Below, in pieces: positions 1-64,000 of a DNA stretch of 64,000 nucleotides. Position 1 is the first letter of the stretch, and the number at the start of each line of letters is the position of its first letter. This DNA comes from Gordius sp. MW1 (lineage: Eukaryota; Nematomorpha; Gordioida; Gordea; Gordiidae), in assembly GCA_964036665.1 (NCBI GenBank), contig OZ038531.1, positions 20,190,324 to 20,254,323 of the forward strand, given 5' to 3'. The notes under the pieces were generated by a model. It saw nothing but the letters and a program-made list of their open reading frames with translations. It did no database searches and had not been told where the DNA came from. The translations under genes and the position numbers were made by a program.

Positions 1-820
1 CCTTTACCTAACCCTAGAAAAGTTAGTCGACACGATTAGAATGATAGTTTAAGCGATTCGCTAATAAAATAGCTCAAAGAGACTTGAAATCGACAGCTTA
101 GATCACTCCGCGATTGAATGCGTCATCATGGCAAAACTAATTGATTGAAGAAAAGTATCGATATTACGCCATTTGGCATATCTTTTCGCGGCTGTAAGAA
201 TTATAAATCAAATCACTACTACCTATTTCCAACCGCCCCGTAGCATCTCGCAACAACACAAGTTGAAATTCGATTTTTTACGCAAAGGCTTAAATTAAAA
301 ATCAACGATTAGGTAGAATTAATAAAATAGAGGAAGGGGGAGGTGGGGTAGATGAGATAGAGGTAGGGTTGTGGGGGCTGCAGAGGGATTTAAACTCTGG
401 CATCACTTTTCACGATATGAATTCCTCCTTGCTAGGTAATGGGGAACAATCATCATATTTTGATTAATCGCAAAACCACATTAAAAGAGTGATGGGGGGA
501 GGGGGGGGGGGGGGTGGTAAAGGCCATGGGGAAAAAAGATTTTCTTATTAGGCTTTATAAAAGGTACCAGACCAGATAAACCAGGCGTTGTAGAAGTATT
601 TCCACGCACAAGCGGGTTTACATAGAAAGCACTCTGCGCAGCATTTAACTTACTCAAGGTGTGTAGAAAGGTCAATGGTAGTTTTATGAAGTTAGGGAGA
701 AGAAATATTAAATGGGTCAATCCTCGTTGTTTCGCTCTAACTAGCCTGGAGCTGAAGCCACCATTATAACTTAAGTGTAGAATAGAAAGTGAGGTTACTT
801 CAGTGGACCATAGGTGCTCT
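1..820. other. Non-coding stretch with poly-G tracts
   Basis: I see no supported gene here. Short open frames on both strands lack recognisable domains. Two guanine tracts (494-499 and 501-514) are the most conspicuous feature and force a proline-rich translation on the minus strand that I do not believe is a protein. Confidence 0.5.
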
Positions 821-828
821 TATTAACG

Positions 829-997
829 CATGGGTGTAACCCAAGGGTGGCATGGAGGGGGGCGACTGCCCCCCGTCCAAATCCCAAAAAGTTCTTCAAA
901 TTTAATATAATTATGACAAGATTTTTAAAAAATTATCATTTTGCCCCTCCCTAAATCATGATTGCCCCCCTCTAATCCAATCCTGGCTACGCCCATG
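829..997 (-). mobile_element. MITE family 1, copy A
   Basis: A 169-bp element with ends CATGGGTGTA and TACGCCCATG, flanked by the exact 8-bp duplication TATTAACG at 821-828 and 998-1005. The inside is G-rich at one end, C-rich at the other and AT-rich in the middle, as in the other three copies at 2053, 2330 and 5516. It lies inverted relative to them. An 8-bp duplication fits a hAT-like mobiliser. There is no coding capacity. Confidence 0.85.
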
Positions 998-2052
998 TAT
1001 TAACGTATGTTTTTTGAACATTAAATTATGGATTTATATTGTGCAAGAACCAGAGAAAAATTTTGCTATAAAGATATATTGCCCCTAAAAATGCAGAGAA
1101 AAATTTAATTTTAAAACGTTTTTAAAATTATATATGAAAGAAAATCTTAATAAGAACGATTATTAATCCATTATCGGCAAAATTTTAAGTGCAAGCGGTG
1201 GGTAATTTTAAAAGATACCAGGATTCAATAGGATCGTCGGATGGAAAATATTCCTAAAAAAATTTTTATAGCTCTCATTAATGTCTTGTCATACATTTTT
1301 TATATAAATTCATAAATTTTTGCGTTTTCGCCATCATTTAATAACACTATGATTAATTTATTTTTATATTATTGAGCTCATTTTTTCTAAAAACCCAACA
1401 TTAAAAATGAAAAAATGGAATAAATGTTTAAATTTTAAAAATAGCAGTATATCTTATTCCCCTATAAATAATTTAGTATAAAAAGTTTGAAGATTATTTT
1501 GCTATCATAAAATAACTAATAATGGAGAAGAAAGCATTGATTTTTTCAACTATAAATTATTGATTGGAAATTCTGTAAGATGAGAAAAATTCCTCAATGA
1601 TCGGCTAAATGAAAAATTTATGTAATCGCTTAAAAGGTTATCAAAAAGAAGCGGCTGCTTCATGCACAGCTGAACCAAAATTGTATTGTATTACAAAGTT
1701 ATTCTAACTACTAATAATATAATTTTTACTGCATGTTAGGATTGGCTGTTTTTTAATCTACCTACAATATAACATGATAGAAATGCAATTTTTTTTATAT
1801 TTGGCCTTTGAAATAGTGACATAATTAATTACTTTTTTAGCCTTAATTTATAGAAATTTAAAGGTTATTAATATTAATACTAATGATTTAAAAACACTTT
1901 CAAGTTGTGGCCCTTTTAAACTTTCGTGATAGATAATTGGAAAATTTTATGGCTGCAATGACTTAAGTGTAATTGGAATACCATCAAATTCTATTATTAT
2001 TTCTAGAAATCATACTTAACTTTCAAGATAGTTTACCTTTTTTAAAAGATCA

Positions 2053-2219
2053 CATGGGCGCAGCCAGGATCGGAACTAAAGGGGGGGGGGCACTAGTGGT
2101 TTAGGGAGGGGCAGAATGATAACTTTTGGAAAGTTGAAACGTAATAATATTAAATTTTTAAAAATTTCTGGGTTCAAGGGGGGCAGCCGCTCCTCCTGCC
2201 ACCCCCAGCTAAACTAATG
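2053..2219 (+). mobile_element. MITE family 1, copy B
   Basis: This 167-bp copy starts CATGGGCGCAGCC and is flanked by the perfect 8-bp duplication AAAGATCA (2045-2052 and 2220-2227). The 3' terminal repeat has decayed. It contains a run of ten G at 2081-2090. It is non-autonomous and non-coding. Confidence 0.85.
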
Positions 2220-2329
2220 AAAGATCATATTTTAAGCGTTTACCAAAGAATAAGATAAGCAATGTATTTAAACTCACATTTACTCAGGCTATTTGAGTAT
2301 AGGAAGCGCATCATGGATTCATCATCAGG

Positions 2330-2490
2330 CATATGCGTAGCCAGGATTAGATTTAGAGGGGGGCACTTATGAGGGAGGGGCAAAATGATAATTTTTCGTA
2401 ATTTAAGCCATAATTATATTAAGTTTGAAGAATTTTTGAATTTAGAGGGGGGCAGCCGCCCCTCCCTGCCACCCCTTGGCTATGCCCATG
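2330..2490 (+). mobile_element. MITE family 1, copy C
   Basis: This 161-bp copy runs from CATATGCGTAGCC to GGCTATGCCCATG. The flanks TCATCAGG (2322-2329) and TCATCGGG (2491-2498) are an 8-bp target duplication with one mismatch. It lies about 110 bp from copy B in the same orientation. Confidence 0.85.
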
Positions 2491-2499
2491 TCATCGGGT

Positions 2500-4465
2500 A
2501 AACAGGTTTTTAAAACAAAACCTCCAGTGTGATATGATAAAGTTTTCAATGCATCTATAAATATTTTTTAATTTCTTAGATTTTGAAATACATCTTTGGT
2601 GAAAATGGAGAAGAAAAAAAAAACTAAATGTTATAAATGCTTCGATTTCGTGGGAACTATATATAATGTTATCATAAAATATAGATGTTAAATAGCCTGA
2701 TCAGATCCATAAATATTTTTTAATTAGGTAAATGATAAGTCCAGATGTTTTAATAACACAAGATTTAATTACAAAATTTTTATTTACCCTCTTATGTGAA
2801 ATTTAAAATTTTGTAGTAGATAATGAAAATTAAAATTGTTATGCAATCAAGGTTGTGCCCAGTTTATTTCGATTGGAAATTTATTGCTTTTAACTTGCAT
2901 TCGAAATACATGGTCCAAATAACTTGCTATCGTTTCTCGGTAATTTTGGGTTTAAACCTTTAATTTGATTTTACTTTTTATAAATTTTTTTGGCCTAAAT
3001 AAATTAGTATTGGTTATAATAGGCAGACCGGGGCCCTTCCTTAAACCTTTTAAACTGATTTGCTCACCTAAGTCTTTTTGAAAAAATATTTTCAAGACGT
3101 ACTTTTAAAGTCAACCCTAAGCGCTCGGTATATGTAAAATTTTAAAAATAAGATGGATTAAAGATCCAATTTTTCCTAAATTATTTATTTTACAAAAATA
3201 CACTTTTAAAGTAGTGAAAGATATGAATGCCATAAGTATATTCAAGCCATAAGGTTTAGTAGCTTGTGGGAAGAAATAGCACCATATCTTGAAAACATTT
3301 CAAATGAATTTTTTTTGAGAAAAGTGAACGTTTTATTTTTGACATTTATTTTACTGGAATACCTTTAATATCATAATACAGATAGAATCAATAAAAAAGT
3401 TAATTATAAATATTTCGAAAACATTCCACTAACGCTATAAACAGGTCATTAGTCATAATAATTTAATAAAAACATCCTAATATAAACTATTTAAACCCTT
3501 TTAAATCCCAATTTTGCTACCCGTACAGGAACATGACGGCACCTTTATAAGTTTATTTGTCGTCTTCTACTTTTCATAAAACTCCAATACATAATTAGTA
3601 CATTTAATTAATATATTAATGATAACCGAGCTATTTTCATATGGGATTTGTTTAAATAAAAGTAAAGGGTTATAAATAGCGTCTAGTAAATAAAATTTAA
3701 GATAAATAACATTGAAACGCGAACAACACATTATGTCCAGTTGACGAGGGTTAGTTTTGGGGTGGCATAAATACATTAGCAAATTCGCATTGTACAAGTG
3801 CTTTCAACAGTATAACAAACATTCCCAATTCACTTATATCCAAATTCGTACAAATCTTAAGAGGGTTGCGTTGAGTTGTGTGCATTTGTGGGTCTGGTAT
3901 CGAGTTGTTCATCATTCGATATTGATGTTTTTGAATTTTATGTAAAGTTCCAGCTTGGTCTAAAAAGCGAATATACGTAAAGTAATTATTTGATATAATT
4001 ATAGTATAGAGTGATTGCGTAAATACAGAAGTGGTGTTATACTCTAAGGACTTCAATTTTTACTATGTTAAGCAAATTGTCGAAAATTGACTATATATTA
4101 ACTTTCACTGGATCTAGTTTAATAGAAAGAAGCTAAACTCATCACTTCTTTTCAAAGGGGTTGAGGAAGATATGGGGCAAAATAATTTCTATTTTAAAGC
4201 CAATCTAGCGTCGTAGAAGTAATTTACTGAAAGCTAATCAAATAATAAAAAGAGCCCCCCCCCTAAAAAAATAGAACTCAATATATAATAAACTATGGAG
4301 GCCAGGTCGAGGTCAATGAAAATAAAAGTTGATATTTACATAGATGATGCCCTTATATTTATTTTAAAGTTTTTTCCCATTAAAGTCAATGTATATATTC
4401 TACAACTATTTCATCCATCTATACAAATATGAATTATCATTTTAAGGGAAATTTGAAAAAATAAA
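2500..4465. other. AT-rich sequence downstream of the kelch-like gene
   Basis: No gene is supported. The stretch probably contains the 3' UTR of the kelch-like gene: a minus-strand AATAAA polyadenylation hexamer lies at 4358-4363, about 100 bp past the stop codon. Open frames at 3567-4056 on both strands overlap one another and show no domain. Confidence 0.5.
4358..4363 (-). terminator. Putative polyadenylation signal of the kelch-like gene
   Basis: A canonical AATAAA on the minus strand (TTTATT on the plus strand), about 100 bp beyond the stop codon at 4466-4468. Its position is typical for a short 3' UTR. It is a simple motif in AT-rich DNA, so the assignment is tentative. Confidence 0.4.
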
Positions 4466-7400
4466 TTAAACTAAAAGCACTTTAAGCGTTAGACAAGTGA
4501 GACCGCCCCTGGGAGTAGCTAAAGTACCGACGAATTTCCATTCATTGAGAAGTGGGTCATATACCTCTATAGAATCATGGTACCTAATTTTCAAAAAATA
4601 AATACATCCTAAAAACAATTTATTCTGCAAATAGCAATCCACCTAGAACTCTTTAGGAATCCTCAGATGATAATACAAGTTAACGTAAAGCAGACATCCC
4701 AATCATAATTAATTTTTCCTTTGTATTAAAACAAATTTCAATACGAATGTTATTGAGCGAATCATAAACAAACTTCAATACCTTTTAACCTTGACAACGT
4801 AACATTAAACGCGCAATCCGCTTTTCCCCATTTTTTAATTGATTATTAGACCATAAGACAAAGTTTTTTTCAATTTCAAATCCGTCCCTTCATAAATCTC
4901 ATATAATTTTAACTAAATGAAGTTTAATTTCAAAAAAATCAACTTGGTACATTTTTAAGCCACATCGACTGACAAACTATTTAAATTTTATAAAAATAAC
5001 AAAGACTGCCTAAAACGGGCATTTCTTAACGTTTACTACTAATTTTAATATTACTACTCAAACTAGTATTATCAAACCCAACTAACTATATTTGTGTATT
5101 TTGTCAATGAATTTCAATGCACTCTATTACTATAACGAGATAACCTAAAATCTATGATAAAAATAAAGCGTGGATTCTTATATATTTATGGGTATGTTAA
5201 TTCACTTTTCATAATCCTCTTCTCCCCCAAAAACGTATATTTTGCCCAGGGCTGTGGTAACTGCAGCCCTTCCCCGCTTTTCTTTCATAGCAACGGGGAC
5301 GGTTCCTTCTGATTCTGTGCTTATCCAGGTATTGGATATGATGTCGTAGCATTCTACGCTGTTTGTCAATTTGTTGAGTTCGGTGTAGCCACCTAGGTGA
5401 TATAAATGTGAAAAACCAAATTTTAATTGCCAAGTTTTTGCTACGAATGCCAAGTTTTACATGTCCGAGTTTATTATATTTCTACAAATGTTTGAATAAA
5501 CGAAAAGAGACGAAGCATGAGCGTAGCCAGCATTGGAATTAGAGGGGGCAATAATGAGGGAGGGGCAAAATGATCATTTTTTAAAGTTATAGCCATAATT
5601 TTAATGAATTTTAACAAATTTTTGATTTTAGAGGGATTTAGCCGCCCCTCCCTGCCCCTTTTTGGCTACGCCCGTGAGAGGAAGGTTATAAATAAGGTCA
5701 AATTCCTTTAAAACGCTGTCAAATTAGACTTTTATTAAAAAATTGAAAATACTAAAATATCAGTTACCAATAAATTTCCGCTTGTAAAATTCATATCATG
5801 CATATCATAAAAACCTAAGAACAAAAGGTCGAAAAACACAAATTTTAAATAGTAAAAATCAAAAAGGAATTACCAATAACGTATATTTTATTGTCGAGGA
5901 CAGTAACGCAAGCGCCATATTTACTGATTGGCATGGGAGCTAGAGTGCTCCATTGATTTTTTTTAGGGTCATACATGTAGACGCAATTGCTGCAATTTGT
6001 AGCTTTTTGAAATCGAATGCCACCTAAAAAAGTTAAAATAAACGAAATAACAAAAAAAAATCGACAAAAAGATAAAAATAATTGATATTTTTATTGAGTG
6101 AGTTAATAAAGATCACCAAAAAACCTAAATTGAAGATACCAGTTTCGCTTTATAAACCTTCGAAATTTTTCAAACAGAAAAAAGTTGAAACACATTTGTC
6201 TATTTTAAAATAACAATTCCTTGTGTATAAATCATTCTTCAAGATCAGTAAAAGCAAACTCGATGAAACCAAAAGGTCGATAAGCGGTCGGTAAACTTTA
6301 ATAAAAGCCAATTACAGGGAAATTAATCTAAGATTAAAAACTTATATTAACACATATGTTTCAACAAATAAAGACTTTCATTAACACCCAATAAATCAAC
6401 GCTAAAAAAAGATATTAAAAAATACCTTCATGAAGGCAATATCGGATTGTTTTCCAAATATCTATAATACTTGACTTTCTTTTATTCATTTTCATCTCCA
6501 CAAAATATGTATTTTTGTATTTTTAACTATGATATATTGGGTTGAGGAGAAAGTTCGGTAGGGTGCAACATACGTTGCATTATTTTATCGATTTTTTGCT
6601 TCCCCTCTACAAAACTGTGCCAATCGTGATTTTAAGAAATTAAGTTTTTTATAACTTTCGCGACGTCAAAATGGAGTATCCAAACGGTAAAAATCATCAT
6701 TTTCGACACCTGCTATTCTTCGCTTTTCATCGTGGTCAAAACGCTGCTGAAACAGCTCGAGACATTTGTAAAGTATACGGAGAAGGTGTCATAGTTGAGT
6801 ATGCAGCACAAAAATGGTTCGCAAAGTTCAAAAATGGCGATTTTGACATCGCTGACAAGCCCCGTAGCGGAAGACCCTCGGAATTCGACGAAGAGTGTCT
6901 CAGAGCACTTTTTAAGGAGGACGGTCGCCAAACAAGTCGTGAATTGGCCGAAATAATGAAGTTCGATCAGAAAACCATCCTAGATCATCTTCATTCGATC
7001 GGATTTGCCGAAAAATTGGGATCCTGGATCCCTCACGAGCTTAACTAAAGCAACAAAGAAAATCGCCTTCAAATTGCTTCTCAACATCTCGCCCGTCATC
7101 GAGCAACCCGACAGCGCTTTTTGTACCGAATCGTCACGGGAGATGAGAAATGGTGTTTGTACGTAAATTTGAAGCAAAGAAAATAGTGGGTGGCTCCTGG
7201 AGCGACTCCAAAGCCGAGGGTCAAGCCTGACCTCCATCCAAAAAAGACCATGATCTGCGTTTGGTGGGACTGGGAGGGCATTCTGCATCGGAATATTCTG
7301 GAAAGGAATGCCACGGTCAACAAGGAGCTCTATATATCCCAGCTACACCGCGTGAATGAAGCTATTCGACTCAAAAGACCCCATCGACAAGGCCAGACCA

Positions 7401-10400
7401 TACTCCTTCAGGACAACGCAAGGCCCCATGTTGCTCAAGTCGTAAAAGCCGCAATCCAAGAGCTCGAATGGGAGGTCCTTCAGCATCCACCATATTCTCC
7501 GGACCTTGCACCGACGGATTACCATCTTTTCCGCTCTCTCTCGAACCATATGAGGGGCGTTACCTTGGACAATTAAGAGGGCCTAAAAAACTGGCTCAAC
7601 AGCTTCTTCGATACCAGACCGGTCGATTTTTGGCGTAATGGCATCGAAAAATTGGTCAAAAAATGGGAGGAGGTCGTAAACAGCAACGGCGAATATATTT
7701 TATAATAAGTTATTGTTATAACAATCAATAATCGTTAAATAAAAGACTTTGATAAATACTCTACGAACTTTTTCCTCAACCTAATAAATCAATAAATTGA
7801 TTTTACCTAAAACGTAAAGTAAACCGCGATGCGTAGTAACTCCTAAACTAGAGAGAGGTTCGGGCAAAGGGGCCATCTGTTGCCATTCGCTAGCTTGGGG
7901 ATCATATTTTTCCAAAGATTCTAATCTTACCATAGCCGAGGAATCCCATCCACCCACGGCGTATATAAAACCGTCCAAGTAAACGAATCCTAAAGAGGAG
8001 AAGGAAGAAAATTCAATTATTTGTCAAGTTTTTTTAGTTACAATGCCAGGTATCCACTTTGATGTTTGTATAAAAAAATATACCGCAAAATTTTTGTAAC
8101 AAATTTTTTGCCAGGTCAGCCAGTATAAAATATTGGCATCCAAATAGCTCCATAGTTTTTGAAAAATTGACCGTATCAATAAGGTCTCAAGCTTAATTAA
8201 AAATGCGAAAATTTAAAGGCCAAATCTACTAAAAAAAAACTTAATAGCTTTTAGGCTTAGCCAGATAAGAAATTTCTTTCATTTCAAATGCTCATAATAA
8301 AATATAAAATTTGTCATATCTCAGCTATTATTTATGCGAATGACTTTTAAAATCAAGATTAAAAAAGTTATCGAAAACTGCAAATGCATTAGTTAGTAAA
8401 CTTGCGTTTAAATCTACCTAATTCCGTCCTGGATTTATCCATCATAGGTAATTCTTGCCAAACATCGATGAAAAATTCGTATCTCCACAGCCCTGCATTA
8501 GTGGATCCATCTGGAAATTCTCCACCAGCCATGTAAAGGTATCGACCCTCTAAAGCACCAGTGAATTTTATCGAAAAAAAAATCCTAAAATTTTATACTG
8601 TTAAATTCTTTTAAATCAATTGCTGTGCAATTTATTGGTTTTGATTGTCCTGTCCTGTCCAACTTGGGTTTTAATTGCTATGCTGGTTAATTAAATGCTA
8701 GACTTAAAATTTCATACAGATATCTTTGCTCCCTTATAAAACCTAACTAATAATCGCTGGTTAGCTTTATAATTTTTTTGAATTTGTATTTAACCTGTTA
8801 TTGCAACTAACGAGTGATCTAAAAAAATGCATCAAATTTGCTTTAAAAATTTATTTTAAACGATTTATTGTTTTTTTAGCAGTAAGAGAGGTTTACTTCC
8901 AAATAATTATGTAGGATACATGCTAAAATATATTAGATTAATGAGCTGGCATAGAGCCATGGATTGAAATTGTATTGGATTTTAACATAGTTCAATTTAC
9001 CCCAAAATTTACAAGGCAACCATCAATGTAGCCTAAAAGATATTAAAAACTAGATTAAGACCCTAAATTATGACACAGGTGGCCCAAATTTGGAAAAGCG
9101 ATTAATTTGCCAAGTTTTATTGCGATTTTGCTAAATTTCCATCCCACGCCCCGATCGCGTACAATTACCGGCGGTAACGAGGCCGTGCTTGCTAATGGCG
9201 AAGGGGAGGCAAGAGAATGTTCGCCATTCATTGACACTTGGATCGAAGCTTTCCATGCCTCTAAGCACAACTTTATCATCCTCTCCACCAGTTATAATTA
9301 TTATGTCCAATAAACCTTCATGTAAAAATGGAAATATTTTTAAAATAAGATTTTTAGAAAGTTAAAATAGATGTTGAAACAAAATTATTTTATTTAATAA
9401 AAATAGTGAAAATCAATTATTTTTTTAAGGCATTTTATAAATTATACATTTAAGCTATACATTTTCCCAAATCTTGATCCTATATTAATTTTTATTCCTT
9501 ACCTAATTGGCATTCATTAAGCTAATCTTAATAAAGTAACTGATTAGAGTAAATAAAAGACTTTCATAAAAAATACTCATTTTTCAAAATAATTCTTGTA
9601 CTGTATTAGGAGCAAAAAGATGTAATTACAAATTTAAAAACACTTTCAATATAGAATCTACAAAAGCAAGTTATGAGAATTTTATACAATAAATACCAAA
9701 TGCTTTTCTAGGTTGGGTATTTAGCAGAGGAAAATATCTATGGCATTCGAGTAACTGATAAGTTTTAGCTTGGTTGATTATTTGCTGACACCTAGGGTCA
9801 TCCTGCACAGCTTTACAAGTTTCGATACGATCGTGAATGAAATAGGCATCCATATAGACCATCCTTAGCTGAAAAATATTATTAAAACTTTTTTGTATAA
9901 CATGATAAAATGGTAAAATAACATAGCAATTAATAAAAAAATATTTTCAAAGTAGATGATTTTCAAGGTGAAAATTAAATCAAAAATAATACATTTTTAC
10001 TTAATCTTATATTAAACTGGTATATATATGTACAAAAAACAGTTATAAGGAAGTTATAGTTAGAGCTTAAGTCTCTGTTTGTGTTGCCCTATTTAACACC
10101 AAATGATAAGGGAGATATGAAATTGTATTAGTGATATGTGCCCAACCTTTTAGTAAAATTTCATAAAATCAATGTTTTCAAAGTGGTCAAAAATTAAAAT
10201 TTTATTGGGCTTCGGGCTCGGGTCGGGCCAAATTGTATTGCAAAAATAATCAAATATTTATAAGGTAAGTAATTTTTTTTTATCAATATTAATATTTTAA
10301 GGGTAAATTGTTATCTATGTGGTACACTTAGTTCTTTTGATTTGTTTTAAAATTATCATTTCTATAGTACTTAATAAAATTAATGTCTAAATTTTACTTT

Positions 10401-11737
10401 TATTAAGATTAAATAAAGTTTATAAGTATCATACACATTTATTTGGAAATAAACCTCTATTGTATAAAAAAATAAAGCAAAATGCAAAAAATTGGAGCTA
10501 TTAAAAAATTGATACTAATATAATGTTTACAGGAATGGCTGATTTATTAGGGGGGTTTATATGTATGGTTTATTAAAGCATATTACAAATCCCTTTGTTG
10601 AGAAGGCTATTTAGAGGAGACAGAATATTTTTGTGTTAAATGAAAGGTGCGGGTGGGTATAAATAATTTTTTTTTTATAAATTTACATTTCAAAAAAAGT
10701 TGGGCAGAGCTCGGGTCAGGCCTGAGTTAAAAAATATTTGGGCTTGTGTAAAATAAAATAAAAAGTGTCAGGCTCGGGCCAAAAGATGAAGATTTAATAT
10801 GAGACAATAAAAATATTAATATGTGTAAATTTTTTATAATAACTAAAGATACATTTTTTATTGTTAATGACCATGAATAAGTAATCAAGCTGAAATATTA
10901 ATTGTAATTAATTCTTACTTGTGATAGTAAAATAAAAAAATCATTTTTTCTATTATCATAATCATGATTGAGCCACAATATTATAGCTTCATATAAATCT
11001 TCCTCTTTGGGTATATATAAATCATCATCTGATATAAATTCTAATAATATAAAGTTGATAAATAACTAAATTTAATAATACCTAATAATTTTCTTGCTTC
11101 TAAAGTTAAAAATTCTTCATATTTAACAACTTTTAGAAAATTAAATAAAATTTCTCTTTTAGAACTATTTTGCAAATCCTGACAATTGTGGGCCTCAGCA
11201 AAACAATGTATACCAATGCAATTTGTATCATCAATATGTTGATTCAAAAAATTGCAGCAAGCATCCCTTATTGATATGAATTGCAACAAATTAGCTGCAG
11301 ATAAAAGATTTTGTACATTCGTTTTGTTTATTGTAACCTTTTAAATATTATTGTCTAATATATAATAAATCAACTACTTCTGATGTGTAAGCATAATCAA
11401 GTAGGAGATTAAATATATTTAAATCTATTCCATGAATTTGAATTCTATTTTTTGAGCTTTCAGATAGATTACATGTGAACATAGTTTGAAAGTAGGAACT
11501 AGCTGCAGCCAATATTATTTTATGACAAAAAAATTCCTTTTCTTTAACAACCAATGTCACATCACAAAATTCTTTTGATATTCGTAATTGATTTATATCA
11601 TTCAAAAGCTAATAATTAAAAAAGGACCTTTTCAAGTGTACTTGTTTAGAATATCCTTTGTCTTTAAAAGTAAATTCCTCGTTAACAATTAAATATTTGG
11701 TTAAAGATGTGCTCTGTTTTTGCTTGGGATCGCCCAT
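4466..11737 (-). CDS. Kelch-like protein (BTB-BACK-Kelch), probable Cul3 adaptor
   Basis: I read 11 exons: 11642-11737, 11378-11608, 11082-11337, 10919-11040, 9697-9868, 9169-9315, 8418-8549, 7807-7989, 5874-6023, 5206-5392 and 4466-4583. All have GT-AG borders and matching phases, giving about 597 aa, the usual length for the family. The BTB domain lies near residues 30-135 (EFCDVTLVV, then ILAAASSYF), BACK near 140-290, and six Kelch blades near 293-597. The blades carry the double glycine (YMAGGEFP, YAVGGWD, VIGGYTE, VFGGEED) followed by Y-D-P and W. Proteins of this plan recruit substrates to Cullin-3 ubiquitin ligases. Start: the first ATG of an open exon that splices in frame to the BTB domain. 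Introns 1-3 are only 33, 40 and 41 nt. Intron 8 holds a mariner and intron 9 a MITE. I cannot say which KLHL paralogue it is. The gene appears intact. Confidence 0.9.
5516..5676 (+). mobile_element. MITE family 1, copy D, in a kelch-like intron
   Basis: A 161-bp copy from CATGAGCGTAGCC to GGCTACGCCCGTG, flanked by AGACGAAG (5508-5515) and AGAGGAAG (5677-5684), an 8-bp duplication with one mismatch. It lies in the 481-nt intron between exons 5874-6023 and 5206-5392, away from the splice sites. Confidence 0.85.
6537..7784 (+). mobile_element. Full-length mariner element
   Basis: A 1248-bp Tc1/mariner element inserted at a TA dinucleotide (TA at 6535-6536 and 7785-7786). The terminal inverted repeats are TTGGGTTGAGGAGAAAGTTC and, inverted at the other end, TTAGGTTGAGGAAAAAGTTC. 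It sits in the 1.78-kb intron between kelch-like exons 8 and 9, antisense to the gene. Length, TIRs and TA duplication are all standard for the family. Confidence 0.95.
6671..7705 (+). pseudogene. Mariner transposase, three nonsense codons
   Basis: A single frame of 345 codons, the normal mariner transposase length. It contains the N-terminal helix-turn-helix region, the conserved WIPHEL motif, and the D,D34D catalytic positions: first D in VTGDEKW, second in LLQDNARPH, third in YSPDLAPTDYHLF. The frame is unbroken by indels but stopped at 7046-7048, 7184-7186 and 7574-7576 before the natural stop at 7703-7705. The gene is therefore inactive here but young enough to have no frameshift. It most resembles mellifera-subfamily mariners by motif spelling, which is from memory rather than a search. 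Confidence 0.93.
10190..10790. repeat. GC-rich repeat remnants in a kelch-like intron
   Basis: Two blocks rich in GGGCTCGGG and CGGGCC strings (about 10206-10228 and 10697-10776) stand out in the AT-rich 1050-nt intron between exons 4 and 5. The wording resembles the block at 53290-53480. They may be the degraded ends of a non-autonomous hAT-like element, but I found no target duplication. Confidence 0.3.
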
Positions 11738-11784
11738 ATTTAATTAATAACAGCGGCCTAGGCTATGTATTCTCGATTCTAAGT

Positions 11785-12000
11785 AATAAATAACAAATCG
11801 CGAAAACGCATTTCTTAAACGTTCCATTCCCGGGCGCAATCATCTCGTTCGTTAATTTGTATGTTATTGTTTACAAATTATGACACGCTTTGCACTTCAT
11901 TTTTTAAATTCACCATTTTTGTTTGTTCTTTCTAATCCATATGGTATCAAATTATATGTACATTTAATCAACATTATGTGGGAATATAAAGGTATGATAA
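11785..12000 (+). repeat. Left terminal inverted repeat of the foldback-like element
   Basis: This 216-bp segment pairs with the reverse complement of 26770-26947 with only scattered mismatches. Examples are the shared blocks AACGTTCCATTCCCG and CACGCTTTGCACTTC. It ends about 48 bp upstream of the kelch-like ATG, so it occupies the gene's expected promoter or 5' UTR. It runs straight into a satellite unit that is interrupted by gypsy-1. Confidence 0.8.
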
Positions 12001-12510
12001 TAATAAATCCGCAGGTCCTCCCCCAAAAGGGAAGGACTATATCTACTTGAGGATTTTTAAAGTCCCGATTTAATATTTTATTTAATGAGTACGCAACAAA
12101 ATTATAATGAAAAAAAGGAAGAATCGAGAATGAATGCATTTTTTTAAAAAAAGGGATATATATAGCTATCGCTCATCATTATTCTTGGCACATTTCCAAG
12201 TAAAGTTTTTCTAGCTAAAGCTATGACTCAGTACATTTCCAGCAATTTAAAACTAAAACTTAAGTAACAGGGTAATAAAAAAAGGAATAGGGAAGGGGGA
12301 ATAGAAACATGATTTAACATAAACAGTAACATCATAAACAGTAGAGTAACGTCATAAACAAACGTACAGTAACGTAATAAACAGGGGTAATCTGTCGTGA
12401 CTCATTAGTCATCCGATAAATAATAATAATCGTAGCATATAAGTACATATAAGAAATAAACATACAAAAACAACAACAACAAACTAGTTTTTCCAGGGGT
12501 GAACACCACA
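12001..12510 (-). repeat. 3' LTR of gypsy-1
   Basis: A 510-bp copy of the LTR at 17505-18021, read on the minus strand from TGTGGTGTTCACC to GGATTTATTA. The element end TG...TA departs from the commoner TG...CA. The flanking GATAA lies at 11996-12000. Confidence 0.92.
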
Positions 12511-12521
12511 CCTCCCCCTTT
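12511..12521 (-). other. Polypurine tract of gypsy-1
   Basis: On the minus strand AAAGGGGGAGG lies immediately 5' of the 3' LTR. This is where a plus-strand primer is expected in LTR retrotransposons. Confidence 0.8.
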
Positions 12522-13500
12522 ATCGAGAAGTCGAAGACTTCAAGTCTGTGTTTGTTGTTATTGTATTTCTTTTCTTTCTCTCTGCGCTTTCTTTTACGTA
12601 TCGCGTCAGTTAGCAGATCTCGGATGTTGCGTGTGATGGCGTATTTTATATGTCGTCTCGCGTTCGATGGCATGTCTCATACATCGCAGGCTTTCTTTCT
12701 TTTTCACTTTATAGGATAATACCCATGTAATGATCGTTACGGAAGGATGAATATTAAACATGTACAATATTCATTACTAAACGTGTATAGTATTCATTAC
12801 AGAAGGATAATATATGTATCTCTTTTTCTTTTCGGATAATAAACGTTTATAATAATTGTTACGGAAGGATAATAATATTTTTTTTACATAATAAACGTGT
12901 AACTGTGAAGCAACAATAATTGTTACAGAAGTATAATATATATAATATGCGTATGTGTGGGGGGGGGGGGGGAAATTAGACAAACAAAAACCAATAAGCT
13001 CGTCTCTGCCCTCTAACGAGAAGTCGAAGCGGCCGTCCCATTGAGGTTCATGACTTCTAAAGCCCCCTCAATCCGGACTGCCGGTTCGGAACTCTTGGCC
13101 TATTGGTCGCCTGGGTTTTCGGGCACATCGGAGGTAGATGCCTCCTCCTGCATCCCCAGCACCTTTTACTACGGGTCATAGTTGATCCGGCCACCTGGCC
13201 GTCTCGTCGATGGTCACCCCGGCCTTGTACAGACCTGCAGGAGTCACCCCCTCAGCTGGTTGGCTGTTTCCACTTGGTCTCACCCTAGGCGTCACCCGAG
13301 GTGATGCCACAACGGGGTGCACTAGATTAATCACTCTCGCCCGCCCTGTCGGTTCCACCTCAAAGGTAATCAACAGGGGCCTCCGCGCATGGACTGGCGC
13401 CATCAATCACTTCCAGACGCACATCATACCATGCAGTAGGTATCCTCATCTATTGCAGATTATAAAAATATAAGATTTAACATTTTATATACAAAAAGTC
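12522..13500 (-). other. 3' non-coding region of gypsy-1
   Basis: About 1 kb between integrase and the 3' LTR. 12680-12960 has loosely repeated units containing GTTACGGAAGGATAAT, then a G tract at 12959-12972. 13010-13470 is markedly GC-rich compared with the rest of the window. Minus-strand open frames in the GC-rich part are short and show no domain I recognise. It may be a decayed accessory region or a further insertion. Confidence 0.5.
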
Positions 13501-13509
13501 TTTCAACTA

Positions 13510-14708
13510 TTAATTGTACAATTTAATCTGTTCCTCAGGCCTAGTTTCAATCTTATTTGTCTCTGCATTTTTAATCTTATAAATCTTTAAGCCTACCTGC
13601 TCTACTATCTCGCTTAGTACCCACCTAGGTTCCTTCAAGTAGTTCCTATACCAAACCTTCTGATTTAGCTTTAATATAGGACTATCTGACCTAGGTAGCT
13701 CTGGTTCGAGATATTGTAACAAGTCAGGCGGGTACCTCAACTTTCTGCTTAAAAATTCATAGCTAACTGAAGGACGATTAGGAAACCTTGGAGCCATATT
13801 ATGATATAATCTTAACATCCATGTACCTCCCTTCGTCTCTTTAGCTACTCTTAACCATTTTTTGACTATTCCTACATACCTCTCCACCTGTCCATTTAAG
13901 CTAGGGTGATAAGGAGGCGTTAGTAAATGGTTAATCTTAAATTCTAAACAAAAATTTTTAAATTCTACGCTTACGAAAGCCTTCCCATTATCTGTAACAA
14001 TGTAGATAGGTAATCCGTACGCGCCAAATAATTTTTTTAAAATATTTATTGTTACTCTACCTGACATGCTAAAAACGTTTCTAAATTCCGTCCAACCGGA
14101 ATATGCATCGACATTAATATAAAACGTTTCTTGTCAAGTTCGAAAAAATCAATATGTATCCTCTCCTACGGAGATTTGGGACGTGGCCATCTGGCCTTTT
14201 TAATCCTCCGCGGCATTGGTGCGTCAAGCTTACATAGCCCGCATTGCTGGACGAAGTTTTCAATGTCTTTGTTAATTTTAGGCCACCAGACATATTGTCT
14301 AGCTAGTCCCTTCATCTTAACCATCCACGCATGACCCTGATGTAAAACATCTAACACCTCTTGGCGAAGTTTACTAGGGACTACTAACCTTTCCTGTCTC
14401 TTAAGCACGTCATCTTCTAAATACATTTCGTTTAAGACATTAAAAGGTGATGGCATATTTGTGTCATCGTCCAAGCCAAGTAAAATGTTTGTAACCTGAT
14501 TTATATCAGGGTCTGCATTACTTTCGGTTATTATGTCATTTAAATCCCAAATTTTAATTATGTTTATGACCTCTCCCCCGACAATTTCGCACGATAAAGA
14601 ATCATCATCAGCTTTGATGTCATCCGCGCCCAAACGCGATAATACATCAGCTAAATGATTGTCTTCACCTTTGCAATATTTAAGAGTTAAGGTAAAATTT
14701 CCTAACAT
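13510..14708 (-). pseudogene. Gypsy-1 integrase region
   Basis: From the 5' side: the end of RNase H, a zinc-binding HHCC module (LHQGH, then CGLCK), then the D,D35E core. The core shows aspartate in HIDFF, aspartate in IVTDNGKAF and glutamate in NGQVERYVG after PYHPSLN. It inserts element cDNA into the genome when intact. Here a nonsense codon near 14149 and a one-base frameshift near 14115 separate the zinc module from the catalytic core. The last frame runs 14067-13510. Confidence 0.88.
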
Positions 14709-14723
14709 AACCAGCCAACGCTG

Positions 14724-15850
14724 TTATCTACCAGACATTAGTAGTTGGTCGTTAGCGTTTTTAAACAAAGCAACTAGAGGTTTATGATCCGTGACTACAG
14801 TAAACGATTTACCAATTAAATATTCTCGGCATCGCTGTAATCCGTACATCATTGCTAGAGCCTCCCGTTCAATAACAGAATACCGGACCTCTGTTTTATT
14901 TAACTTACGCGAAAAATATAAAATAGGGTGTTCGATATTATCCTTGACTTGACATAATGCGCCGCCGATGCCTACATCTGACGCATCGACTCTTAAAATC
15001 TGTTGCTTGTCGGGGTTGTAACACCTTAATACGGGTTTAGTTAGTAAAATATTTTTTAAATAATTAAAACTATCTGTATGCGTCTCGTCCCATTTAAATA
15101 AAATAGACTTCTTGGTCAATTCGTATAATGGTCCAGCGAATCCCATATAATTATTTATAAAGCGACTATAATAATTCATTACACCCAAAAATGACGAAAG
15201 TTCCTTTTTATTAGTTGGTATTTTAATATCTTTAATCGCCCTAACTTTGTCATACCTAGGTTGAATATTACCATCACTTAAAATATGACCTAAATATAAA
15301 ATCTGCTCTGTTCCAAAAACGCATTTCTTAGCCGAAACCTTTAATCCTTTTACTTTAATTAACTCCAGAACTTTGATTAGGCGCATATCATGTTCTTCTC
15401 TAGTTATACCAGTGACTAAAATGTCGTCTAAATAAAATATTACGTTGTCTAAATTAATAAAAATGGAAGCCATTGTTTGTTGAAAAATAGCAGCGGAAAC
15501 GCTTAAGCCGAAAGGCAATCTCTTGAATTTAAACAGTCCGGCATCAGTATTAATCGCTAAAACCCGTGAAGGCCTTTCGTCTACCTTAAGCTGCTAATAT
15601 GCACTAGCCAAATCAATTTTTGAAATATATTTAGCTCCCTGTAATCTAACAAAAATCATTTCTAATCTCGGCAGCGGGTATTTTACTTCAATAACAAATC
15701 TATTAACTGTAATTCTATAGTCAGCACAGACGTATACCGAACCGTCAGATTTCCTGACCGGTACTAAAGGTGTAGCCCATTCTTAATAATCTATTGGTTC
15801 GATCACCTCGTCTTTAAGCCAATCTTAAATTACAGAATCCATTTTATATT
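14724..15850 (-). pseudogene. Gypsy-1 reverse transcriptase and RNase H
   Basis: The open part 15518-14724 contains LPFGLSVSAAIFQQ, the catalytic FYLDDI box, the VTDHKPL motif of RNase H and an ILRVDASDVG start of the RNase H fold. The upstream part reads SDGSVYVCADYR and SKIDLASAY, broken by stops near 15594 and 15783-15788. A further in-frame stop at 14724-14726 separates RNase H from the next frame. It is typical Ty3/gypsy pol, now inactive. Confidence 0.9.
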
Positions 15851-15890
15851 TTATAATTAAAGGTAAGCGTCTAGCAGGACAAAATTTAGC

Positions 15891-16169
15891 TTCTTCTTCT
15901 TCTTCTTCTTCTTCTTCTTCTTCTTCTTCTTCTTCTTCTTCTTCTTCTTCTTCTTCTTCTTCTTCTTCTTCTTCTTCTTCTTCTTCTTCTTCTTCTTCTT
16001 CTTCTTCTTCTTCTTCTTCTTCTTCTTCTTCTTCTTCTTCTTCTTCTTCTTCTTCTTCTTCTTCTTCTTCTTCTTCTTCTTCTTCTTCTTCTTCTTCTTC
16101 TTCTTCTTCTTCTTCTTCTTCTTCTTCTTCTTCTTCTTCTTCTTCTTCTTCTTCTTCTTCTTCTTCTTC
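15891..16169 (-). repeat. (GAA)93 trinucleotide repeat inside gypsy-1 pol
   Basis: 93 uninterrupted TTC units on the plus strand, GAA on the element's coding strand, between protease and reverse transcriptase. Read from the protease frame it gives a long arginine run; read from the reverse transcriptase frame it would give glutamates. The perfect purity points to recent expansion or collapse. It is not a real protein domain. Confidence 0.95.
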
Positions 16170-16179
16170 CTATGGCGTT

Positions 16180-16827
16180 TGAATTTTCTCTAATTGAGAT
16201 CATTCTATCATTCACACAGCCCAAATTATTCTCAAAAATGTCCGAAAATGTAGCCAAAATTAATGTAATTTCTGCTGGCCATGTTGTGACAAGTTTTCCC
16301 TTTGCCCTCGGATCGACTGATTCATGGAGTGTGGATTTAATCGAAGAAATCCCGCACTGTATATCAGCGATAACATGGGGTACTTCATGGCTAGTGGACT
16401 TGGCGTCCCAGCTCTGTAAAGCACCACTGGGCAATCGCGATGCCACTATGGACTCAGCTTTAAAACTACAAATTCTATCTAAATTATCTGACTCACAAAT
16501 TCCCCACCAGTCTAATTTAGGGCCTATAACCTTTATCCATGGCCACCCCATTATGTTGTCCACGTTCTCCTTGAGTATATATAACTCTAGCTTAACCTTA
16601 TAATTATTTACTGTTACTATTACATTAATTTTACCTAATACATTAATATAAGTATTGTTAACTTGTTTAGCTAAAATATCTGCTGCCTTAAATTTTCTTA
16701 GCGGCCAATATTTTTTAAAATTACGCTGACTTGTGATTGAAATGGAAGCGCCCGTATCTATCAACATTTTAATATAAATATCATCAATATTAATCACCGC
16801 TGATGGTGTAATTGATGCTTTAAACAT
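16180..16827 (-). pseudogene. Gypsy-1 aspartic protease region
   Basis: The frame starting at 16827 contains the retropepsin active site LIDTGAS followed by SITSQ about 20 residues in, and the hydrophobic GWPWI segment further on. Retropepsins process the Gag-Pol polyprotein as homodimers. The frame continues past the protease core and runs into the GAA repeat. No stop occurs within it. Confidence 0.85.
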
Positions 16828-16877
16828 ATTAATCGAACCGTCGCGGCGCCATTTCTCACATTCAATGTTCGAAAAGA

Positions 16878-17367
16878 CTAGTCAGTCATGCGCGGCTTGC
16901 CTATCAGCAACCGCGTCTCCCTGACAGACATACTTGACACACCTATCCGTACCGTTATAATCGTATTGATTATGAAAACTACAACAATTAGGTTTAAACG
17001 GACTCTGATAATTGTTCTGATTACCTCGGTCAGTGTTCTGAAAACCGTTATTTTTAGCATAAAAATTCGGAGTCTTATAATTTCTGTTTTTGTAACTACC
17101 GGGCTAATTGAAATCGGGATTACTAATATCACCTCCTATGGTTATAATTAGGTCTCTCTTTCGGACAGTCAAAACTCTTATGTCCTCTCCTATTGCACTT
17201 AAAACACGTATTGTTTTTAAAACAAATACCTTCTCAACTCTCCTAACTTTATAGAGAATATAAATTAATATTAATGAAAAACAAATTAAAGCGACTAACA
17301 TCTTATCCGCGCATAGATAATTGAAAAAATTAATAACGATTGAGGGTTGTGAAGAACGAAAAAACAT
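16878..17367 (-). pseudogene. Gypsy-1 nucleocapsid remnant with one zinc knuckle
   Basis: At 17165-17206 the minus strand encodes a CX2CX4HX4C knuckle (CFKCNRRGHKSFDC). It is followed by an asparagine-rich tail spread over several frames down to the protease. No capsid or matrix coding sequence is present between this remnant and the 5' LTR, so gag has been largely deleted. Confidence 0.75.
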
Positions 17368-17439
17368 TATTAAAATAAAACGACGAAATTTTTGATCTTT
17401 TTAATTATGTATTTTTGAAATTGAAATACGCTAAATGAG

Positions 17440-17503
17440 CCGCAGGCTTCAAACCTGTAGTCGCTTAATGGCGAAGTGGTTCGATTCCACCTTTCCGGCG
17501 CCA
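17440..17503 (+). other. Captured selenocysteine tRNA 3' part at the gypsy-1 primer-binding site
   Basis: Read on the plus strand, this segment has a 5-bp anticodon stem GCAGG/CCTGT around loop CTTCAAA (anticodon TCA). Next come a long variable arm (TCGC/GCGA stem), a T arm GTGGTTCGATTCCAC, the 3' acceptor strand, and CCA at 17501-17503. Long variable arm plus anticodon TCA are hallmarks of tRNA-Sec. The CCA is added after transcription in eukaryotes, so this is a copy of a mature tRNA 3' end, not a tRNA gene. It abuts the LTR with a 1-nt spacer. On the element strand it starts TGGCGCCGGAAAGG, the expected PBS. The 5' part of the tRNA is absent. Confidence 0.85.
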
Positions 17504-17504
17504 C

Positions 17505-18021
17505 TAATAAATCCGCAGGTCCTCCCCCATAAGGGAAGGACTATATCTACTTGAGGATTTTTGAAGTCCCGATTTAATATTTTATTTAATGACTACGCAA
17601 CACAAAATAAAATTATAATGAAAAAAAGGAAGAATCGAGAATGAATGCATTTTTTAAAAAAAAGGGATATATATAGCTATCGCTCATCATTTTGGCACAT
17701 TTCCAAGTAAAGTTTTTCTAGCTCAAGCTATGACTCAGTACATTTCCAGCAATTTAAAACTAGAACTTGAGTTACAGGGTATTAAAAAAAAGGAATAGGG
17801 AAGGGGGAATAGACATGATTTAACATAAACAGGCGTATAGTAACATCATAAACAGGAGTAGAGTAACGTCATAAACAAACGTACAGTAACGTAATAAACA
17901 GGGGTAATTTGTCGTGACTCATTAGTCATCCGATAAATAATAATAATCGTAGCATATAAGTAAGAAATAAACAAACAAAAACAACAACAAAAAACTAGTT
18001 TTTCCAGGGGTGAACACCACA
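17505..18021 (-). repeat. 5' LTR of gypsy-1
   Basis: A 517-bp LTR matching 12001-12510, with a 7-bp net length difference and many substitutions. The flanking target duplication GATAA lies at 18022-18026. Confidence 0.92.
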
Positions 18022-18267
18022 GATAAAAATATATATAATAACTATTTTCCTAGATAAATTATTTGAATTTTTAATCTCTTCAAACAATATTTGTACATTT
18101 AATCAACATTTTGTGGCAACATAAGGTACGATAAAAATATATATATTAACTATTTTCCTAGATAAATTATTTTGAATTTTTAATCTCTTCAAACACGATT
18201 TGTACATTTAATCAACATTTTGTGGCAACATAAAGGTATGATAAAAATATATATATTAACTAGTTTC
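18022..18267 (+). repeat. Satellite units, left arm of the foldback-like element
   Basis: About two and a quarter units of ~110 bp, each containing TTAACTATTTTCCTAGATAA, then TCTCTTCAAACA and CATTTAATCAACATTTTG. The third unit is cut by gypsy-2 at 18267 and resumes at 22636. The same units occur inverted at 26416-26800. Confidence 0.88.
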
Positions 18268-18454
18268 TGAAAAGAATCGTTTATTCGTAATTCCAGGATG
18301 TGTTTTAGAACAAAGTTTATTATTCTAATTTGATCATATGATATATAATATATATATATATATATATGTGCACAAGGAATATCGAACTAAACGAAATTAA
18401 TAATAACATGTATAACACAAATTATAAAACATAACATAAAGTACAATCATAACA
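18268..18454 (-). repeat. 3' LTR of gypsy-2
   Basis: 187 bp, on the minus strand beginning TGTTATGATTG and ending GATTCTTTTCA. It contains an AT microsatellite longer than that in the other LTR. Confidence 0.93.
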
Positions 18455-18467
18455 TTTCCCCTCGCCG
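18455..18467 (-). other. Polypurine tract of gypsy-2
   Basis: On the minus strand CGGCGAGGGGAAA directly precedes the 3' LTR, the usual place for the plus-strand primer. Confidence 0.7.
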
Positions 18468-18477
18468 TCTATAAGAC

Positions 18478-19650
18478 TTAAATTTCTTCTATCAACCGGC
18501 TCGGGGGTTTTCTATTCCTTGTAGATTTCCTCTGACTGATATGACATTCTGGATCTTCCACGTTAGAGGTCGGAGTTGATGCGCTATCGTCAGAGCTATC
18601 TTCCGTTTCCTGGGACCTGTTGGTATCCATGGCACACGAACGATCTCTCAACTGATCGCTATGTTTCCGCATGTTTTTACTCTGTGTTTCCACTAAGTAT
18701 GACCATGGACCGTTGCGTTTTATTATCTTCCTCGTTCTCCAACCATTATTCACTTCATTTTTCACCCATACTAATTGGCCAGGAATGAATTCTCTATTCT
18801 CCGTCTGCGCATCGTGTCTCTTTTCCTGTTCATCAATTTTTTGTTCCATGAATTTATTTTGAGTTGGACGTACCAAGTCCATCGAAGTTTTAATATTTCT
18901 TCCAATTAACGCCTTTGATGGTGACCTTCCGGTAGACGAATGTTTGCTGATGCGATAACTGGTGAGAACCTCTATCATACATTCATCCGGATCTGTATTG
19001 TATTCGCGTGCGGCAGCATAGCGAGATTTCAAAGTCCTAATGTCTCTTTCGACAAGACCATTGATTTTGGGATGATATGGAGTTGCTTTATACTTGATAT
19101 GGTATTTATCGCAAAAACACTTCATTTCCAAGCTTCGAAACTGAGGCCCGTTGTCTGTCACTATTTGCTTAGGAACTCCCCACCTAGCAAACCAATCTCG
19201 CAGTTTCTTCAACGTAACTTCAATTGTCGAACTTCGCAGTAACGCAGATTCGATCCATTTGGAATAAGAATCTATCGCCACCAGCCAATAATAACCATCC
19301 ACTGGCCTCGCATAATCTATGTGTATCCTTTTCCATGAATTTTCTGTTATGTTCTAAGAATAAAGGGGAACTTCAGGTCGATTACATCTATTCTTCTGAC
19401 ACCTAACACATGTCCGAACGTGTATTTCGATATCCTTATCCAAGTGTGGCCAATACACGTATAACCTGGCGATGGATTGCATTGAGTTAATCCCTGGATG
19501 ACCCCTATGAATAATAGTCAAAACTTGTTGTCTAGGGCGCGTTGGAACAACTATCAATCCGTTAATGTAAATAACTCCCTTGTCTTGTTCCATTTCATTC
19601 TTTCTATCGAGAAATACCTGCAATTCCTTGCTAACCGCATTTTTGTCCAT
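18478..19650 (-). pseudogene. Gypsy-2 integrase
   Basis: The first part (19650-19354) has the HHCC zinc module (HRGHPG, then CVRCQK). The second (19302-18478) has the catalytic core with aspartate in HIDYA, aspartate in IVTDNGPQF and glutamate in INGLVERDI, followed by a basic C-terminal tail with a chromodomain-free end rich in S, T and R. Both parts are in one frame, separated only by a stop at 19354-19356. It is otherwise close to intact. Confidence 0.9.
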
Positions 19651-19772
19651 TGGCCAACCTTTGTCTATAAATCTTTTTAATATTCTTAAATTCGAATCAT
19701 TCTGTGATTCCCTAATTAAAACTTTTCTGTAAGGTGCAAATCTTGCAAATTAAGGAGACGGATATGATAAGT

Positions 19773-20246
19773 TTAATTACTTTTATAAAAATTGACTTTA
19801 TCCGCATAAGACGCCGGTAACGGTAAGCTTGATAATGCATCAGCACATACATTCTTCTTGCCAGGTATGTATTCAATAGTATAGTCATAAGCAGACATCT
19901 TCCATGCCCACCTAACTAACCGATTGTTGCTTATCTTCGGTAAATCTCGTGTGGCTCCAAATATTCTTTCAAGAGGTTTATGATCGGTCCTTAGAATAAA
20001 TCTACGGCCTAGTAGGTATGTATGAAATTTTTCCATATCAAAAACTAAGGCTTTTGCTTCTCTGTCAATTGGTGAATATTGTTTCTCTCCATCAATTAGC
20101 GTTCTTGACGCATATGCGATTGGTCTTTTATTATTTTTAATTAAATGATAGAGTACAGCTCCAAACCCCATTTCTGAAGCATCGCATTCAAGAATTAATG
20201 GAAGTTCATTCGAGTAGGGTACTAAGGTCGATTGGTCTGATAACAA
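19773..20246 (-). pseudogene. Gypsy-2 RNase H
   Basis: The open frame shows the RNase H opening LILECDASEMGFGAVLY, the glutamate in IDREAKAL, the RTDHKPL motif and the ADALSSLP end, all in the order usual for gypsy elements. It is separated from the reverse transcriptase by about 290 bp with frameshifts and stops. Confidence 0.88.
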
Positions 20247-20535
20247 AGCTTTTACCTTTTAAAAAACTGACTCTTCCGTTTGAGACCACACCCATTTGGC
20301 TTTGACGCTCGTCAATTTATGTAATGGTGCCATTATACCATGTAAATGTGGAATAAATTTCTCGTGGTAGTTAATTAAGCTTAAAAAAGTTCTTAATTAT
20401 TTAACATTCTTTGGAGATGGGCTATTTTTAATAGCTCGCACTTTATCCGTCGAAGGATGAATACCATTACAACAAAGGTATGCCCAAAAAAAGTAATAGA
20501 TTCTTTTAAAAATTCGACCTTAGAAAAATGCGCCT

Positions 20536-21168
20536 TCATACCCACCGATTGTAATTTATTAAGCACCTTTTTACATTGTATACATGACCCTGGTAGATTT
20601 TGCCCGTGATAATGATATCATCTAAATAAATTCCCGTTTGATTGCAATCACTCAATATACTTTCCATGTATCTCTGAAAAATCAAAGGCGCACAAGAGAA
20701 CCCAAATGGCATCCGTTTGTACCTAAAAAAACCGATATGTGTGGAAATAGTTAGTAATTCCTGACATTCTTCAGCTAATGGTAGCTGCAAATATGCATCT
20801 CGCAAGTCGATTTTGGTATATAAGTATCCATCTGGAATTTTAGTTGCGATATCGTCAAAAGTTGGAATGATATGATAATCATTATGAACGAAAGGATTTA
20901 AGGTTACCTTGAAATCCGCGCAAATTCTTATTTCACCATTTTTCTTCCTTACATTTACTATGGGAGTGCTCCATGTAATTTTGCTAACACCAGGATCTAC
21001 CTTTTCTATAATACCTGCATGAATTAACCTGCTAAGTTCAAGCTCGACAGGCTTGCGTAAAGGAAAGGGAACCCTTCTTGCCGGAATCGCGATTGGTTCT
21101 GCATCATCTAGTAATATGATTTTTACGGAAAATCCATTAACTTGAGTCGGAGTTTCATTAAACACCAA
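20536..21168 (-). pseudogene. Gypsy-2 reverse transcriptase
   Basis: Contains VPFPLRKPVE, then ICADFKVTLN, the catalytic KIDLRDAYLQLPL, MPFGFSCAPLIFQR and GIYLDDII boxes. The frame ends at 20536, and the thumb and connection regions downstream are frameshifted. It copies element RNA to DNA when intact. Confidence 0.9.
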
Positions 21169-21174
21169 TGGAAA

Positions 21175-21474
21175 TTAGTTATCAAGGTTAATTAAGGCTC
21201 CGTTTTGCTGTAATTTTTCGCCGATTTTATGTATTTTGACTTCGCTCGGTATTTGGAATCCGAATTTTATTATCCACGGCAACCCAAATAATGGTACATC
21301 ATCCGATTTTGCAACAACAGCCGAGAGATAATGTGAGATGTTTCCCATTTCGACTACCATATGTGTTTTCCCCAATATTTCTACTGGTTGATTACCATAA
21401 GCCTTTTGAATCGTACACCAGTGTAACTTCGGTTTTCCTAACAGTTGCCATATTCTAGCATTAATTACTGAGGT
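21175..21474 (-). pseudogene. Gypsy-2 protease region
   Basis: A retropepsin-like active-site motif of the form YDMGA ends the gag frame at about 21478 and is followed directly by a stop. The sequence then continues in protease-like fashion to VPLFGLPWI. The DxGA spelling departs from the commoner DTGA but is seen in K02A2.6-type elements (from memory). Confidence 0.65.
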
Positions 21475-22400
21475 TTAAGCCCCCATGTCGTAATCCATTT
21501 GAATGGAATGTCCATTCAACTTAACCGTAATTGTGGCTCGCTTAGCCCGTTGTCCGAGACGTTTTATAGAATCAGACGATTCATAATCTATGACTCGATT
21601 TAGTGTGCTGCGGCAGACGGCAAAGTGTCCTTTCTTGTTGCATTTGTAGCACACAGCATTGAATGCTGGGCAACGATATTTTTGATGCACCTTTTGGCAT
21701 CTAAAGCACTTTGATGTTGTACCGTATACTTTCTTTGTAGGATCGGGCTGTTGAATATGAGTGAATGTTTTATGTTTCATTTTATAAAGCATTTCATCTT
21801 TTCCTTCTTGTGTTTCCATTTTAATTTTATCGAGCATTTCATCTTTTTCATCTTTTGTTTCCATTTCCGCCCTCTCCATTGTAATTGCCTTGTTAACTAT
21901 TCTATCCAAGGTTAAAGGATTTCCATGTTTGTCTAAAGTATCAGGATACTTGCTGCGTAGTTCCAATTCCAACTTTTTCAATTTGCATGCATATATGAAA
22001 TGGTCACGGCAACGTTCGTCAATATCCGATTTATAGTTGCACTTGCTAATACAAGTTTTTATTCTTTTTATCAATTCTAATATACTTTCACCGTTTTGTG
22101 TTGTAATGCTCAATAGGTACAGTTTGGGGGGGGGGGGGGTTGATATTTCTGATATAATAATTTCTCAATATCTTTCCACTTGGCATCTTTCAATAAAGTG
22201 GGATATGATAGTTGTCTTAATTCTTTAATAATTTCTAGCCCTATGAAAGCAAGCACAACTTTTTTCTTTATTATATGTGTGGGCTCGATTCCTTTAATTC
22301 TAAAATCGATTCCACATTGAATAAGTAATCCTCTATGGAATGTAAATCCGGATTGAACTAGCTAAATGGCTTTTAGCTAGTAAGGATTCCTCCATAATCA
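21475..22400 (-). pseudogene. Gypsy-2 gag with two zinc knuckles
   Basis: The main frame (22113-21475) contains capsid-like helices and two knuckles, CFRCQKVHQKYRC and CYKCNKKGHFAVC. The N-terminal part (FNPDLHSIEDYL and onward) lies in other frames up to about 22400. A 14-nt G tract at 22126-22139, C on the coding strand, marks one frame change. Confidence 0.8.
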
Positions 22401-22441
22401 ATGTTTCCTAAAATCAATTTATTTAGGTACTTGTTCTTTTA

Positions 22442-22454
22442 TCCTAGTCGCCAC
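22442..22454 (-). other. Primer-binding site of gypsy-2
   Basis: On the minus strand, after a 1-nt spacer from the 5' LTR, TGGCGACTAGGA begins with the TGG complement of a tRNA CCA end. I cannot name the tRNA with confidence. Confidence 0.6.
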
Positions 22455-22635
22455 TGAAAAGAATCGTTTATTCGTAATTCCAGGATGTGTTTTAGAACCA
22501 AGTTTATTATTCTAATTTGATCATATGATATATAATATATATATATATGTGCACAAGGAATATCGAACTAAACGAAATTAATAATAACGCGTATAACACA
22601 AATTATAAAACATAACATAAAGTACAATCATAACA
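22455..22635 (-). repeat. 5' LTR of gypsy-2
   Basis: 181 bp, nearly identical to 18268-18454 apart from the AT microsatellite length and a few substitutions. Confidence 0.93.
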
Positions 22636-22985
22636 GTTTCCTATATATATTATTTTGAATTTTTAATCTCTTTAAACAAGATTTGTACATTTAATCAACA
22701 TTTTGTGGCAATATAAAGGTATGATAAAAATATATATTAACTATTTTTTTGATTTATATTTTTGAAAATTATTATACTTTTTATAAATTCATGATTTTTT
22801 TTACTTTATTAAATATTACTTTCTGATATAAAGGAGTATTAAAAGTATACATATTAACTATTTTTTTGATTTATATTTTTGAAAATTATTATTTTTATAA
22901 ATTCATCATTTTTTTTACTTTATTAAATATTACTTTCTGATATAAAGGTATATTAAATATATATATTAACTATTTTCTTAGGTCA
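22636..22985 (+). repeat. Satellite units, continuation of the left arm
   Basis: First the remainder of the unit interrupted by gypsy-2. Then come two copies of a related ~115-bp unit with TTTTTTGATTTATATTTTTG and ACTTTATTAAATATTACTTT. Confidence 0.8.
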
Positions 22986-25900
22986 GTTGCAAAAGAGGTG
23001 GGAAAACCATCAAATGTTCAACATGTTTGTCTCAGTTACTAAAACATAAATCAATAGTTGATTCACGCTTGTATCTTATTGTTCAAAAATAATAAACCGC
23101 ACCTGACATTCGTTTACTATGTTTTAGGATTTTCATATTAATTTCAAATGCTGAGACATATAATTTAAATGTTTTTTTATAGATTCAATCAATTTTAACC
23201 TATATTGTCAAAATCACATTTAACCCTTCGTTGGTTAGGTTAAAAATGCTAACACGGATGGTATTTGGGGTCATTATAACCCCTAGCGTTAAATTAACTT
23301 AGTTGTCTTGTAATATAAACATGTAAAAACTTGCAAGAATAATATTTCAACTCTTATACGTTAATTAATATATTAATTTGGCTATTTAATCAAGTGGTTA
23401 AAATTTTATATCCACATTTAGAAACAACCCCCAAAATTTTTCCCTAATGACTATTTTGCCTCATACCCAAAAAATATATTATATCTTATGGTTTAATCAA
23501 TAAGATCTAATAAAAGAAGGATGAAACTATAAATGTGGAGAATTTGGTAATAAATAACCCAAAAACAAAAAAATATAGATGTTCAAACTTAGGCAATTTT
23601 TGGCCTTTGATTTTTTAAGGCAAAAAAAGTTACTATTGGTCTCAACCCATATTCTTATAAATTTAAATGTTATTTTAAACAGATTCATAATAAAAGATCA
23701 AAATTAAGAATATGAAAAATATTCAAATAAAAAATGTTATATAAGAAATTTTATGAGGCTATAAAAGTAGCTACATACACATTTTATTTAGTGTTTCGAT
23801 CTCGTCTCGGTCTCGAAAACAAAATCTCGTCTCGTCTCGGGAGCGATTATAAAAATCTCGATCTCGTCGTCTCGGTCTTAAAAAATCTCGATCTCGTCTC
23901 GACGAGAATTCTCGTCTCCTCTCGACTTTTCAAAAAAAATATATACGGAATCAAATTTCCCTGTTCTATCCAAATGGCAAACTTTATATTATTTGAAAAA
24001 CTTTAATACACCCTTTTAACGATTAAGCGGGACACGACATCTCATTGACAATATAAAGATATGAATTAATTCTTGAAGATAACATTTTCTATGGAAAGTG
24101 CAAAATGAAAAAACTGTAAAAAAATTTAAAGTATAGAAAATTAAATATTATTTTTCAAGCAAATTATAACATTTATCAAATTAACTGTGTTTGAGACTTT
24201 GAATTATAAGTTCTCTTATAGTTTACTTAGTTGCATAATTGAGCAAATTGAAATCCTTCTTTAAATCAAAGTTCATGTATTTAATTTTATGACAAAAATC
24301 TTTATAATCAAATTTTTATTCTAATTAATTACCTTCCAATCTAACTAACTTTGCCATTAAAAATTAATTTATCTAGTACAGTATAGGTTCGTGTATTTAT
24401 TTAATATTGCACAATTATAGAAATTATAGTAATTTAAATGCACCTGCCCACCCAGCTTATAATGTGAAAAGTAATGCATATGACAAAACTATGTATTCAC
24501 ATAATGCCTTATTAAGGTTCAAAAATTTGGGAGATATACTATTAATTGAATCATAAATCTTCTAGAAAACTCATAATTTAAGATTTTACGGTGTCATTAA
24601 ATTTTGTACTTTTGAAATCGTTAGGCTGGTGCTCAAAAATCTCCAGCCAGTCTGGTTTAACTTGTTTAATTATTCAAACTGATTGACCACCAATTTATAA
24701 TTACCGTTTCATGCATGATAAGTAACTGCGAAATTTAAATATGCTTTAGTTGTATTTACTATTCCATCACAACTCATTCTAAGCCTAAAATTTTGTAATA
24801 TTGAATAATGCTATGGATACAAATATGTGATAAATATATTATAAAATTATTCATATACGCTAAGGATCAACCATGCTTGGGTAAATGGTTGCCAAATTTT
24901 ATCTTTTTTGCAAAAACTTATAATATAATTTTTAAAATTTCAAATATATTCCATATATAATGATCTACACTTAATACCTTAAATATAAATCATGCAAATT
25001 AGAATACACAATAATTTAATAAAATCTAACGATCAATAAAAAGTCGAGATCTCGCCGAACTCGAGATCAAAATTCTCGTCTCGATCTCGACTCCATTTTT
25101 TAAATTCTCGTCTCGTCTCGTCTCGGTTTTTAGAGACGAGACGAGACCGAGATTTTTCTCGGTTTTTCCGCATCACTAATTTTATTCATATATTTTTAGT
25201 CACAACTAATTATTTTAGATAAAATGCTTAAATCAAGTCTATTTTCAAAGAAATGTATACAAAAAATTTCTTCATAAATGAGTTTACTATAATGGTTTTT
25301 AACAATATGTTTCAAAAAAAATTGTTAAAATTTTTTTTTGTTCAGTGGTGTGGAAGACCCCGGGCATCTAAAACACTCTATCTTAAAAACTATTGAATAA
25401 AAACTGGCCAAATTTTAAAGAGATATTCTAAGGTAAGTTTTGTTAAGCTACTGAAAATATGAAATTGTAATATTCACTAATTTTTTTACAGCATTTTTAA
25501 ACGACTTGCGGTGATTATGACCCCACCCCAACCTACCAAGTGTTAACTGTAGAAAATTAGATATGAAAATAAACAATCTTCGCTTAACAAATTAATATTT
25601 TAATTTGTTACACTACATTATCACAAACTAAGCTTATGCTTTGTAAGAACATGTTTGCAAAAGAGCTAATAAATTAAATTATTTATGATACCTAATGATT
25701 TCAACTAAAAATCAACTTCTAAATTTAAAAAACATGATATAAAATTTATTTAGTAATTTTATTGTATATATATATAACATCCATAATAAATATAATAATC
25801 ATTTTTATTATATTAAAATTTAGAACAGGTGGTAGAATTTTCTTCGCCATCTCCTTTTCGAGCAAATTTGTTTGAATATCTAATATAAAATTACTTCATC

Positions 25901-26415
25901 TTAATTAGTGTTATATACTTGTGCATAATTGAAAAGTATTCTATGAGGAGGATTGCTCGATACTTGATAATGATGAGCTATTTAAATAAATGGCAAAATA
26001 AAAATAAAATTATTTTGGAATACTTTGTATTCTATTATGGCCATAACCCCTCTTGAATTGCGGTGGCATCTTGATATTTTGTAGTTTATTATTTATACCT
26101 TAATTATTTATTTGTTATCATTTTAAGCACATATCTTTAGAAATGGGGTTTGTTATGACTTCATCTTCAAAATTTTCATTAACATTTTCAATACCTAAAA
26201 TATTTATATCTAAGAGGAGAGTGCCTTAAAGAATTACTACCTAAAATAATAATTACATTCTATACAAGGAAGCTTTATAAGTTACTTGATACAAAATTTT
26301 CATAGTTATCAGGGATGCTAGAATTCATGGCTTTCTTTAAAACATTTAGATAGTCATAATAAATATCAAAATCAGTGTTATTCCTTTCACTTAGAATTTC
26401 TGATAATTCAATTTT
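22986..26415. other. Core of the foldback-like element
   Basis: About 3.4 kb of AT-rich DNA between the inverted satellite arms. Apart from the nested hAT-like element (23789-25178) I see no domain or convincing open frame. Blocks such as GGGGTCATTATAACCCC near 23267 and a matching GGTGATTATGACCCC near 25512 hint at a further inverted structure. Confidence 0.5.
23789..25178. mobile_element. Non-autonomous hAT-like element
   Basis: 1390 bp with the exact 8-bp target duplication ATTTTATT (23781-23788 and 25179-25186). The ends begin TAGTG and finish CACTA, followed inward by runs of CTCGTCTCGTCTCGG in opposite orientations. An 8-bp duplication and short TAGTG ends fit the hAT superfamily. The interior is AT-rich with no transposase. 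Confidence 0.85.
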
Positions 26416-26947
26416 ATCATACCTTATATTGCCACATGTTGATTAAATGTACTAATATTGTTTGAAGAGATTAAAAATAATTTATCTAGGAAAATAGTTA
26501 ATATTTATTTTTTTATCATACCTCTATATTGCCACAAAAAGTTGATTAAATGTACAAATCTTGTTTAAAGAGATAAAATTCAAAATAATTTATTTTAAAA
26601 AATAGTTAATATATATATTTTTATCATACCTTATACTGCCACAAAATATTGATTAAATGTACAAATATTGTTTGAAGAGATTAAAAATTCAAAATAATTT
26701 ATCTAGGAAAATAGTTTATTATATATATCTTTATCATACCTTTTTTTATACCACAAAATGTTGATTAAATGTACATATAATTTGATACCATATGGATTAG
26801 AAAGAACTAACAAAAATGGTGAATTTAAAAAATGAAGTGCAAAGCGTGTTATTATTTGTAAACAATAACACACAAATTAACGAACGCGATGATTGCGCTC
26901 GGGAATGGAACGTTTAAAAAAATGCGTTTTTACGATTTGTTATTTAT
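26416..26947 (-). repeat. Right arm of the foldback-like element
   Basis: Three and a half inverted satellite units (26416-26800), each with GTTGATTAAATGTAC, flow into the right terminal repeat (26770-26947). That repeat is the reverse complement of 11785-12000. Confidence 0.8.
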
Positions 26948-27942
26948 GAATAGGGGTCAAAGTAGCAGAATGATGAAAAAGTGGCAGAAAAAGTCGTAGG
27001 GAGGGAAAATGCGAAGCGCGTAGACATTTTAGAATTATACGACAAAACAGCATAAATTTAATTGTTATTTTCATGTCTTATTTCGGAGAATTTGTCTCAT
27101 TTTTGAGCAAGGAGAGAATAGGTACAGTCGAAATTGTATAAGTGAGAATCAGATAAATGGTAATATTTATAAATGACAAATAACCGCGATTTTTTGAACA
27201 CATTGCTTAAAATTTACGCTAAATCTATTTATAAGTGAGAATTGGTTAAGTGCTAAAAATCGGATGTGGTAAGATTATAAAATTTTTTAATTAATTTTTT
27301 ATACAGATTTAGGTTTTTAAGTGAGAATGAAAAAAAATTTAAACTTACTATGATAAGTTGACCAAGGCAAAATATTTTTAAAAGTATTTTAATGAAGGTA
27401 AATTTGTTTACATATCAAAGACTTTTAGCACCAAATGATCAAGTTTAATTCAATTTTTGATATGCAATAAAGCTATTTTTTAAAAAAAAATTAAAAAAGC
27501 AGGCTTTAAAGTTTATCTAAATCTGCGAAATGATAGCAGGATTGCTGGTGCAGGTTGTTTGAATGTGTTTACATAAGATTCTAGCAGCTCAGATTCTTTA
27601 GTTAGCACCTTATTTTCTACAATCATTGATTCACTTACCTATGATGATGATTGTATTAGCTGTTTTCGTGATTATACTGATGCCATTATAGAGGAAATAG
27701 GTAATTTAAATTTATAATTTTTTTAGAACATTTGGAAAGTCAAAATGATTCTACCTTTGATGAATATAATGAAATTGAATTAGTTGAAGAAATACCCACC
27801 TAAGAAGACGCACAGATGGGATTACTTTAGCTAAATATGCCCATCATATATTAAAAGATCAATAAAAATTAAGAGAGTTTGAATTCTTTATAGAAAACAT
27901 ACCTTTTAAATGTGAAAGTCATCAGAAGCTTATCACACAATA
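26948..27942. other. Decayed sequence, possibly a pogo/Tigger remnant
   Basis: No intact gene. The string ACAGTCGAAATTGTATAAGTG at 27124-27144 and further AAGTGAGAAT strings resemble pogo/Tigger ends. A short frame around 27631-27700 encodes acidic residues (DDDCISCFRDY), as transposase C-termini can. The evidence is too weak to call an element. Confidence 0.3.
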
Positions 27943-28689
27943 TTTTACCAAAAATTAAACGACCTATCTCAAGGAAAACACCTTTTCAACTGGGCTTCTT
28001 CCAACAGCGGTTACGAATGGCTCGAGGCAATCCCTAGCAGGAACCTGGGACTTCACATGTCTGGTGAGGAGCTACGCATTGCCATAGGCCTGCGTCTCGG
28101 CTGTGACATCGTATCCCCATTCGTATGCGACCAATGTAAACAGCCGGTCCAACCCAATGGCCATCACCCCCTCCACTGCAAATACAGCAAAGGGCGCAAC
28201 CCCAGGCACACGGCGATTAACAAACTAATCGGCCAGTACCTAAGGAAGGCAGGCTTTCCAAATACCTTGGAACCCGTCGGCCTCAGCACACTAGATGGAA
28301 AAAGACCCGACGGCGTTACGCTCATCCCCTGGTCCCGCGGACTGAATCTCACTTGGGACTTCACCACGGTCGACATATTCGCCCCCTCCAACTCCTCACC
28401 TGACCTTTTAGTCAGCACTGAAAGTAGGAAGTCAAATAAATACTCTTCCCTTTCTGAAACAATATTTATTCCCTTAGTGGCTTCCACAATCGGAAACCTA
28501 GGCATCCAATGCCTCTCTTTTTTAAAACAAATTGGGAGAGCAATTTCCATGGTCTCATCGGATTCGAAAGAATCGTATTACATCAGACAGAAGATTACAA
28601 TGGAAATCGTTAGATCTAACACGATTTCCATTCACGGCTCGAAGTCTTCGCTCGTTTATACCTTTCTTATTATACTTTTTAGTCGTTAA
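27943..28689 (+). pseudogene. Retroelement C-terminal domain resembling a restriction-like endonuclease, copy 1
   Basis: The open frame from about 27943 to 28689 contains ELRIAIGLRLG, a cysteine-histidine module (CDQCK, then HHPLHC), RHTAIN, then KRPDGVTLIPW and LTWDFTTVD. The order C-C-H-C followed by R-P-D and a D about 15 residues on is the layout of the restriction-like endonuclease of R2-type non-LTR retrotransposons. No reverse transcriptase precedes it, so it is a 5'-truncated fragment. There is no target duplication or poly-A tail that I can place. Related proteins are common in invertebrate retroelements, but I cannot name the clade. Confidence 0.6.
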
Positions 28690-28908
28690 TGTAAATTTGT
28701 ATACAATTAAAATACATTAATTATATAAAAATAATATAAATTTTAAACAAATTTTCAAATGATTTAAACTCTAGTCTATACCCATTATAATTTCATTAAA
28801 ACTTTTGAACAATTATTCTATATCTATTCACACAAATAAATTATTTCAATAAAATATGTAATGAATTATATTAGAAATTAGATAATAAATTGCGGGTGTG
28901 TGATAATA

Positions 28909-29640
28909 ATCAGAAATTAATAATAACCCCTTTCAGGAGTGCCGCAATTAACTTAAAAGATTTCCCTAATTAGCGCCATCTATAGGCAATTTTAATCAGA
29001 GACTAATTTGAACATGTGCTCTAGCCTTAGCGACAAGAAGAGACCTGATGGACAGACCCTCATCCCATGGGCAAAAGGGCTATGCCTAGCTTGGGACTAC
29101 ACTTGTCCGGATGCCTTTGCTCCCTCAAACCAAAACAAAGACCCCCTTGTTGATTCTGAAAGATTAAAATCCGCTAAATACGCAGAACTTAATTCCTCAC
29201 TCCTTTTCTCCCCCATAGTGACCACTACCCTCACTACAATAGGTCCTAAAACCCAAGCCCTCCTGAAGGAATTGGGACGCCGCATAGCTGCCAATACCCT
29301 TGACAAAAGGGAAACTTTTTTTATAAAACAGAAAATCGGAATGATTATTTGCCATTACAACGCTATGGCAATTTTTGAATGTTTACCTCTATGATTTATA
29401 TGTTGTTTTTAGTTTCATTTAATGTAAATCTTGCATAATAAAATTAACTAGTTAAAAAAAAAAAATAAGAGCGAAAACGTTATATGTCTGTTATCATTTT
29501 CAAGTCACATGCTAAAAAAGATAGGGATATATATTGTTCAAATTAGTCTCTAATTAAAATTGCCTATAGATGGCGCTAATTAGGGAAATCTTTTAATTTT
29601 ATTGCGGCACTCCTGAAAGGGGTTATTATTAATTTCTGAT
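28909..29640. mobile_element. 732-bp inverted-repeat element carrying an endonuclease-like ORF
   Basis: The left repeat 28909-29014 and right repeat 29535-29640 are 106-bp near-perfect inverted copies that share CCCTTTCAGGAGTGCCGCAA and TAGCGCCATCTATAGGCAA. Between them lie the second endonuclease-like fragment and a short A-run (29454-29466). I found no clear target duplication. The arrangement looks like a MITE-type element that has captured a retroelement 3' end, or a retroelement fragment inserted into such an element. Confidence 0.7.
29008..29394 (+). pseudogene. Restriction-like endonuclease domain fragment, copy 2
   Basis: 128 residues beginning inside the left inverted repeat. KKRPDGQTLIPWAKGL and LAWDYTCPDAFAPSN match the corresponding motifs of 27943-28689, with a shared C-terminus (LGRRIA, then RETFFIKQKI). 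The cysteine-histidine module upstream is missing. The 3' end is followed by an A-run at 29454-29466, as after a reverse-transcribed poly-A tail. Confidence 0.6.
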
Positions 29641-31758
29641 GTCATGAATTCTCTTTGATTTCCTTGCACAGCAATAATAATTATAAATTTGATATAAATT
29701 GTAAACTTACTTTCAAAGGGCAAATGTCATGAAATCTCTTTTGTTTCTTTGCCTGTCAAATTTAAAAAAAACTTTCAAAGTGTGTATGCAATGGATACAA
29801 GTGTTAGTTGATTCTGTTTAACACCATAAATTGCGTAAAATTAAGTTTGCTCAAAATTTAAAATTTTTTAAAATAACCTATATATGTGTATTATATATTA
29901 AAACGTAATTTTTGGAACCTCTACCATGATAAAAATATTACGAGTTAAAAAGATTCTATAAATTAAATAAATAATTAAATTAATCGTATAAGTGCGGACT
30001 GTATACAAAATATAGATTTTAATGCATATTTGATTAGAATTTAAAAAATCTTTAAGAGGTGGGCAGGCACTGAACCTTGGTCAATATTCTTACATCAAAG
30101 CTAATATGGGTAAAAATCATTCTGGGAATTCAGTGTTGTAAAGTGCACCTTACTTTATCTAAAGATCGAGGCGGCGTCTATTTAATCTTTTACAATCAAA
30201 GTCAGAACATTCAATACGTACTATTAAAATTATAAATTTCAGACATCTGGCATCTAGTGCCAACTCTGGCTTTTGCTCACACGACTGATATGTGTAAATC
30301 AGCGATAAAAATGGTAGGTCATGGCTAACGGATTTATTTCCAGCTCTGCGACTCATCGAGCAACAACCTCAACAAAAATTATAATTAATCTGTACTAACT
30401 TATTACAAAGGCTTTTATCTTATCCCTATACCGTAAATTGCCATTTTTTAAATTATTATTTCTTGCGCCCGCAGACCGCCAAATAAAAGTCAAAGAAAAC
30501 GCGGGGGGGGGGGGTTGAATATTGGTTAACAATATAAATTTTATAAACATCTATTTTTAATATATAGTATGTGAATAATTCAAGTGGGTTACATATTTTT
30601 GTTTACTGAATTCTACTGGTTTGAGAATTTTTTATTCATTCATTGAGTATTGCCATCTGTTTTCGATTTCTCTCTCTTCGCACTAATAATAAATCAAATT
30701 GTGCGGAATATTGAGGAATGCCGAATTGTTTTTCATGGCATGGATGCATATTTATTGAAGTATTACCATATGTTCGGAATATTGAATAATTTTTCTTCCT
30801 AGCAATCAGTTGATAATTAACGCATTGTTCCTCTTCGATGATAAGAATTTAATTTCAAGAAGATGATTTATTCTTTTCAGATAAAGGGGGGGGGGGAAGA
30901 GATTTCCAAATTATTTTTAAACAACTTTTCCGTCTTAATTATTTCCTTTCCACTTGTTGAATAATCCCTGCTGTCTTCCTTCGGGCGTGAGTAAAATTTC
31001 TAACACCAATTATTATGTTCCGCGCGTAATAAAGAAAAGGCCCGCGGTTACATGATTTAAGATTTGAAGGGGAATGGAGGAATATATCGTAAGAATAGGG
31101 AAATATATGAGACGGTCGGTCAGGGGAAACCTCTTCCAATTAAGGAAGACACTAAATTTATTAACCCTTTTCTCTTTACATGGTATGTTATTTATTCATT
31201 TATGACAAAGAAATCCCAGAATGAATGTATATAAAAAGTTTTTGATACAATACGCGTTGTGTACGCGTATACCAATGATGCGTGTTGATCAATAATAGCG
31301 CGTGGGGGGGGGGAGGAAAAGTAACACACACGTAAGTAAAATTAAATAAAAAGGAAGAGAGGTATTACCCAAGTATATTACACTAACATTAAGCGAAAGT
31401 GCTAAAAGATTTAATTATCTAGCCGACTGTCTTGTATTTTCCACTCAATTTTCAGATTCCCAAATAAAATAATCATTTTAAATGAAATATTATATGGAGG
31501 CAAAATATTTAAAAAACTTGAGGTAAATTTCAGAAAAATAAATAACGATATTCTTCCCTTCAATTATGGTGATTTAGATATCATGGTTTATAGAAAAAGA
31601 CATTATTATTATTTAAACTGTCAAACCAATATTAATATGCACGAATTTGATTACATTATAAATAATTCATAATAATGTAAGGTCTTACAATATGTATAAT
31701 TGCAAAAAATAATTTTATATCACATGATATGGGAATGATTAGTTATAACAAAACATTT
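29641..31758. other. Intergenic sequence with three poly-G tracts
   Basis: No supported gene. G tracts lie at 30503-30514, 30886-30896 and 31304-31313. The region just left of 31759 should contain the 3' UTR of the chromokinesin gene, but I could not identify a clear AATAAA on the minus strand. Confidence 0.5.
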
Positions 31759-34700
31759 TTACAATTTGTAAGGCGTGAATAATGTGTTGGACGTGTATTT
31801 ATTAATTTTTTTGCCGCGGAGTCCTTTAGGTTTCAGCGTTTGTGGCAATTGCTCAGAGTTGTTTTCTTTGTTCGATTCATCGCTTTGATTGGTTGAGGTT
31901 AGTTGGTATGTTTGATCCAAAAGATTCTGAGTACATCGAGAGGCAATTTGAAATTAATTTTTAGAAATTCTCTAAAAATAAGCTTACTGGATCCAACATG
32001 GAAGAGTAAGAAGGACTCTGCTGTTTAGCATCTTCTTCCTTTTCACAATCAGCCTTAAATAATGTTAAAAGAGCATTTTTATGAACGTTAAATATTTCAC
32101 AACGAAAGCTTTAAACTTAGATAAAAGGAATAATTTAATAATGATAATATTTACATTAAGATTAGATTATGCTGATGATAATGCGGATATGATAATACGA
32201 AGTAGAGAATATAAAAGAATTTCTTTATTAGTAAATCATAAATAGTGGCCATAAATTAATATTTTTTATTGTAAACTCCTAAAACTCATGTTGAAAACAT
32301 TATAAGTGATATGATCAAACAGAGATAGGTTTTATTACGTTTTTGAAGAATTTCGATGTGAGCTTTTTAAAATTTTGGGTACGTCGGCCTTTTATCTAAA
32401 CAAAATTGATTATTTCAGAAAAATTCCACATTTTTACTTGTCGCGTTTTAACACCACCCGGAGTAAGCACACGTGTGGGCATGACCTTCTTGAATTCCTA
32501 GCAAATAAAGAGACGTAAAAAAGTAGAAGAAACAATACGATAAAATCAGTATGAAAATATAATAACGCTATGAGGGCACAACTTTTGGCCCCCCCCAAGC
32601 CTAAAAAATTATTAAAAAATAGGAAAATAAATTTTTTACTATCCCTTGATAATCGCGAATCGTTTTTTATGACAGAAAATCGGTATTACTATCTGTAAAT
32701 ATAATACAATAGCAATAGCGAAATGTTTTCCATATTTATAATTCTTAACTTTTTTAAATTATTTCTTTCATTTTCACAAAATATGTATATTTTAAAATAA
32801 AACGTTCTCTTTTAAACCTTTGATGGAATCTAAAACTGATATTATATTCTCAAAGACATACATAAACACTCTTAAAATTTTTAGTTATGTATCAATTCCA
32901 TGGTCATTTAATTTTATTACAATAAACTTTAATAATATTTAAGGAATATAGTGTTTCTAACCTCCTCGTAAGCTAATATTTCATCCTCCCTTTCACTGAG
33001 TTGCTTGTTGTATGCTTCTATCGTATTTTTTAGCTGTTCTATCATCATATCCTAAAACAAGCAGTAATGTTATAAAAATCTAAGCGTAAATTATTTAAAA
33101 TAATATCAGTAAATATTTTAAAGGGTTACCTTTTCCTGAAGTTGAGTTAGAAATTGCCCTTGATCGCTACTGGTCGTTTCAACTTTCAACAGACTGCCCG
33201 TTTGTTTCAGAATTAGTTGTATCTTTTGAAAAGTAAAACAATTCAAACCACGCGAATTAGACAAATAATTAAAAAAAACCTTTAATTTAAGTTTAAAATA
33301 AGTATTATTGTTTGGCGAGAGATTTATGCTTGATCTTCAGTGGGTTAAGAATGTTAAAACTTATTCAACGATTTCATTTGGGTTATAAAAAAACGTGAGG
33401 ACTATAAATTAATTAAAAGTCGAGCTAATTACACTGGTTAACAAATAATAGACTAGTAAAATCAACCGGCAAACTATTTGCAGATTTTGATAGAGTTTCT
33501 TACGGTAAACACAAATATATTCTTAGTTTTTTCCCGATACTCTTCAAATATTTGCTGTCAAAATTGTTAAAAACAGCGATTTTGGCGTTTTCCCCCACAA
33601 TAATTTGCAATATAATCGGTATAATTATAAATACTTTAATAAATTTGAAAGGGGAGAAGAATCCTTTACAAAATTAACTTATCTCTATCTTTTTACATTG
33701 ACAAATTGGCCCAGACTTAAAGTCGTCCTCCCTTTCCTTTAGCACTAGAAATTAAGTACGTGTCGTTGTTTATCTACTACTACTAAGGCCTGTCCGGCCC
33801 GGGGACAGGCTTATAAGCTTTAAAAAGATCAAATATATTATAAAACAGACTTTTTATCTTTGTTCTATAAAAAGAAGTGAAAATAATTTTGAAACCTTCT
33901 CTTCGCTCTCTCTCCTTAATTTATCAATCTGTTCTTCGTTTTGGCGATTTACGGCTTTGGCCTCGTCTAACTCTCGCATCCACTGTTGGGTACTGTTTCT
34001 ATGCATTTCCACCATGTCTGAACGCATGTTAAATTCCGTCGTGCTTTCGACCTTCGCATCTATGTAAGCCTAAGTAAAATTGAAATATAACATGACAAAA
34101 AACCGAGGATATCTGATTAAATTCATTAAGCATAAGATTCACGGAAATTTATATTTGTCAATGTTTATTAGCGTTAGTTTCGAATCAAGTTTCTAAAAAT
34201 TCCAATTGAAGGATAAATTTTATAAACCCTTTGAACCAAAGGATTTCTTACAACAAATGAAATTGAATGAGTTTTTGCTTATTCAATGCCCTTTCATTTC
34301 TATCAATCACTGGATGTTCTATTAAATTTATAACGACGTTTATTTTAATTATTAATGTTTCAACCAAAACCAATAATAACATATCACAACGCGTCTTTCT
34401 TATACTTAATGGGTTAAATTTAAACTAAAATTCACTCAAAAACCAATTCTACTCTACCATTAACCCACCAACTCAACCAAGAAGAGGAATTATTAAGGAC
34501 CGAGAGCCTAACAGTAAAGTGAGAATAAATAAGTTGCAATTTCAAAAATCTATAAGTTTTTAACTTGTGTATACACAGGATATCGCTTTAATTACTAGTG
34601 TTGTAAAAACGGCTGGGTTTTGTTTAATCGACTTTTGGTTTAACTTAAACCGACGATCGATCATGGTCTATTTTTCAAATTTCGACTAAGCCTAGTGGTC

Positions 34701-37700
34701 GACTAAGAAAAATAGACCAAAAAATCTTTGGTCTGTTTACGTTTAATCGACTAAAACCAAAGGCCGACCAAACAAACCCAGCCGTTTTTACGACAACACT
34801 AATACTTACGTTAAAAAACCATTCGAGATATAGTTTCAAGGAAGGTTCCAAGTGCACTTCAAGGCCCTCCCACGGACTATTGAATGATGCATTATTTTGC
34901 CAACATTGATCCACTTCAAACACTTGACTTTGGACGGTGGATAATTGCTGAAATTTGAGATTTATCTCTTTTTGCAAAGCTTCCACTTGGGCCCTCACAC
35001 CTTCCGTCTTCCCCTCGCCAAGGCTATCGCTCAAACTTCTCTAAAAAACCAAAATTTAAAAAATTTATTTTAAAGTGAATTGGGAAAATGATATAGCAAA
35101 GTGCAGAAAATAAGCTATAATTTCCATGAATTGTTATATTTACATAAATCTTATTTTCGAAAAGCAAGGTACATTTATTATATTAAAGACATTATGACAT
35201 TGATATATTTTAGGACTTCTTCTTAAATAATAGATTTAAAACTGACGCTTTTACATACAGTTAACTTTGAAAATTGCAGCTGTATAAGTGTCTTTTTAGA
35301 TCTATATATATATTTCTAAATTCATATCTTATAAATTTTTTAAGTATTAAAAATTTCCACACTGAAATAATGAATATTTTTAGAAATAATTCATGCAAGA
35401 GGGTTTGCATTTTAAAACCTTTTTAGCGCATGGTTCATCAGCTAATTCCTCTTCGAGTTCCTTAACTTGATCCACCAAATCTTTGCGTTCGTTTGTCAAT
35501 TGTTCAATGTGCTTTTTGGCTATCTAAAATTTTACGGAACAAAAGAAATAGTACAGAAATTAAAAAAATATATACTATATATATCGTCACGAATAGCATG
35601 GCTTAAGCAAGAATTTTCATAGGTTTACCTCGAAATTTTAAAATGGGTTGTTTTTTACCCAATATAAATGTTAACAAAAGTTTAATCCCATTCTTACAAC
35701 TCAAATCCTGCAAGAAACTTTACGCTTTCAAAAAGCGGATAGTATTGCAAATATATGTGTATATATAAATCTTCAAATGAGACAAATCCATTTTCCAAGT
35801 GTTTGTCGCTATAATAAACCAATATATTGAAAAATGTGAAATGCATACTTTGTGCCAAACTCGGAGATTACATTCGTCCTTAGTCTTTTCGATTACTTGA
35901 TTCAATGAATCTGGCAGTATGGCTTGAAATGTAGTGCTGGAAGGGTTGTTACTTTTATTTCCTTTACCTTTAGGAACCAACATAGTAGAGAGGATAGAAA
36001 TGCTATTACTTTGATGATTTTTGCTATGCTGACTCCTCATTGCCGCAACTGCTTGCCGTTTGGCCAATGCATCTTTAAGGCGTTTATTGGCCGACAGGAT
36101 TTCTTCATTTTTACGCCTCAATACGGCCTGTTATTAACGAAACGTAGAAAAAAAATTCCTCCTTTTTTTACAAAGATTATAGCATAATTCCCAAATTTTG
36201 GTAAATCAGATCTTAAAAAGGAGTATTTCTCATGATATTATGAATGTGAAGAGTTAGAGTAATACCGAGACGTTAATTGGAGGCTTCTTGCCTAACCTAA
36301 AGCAAAATGTACTTCAAAAAAATAATAAATTAATATGATTTTTAAGTAATCCTGATTTGTATCTCCTATATTATACTCTTGAAAGCCATTACTAGACGGT
36401 GACAGTAAATTTTAACAAAATTTATATAGAATATCAAGTAGTGTTTTAGAAACGTGTGGGTTTTGTTTGGTCGACCTTTGTTATTAGTCGACTTAACATG
36501 AACAGACGATAGTTTCTTTGGCCAGTTTTTTTTAGGCGACCTCTAGGTAAGTCGAAATCTGAAAAACAGAACAGAGACGAGCGTTGATCTTAGGTGAATT
36601 AAAGATCCGCCAAACAAAACCCAACCGTTTTTACAACACTACTACATAAAGATTCCCCTTTTAAAAAAATGTCTAAAATATAAACTATAATAATTTGATT
36701 TACTGATAAGCCTTATTTGCATCTTATATGTGATACTCTCGAAAGCCATTATTAAACGATTTATATAAATCTTAAGGAATCAATTGCAAAATTCAAATAA
36801 CAATGATTAAACTTACTTAAATATCAATGCGTATGAATGTAAAAAAATCGGTGTTGCATATAGTAAAATTAACCAACATTTCTATAAGTTATATATATAC
36901 GCGAAAAAGAAACGATCCCAAAATTCAAATAACTTCATTAAAATTACTTATCAATGTTATATATATTAAAAATCCAAGTTTCTAGTGGTTATAAAGTGTG
37001 GGCGTATGGACCTGTTGAACTTTAAATTGTTGTTCTTTTTGCGTGTAGGCTACTTCCCTTTTACGAGTATTAGTTTTGAGTCGTATAACTTCCTTTTCCT
37101 TTTCCAAATTTATTTTTCGATATTTTTCACCCTCATCTTTCATCTGACGAATTAAACGAACGCGTGCCTGCTTCAAATCCTATTACAAAATCATCACAAA
37201 AACGTTACGTAAATAATAAACTGTAACAAATAAAACAGTCATTTTAGTAAAAGAAAATTTGGGATAATCAACAAAAAAGGTTTATATAAACATCAAAGTC
37301 TCCTTCACACATTTATAAAATCTTTATGTACAAAAACCAATTCGGGCATAATCTTTTCCTAAAAGCCACATTATACTCACAAGTTTTCAAAATTATCAAC
37401 AAAATTAAGAGAGCTAAGGCTGTTGTCAAACAAAAAAATAATGCAATCATAAAATTTAACAACTACTCTAAATTAGTGTTGTAAAAATGGCTGGGTTTTG
37501 ATTGGTCGACCACTGGTTCCACTGAGACTAACGGCGACCCTGGTCTGTTTTTCAAATTTCGACCAAGCCTAGTGGTCGATTAAGAAAAACGGGCCAAAAA
37601 GCCGTTGGTCTGTTTAGTCGAGTAAAACCACAGGTAAACTAAACAAAACCCAGCCGTTTTTACAACACTACTCTAAATATTATGGAAAGATATTCAAAAG

Positions 37701-40700
37701 TTAGAATTATAGAGAATAACTCGATGCTTTAGTTGGTTAAACTCACGATCGGGCAATCCTACATAAATTGCAAATTTAATTTATTTAAGCTAAAATCGGA
37801 GATAAATTACCAAATTAAAAAACAACTTACCAGTATATCGACCCTTAACTTTCCGATGAGTTGTTTATTTTCTTCGCGAATTTGGATGAGTTTTTCGTGA
37901 TCGGAAATCTTTTTACGCATAACCATAAGCTCGCCCTCCAACTCCATCAACCTTCTGCGCCGTTTATCGCTGAGTTCTTTGAAATTCTTGTTTTTAGCTT
38001 CTTGAAGAGCTAAAGTTAAGGTTTCTTTTTCGTGCTGTAACGCCTGAACTTCTTCCTATATTTTAAAAATCAAATATTTAATAAATATTTATAAAAAAAA
38101 ATCTTAAGTTGTGATATAATTGCAAAAAATTCCTGGTTTGAAAGTTTCGTGGTTAAAAAAGTTCTTATCCAAGTAGAAAGCATATCCATGATAGACTCAT
38201 AGCCTTTTAAATGCAAAAAACCATTCTGAAGCAAAAATTCTTGACTCGAATGGTAAACATAATCTTGTAAATTCCAACTTTTAATATTTGTAATTTGATC
38301 AACTTAATGGACTAACTTTTCAAACGCTTTATTATAACTTAAATGCGTTAATTTTCATTTAAATAGTGTTGTAAAAAAGGCTGTGTTTTATTTGGTCTGT
38401 TCATGCTTAGTCGACCACAGGGCTTAGTCAAAATTTGAAAAACAGAATAGAGTCGACCGTTCTTGGTTAAACCCGAGGTCGACCAAACAAAACCCAGCCG
38501 TTTTTACAGCATTACATATAAATCTCGCTGTTTAATTTGTTGGCCATTATTTCCATATCATCTTGGGGTGTCAGGAACCTTATCTTAAAAACTTTTTGTT
38601 TATTCGCTTTTCTGTCATAGCTAAAAGCATGGTTATTACTTCGTATTTTTGCTTGATACCATTTATTTCGTCCTCGTTCATGAGAATTTTCTTAATCAAT
38701 TGCTCCTTGTTTGTAATGGCCTGAGTTACGCCTTTAAGTTCCATATTGAGATCCGCTTGATTTAACAATTGCTCTATTTTGTCTTTCAGCGGCGAGCCAC
38801 ATTCATCTTCCTAAACAATTAGAATTCAAACCTCGATAAATTATATTAATTTTAAATAAATAACTTTTGTTAACAATAATAGAGGTTTATTTTTAAATAA
38901 TGTGTATGATACATGCTACAATATTGAATTAATGAGCTGGCATATAAAGAAAGAGCTATAAAAACATATTTTTAGAATTAGAGATTTGATATTAAACTGG
39001 ACCATTAATATACTTTTTTTTACTTAAACATATGGTATTATCTCATTAGGTTACAGTCATTCATAAATAAAGCTTTGAAGCAGACGATTTTTATGATGGA
39101 AGAGTCAAAAAAAAGTTAAATAAATTTAAACGACTTTACATCAAATCATCTAAATATGGTAAAAAGAAACATGGCTTCAAGGTAACTAATTCATAATTTT
39201 AAATTTTTAATATGTCAAAGATTTTGAATAAATTTACATCTTGTTGGTCGTGAACCGTTTTAAAATCGTTTAAAAATTCTTCTTTCTCCTTTTCCAGCGC
39301 TTCTAACTCTTTGGTAAAATCTTTTTCGTCCTGAGTATTATTAATGGTTTGACCAGATTCATCCATTTGAGTCGCATTTTGACGCGTCCTGTATTTTTGC
39401 TTGTAAAACTCGACCTCTTTCTTCAATAACTCATTCTCCGTTTCTTTCTACAAATCAAGCCAAGCAATTAAAAAGTTGCCTCGAAAAGAATCAAAAACTG
39501 GCGAGTTTATCATTTATAACTGATATGGTGCCTAAATCTAATATTGTTAAAATTCTGCGTTGTTTTAGCCAAATGATCAAACATTTCTTCATAATATTAA
39601 AGTTGGTATCTTTATAATAAAATTGCATAGTAATCAATTTTAAGTGTAAAGCAAGATCTAAATATCATATTTGGGAATGGGCTGGCAATCGGAATAAAAA
39701 TCGTGATTTAATTATAGATAATCATATTGCATACTTTTTTACTTTTTTTAGGTCATAAAATTATATTTGGTCTTAAAGTTATAAACTTAAATAGTATTAT
39801 TACAAATTAATGAAAAAAGACATGGTATCTCGATATCCGATTTTTATTGTAACAATTACAAGTAATAAATACCACTATATTTTCTTCCAGATATTTTCTA
39901 AATTCCAGGGCAACTTTTTCCAACTTAGACTTGTATTGGGCAATTTCATCCGTCTTTTGAGAAATAATATCTGCCTCGGCAAATATCCCCTTCTCAGATC
40001 TATATTGCAACAATTCAGCTTCTTGTTGTCTCACCTAATGAAATTATAAAACTTTGCAATTGAGTTTTCATCCAAATTTCAAAAAATAATTAAATAAAAA
40101 CATAAGTATTTTGAATTTTCTTCATAAACAATACAACCCAGCCGTAAAAATTGAAATATTAGTTTGCTTAACATTAACCATAATACCTATAAAAGTAAAC
40201 AGTGTTTAAATAAATTATAATATAAATTAGTTGAGGACAAACACAGCATTGACTATGAAATTTGGTAATAAAATATTTTATTCCCTTAACTTTATTCAAT
40301 TTATATATTATAAATTAATATATCGCTAAATTTTATGCATAAGTATTGTCAACAAATTTAAACTAAATAAAAAAGCAGACGATAACGTCGTTTGCTTTCA
40401 ACTTTAACAAACGCTTTAAACACAAAGCATTTAAAATCTGCATGATTTTAAATTTTTTTAAACTTTATGAATCTCAACAAATTCAATAATAGGCAACATT
40501 AACTAATGACAAATCTTCAAACACATAGTGTTGAATTTATATGAAAATAACCTTATTCCTCAAATTAATCAACTCTTCTTGGCGAGGATCAATGTTGATA
40601 ATGGGTCTGTTTTTAATCTTTCTAGCCCTATCCGCATATCTTAAAGTATTAATAGTTTCCTCCATATTACTATCTGCAGGACTAACACAGGCAATCATAA

Positions 40701-43700
40701 TAGTATGACTATTGCCTCCCAAGGAATCTTCATATATTCACAGAAAAGTGTAAGTATAAACCGTATAAACATATATTTCATTGACAAATATATTTTACAA
40801 AATTCTTAAAATTCAAGGTTATTGGCTTATTTTCTTATAATCAGATTTGTACAAATTTATTCTAACTTGAACATTTTAAGGATCAAAATTAAACTTTTTA
40901 CAAAATCCATAGCTTAAAAAGGGCCCAGACTAGTGTTGTAAAAACGGGTGGTTTTGTTTGGTCGACCCTAACGGTCGATTCTGGTCTGTTGCTTCAAATT
41001 TCGACTAAGCCTAGTGGTCGTCTAAGAAAAATAGACCAAAAATTTTTTGGTCTGTTTTTGTTTACTCAACTCAAACCAAAAGCCGACCAAACAAAACCCA
41101 GCCGTTTTTACAACACTACTATGCAACAATTTTACACTGTTAATTAAAACTAATTAATATAGTGTGTATGTTTGTACAAGTTTGAAATAAAAACCTTGTA
41201 GTATACGAGTCAGTTTAGAATCCCGATAAGGTGCAAATGAATTTTCGCCCTTGCGTTTTGCATCTTCAGATAGGGCTGTTATCACATTACCCAACACCAG
41301 GAGGCCTTTATTAATGTTGACGCCTAAGAAATTTCAACAAAATATAAATATTATTCCAAATTGGTAAAAATGCTAGAGATTTAAGCAATAAACTTCATGA
41401 CCAGGTTTGATTAAAAATACGAGGCTAACAAATATATTAATACTTGGATTTACTTCCCTACCTCCTCCTGGCTATGTGATATATACACAAACCTAAAACA
41501 CTATAATTATTTGTTTCTTTAAAGAATTGCCTTCATTTGCAGATCGAAATTTGAAAATTAAAAATCTACCTTCAATCTGATCATTTAAGCAGATATCAAT
41601 ATTACCTTCTTTAAAACGTTCTCCCTCCGCCATAGTTTTTTTGACCCTCTCAGATCCTGCTAGATCGACGAAATGAAGTTTACTCTGACTCACCATCGAT
41701 TCACTGCAAGTATAAAATTATTTATAAAAATTATCCACTATAAGAAATTAAAAATCATTAAATTTTTTATAAAGTTTTACATACAAATAGATAATATAAG
41801 TGAAAACTACAAAAAAATATCATCATTTACAAGTTATTTAGGGCTAACACAGTGTACATATTAGTGTTGTAAAAACGGCTAGGTTTTGTTTGGTCAACCC
41901 ATAGACTTAAAACCTTTGTTTAACTAAGACTAAGGGTCGACTGGTCTGTTTTTCAAATTTCGACTATGCCTAAACTAAGAAAAATAGGTTGAAAAACCTT
42001 TAGTTTGTTTATATTTAGGTGACTAAAACAGTACATATATTTATAAAAACAAAGTAAAGTTTTACATCAATATTAATAATTTCATTTATAAAATCGAGAC
42101 ATCCTTTTTTTGAACTTACTCTACAAGTTTTTCTATGCTAATGGAAAATATTGCGTGTGACCGACTAGAAGTTAAATTCATAGCAGTAGAGGCTGTACTT
42201 CTAACAGCTGAACCCATTTCTAAATAAGCTAAGGTTTGGGCTAAATTTTCTACATGCATTTCTTTGATCCCTGTAACCTAATATAGGTTTTAAAAAAAAT
42301 ATATTAATAAGATAATATATAAATAATAAAAATAATGTTCTTTTTTGTTTAAAATTGTAAAATAAGTTTACTTTAATTCCGTGAATAGGATCTTCTCTAA
42401 TGCCAATCGATTCTTTATCCTTATTCATTTTATCGGTCAGAAGGTCTATAATATCTTCTTTGTATATCTCTATGAAGGAGACCAATATTTTAAAATGAGT
42501 TTTAGACATATTTTGGTTGTCACCCTCGTCATTTTGCTTGTAATTGGTGATATACTTAAAAATTTCATTGATTGTTTTGGGAATTATTCCAATATTTTCA
42601 TTATTTTCAATATCATTTTCCGATATGGCAAAACAATTAGTGCCCATGGTGTATGTTTTTCCTGAGCCCGTTTGTCCGTATGCCAAAATAGTAATGTTGT
42701 ATCCTAATTTATAAAAAATAATATTTATAGATAAAACCTGAAAACTGAATATTGTTTGAGAGTTTTTAATTTATTAATATTTATGTATGTATATAATATA
42801 AATTTGGGTTGCATTTATTACTATAAAAATGCTATTGGATATGAAAAGTAAATTATAAATATTGTTGCAAGCATCTATTATTAATGCCAATTATTTATTC
42901 TTTTTATAAATATTTTAAAATTTTTATATAAAATAAGTTTATGAAAATTAATCTTTTATATTTTTTCTTGTCATTTTTAATACATTAAAATTTAAAATAT
43001 ATATAAATCTAATCAATAAGACAACTCTAAATTATACATGTGAATTTAATATGGTATAGCATAAAATGAAAAAATGATTGAAAAAAACCTATATAACATA
43101 AAAACAGTCGCCTTGAAAGCCTTTATATTTGTAGATTTAAATTATTTTGATTGTCTCGTAAGATATCTTTATAAATAAAATTATAGCTAATTAAAAAATG
43201 GTGATATTATTCTTTTCATCTCATTTAAAATAAAGCAAATTACACAATTCATATTGAAGCTAATTCCAAATTGTTATATATTTATAATAAAATTAGAAAA
43301 ACTTAAATTTAGTCATTCTCTAAAACTCCATTTTATGGAAAAATTTGGGAGTTATTTTAATTACTAATAAAGGTTATTACCACTTGTTCCAACAACATAT
43401 ATGAAGGAAGAATTCATATTAAACGTAAAAAAATATGCATTCAAAATTTAGATGTTATTGCAAATATCTCTACTCAATCAAAAAAGTATTATATTGTAAA
43501 GCAGTGGCGTACGCAAGGGGATGGTTTTGGGGTTCAAACCCCCCCCCCCCTGAGGACAAAATTTTATAAAATTTATGTAATGCAAATAAAATCTAATAAG
43601 TAAGATAGCGGCTCAATTTTACTTTACTAAATAAATGAATATCTTAAAAAATTATTTGTATTGATAAGTAACAGAAAATTCAATTCCTAAATCTTTTTAT

Positions 43701-44925
43701 TACTGGGAATAATGTTGCGAATAATAAGATATTAAAGAAAGTGACAGAACGTCAGAAATAACAATATTAATAAAATAATAATTTTATCAAGTATCAATTA
43801 ATCAGACTCAAGAAGATTCCTGTAACTAATTCTAATTTTTCTTAACTGCAAAGAAGACAATTTTAATATTAAATTGAAAAATAGGATGAATCAATTCTGG
43901 CAAAATAATTTAATCTACAACAAATCATTTATCGAAATTTTTATGTTTTCTCACTTATTAATAGCAATTAACTTTATTGTATGCTACGAGATAAATTTAG
44001 ATTCTCAATTCTTAATTTGTTTAATAATTAATAGGGCTTAAAGACATTATTTTTTGGGCGGGCATAAACCCCAAGCTTTGAGCTCAGCCCAATGAAAAAC
44101 AATTTGCAGGACTCTAAATTTGCCTACGCCTGTGTTATTAATAACAAATTTAAAACCTTAAATATTAATTTACACCTATCAAAGGTCTTAAATGCCATCA
44201 AGTTGAAAAGAGGAAACTAATGGAAAAATATTTTATTGAGAAATTTCATGTTAGTTTTAAAAGTGGATATATTTTATCAAGGTAATTTTTTTTTAATTAT
44301 TAGAACAAATAAAGGAGAATTACAAAGTGATCACACCAACATAATAATGTGGTGTGTTATAATTATTAAATATCAAATTAGTTTCTTTTTGTTTTCATTA
44401 CACCAACCTCAATAGAATTTAAAATCTAAATTTGGCTGGACAAACTTATAGATGCTACTTTATGTACATAGATCTATCAAAATGCAAAAAAAAATTTCCT
44501 ATACATTTTTTTTATATTTGAAGAAAAAAATTGAACCCTTCCCCGCCCCCCTCAAAATAAAATACTGCGTATGCCGCTGTGTAAAGGTGTTAGGCATACC
44601 AAAAATAAACAAGTCACAATTTATATTCTGTTTAAAAGGGCAATTTGTAAATTATTAATAAGCTTACCTTCAAGTGCTGTTGCTAAAAGTGGTTCAACAG
44701 TGGTTTCAAACACTTCATTTTGTGTGGATGTTGTTGAAAATACATAATCATACGTAAAGGGCTTTGATGATATTAATACCTAATACATATATTTAAGACC
44801 TGAAATTTTACCTGAGGCTGATTAGGAATAAATTGCAAACAAGGATTACAGCCTGCATCTATTTCTTTTGATACTAAAGGGCGACATCTAAGAGCCACTT
44901 TAACGGGTATATATTCTCTATCCAT
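31759..44925 (-). CDS. Chromokinesin, KIF4/Klp3A type
   Basis: I read 21 exons: 44812-44925, 44668-44779, 42372-42703, 42120-42277, 41606-41703, 41195-41323, 40552-40727, 39873-40034, 39238-39447, 38640-38810, 37831-38055, 37012-37179, 35849-36127, 35419-35523, 34810-35040, 33896-34069, 33130-33222, 32962-33051, 32438-32497, 31988-32053 and 31759-31926. All join in phase to give about 1106 aa. The motor domain (residues 5-335) has the P-loop [12 protein letters not shown], switch I SSRSHAIF, switch II DLAGSE, and [13 protein letters not shown] before the neck. A long coiled coil follows, with the KIF4-like [15 protein letters not shown] and [20 protein letters not shown]. Plus-end motors of this type act on spindles and chromosomes in mitosis and cytokinesis. 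The usual cysteine-rich tail of vertebrate KIF4 is not visible. Intron 1 is only 32 nt. The borders of exons 39873-40034 and 38640-38810 are the least certain. Confidence 0.92.
34596..34801. mobile_element. Palindromic MITE family 2, copy 1
   Basis: 206 bp from TAGTGTTGTAAAAACGG to an inverted end CGACAACACTA. It is nearly palindromic, with GGTCGAC-type blocks in both halves. The flanks TTAATTAC (34588-34595) and ATACTTAC (34802-34809) are an imperfect 8-bp duplication. The right flank contains the 5' splice site of the kinesin exon 34810-35040. Confidence 0.85.
36439..36651. mobile_element. Palindromic MITE family 2, copy 2
   Basis: 213 bp in the intron between kinesin exons 12 and 13, ends TAGTGTTTTAGAAACG and TTTTTACAACACTA. 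No recognisable target duplication remains. Confidence 0.8.
37474..37670. mobile_element. Palindromic MITE family 2, copy 3
   Basis: 197 bp with perfect ends and a perfect 8-bp duplication CTCTAAAT (37466-37473 and 37671-37678). This copy defines the family boundaries and suggests mobilisation by a hAT-like transposase. Confidence 0.9.
38364..38514. mobile_element. Palindromic MITE family 2, copy 4 (internally deleted)
   Basis: 151 bp, shorter in the middle than its relatives. The flanks CATTTAAA and CATATAAA form an 8-bp duplication with one mismatch. Confidence 0.85.
40931..41118. mobile_element. Palindromic MITE family 2, copy 5
   Basis: 188 bp between kinesin exons 6 and 7, with complete ends TAGTGTTGTAAAAACGGG and TTTTTACAACACTA. 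No target duplication is recognisable. Confidence 0.82.
41862..42030. mobile_element. Palindromic MITE family 2, copy 6 (one end missing)
   Basis: 169 bp with a complete left end but lacking roughly the last 40 bp of the right end. It is still flanked exactly by an 8-bp duplication GTACATAT (41854-41861 and 42031-42038). Confidence 0.82.
43502..44579. mobile_element. 1.08-kb TIR element in a kinesin intron
   Basis: The ends CAGTGGCGTACGCA and, inverted, CAGCGGCATACGCA are flanked by TGTAAAG on both sides (43495-43501 and 44580-44586). The interior is AT-rich with a 12-nt C tract at 43539-43550 and no transposase. It lies in the 1.96-kb intron between kinesin exons 2 and 3. The short duplication and CAG...CTG ends suggest a hAT-like non-autonomous element. 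Confidence 0.8.
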
Positions 44926-45515
44926 GTTAAATTATAAAATAAGATTCAAATTTGAAATTGGCGTTAAAGTAGATCGCCTTTTAATTGGGTACATCATGCC
45001 AAATATTTTCCGGCTTAAGTCGATTTATATTTATCTGATAATTAAGATACATATTATATTTAATTACATATTTGAGCCTTAAACAGTGGCATTTTAACAT
45101 AATATGTAAGTTTTTTATACAGGTGGGCAAAAGTTTTTATTATGCATTAATTTCTTAAATACATGCCTAAACTGAAAATAGTGCTTGTGATGCGGTCACG
45201 CTCCCCGAGCAGCGATGATAGCCAGCATTACAAACATAGATACTGGTTTGAAGCATAGGCCATCAAACTTTTGGGAATGCAGCTTGACGACTCTACGCTT
45301 TCTTATTCAATTGATTTAGGTAGAATTTTTATGCCGTTGACATACCCTACATGACAAATAAGCGAAGTACTCTCTACACGGTCTTTCAAATAAATTAAAT
45401 AAGTTAGGCACTATTTATTAATTAAGCTGTCCTTAAAAAAGCGAAGGTTTTCTCAGTCCTTGAGTTCTCTGATCTTTCTATGGAAGGTAGGATTCGCCCT
45501 GGAGGCTCATTTCAA
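44926..45515. other. Region upstream of the chromokinesin start
   Basis: 590 bp with no gene recognised. The kinesin promoter and 5' UTR should lie in the first part, but I saw no convincing core promoter element. Confidence 0.4.
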
Positions 45516-45544
45516 AACGCCCATATCCATAATTTTTACCCCCT

Positions 45545-46380
45545 ATGGCCTACCACCTACTTTCTATAACCACCACCTCTGTCACCACGACAGCCCCTGC
45601 TTTTACAACGTCCAACCCAACCCTGGAACCCCCCTTTACCGAACCACGGGACGAGGAAAACGACTCCCACTTCGACTCCAAGGGGCATCCAATTTCTTGG
45701 ACTACCAAGGATGACCCGGGCACGCCTTTAGCATCCAATACAGTGGAATGGATTGCAAAGGAGCTCAAGTCTATAAGGAATGATGTCATATCCTTACGAC
45801 GAGCAAAAGAACAAGAATCCCATGTTAAAATAAGCAGCAATGCTCCCACATGGGCCCCCCCCCATATATTCCCCCCTTGCTGCAGCCACCGATTTTCAAT
45901 CCACCACGGCAGGCACCAACCATGTCATCACAATACAACCCCACCAGTTTTACCTTAACCCATGATGAGCTCAACGCCATTATCACAAGGGAAGTGGAAA
46001 AGAAGGTCTCGGGAATTGAGCAAACAGGCACTGACCTATTAAAACAAAGACTCAAGGGCCTCAAGGAGGCAGATGAGAAAAACAAAACCATCCCGCTGTA
46101 TCAAAAACATGAAATAGATTTTCTCCTGGAACTAGGAGAAGCATGGGATGATTCAACTAAAGCCACGGATGTATTCTCAGAAAGGATTCGAACAATTGCT
46201 ATGGCCACATACTATGGGTGGCAAGTGGTAACAGGGAAAACCAAAGATTGGGCCGTTAAAAATGGATTCGGCCAAATGGGAGAGCAGATTAGTTCCTTTC
46301 GTCCGAACTATCAACCACCTATGCCAAGGAAGGCGCCTTTCAACAGAAATAAAAGAGCGCCTGAGGCTAGGAAGGACTGA
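45545..46380 (+). pseudogene. Gag-like region of the compact retroelement, copy 1
   Basis: The first frame 45545-45958 is rich in T, P and S, with a short coiled-coil-like stretch (EWIAKELKSIRNDVISLRRA). The second frame 45850-46380 continues through proline-rich sequence into a helical region (THDELNAIITREVEKKVSG). The change of frame falls at a G3C9 tract (45852-45863). No zinc knuckle is visible. The function is inferred only from position ahead of the reverse transcriptase. Confidence 0.55.
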
Positions 46381-46520
46381 GCGACAGTACGTGCGGACGG
46401 CGGCGGCGACCCTCGGCAGTGGTGATAACCCGCCGAGCATCAATGGGGGACGGACCGCTGTAACATGGCTGAACAATTACGTTCAACTAGCCCGGAACAT
46501 CGCTATCAACTCTGTCTCCC

Positions 46521-47618
46521 TTGATGATGGACCGGATGAAGACACCCCTCCACTGGATCACCCTTCCGCCTGAGCACACTGAGGTGCCGGAATTCCTCAA
46601 TGGCCCACTTCATGATATCGGATTAGATAGCGAGCCGATCCCCATTATAAACGAACCTTCCAATATCCCCAACTTCCCCTCGTTCTGGGACATTAGTGAT
46701 GGATACCGAATCCCATTTACATCACCACTGGATTTGGCCACAACATTACTACGTCCCCATCATTCGCAATCCCTATTTACTTTCAATGTCGCTACCAAGG
46801 GGTTTAAACCCAAAATAAATCGACGAGTACTCGCTAATAACAACTGGCAATACCTTGTCCCCAGGTATGTCAGACCTATACCCCGTGTCCATAGAGACCT
46901 TGTTGCGCAAGTCACAAATTCACACATTGTAAGACGCTACACTAACACAATCCCATCCCCAATGTATTTTATACCAAAAAGTGATAGTTCCCCCCGAATG
47001 ATCGCTGATCTTTCCATCATATCCAAAAATTTTGTTTCATATCCCTTTTCGCTTCGCTCTATCCCTCTAATTGCAAGACCTCTGGCAGAAGCAAACTACG
47101 CTTGTAAAATAGACATGAAGAGCGCATTCTTCGCCATTCAACTTAACCCTTCCATATCACACCTTTTTGGTTTTAAAACAGGCAGACATAAATATGCATA
47201 TAAAGTCCTCCCCATGGGGGCATCCTTCTCTCCCTATGTGTTACAGCAAATCATGCTGGATCTATGCGAAAAATCCGTAACAACATGCCGTTACAATGTA
47301 TATCTCGATGATATACTGATTTATGGGTCCACAGCTGAATCAGTCCGAACAAACACGAGAGCCTTCCTTAAACTAGCACGGCAATGGAATTTGTCAATAA
47401 ACATACAAAAATCAGAAACCACGCCACAACGTATGCTAAACTATCTAGGAATCTACATTAACCTAGTCCAGCACCAACTTTCAATCAACGCCAAATTCTT
47501 GAGAAAAATTGACGCAGCAATAATGATCATATCCCACTTTATAACAACCAATCAGAAACCACATCCTATTGTCGCACAAACCTGTCTCGGAATACTTACC
47601 CCTATACATACATGGTAA
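46521..47618 (+). pseudogene. Reverse transcriptase of the compact retroelement
   Basis: 365 open codons with the RT fingers-palm motifs in order: SSPRMIADLS, ACKIDMKSAFFAIQL (first catalytic aspartate), KVLPMGASFSPYVLQQ, and NVYLDDILIYG (catalytic YLDD), then NYLGIYI. The frame ends at 47618 and the connection continues in another frame (47612-47822). The upstream boundary with Gag overlaps a third short frame (46262-46573). The catalytic residues are intact, but the polyprotein is not continuous. Confidence 0.85.
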
Positions 47619-47699
47619 CGGGCTGGACAAAGTTCTTCTCCCCAGCATACAATATTTGTCTGAGCAGTACCAATATCCCATTCAATACTCGACTGTTAG

Positions 47700-48204
47700 T
47701 ACAAAAAATGGTGGCCCTAAAAGCCCTAATGAACTTCCCACTTCCAATGGTAACTACATATGACAGTGATGCCTATGGAGACGCATCAACAAGCCACATA
47801 GGTATTTATTTCATGACGCATTAGCAATGTTCAGATGTCAAAACTACATCCCGACAATCAACCTCTTAGAACTATTAGCTATTCCTATAGCATACTTAAG
47901 GGTATTAGTAGAGTACCCCAACATGACACCAGTAATCTACACAGACTCCAAAACAGCATTCTACATTTTCAAAAAAGGCTCCGCACACGCACCACACCTC
48001 GAAGGTGCATTCACCAAGATAGCCTTATGCTTAGGAATAAACCACGTGTTAAGAATAAAAAATGGCCTCAAATGGGTACCAACCGATAGAAACATGGCTG
48101 ACTTACCATCTAGAGAATTCTTCAACGACGAATATATGGTCAGCTTAATATCACAGAAAGCACACCTGAAACCCTCGTCCCCGACGAAACTTACCAATAA
48201 ATGA
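47700..48204 (+). pseudogene. RNase H of the compact retroelement
   Basis: The first acidic motif TYDSDAYGDAS lies in the frame ending at 47822. The rest lies in the frame 47827-48204: glutamate in INLLELLAI, aspartate in VIYTDSKTAF, and the final aspartate in DRNMADLPSRE. All four expected acidic positions are present, but a stop and frame change separate the first from the others. Confidence 0.75.
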
Positions 48205-48354
48205 AAATCACACCTAGAACTACAACCGGTTTGCTAAAGCTTAAAGACCGTACATTAGTCTAAGAAATTTACTATAATTCAAGACTAGTAATATACAAAT
48301 TATTCTTGTCTTTTGCGCTGCTCTACGTGTCGTAACGCCCATATCCATAATTTT

Positions 48355-49980
48355 CATTTATTGTCGCATATAATATCACCCATAATGCATATTTACATAA
48401 GTGTGTAATGTTCTAAAATAAAATAAAAAGGAGAATAAGGAGAAGGCGTATCGTGGTCAATCGTTATGTTCTAGGGCTTCCGTAACTTCAGGATTTGGGG
48501 TGTTACTGTCATATTTGCAAAACCTCGGTTATATTCGGGGGGAAGTTTAGACAAGGATTAAATTCATGAATTTTATTCCGTTTATTTCCGAATCGATAAT
48601 AAGTATAGACAATAATTTATTCGATCTTTTCATTCGGTATAAGTCGCGTCAAATTATAATTATCGTAAGGATTTTAGGAATTTCGCAGGGGTTCCCCCCA
48701 ACGGGGAAATAACTAGTGAGGAACACTGATTAGTTTAGTAATTTATTAATGAATTCAGTGTATTCATGGGCTTTTATATCGTTAAGGTTTTCTAACCCCG
48801 GCCTGTTCATGTTATTATTAGATTTACTTTTCCTTATATGGAAAAACTATTAAATTTTACTTATCTACTTTTACATCTCTTATTATATTGACTACTCCTT
48901 ATATACAAAAACTATTAAGTTTAACTTATCTATTTTTACATCTTTCGAACCTTTCCGGTCTTATTATAATCACCATGAGGACACAATATTCAATCCCCTA
49001 CACAAATATCTCCACTCTTAATACACCTCCTCCCTTAATCTTAACTTTTACTTCTACTAAAACATCATTCCCCTATTCTAATTTTGACAGCTATTCCACC
49101 TAAAGCATTCCCCTCTTTAGATATCTTGGTAATAAACATTGGTAATAAACCATTAAAAATATGCTTTAGATATCTTGGTAATAAACATTGGTAATAAACA
49201 ATTAAAAGCATGCCTTATTCTATCTTTGGCATTCCTCACCCATTAATTAATACTTAACTTTTCCATCACTACTTAAATGACTACTAAGGCAAGGGGGTGG
49301 GGTGAGGTATTTAGGGTTCGTCGTTACGGATACGACACCTCCCTTTTTTTTCTTTTTTTTAAGACGGGATTCGCACATGCCAAGTCGCGAGTAAATGGAA
49401 TCATACAAATTGGGTTTACAAGATGCGTAAAAATCGTGGTATTATATAATGCATATCTTCCGTTTCTGTCCTGTCATTTCATCCTCTGTTAGAGATACCC
49501 CTCGGATATTCAGGATTGACTAAAAGGCACGTTGTGACTCAGTTATCGACCCAATAAACGACTTCCTTTCTATGTAACTTGCTTTCTGCAAACAATAATG
49601 AAAATTTGTCCCACATGTCATCAACCCTCTTATTAAAAATTATCTCTAATTAATTAAATTAGTACCCTTAATAAATTCAAACCATTTAAATCTAGTTTGT
49701 ATTCTCTAGCCCTAATAAGTTCTCATTTTTGCCAGGTGCAAAATTAAATTTTTACTGGTATGGTTCATGGTTAAGCGCGCCTCATATTGCTTTAACAAGC
49801 GCACCTTTTCACTCTTTATACATGTACCTCTAAATTAGATACTGTATGATCCACCAATACCCTTTGTAAAATAACTGTTTTTGCTTATGATCTTTATGTA
49901 AGAACTCGTATCAAATATTAAGGTTAAAAGGCCATTATTTAATTATATAATATTTCAATGGTCGGTTACCTAAAATTACA
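48355..49980. other. Non-coding spacer between the two retroelement copies
   Basis: No gene supported. Two small tandem duplications are visible: a ~63-bp unit near 48838-48945 (ACTTATCTACTTTTACATCT repeated with changes) and a 49-bp unit at 49115-49163 and 49164-49212. The region is AT-rich with short poly-T runs. Confidence 0.5.
49115..49212 (+). repeat. 49-bp tandem duplication
   Basis: Two adjacent units, each with TAGATATCTTGGTAATAAAC and ending near ATTAAAA, differ at a few positions. It is a simple local duplication. Confidence 0.8.
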
Positions 49981-49989
49981 TTTATAACG

Positions 49990-51266
49990 TTTAACCACCA
50001 CCTCTGTCACCACGACAGCCCCTGCTTTTACAACGTCCAACCCAACCCTGGAACCCCCCTTTACCGAACCACGGGACGAGGAAAACGACTCCCACTTCGA
50101 CTCCAAGGGGCATCCAATTTCTTGGACGACTCCAAGGGGCATCCAATTTCTTGGACTACCAAGGATGACCCGGGCGCGCCACTAGCATCCAATACAGTGG
50201 AATGGATTGCAAAGGAGCTCAAGTCTATAAGGAATGATGTCATATCCTTACGACGAGCAAAAGAACAAGAATCCCATGTTAAAATAAGCAGCAATGCTCC
50301 CACATGCCCCCCCCCCCATATATTCCCCCCTTGCTGCAGCCACCGATTTTCAATCCACCACGGCAGGCACCTTCCATGTCATCACAATACAACCCCACCA
50401 CTTTTACCTTAACCCATGATGAGCTCAACGCCATTATCACAAGGGAAGTGGAAAAAAAGGTCTCGGGAATTAAGCAAACAGGCACTGACCTATTAAAACA
50501 AAGACTCAAGGGCCTCAAGGAGGCAGATGAGAAAAACAAAACCATCCCGCTGTATCAAAAACATGAAATAGATTTTCTCCTGGAACTAGGAGAAGCATGG
50601 GATGATCCAACTAAAGCCACGGATGTATTCTCAGAAAGGATTCGAACAACTGCTATGGCCACATACTATGGGTGGCAAGTGGTAACAGGGAAAACCAAAG
50701 ATTGGGCCGTTAAAAATGGATTCGGCCAAATGGGAGAGCAGATTAGTTCCTTTCGTCCGAACTATCAACCACCTATGCCAAGGAAGGCGCCTTTCAACAG
50801 AAATAAAGGGGCGCCTGAGGCTAGGAAGGACTGAGCGACAGTACGTGCGGACGGCGGCGGCGACCCTCGGCAGTGGTGATAACCCGCCGAGCATCAATGG
50901 GGGACGGACCGCTCTAACATGGCTGAACAATTACGTTTAACTAGCCCGGAGCATCGCTATCAACTCTGTCTCCCTTGATGATGGACCGGATGAAGGGACC
51001 CCTCCACTCGATCACCCTTCTACGTCGCCGCCTGAGCACACTGAGGTGCCGGAATTCCTCAATGGCCCACTTCATGATATCGGATTAGATAGCGAGCCGA
51101 TCCCCATTATAAACGAACCTTCCAATATCCCCAACTTCCCCGCGTTCTGGGACATTAGTGATGGAAACCGAATCCCATTTACATCACCACTGGATTTGGC
51201 CACAACATTACTACGTCCCCATCATTCGCAATCCCTATTTACTTTCAATGTCGCTACCAAGGGGCA
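49990..51266 (+). mobile_element. Compact retroelement, copy 2 (RT deleted)
   Basis: Matches 45559-46800 of copy 1 with few substitutions, from ACCACCACCTCTGTCACC to TTCAATGTCGCTACCAAGGG. It then diverges before the reverse transcriptase. It has the same frame change at a C tract (50307-50317) as copy 1. The 5' part is missing and the RT and RNase H are absent, so it cannot move on its own. Confidence 0.85.
50101..50158 (+). repeat. 29-bp tandem duplication in retroelement copy 2
   Basis: The unit CTCCAAGGGGCATCCAATTT plus nine more bases occurs twice in a row. Copy 1 has a single unit at the matching place, so the duplication is specific to copy 2. Confidence 0.85.
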
Positions 51267-53280
51267 ATGAACTCCATATAAAGGTAACCTTGGACCTGAC
51301 AACGATGGTATTACCTTTCAACATATTACATGCGACGTTCCGGTAACTCCTCAAAAAGGTAAACTATTCATGCGCAGGGGCAAAATATTTTCCCACCCAG
51401 GAAATTCGACCTCATCCAACCTATAAAGGTAATAGGACATTTAGCCAAAAAACAGGTCATTAAGGACCTCATCAAACCTAATTAAAGGTGATACGGCATA
51501 AAGCCAAAAAACAGGTCATAACATGCATTAAGCCTCCGAAAATTAATTCGCTTCTGGGTTACACGTGCGCTCATGCAATACAAAATTTAATAACTGAAAC
51601 CTCGTCGTATGCTCTATACTGGCAGAATTCATTTGGGCTTGGCCCTACCGTCCCTATGCACCGAACCCTTCAGCACATATTGACCACACTGCCCTATACA
51701 TGCAACTTTCATGCATAACGTTAAACATCACCGCGTCATCGTACTGTTCGATACCAGCTGATCCATCAAGGACAATGACAGACAGCGATTGACGGTCACA
51801 TGCGCGTCAATCATACTCATAAATATTAAATGAATTCCACGGCGAAAAAAGCGGAAAGGCGAAAAAATTGAAGGAATAAAACATGCATTATAAAAAATGT
51901 TTACCTTCACGCGATTCTATTGAGACTTATGAACTAATTAATCGGATTTAAAAACATTGCCATACTCTTATTACCTCAAACAATACCCCAACATTTAAGT
52001 TACAATAACCATCAACATAGTTTCGTTTAAATTTAAATCACAAAATATTACTGTTAATCTTAATCCAAAAATATAAAATCCAAAAAATTAGCATCTTTCT
52101 TTTAATACTTTTAAGTCGTAAATTATTTTAGTATCGTGTACTTCTGACACTGAAAGAAAGAATAAAACAAAAAAGGAAGAACCCACTTACATTAATATTA
52201 AATATTTACTTTCAAACTTATGATAACAAATTATATTACTATTGTTTTTTACCTTTAATTTAATTAATTCCAATTTAGAAACCAATGTATTTATTCGATA
52301 ATATTAGTTCGTAGGTGCCGCGCGCGACGATAGCGAAAAAATAAAAGTTATTACCGAAAAATGAGAATGATGGGCATTATAATATCTCATTAAAAATGCC
52401 AACAAAAAAACTATTAATTCTCTAGTACAATCATACACGCATGACCTGCCCGCGCAGCTGGCATTAGTAGTACGCGTATAATAAAGCGAGGAGAGAGAGA
52501 GATGAGGGGGAAGGAAACGTGCATGGTATACGCACAGCAATGAGAGACTGCGTATAAGAGACAACCAACTAACTACAAATAAGCTTAGAGATAATATATT
52601 TGCGTACAACAATCTTAAATGAGGCTCTATGTAATCAGCTTTAATAGATTTGAGTAAACCAAGGTTTTTTTAATTGCTACATATTTAAGAAAAATTATAA
52701 CATACTTAACGAAAAAGATAAAATAGAATTGCTAATGGCTTGTCTTAGCAGTTTTTCTGGCAAGAATTCTAGCAATTATATTAAGCTTAATCAACTCCTA
52801 TTGCAGGTCTTGCCATCTAAGTAACATAGCATCTGTACTTGCCATTGAAACAATTAATCCAAACGTTTTACCCTCTGAATATCTAAGATGAACTTAAACA
52901 GCTCTAGTCATAACTAGTTGTTGTGTTTATTTTGTTCACTTTATAAAATTTATGTACTCCATATCTCTATTTGTATAAAATACTTGCTTCTACATAGCAT
53001 CTACAAATTATTAAGTATTTGTAATTTTAATTCATCGAGCGTTGTTCGCAATCTTCAACTAAACATGTGGACTAATACTCGTATTTATTTAAACAAATTT
53101 GTATAAAATTTTCGCGATCTATCATTCTCTCTCTCTATCCCACAAAATATTTGCTTTTGTATGTTCGCATGCATCTTTCAGCCAATCTAGCCAATAATTA
53201 TTAGATATTGGACGGGCTATATTTTTATGGATCCTTACGCATGGTTTGTTAAAGATTAATAATTAACATATAAATGATCT
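51267..53280. other. Non-coding sequence after retroelement copy 2
   Basis: 51420-51530 contains a near-duplicated segment with GCCAAAAAACAGGTCAT, possibly the untranslated end of the retroelement. Beyond it I see no gene; the 102-codon minus frame at 52304-52612 is Leu/Ser-rich low-complexity sequence. 52490-52510 is a GA-rich run. Confidence 0.45.
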
Positions 53281-53289
53281 CAAGTAGAC

Positions 53290-53480
53290 ATCTTACGGAC
53301 AGGCCCTGCCGGGCTTTGTATCATGAAAATTTGAATAAGCCGGGCCCGGACGGGCTTAACAATTAATGGAACGGGCTCGGTCGAACCTGAGATTTTTTTA
53401 ACGGGCTTGAACGAGCCTGACGTTTAATAAACGGGCTTGAACGGGCCAGAGATTATATAAACGGCCATGGAATTACAAAG
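53290..53480 (+). repeat. GC-rich short repeats
   Basis: Irregular repeats of ACGGGCTTGAACGGGCC with spacers of about 30 bp stand out in AT-rich DNA. Similar strings occur at 10206-10776 and near 33788. This could be the sub-terminal repeat region of a hAT-like non-autonomous element. Confidence 0.5.
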
Positions 53481-54141
53481 GTCTTAAAAGTCATATAAAT
53501 TTGATTTTTATTAAATATATAGATTATTAATTGTTATATTTTATTAACTCTAATTTTTGTATATCCAGTAGCACTAGCATTCATTCTTTTTTCAAGCGTT
53601 AAATTTAATTTTAAAACATTTTTATTCTATTTGCTATAGTTTTCGTTTACATAATTCAAGATTATAGCTTCGTATATTCTTTTATAAGTAAGTTCAATTA
53701 CATAGTTACAATCATAGACTGTTACAATGCACAAAAAGTTTGTGTTTAATTTATAACAAATTTTACTGGTATAATTATTATTATTAGGGCCATATAATTT
53801 AATAAATATTTTTTTCTAAACTAAAAATTAGGTGTATTCTTTTTTCTATGACTGTTTATCACCTAGGCTGGGGGTCAGTCCTTTCAGCATTCGTTTCCAT
53901 TTGTTTCTATGTTTACAAAGATCTTTCTTTATCTTGTGGACTTTCATATCGTCCCGTATTTTATGAATTAGGTAAGCTTGGGTCTTCCTCTCCCTCGTTT
54001 TCCTGCGAAATTTATCATCTCAATTTTCTTTCCGACCTAGATATCGCCCCTTCTTTTGACATGAGCATACCATCTTAGTCTATTTGTTAGAAGCTTTGTC
54101 GTAATAGATGTAGTACCCAAAATTCTTCTTATTTCTTCATT

Positions 54142-54812
54142 TCACCTATGTTCCTTTTTGCTTACTCCTAGCACCCATCTTAGCATTCTCATCTCCATGG
54201 CCGCAAGACGCTGCTCTTCTCTTTTACGTACAGCCCATGATTCCGAGCTATACAGGACTGTTGGCTGTATGATGGATATATACAGTGCGCCTTTTAGTCT
54301 TCTAGGATGTTTTTGACACACAGAACGCCTGTCAAGTCCCTCCACTTGAGCCATCCGGAATTTATCCTTGCTTGAATTTCTTTATCCATTTCACCACCCG
54401 ATTTAAGTCTTGATCCTAGATATTTGAAGGATCCACGCTTGTAAGTTGCCAATCGCTTAAAGTATCCTCGCCCAAATCCTTGGTAATAATATCCATTATC
54501 ATTATGAATAGGAAGGGACTAAGAGCTGAACCTTGACGGACTCCAGTGTTAATGGCAAAGCCCTTTGTTGTCCCCACCGTTTTTCTAACGTTCGTTCTAT
54601 TTCCCTTGTACATATCTTTTATTGCTCTGACGTATAATTCTGGCACATTGTTTTTTAAGACATTTCCACACTAAGGTACGAGGAACTTTATCGAACGCTT
54701 TTTCTAGATCGATGAAACACATGTGCAAATCCTCTTCCCTTTTAATTGCTATGCAATTTATGGGCTCGTTTTTTTGGTGTCCGTTGTCCGTCCGTTGTCC
54801 GTTGTCCACCAA
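54142..54812 (-). pseudogene. Non-LTR retrotransposon reverse transcriptase fragment
   Basis: Three minus-strand frames cover parts of a LINE reverse transcriptase: CFIDLEKAFDKVPR (motif A aspartate), GVRQGSALSPFLF (motif B), and a C-terminal segment with SESWAVRKREE and MLRWVLGVSKK. The FADD motif C expected between the second and third pieces is missing, so there is an internal deletion as well as frame changes. The style is that of RTE-like or related clades. There is no endonuclease domain. Confidence 0.8.
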
Positions 54813-54840
54813 GTTTTTTTTTTTAAATTAAATTAATATT

Positions 54841-55560
54841 TTGTTCTTGTTAATACCATTGATAATATGACTTTTTGGTCGTCCACAGGCTACTGACCAA
54901 TGAAAAAATGACCATTGGCCAAATAAATCGAAATTTTATTTTCGTTTTTGAATTGGGTATATTAGGTTAACATTGATAATTACCCTATGCCCTTCCCTAC
55001 AAGGGCCTATGCCTCTACTGATGTGGGTCCCTGTGCCCCTACAAAAGCCTATGCCTCTACTGATTTGGGTTCGAATCCCGGCGAGGGTAAATTTTTAATT
55101 GCTGGTTCGAATCCCGGATAGGGCAAAATTTTTATTTTTTTTGAATTAAATTAATATATTGTTCTTGTTAATACCCTTGATAATACGACTTTTTAACCGT
55201 GTCCTGGCTACTGACCAATGAAAAAAATCACCATTGGCCAAATTGTGATTCTAAATTTTTATAACGTTTTTTTTCAAATTAAGATATTGTTTTTGTTAAT
55301 ACCATTGATAATATGGTTTTTTGGCCGTCCGCTGGCTGCTGACCAACGGAAAAAATCACCATTGGCCAAAGTGTGACTCAAAATTTTTTGTTCTTCGTTT
55401 TTTTCGACTCGTATGTATTTATAAACCGTCTCTTGGTACTGACCAATGGAATAAAATGACCATTGGCCAAATTGTGATTTCATTTTTTTTTCGTTTTTTT
55501 TCGGCTCTTATGTATTTTGTTCTTGTTAATACCATTGATAAAATTTATTTATTTAATTTA
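54841..55560 (+). repeat. Tandem satellite with CCATTGGCCAAA units
   Basis: Units anchored at GTTCTTGTTAATACCATTGA (54841, 55159, 55287 and about 55517) and at CTGACCAATG followed by CCATTGGCCAAA. Spacing is irregular, about 110-130 bp where complete. Interrupted between 54960 and 55140 by a segment with two tRNA-like B boxes. Confidence 0.8.
55068..55125 (+). repeat. Two tRNA-like B-box strings
   Basis: GGGTTCGAATCCCGGCGAGG (about 55067) and TGGTTCGAATCCCGGATAGG (about 55103) look like T-arm plus acceptor 3' strands of tRNAs, 35 bp apart. No complete cloverleaf, D arm or anticodon arm can be folded around either. They are probably SINE or tRNA-derived fragments within the satellite. Confidence 0.5.
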
Positions 55561-55569
55561 AAATAATTT

Positions 55570-56272
55570 TGACCGTATCCTGTAACAATTTACTTAATAT
55601 TTAATTCGAGAAAACTTCAACCTTGTATGTATGACGTCATTATTGTATATAATGCTATAAATGAAACTGGCCGGGAAATGTCCGATATTTTTAAAACGAA
55701 AAGGTATTTTAGGAATCTGAAAAAGCTATTTTACCCCTGGCCGCCCTGGCATCTACGGCTAAATTTTCGAGCGAATCGGGCCGGTAGTTTCAGAGCTTAG
55801 ATATTTTATATCGGAAAATATTCATCATTTTATTATATAATAAACATATTCATTATAAATTATGGCAGCAAAAAAGTTTAGTTTTTCTCTACACATGATA
55901 TACCTCGACTACTACGATACCCCTCTAACTCTACTATTCCTCTCCAGCTCCACAACTTCCCTTTTATTGCCACTTGTGGGAAATTGCAACCAAATAATAG
56001 AATTCTGAAAAATTTATTGTTCTAATTTACTTATTTTATTTTGCTTTATAAATTAAGTTACTAGTCAAATTTATTTTCTTCAATATTTTATGGTGGAGAA
56101 GTATAAAAGTACCTGTTGTTAAATTTTCCTACAATATGGCAGCTATTTTGGTGTCTGAATGATTAAAAATCAGCTGTTCGGCAGTCTATTGTTTTATTAG
56201 TCTATGGATAAAACCTTCAATGCGACATTCTCAATGATTTGTAACTAATAGTATGAAATAGGCTGATTCGAA
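55570..56272. other. Region upstream of Cdc73
   Basis: About 700 bp without a recognised gene. It should hold the promoter and 5' UTR of the Cdc73 gene. No convincing TATA or initiator could be distinguished in the AT-rich background. Confidence 0.4.
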
Positions 56273-59200
56273 ATGGCCGATCCCCTAAGCCTTTTGCGAC
56301 AATACAATATTAATAACAAACTTGATGAAATTTGTGAAAAAGAAGGGAAAATATTATTTGGTGATTTAGCTTGGGCGAAAAATGCCAATACAAATTATTT
56401 ACTTTGGGGGTAACTGTTCATTATATAAATTATTATGTTATTTTAGGACTGGTAAAGATGGCGTACCACGCGAATATTATACAGTTGAATGCATTCTATT
56501 CCTTCTTAGAAATGTTAAAAAGCCACATCCAAAATATGTTAAAGACGCAGCTGTAATATATTAACTTTTATATTAATATCTTATTTTAGAAAGAAAACAT
56601 TCCTGTTGTTAGAAGACCAGATAGAAGGGTAATTATAGCTGACATGATTTAACCTTTTTGTAAATATTAAAATTGATTTTAATATATTGTTAGAATAAAT
56701 TTTATAAACTAGGAATTATTGGCCTATTTAAATGCTGAAACATCATCATCAACTAGTATTGACAGGAGTGCACCCCTTGAGTTACCTATTCAAAGTACTT
56801 AATAAAAGATTATGTATCTAACTAATTATAAGTCAAAAGGACAATAGAGGAGGTCACAGAAAATGTGAAGAAAACAAAATTTGAGGTAATATACATTTAA
56901 TTTTCTTATGAAACTTATCAGGAAGAAAAATTGTTGAAAGATAAAGAAAGGTTGGCTGCTTGGCTAGATGCCCCTAAAGAGGCTCAGATTTCTACTGAAA
57001 ATATAAGGTTTTTATAATTCATACATCATGAAAATTTCATTATAGGTCATTATCCGATGCAATGTCTATTGAAAAAATAGCTCAAATCAAGGCAAAAAGA
57101 TTGGCTAAAAAGAGGTCAACGATCAAAGGAAGCTTAGGGGACTTAGGTGGTGGTTCAACTGGTGAAAGGGAGAGGATTTTTAACCAAGATTCTAATACTC
57201 ATTCTTCGCTAGATCAACACAATGGTACATCAGAAGCAAACAAGTCTCAAAATCAACATATAATACAGGATGAAAATTCTAGAGATAATAATGCTAATTT
57301 GATTGACGGAGAAGGAAAAAACTTGAGTGGTATTGTTGGTTCTAATTTGCTAAGTAAAAGTGGTACTTTTGTGGACTCTGAAGTTGATTTGACCAGGGAT
57401 ATTATGAGTAGAGAAAGGTTATGGAGAAATAGGGATAATGCCCTACAAAGCACTGGCAAAGTAAAGCCCTTCACTTTTTGTAAAATATATATTTGTGATA
57501 ATGTTATAGCTCAACAATTTCTATTGAATTGTAAGCTGAAATAATATTTTGTAAGATTTAGCATTAATTTTGCATACTTTTTAAACTAAGTAACTAGTAT
57601 AATTCATGAAAAAAGATTGAGCACTAAATTTATATTTAATAAAGCTTGTGAAATTGAAAAATGGATTATATAATCTTTTAGGTATAAAGTTATAATACAA
57701 TTTAAGCTAATTCTCAAAATTATTTGATCCATTCATTTGAGTTCTGAGCAGTTTTTACATTTTATATTGTAGAATTATTATTTATTCAAAGAATATATTA
57801 ATTTATTTTAGCTTTTTGCCCAAAATATATTTGCCATCTTGCAAAGTATAAAGATTAGAGAAGAGGGTGGTCCACCAAGACCACAGATTGATTTAACAAC
57901 ATCTTCTGCAAAGGTATATTGTCTCACAGCTTTATGGTATTTGTGTGTAATTACACATTTTTGATTATACCTTGGTTACTTTTCCATAAATATATTTTTA
58001 GAGCAATACAGTGTGATTAAGTTAAATAAAATTTCAGTTTTTTATGTTTATAAACTATTAGCATTGTGAATTAAATTGTATATAGAGCATAAAAGCAAAT
58101 TTTATTTACATAACGTATTAAATTTATAAAAACTCAAATATATCTAGATGTCTTTTCAAAATAGGCTTTACAATTTGTGTAAAATTGTTGTTTGATAAAT
58201 AAATATATTGCTTTTAATAGAATCAAATTTCGAAAAATAATACGTTGTCTACTCATACATCATCGAACCAACCTCAAACAACTAATTTAAACGCCGCTAC
58301 TCAACAACAATACAGCCGATACGATCAAGAGAGATTTAAAGCCAACAAGGGTTAACATATTTTTCCTTGGATCTGCATACACACTTTATAAATTCTTTGT
58401 GCTATTTGTGTGCTTTAGACCATTATATATTAAGTTTTTATTATTCGTTCCAACCTTAGTTATTGACTTAAATTATGATTGCCTTTTTGGGGGTATTTCT
58501 ATTTGTGTTTTAAATAACTGTTATAAACAAGTATATTTAAACTGTTTAGCTATTCATTAAAGTTTTAAAAGTAAATATGTCTCAAAGTTTTAACATCTAA
58601 CAGGTAATCATCAGGTTTGACCCCGGGATAATTTAAAATTAAATATAAGTCTGCCATTTTCATAAACAAACTATTACTGAGCAATAACTCAATTTAATTC
58701 ATGGCTTCGTATCTAGTTTTGACTTTAGAATTTCGTGAGCTTTTAGAACGAAAGCTATATTTGCCGTTCCCACGTGACACATCTATTATAGCCTTTGTTG
58801 AAATTTTAAATTCTGATAGGCTTCTTGATATATCTTCTTTTTTTCATACAAAGTATATCTCTCTGCCGTTTTTACAAAACATAATACACTAATTTACTTT
58901 AACACAAATATCGTTTGGTTATTAATTTCTAAATTATAGGCGTTTTCGCCCAAAAAATCTACAACGTCTCGTTTTTGTTTTAGAGGTGTCCGATTTCAAG
59001 ATCGATACCACCGGAACGTACCACGGTATGACGCTAAAGTCCGTTGCCCGAGCGGCTACAAAACAAAATAATTCTCTGACCCCCACAGGCCAAGTGGGCG
59101 TGTCCCCTCACCCCTCGGGTCCAGACCCGCCCACTTTTAGAGGTGGCGGAGTGTTGAAAAATGTGGCATCCATCCCCACACTACAATCCTCGGGGAGTAA

Positions 59201-62200
59201 AAGAGGTTAGCAGAAGAAAATTTCTTAAAGAATGAATTTTATCATTTTTACGCAACTTTCATTTTACAGTTATATCTTCGAAGAATAAGAGAGGTGGTTA
59301 GTTAATTTATTCACATAATTTTGCAATATGGGCCATTCCATGTCGATTCGTCAAAAAAAAGACGATTTTCGACCGACCATTTCATAAGGATAATTTTTGG
59401 TGAGAGTGTAGGCCTCATTTTTTAGATTAATTTCTGAAAGTTTTAGCCATTTTGGGCCAATACTTTTTAAGTTATGGACGTTTAAAGGGCCAAAATCACG
59501 TTCGGGAGCGTTTTTTAAATTTTACTATTTTTGTCATATTTTTGAAAGTAATTGCGTTATTCACTCAGATTTTGGTGCATTTTGTTTCTAAAAAAATTCT
59601 CTATCGAAATAATTTAACCAAAAACCTCAAACTTTTGCGGTTAATTTTTTGTGGTAAAATTAGTGAAAATCATAAAAACATATTTCTCCGGTATATGAAA
59701 TCACCAATTTCACAATGTGAACTCCTTTATGACCCATTATCATATTTCAATCATAAAAAGTTTGGGCGCGGCTACGAGATGGTCAAAAATTCGAAAAATT
59801 GCATTTTCAACAAAAATATTTATAGATGGCGGTATAATCAATTATCACAAGAACATATTATGGTGTTTGCTTTTTACCAAATTCCAAATTTTTAAAAATA
59901 TATGGTAAATAAATAATATTGGATTAAAAATCAACTTAAATTTTGAACTTTTATCTACGCGGTGGGCAAGTAACCGAGTTTTAAAATAACTTTAGGTTTA
60001 ATTAAGATAAAAAATGGTCACAACTAGCAAGAAATTTTTTTTAAAATACCTTTCATCCTCCATAAATTTTTTATTTTTAGCATGGATTATCAGTATAAAA
60101 ATAAAAATATATGAGCAATTTTGCCATCATATTAGTATTTATTTATTTTTTCAACCTCATATTAATTTTAGCATACCCCTATATCATTTAAGTTAAAATT
60201 AAAGATCTAATTTTCAAAATTGGATAATTGCCAATTGCGCAGAAAAAAAATCAAATTTAAGTATATTTTTATTCCAATATTATTTATTTACCATATATTC
60301 TTTATAAATTTGCAATTTGATAAAAAAATAAACACCATAATATGTTCTTGTGATAATTGATTATACCGCCATCTATAAATATTTTTGTTGAAAATGCAAT
60401 TTTTTGAATTTTTGACCATCTCGTAGCCGCGCCCAAATTTTTTATGATTGAAATATGATAATGGGTCATAAAGGAGTTCACATTGTGAAATTGGTGATTT
60501 CATATAACGGAGAAATATGTTTTTATGATTTTTCACTAATTGTACCACAAAAAATTAACCGCAAAAGTTTGAGGTTTTTGGTTAAACTATTTCGATAGAG
60601 AATTTTTTTAAAAACAAAATGCACCAAAATCTGAGTGAATAACGGAATTACTTTCAAAAATATGACAAAAATAGTAAAATCCATAAAACGCTCCCGAACT
60701 TGATTTTGGCCCTTTAAACGTCCATAACTTAAAAAGTATTGGCCCAAAATGGCTAAAACTTTCAGAAATTAATCTAATAAATGAGACCTACACCCTCACC
60801 AAAAATTATCCTGATCTGAAATGGTCGGTCGAAACCGTTTTGATTTGTCCTGGAATGGCCCATATACATCATTTGATTTAATTCTACGAAATTGCCTAAA
60901 TTTTCATGTTTTTTAGTTTATGGTCCCATTATATGATTACCTACACTTTATAACTAAAAATTTGTGAATTAGTTAAATTGTTTGGATATATGTTTATTAT
61001 AAAAGTATATATGAGGGTCGGTTTTAAATGCCATACTATTAGATCCACAAGTTATCGTGAGGTTATTATACAAAGAATTTCATTGTCTTAGATATTTTTT
61101 TTCTTTAACCATGTTGGATAAATAGTAGAAAAAGTACTTTATTTTTTCTAATGTTTGCATTAAACGTTTTAATGTTACTATGGTTTTCAATATTTGCAGT
61201 TTCCAGGACGCCCATCATAATAATACCAGCAACATCTTCGTCTCTCATAACCATGATGAACGCGAAAGAAATCTTGCAAGATCTCAAGTTAGCCATTTAC
61301 AATTCTGATTTTGTTGTAAAGTTTTGTTTGAAACTATCATGATTTGGGAGTTGGTTTTTATACCCGGTTTACGACTTGTCTCCAACCCTCCGCTTTTTGC
61401 ATTCTGCTTATACGGTAGCTCTAAACTCTCTCCGATGATTTTTGTCTTTTATGCCAAAAATTGGTTAAAAATATGAAGTAAACTGGATGTTATTTTAAGA
61501 TGAATCAAATTTTAAAAAACGTTTATTATGGTATACTTTTAAAGCACTGAACATTGTAATTTACTTTTTTTGTTTATAAATAAGCGTTACTTTTACCTAA
61601 TTTTTAAATATATATCATAACTAAGTCAAATCTATCGATTTTTTGTTAACTTATCTGATTAATTTTGAATTTTGAAAAATTTATTAAGCTTTAATCGAAA
61701 AAATATAAGTATTATTCCATTTCTACCATAAATTAAAATCTGCATAGATATTGCAGCGAAGAAGAAAAGAAGGCTCAAGGTGCCCCGAGGGATAACGAAG
61801 TTTTAATTCAAAGATTTAAAGAAGGTGGTCTCTCCGTTCCCTACAGAATTATAGATAATCCCCTCAAGTTGACAAATCAAGATTGGTAATTTATATTTAT
61901 TAATTTTTTCCTTGTCATTTTAGTTGAATTATTTGTGAATAAAGAAAGTGTCATATGATTTCGCGATTTTAATGAAGATCATTTTAATTTTATTTTTTGT
62001 TAATGTGTGTTAAACCAAGTGTCTATATAACAAATCTGCCAAATTTATTTAGAAATAAATGGCTTTTAATAAGTCAAGTTTGAGCTAAAAATATTGTTTT
62101 TTCGGTTGATTTTTTCTTGGTATCCTTTTTAAAAAGCCTTCATTTCTTTAAAAATGATATTTTTCACTGTTTTTTTAACTGCGTCTTGTAATATTTATTT

Positions 62201-63691
62201 AATGTAATTATGATTAATTTTTGCGTGTATTTATATTTTGGTGTAAATTTAAGGGATAGGGTTGTAGCCGTTTTCGTTCAAGGTCCGGCTTGGCAATTCA
62301 AAAGATGGCCTTGGGACGGAAATCCAGTTGAAATATTTTCTCGAAGTATGTGTGTAATTTGGTGTTGTACAACGTCCCTGCATTAGTTTTTCTATAAACA
62401 TATTTTAATTAATAAATAATCACTTAAATCCTTCTTGAATTGAAAAGTAAGAATAATTGGTTTCAACAATCATTTAAAACACTTTTTCATTACCATTATT
62501 ATACACTATACAACACAAAATTTCGTTTAAATGTGTTTTTGTTATTTTTTTTATTTTTTAACTCCTCTGAATATTTAATTAAATACGATTGTTCTTTTCG
62601 AACAAATTAATTATTCCTTTGATTCGCTCTCATGTGAGCCTCCCTTTATTTGAACTGGTCTAGCAATTTTACATTTAACTCATCAAACGATTTTTTTTCT
62701 GCTCTGAACTTGTGAAACTTACTGGCGGCTTATTCCTTCACCTATTAAATTATTTTAACATTCATCCGATAATCTTATAGAATAGCTCACCTTTTCTTGA
62801 GTGCCTACCTTAATATTTGCGCGAGGGTTTCATAAAATTTAAGCCAAAAAAGTTGAAACTTTGACGGCTGCTTAAGGTGACTTCATTTGAAAGCAAAACC
62901 AGACTAAAGTTTTTTGGTCTGGTTATGTTTAGTCGACCTTAAAGCTAAGTCGAAATTGGAAAAACAATTAGAGTCAACCTTGAGTCTCAGTTTAACCAAA
63001 GGGTAGACCACATAAAACCCAGCCATTCTTACAACACTATGATATAAAATGACTTTTTTGGCCAAAAACACATCTGATTTTCCTCCAAAATGTGACATTT
63101 CGAAGCTTGTTTTTCGTCATTTTTACTCGTTCCTTCTCGTCAAGTCAAAGCCTTTCACCTTAAATGGGACGAAATTAAACTCGATTCCAACGTGGCTAAA
63201 TGGGACGTTCACGTAATACTATTGAGCAGGACTAAGCGGCATTTAGATCGGGCATCTCTCCTCAAATTTTGGGAAGTTTTAGATAGGTAATTTACCTTGA
63301 ATACTTAAATTTTACCTTAAAAACAATTTTTTTTGTTAGTTTAGACAACTTTTTTCAATATTTATGGCCTATTGTAAATGATTTTAAAGGTTTTTATAAT
63401 GATAAACTATGCATACTTTGGTTAGGATATGCCTTTTTTGCTTAATTAAACTATTTTTCAAAGGTAATGCTAAAGTATCTGATGACTTAGCCAGTTTATA
63501 TCTTCAGCTCGGTATGAGATTGAGTTTTTTAAACACATTTTGTATATACAAGATTATAAACAGATTTATAGTATCAAAATTTCAAATATATTATGAGGTT
63601 AATAAATTTAAATAAAAATTGCATTTTTTATTATCTTATATATTTGTCCAATAGGTATACAGCCAAATTCAAGCCACATCTTAGGACTTAA
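56273..63691 (+). CDS. Cdc73: Cdc73/parafibromin, PAF1 complex subunit (hyrax orthologue)
   Basis: I read 16 exons: 56273-56409, 56447-56552, 56590-56628, 56713-56794, 56833-56885, 56922-57007, 57046-57460, 57812-57913, 58221-58350, 58984-59205, 59270-59293, 61200-61287, 61748-61885, 62254-62345, 63145-63286 and 63655-63691. All are in phase, giving about 630 aa. The N-terminus ([13 protein letters not shown], then [11 protein letters not shown]) and middle ([12 protein letters not shown], then YDQERFK and [11 protein letters not shown]) match Cdc73. The C-terminal Ras-like domain, from about residue 465, has [28 protein letters not shown] and FWEVLDR. The protein is a nuclear PAF1-complex subunit coupling RNA polymerase II elongation to chromatin modification. 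Five introns are 36-38 nt, and exons of 39 and 24 nt occur. Exon 7 has about 70 extra Asn/Ser-rich residues compared with vertebrate proteins. The start is the conserved MAD. Confidence 0.96.
59329..60862. mobile_element. Foldback element in a Cdc73 intron
   Basis: Two arms of about 570-590 bp (from 59329 and back from 60862) are reverse complements with a few percent difference, around a ~370-bp loop. The ends are TGGGCCATTCC and GGAATGGCCCA, with TA on each side (59327-59328 and 60863-60864), fitting a Tc1/mariner-type TA insertion. Each arm carries much the same open frame: 147 codons at 59452-59895, and its mirror at 60747-60288 broken once. No transposase motif is recognisable in it. The element fills most of the 1.9-kb intron between exons 11 and 12. 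Confidence 0.88.
62905..63039. mobile_element. Palindromic MITE family 2, copy 7 (truncated)
   Basis: Carries the GGTCTGGTTATGTTTAGTCG block and the terminal TTACAACACTA of the family, but lacks the other end. It lies in the Cdc73 intron between exons 14 and 15. Confidence 0.7.
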
Positions 63692-64000
63692 CTTTGGCTA
63701 CGACATTCAGAAAGATCTATTGAGGATAAATACATTTCGTATGCAGCGTTAATTACTTATATAATAACTTTTATACGTCTTTGTATTTTATATTAAATGT
63801 ATTTTTACGTTATATTATATATGCATTGGTGTACTATACTACCTAAAAATGAATAAATGTTACCCTAATTTTTGAAATTATTTTAAGATTTGTAAAAGGT
63901 TCTTTATACCAACTTAGTTATTTTATGACAAATAAAAATATTTTATTGTAGTTTTAGGCTATTTATGAAATATATATTGTGATTTTAGAAAAATATTAAT
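63692..64000 (+). other. Cdc73 3' UTR and downstream sequence
   Basis: AATAAA hexamers lie at 63852-63857 and 63931-63936, about 160 and 240 bp past the stop codon, and are candidate polyadenylation signals. No other feature is seen before the window ends. Confidence 0.55.

Follow-up and report, generated by a model that had tools for sequence, protein, structure and literature searches.

The primer-binding site (PBS) of an LTR retrotransposon in the genome of Gordius sp. MW1 contains a copy of the 3' part of the host's selenocysteine tRNA (tRNA-Sec), and this tract is, with a probability of roughly 85%, a scar of reverse transcription: read-through of the primer tRNA, followed by a template switch that gave a hybrid of two element families (F4 and X) and by normal integration. 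The read-through of the primer tRNA by the reverse transcriptase is in itself very likely, and the joining step probably took place by template switching within particles rather than by nuclear end joining. Similar copies, of variable length and with several classes of partner, are found elsewhere in the genome, both of tRNA-Sec and of tRNA-Leu(CAA). The window, i.e. the whole 64-kb stretch of DNA analysed, corresponds to C5:20190324-20254323 in a genome of 211.8 Mb and 12 contigs.

The features of the element are collected in Table 1. The Pfam matches on the minus strand follow the order protease, reverse transcriptase (RT)/RNase H and integrase, i.e. the PR-RT-RNase H-IN order of Ty3/gypsy elements, and the structural marks of this group (LTRs, PBS, a polypurine tract recognised by position only and the 5-bp target-site duplication, TSD, GATAA) are also present; judged by these sequence features, the element is a Ty3/gypsy-type LTR retrotransposon. 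The process is read from old copies: the two LTRs of the window differ by 2.4% (12 substitutions in 498 ungapped columns, with 31 gap columns), and no new insertion was seen. A long triplet run (window 15890-16170) lies in the pol region of the element and is missing from the X copies compared.

Table 1. Coordinates of the retrotransposon and its tRNA-derived tract in the window
Feature	Position	Strand	Remarks
TSD GATAA, left	11996..12000	.	Flanks the LTR pair
3' LTR	12001..12510	-	510 nt
Presumed polypurine tract, GATAAAGGGGGAGG in element sense	12511..12524	-	Position and composition only
Integrase core piece	13510..14130	-	PF00665
Integrase zinc-binding piece	14166..14720	-	PF17921
Reverse transcriptase end and RNase H	14724..15590	-	PF00078, PF17917, PF17919
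Protease piece	16300..16878	-	PF00077, E 4.6e-4, 20.9 of 20.7 bits
Leader of pol-bearing family X	17250..17441	-	Matches to other X copies
tRNA-Sec 3' part copy	17442..17503	+	62 nt, 5' side of anticodon stem through CCA
Acceptor end CCGGCGCCA	17495..17503	+	Complement TGGCGCCGG is the 9-nt PBS core of other copies
Lone base separating LTR and PBS	17504	.	Not present at the outer end of the 3' LTR
5' LTR, TGTGGTG...ATTTATTA	17505..18021	-	517 nt
TSD GATAA, right	18022..18026	.	Flanks the LTR pair

Elsewhere in the window, a second LTR element with repeated LTR-like pieces lies at 18045-22966; its PBS-like TGGCGACTAGG looks short, and no long tRNA copy was seen there by eye. Two similar units about 4.45 kb apart (45567-51264), with an RT-like ORF, appear DIRS-like by eye, while a kinesin-like exon on the minus strand (42201-42770, also by eye) is likely to belong to a host gene. 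Finally, a large inverted repeat with arms of 286 and 238 nt (92-96%) is found at 59384-60815.

In the sense of the element, the PBS is the complement of 17442-17503, read downward from 17503; the tract is antisense within the element, as a PBS requires, and lies a single base from the 5' LTR. Compared with the host tRNA-Sec gene to which a CCA is added, it differs at one base and agrees at the other 61 of 62, and it includes the UCA anticodon and the variable arm, which together identify it as tRNA-Sec. As a CCA-bearing antisense tRNA copy which adjoins U5 and crosses position 58, it has the form of a read-through product. Since an exact search of the genome with its last 17 nt (the CCA included) gave 48 places, against 0 for the reversed control, the tract is not due to chance. 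No whole tRNA was found by ARAGORN in the 64-kb window and the CCA lies at the LTR, so that a tRNA-Sec gene or a SINE in the window was dropped. The earlier note on this DNA had described 64 nt of tRNA-Sec at a gypsy PBS (17440..17503), which is a real observation, although the tract starts 2 nt later and measures 62 nt. The covariance-model check which it suggested (Rfam RF01852) did call tRNA-Sec, at 17423-17495 with 37.2 bits (E 5.2e-6), but below the gathering score of 47 bits; the true 5' half of the tRNA is missing here, and this score is that of a truncated tract, the source gene reaching 78.9 bits.

This gene, intact, was found at C1:17842328-17842413, without a CCA, with a TATA-like run upstream and with T residues downstream. 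Its presence rules out a loss of tRNA-Sec by the host, and the suggestion that the copy might record a lost host tRNA was therefore not borne out; the idea that the source was a mature tRNA-Sec is upheld by the CCA, present in the copy and absent from the gene. The search of the genome with the tRNA-Sec model gave 16 places, with three besides the gene above the cut-off (L011, L021 and L025) and 12 below it, seven of the latter being read; these three have the CCA and an LTR-like end, and so are copies of the same kind as the window tract.

The tRNA-Sec copies were compiled from the window and from 54 of the 57 fetched loci (L009-L065; L063-L065 yielded none) as 61 rows, from which the gene (L023) and three repeats (L037, L053 and the second L036) were removed. 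The 57 remaining junction rows stand for fewer events, many of them having a join in common, as in the 35-nt class. The copies measure from 19 to 90 nt, two of them reaching the first base of the tRNA, and include 3 rows at 19-20 nt, 15 at 27-31, 10 at 32-37, 13 at 57-65 and 2 complete; these lengths count only the ungapped stretch, a small indel shortening L014 (19 nt) and L044 (24 nt), and the true ends at 19-20 are those of L031 and L040 only.

Different classes of sequence are joined to the far end of the tRNA copies. Class a consists of leaders joined at a common sequence, in the 30- and 35-nt classes (L030, L032, L036, L051). In class b, the partner is an inverted U5 end, forming palindromes of the type LTR-tRNA-LTR' (L013, L018, L024, L025, L028 and L042) or joining different LTR groups (L047, a two-family version of the palindrome, and L054). 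At L013, L018, L024 and L047 the U5 end bears one extra T before the tRNA, which is the base facing A76; L012 has two, the inverted junction of L028 has none, and L025, L042 and L054 are ambiguous. The RNase H of HIV-1 leaves the terminal A of the tRNA (A76) on the cDNA, and the extra T at U5 fits an unprocessed cDNA end. Class c is represented by L020, in which a polypurine-tract end in sense orientation is joined to the tRNA copy, class d by an LTR in direct orientation (L009, L026), and class e by element-internal points (the window, L015, L043, L046 and L062). In nine rows the sequence upstream of the tRNA had no match among the fetched sequences, and some others match only at a distance.

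Furthermore, read-through copies of tRNA-Leu(CAA) were found at L081-L119 and at L014 (4049-4108, minus strand), where a 60-nt copy faces the tRNA-Sec copy at a common GTCTGG. The 37 rows obtained were reduced to 31 copies by removing six repeats (L098, L111, L112, L119 and the second sides of L103 and L110). The five tRNA-Leu(CAA) genes read all have A58, a 20-nt intron and no CCA, and the intron is absent from all but two of the 31 copies. Of the 28 copy ends that could be measured, 15 lie at 46-50 nt and 6 at 49 nt, where G37 would be the next base to be copied. With the CCA, the 3' exon measures exactly 49 nt, and it begins with the base at end 49; owing to this coincidence, the ends fit a block by a methyl group at G37 as well as a template that was a cut or half tRNA. 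The second option, with a 3' half or a cut precursor as template in place of G37 methylation, is a serious possibility, if a somewhat less than even one: it draws on the exact 49 nt and on the six ends found there, three of which (L089, L104, L107) precede an A and allow another reading, but nine of the 15 ends at 46-50 nt are not at 49, and L014, L099, L101 and L102 run through G37 in spliced form. At L104, the copy stops short of G37, and its partner, which is unexplained, is a run of about 20 A.

The tRNA-Leu copies also bear a mark at position 58. Of the 31 copies, fetched with a query carrying the changed base and thereby favouring changed copies, 24 have C opposite position 58, and the change is always to this same base (24/24); of the other seven, six are clean and unchanged, and in L100 a one-base gap falls in this stretch. 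At the other tRNA-Leu positions the changes amount to a maximum of three each (1.8% overall). L115, which has no row, adds one more copy in which the base is changed, with a gap of 4 nt. When position 58 was left free in the search, by a 29-place pattern allowing any base there, 99 places were obtained with up to two mismatches, often at the last bases, and these count as places rather than independent events; one is a probable gene, some 98 copies thus cross 58, and G for A (C in the complement) was found at 83 of the 99. It seems likely that m1A58 caused this change. A-to-inosine editing or an unseen gene with G58 would be the alternative, and an unlikely one: inosine would also give one base only, as observed, and we know of no editing at tRNA position 58, while all five genes have A58 and the 27 places found with a 35-nt gene stretch (up to one mismatch) are, by coordinates, four genes and 23 fetched copies, the fifth gene being L085 and a gene with more than one mismatch in the stretch escaping the search. 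Moreover, m1A58 is a conserved modification, according to the accessible part of PMC13191261.

Among 100 listed of the 132 17-nt tRNA-Leu sites, the 29-place pattern is reached by 64 but not by the other 36, some of which may have stopped near position 58. The two intron-containing copies (L087 and L103) carry the change at 58 and pass G37, as would be expected if m1A58 is made before splicing and m1G37 after it. In contrast to tRNA-Leu, none of the 55 tRNA-Sec rows crossing position 58 is changed there (24/31 against 0/55, Fisher P 2e-15, with rows that are not all independent and the 31 coming from the changed query). The tRNA-Sec primers that were copied would, somewhat more probably than otherwise, have lacked m1A58, and read-through itself may select unmodified molecules. 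It had been proposed that the reverse transcriptase read past a modified A58; copying beyond 58 is supported, but the modification of A58 in tRNA-Sec is doubtful in view of these unchanged rows.

The native PBS of these elements is short and has two parts. A search for the core, a 10-nt spacer and a T-arm box gave 37 places, 18 of them native (with a TGGCGCCGG-like core, 0-1 mismatch), 18 with CTTCGCCGG ahead of the identical spacer, and one other. The CTTCGCCGG class has the pattern expected from a 35-nt tRNA copy joined at CGCCG, which is common to the variable arm and the PBS, the tRNA copy preceding the join having been read directly at L014, L030 and L051 only. The T-arm box, a 13-nt complement (AATCGAACCACTT), is found in tandem after the PBS, with seven units in L078, and also in L032 and L036. 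An acceptor-stem site with a separate T-arm complement, which defines a bipartite PBS of the Ty1/Ty3 type at the sequence level, was found at 18 of the 37 places; core, spacer and box appear to resemble a Ty1-like site, although a longer tRNA copy that had decayed would give the same picture. The idea that nearly all tRNA-Sec sites are extended was discarded as an artefact of the 17-nt query, the core being 9 nt.

Five other loci of the LTR family of the window (F4) were read, two more matches possibly with a PBS (C3:1842959 and C6:12437167) lying outside this count; the 9-nt core is present in all five, without change at L079 and with mutations at L075, L076, L077/L080 and L078, and is followed by spacer and T-arm box in all but L076, and none has a long tract. 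The sole other F4 copy with a long tract among the loci read, L020, carries 53 nt joined to another partner. Moreover, inside a single LTR group of ten rows (named by its first bases after the CCA), the tRNA copy varies from 27 to 65 nt. These three observations make it highly unlikely that the long PBS is an inherited, functional primer-binding site of the family extended to about 60 nt, even though some extended sites are common to several copies (the CTTCGCCGG join at 18 places, L034/L037, L052/L053 and L036). The earlier note had treated the capture as a property of Gypsy-1, which is incomplete, as many similar copies exist elsewhere and the tract is not simply the family's own PBS; it had also held that unrelated short PBSs in other copies would speak against the capture, and these PBSs are indeed short, yet they correspond to the acceptor end of the same tRNA.

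Beyond the tract, the window element continues with the leader of family X, which has 25 other matches in the genome. Only two X copies, L067 and L068, span the join of the window; they track its leader to 17438 and 17444, continue for about 520-540 nt to a tRNA-Leu-type PBS and are mutually different just past the join. A search with the 3' end of the element (LTR terminus, polypurine tract and inner flank) gave 47 matches, 40 of 243 candidates being scored. Among the matches listed, the long ones other than the window begin no more than 15 nt inside the LTR terminus, and the F4 LTR is therefore not common to them; LTR and tract of F4 are joined in just two short matches (C6:7131592 and C3:8264387, 75-77 nt), again among the matches listed. 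The window element is probably an F4 LTR with its tRNA-Sec copy joined to an X leader.

As regards integration, 5-bp TSDs enclose the tRNA-bearing insertions of the window (GATAA), L015 (AATAC), L022 (ATAAC) and L024 (GATAT); a TSD was looked for and not found at L009, L013, L018 and L025, and L019, L026, L027 and L028 are ambiguous. Some junctions without a TSD may have formed or entered by another route. In most tRNA-Sec rows the CCA lies directly at an LTR-like end, and the sequences after it fall into at least eight alignable LTR-like groups, an LTR pair being seen for some only. Self-primed reverse transcription of a free tRNA, with independent integration beside a provirus, is very improbable, slightly more so than an inherited site: in the case reported in the accessible part of PMC12220202 a CCA-bearing tRNA copy adjoins the provirus end too, but here the CCA is joined to U5 at the position of the PBS, inside a provirus enclosed by a single TSD pair, and the PBS cores of the elements themselves correspond to these tRNAs. 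Least probable of all are changes to the DNA that followed integration, whether by gene conversion, by end joining or by a tRNA pseudogene or tRNA-derived SINE inserting beside the LTRs; these would suit the four copies without a TSD, but not the CCA directly at the LTR-like end in most rows, the TSDs around four insertions, a position-58 change absent from the tRNA-Leu genes found and copies without intron in 29 of 31 cases, nor, for a SINE, post-CCA sequences that differ among groups with no common SINE body.

In the preferred reading, that of a reverse-transcription scar, mature tRNA-Sec would have been the primer for the minus strand of an element with the F4 LTR. The plus strand, starting from the polypurine tract and copying U3-R-U5, would have continued into the tRNA while this was still on the minus strand, passing position 58 and the anticodon and copying 62 nt. 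In place of the transfer at the short PBS, the end of this strand would have switched templates to an internal point of the X leader, the partner presumably being the unfinished end of a co-packaged minus strand of the tRNA-Leu-primed family X; no common base was seen at the join. The hybrid would then have integrated normally, and the process appears to have been repeated many times in this genome, on tRNA-Sec and on tRNA-Leu.

Related phenomena have been described in other systems. In HIV-1, the accessible part of PMC13191261 reports that the plus strand passes A58 when m1A58 is missing and proceeds to the 5' end of the tRNA if this is unmodified, that the modification at position 37 is a further possible stop, and that with tRNA-Lys3 the longest products and those ending at 37 are inactive as templates. 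The likeness lies in a plus strand that enters the primer tRNA beyond position 58, whereas here read-through products of both tRNA-Sec and tRNA-Leu became part of the inherited genome. Moreover, a tRNA-Gly between the LTRs of MMLV in a circle (Colicelli and Goff) and HIV variants with 63-65 nt of tRNA-Asp or tRNA-Glu are recounted in the portion available of PMC12220202, which itself describes a tRNA-Gly copy adjoining an HIV provirus; the tRNA-Gly copies bear the CCA or lie between LTRs, with a few 5' bases missing. All of these are, as here, near-complete reverse-transcribed tRNAs in proviral or viral DNA, but the MMLV and HIV cases are single laboratory events, in contrast to dozens of natural copies with several partner classes.

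As far as the accessible text of PMC5371799 goes, the PBS of Ty1 and Ty3 is bipartite, with a short acceptor-stem site and a separate T-arm contact, and in the Ty3 model a plus strand copying 12 nt of the tRNA is not transferred, so that the PBS is not renewed from the tRNA. The acceptor-stem core with a separate T-arm box is alike in the present elements, though known here from sequence alone; the tRNA is tRNA-Sec instead of initiator Met, the box is separated from the core by 10 nt and is present seven-fold in L078, and, unlike in the Ty3 model, strands that had copied tRNA did enter the genome. In the endogenous retroviruses studied in PMC7472051, PBS changes do not match modified tRNA positions, according to the part of that source available. 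A genome-wide record of read-through with modification marks was looked for in the open-access literature, most subscription journals being outside this scope, and no report was found. The mechanism is known in kind; novelty, within this literature, seems to lie in its scale, in tRNA-Sec as primer, in the classes of partner and in the mark at position 58.

Whether this genome is a natural archive of tRNA modification is a question on which we would give even odds: each copy would record the state of one primer molecule, with tRNA-Leu(CAA) primers that bore m1A58, unspliced precursors included, and were often blocked at G37, and with read-through tRNA-Sec molecules without m1A58, read-through and switching being a route to new elements. 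Copying beyond position 58, which in HIV-1 is what the modification prevents, has left here many heritable copies, so that the stops, errors and template switches of the reverse transcriptase can be read from the genome. If this is true, primer read-through with template switching would yield new non-autonomous and cross-family elements, each with a longer perfect PBS; and, if the position-58 mark holds, any genome with elements of this kind would allow past tRNA modification to be tested from its DNA.
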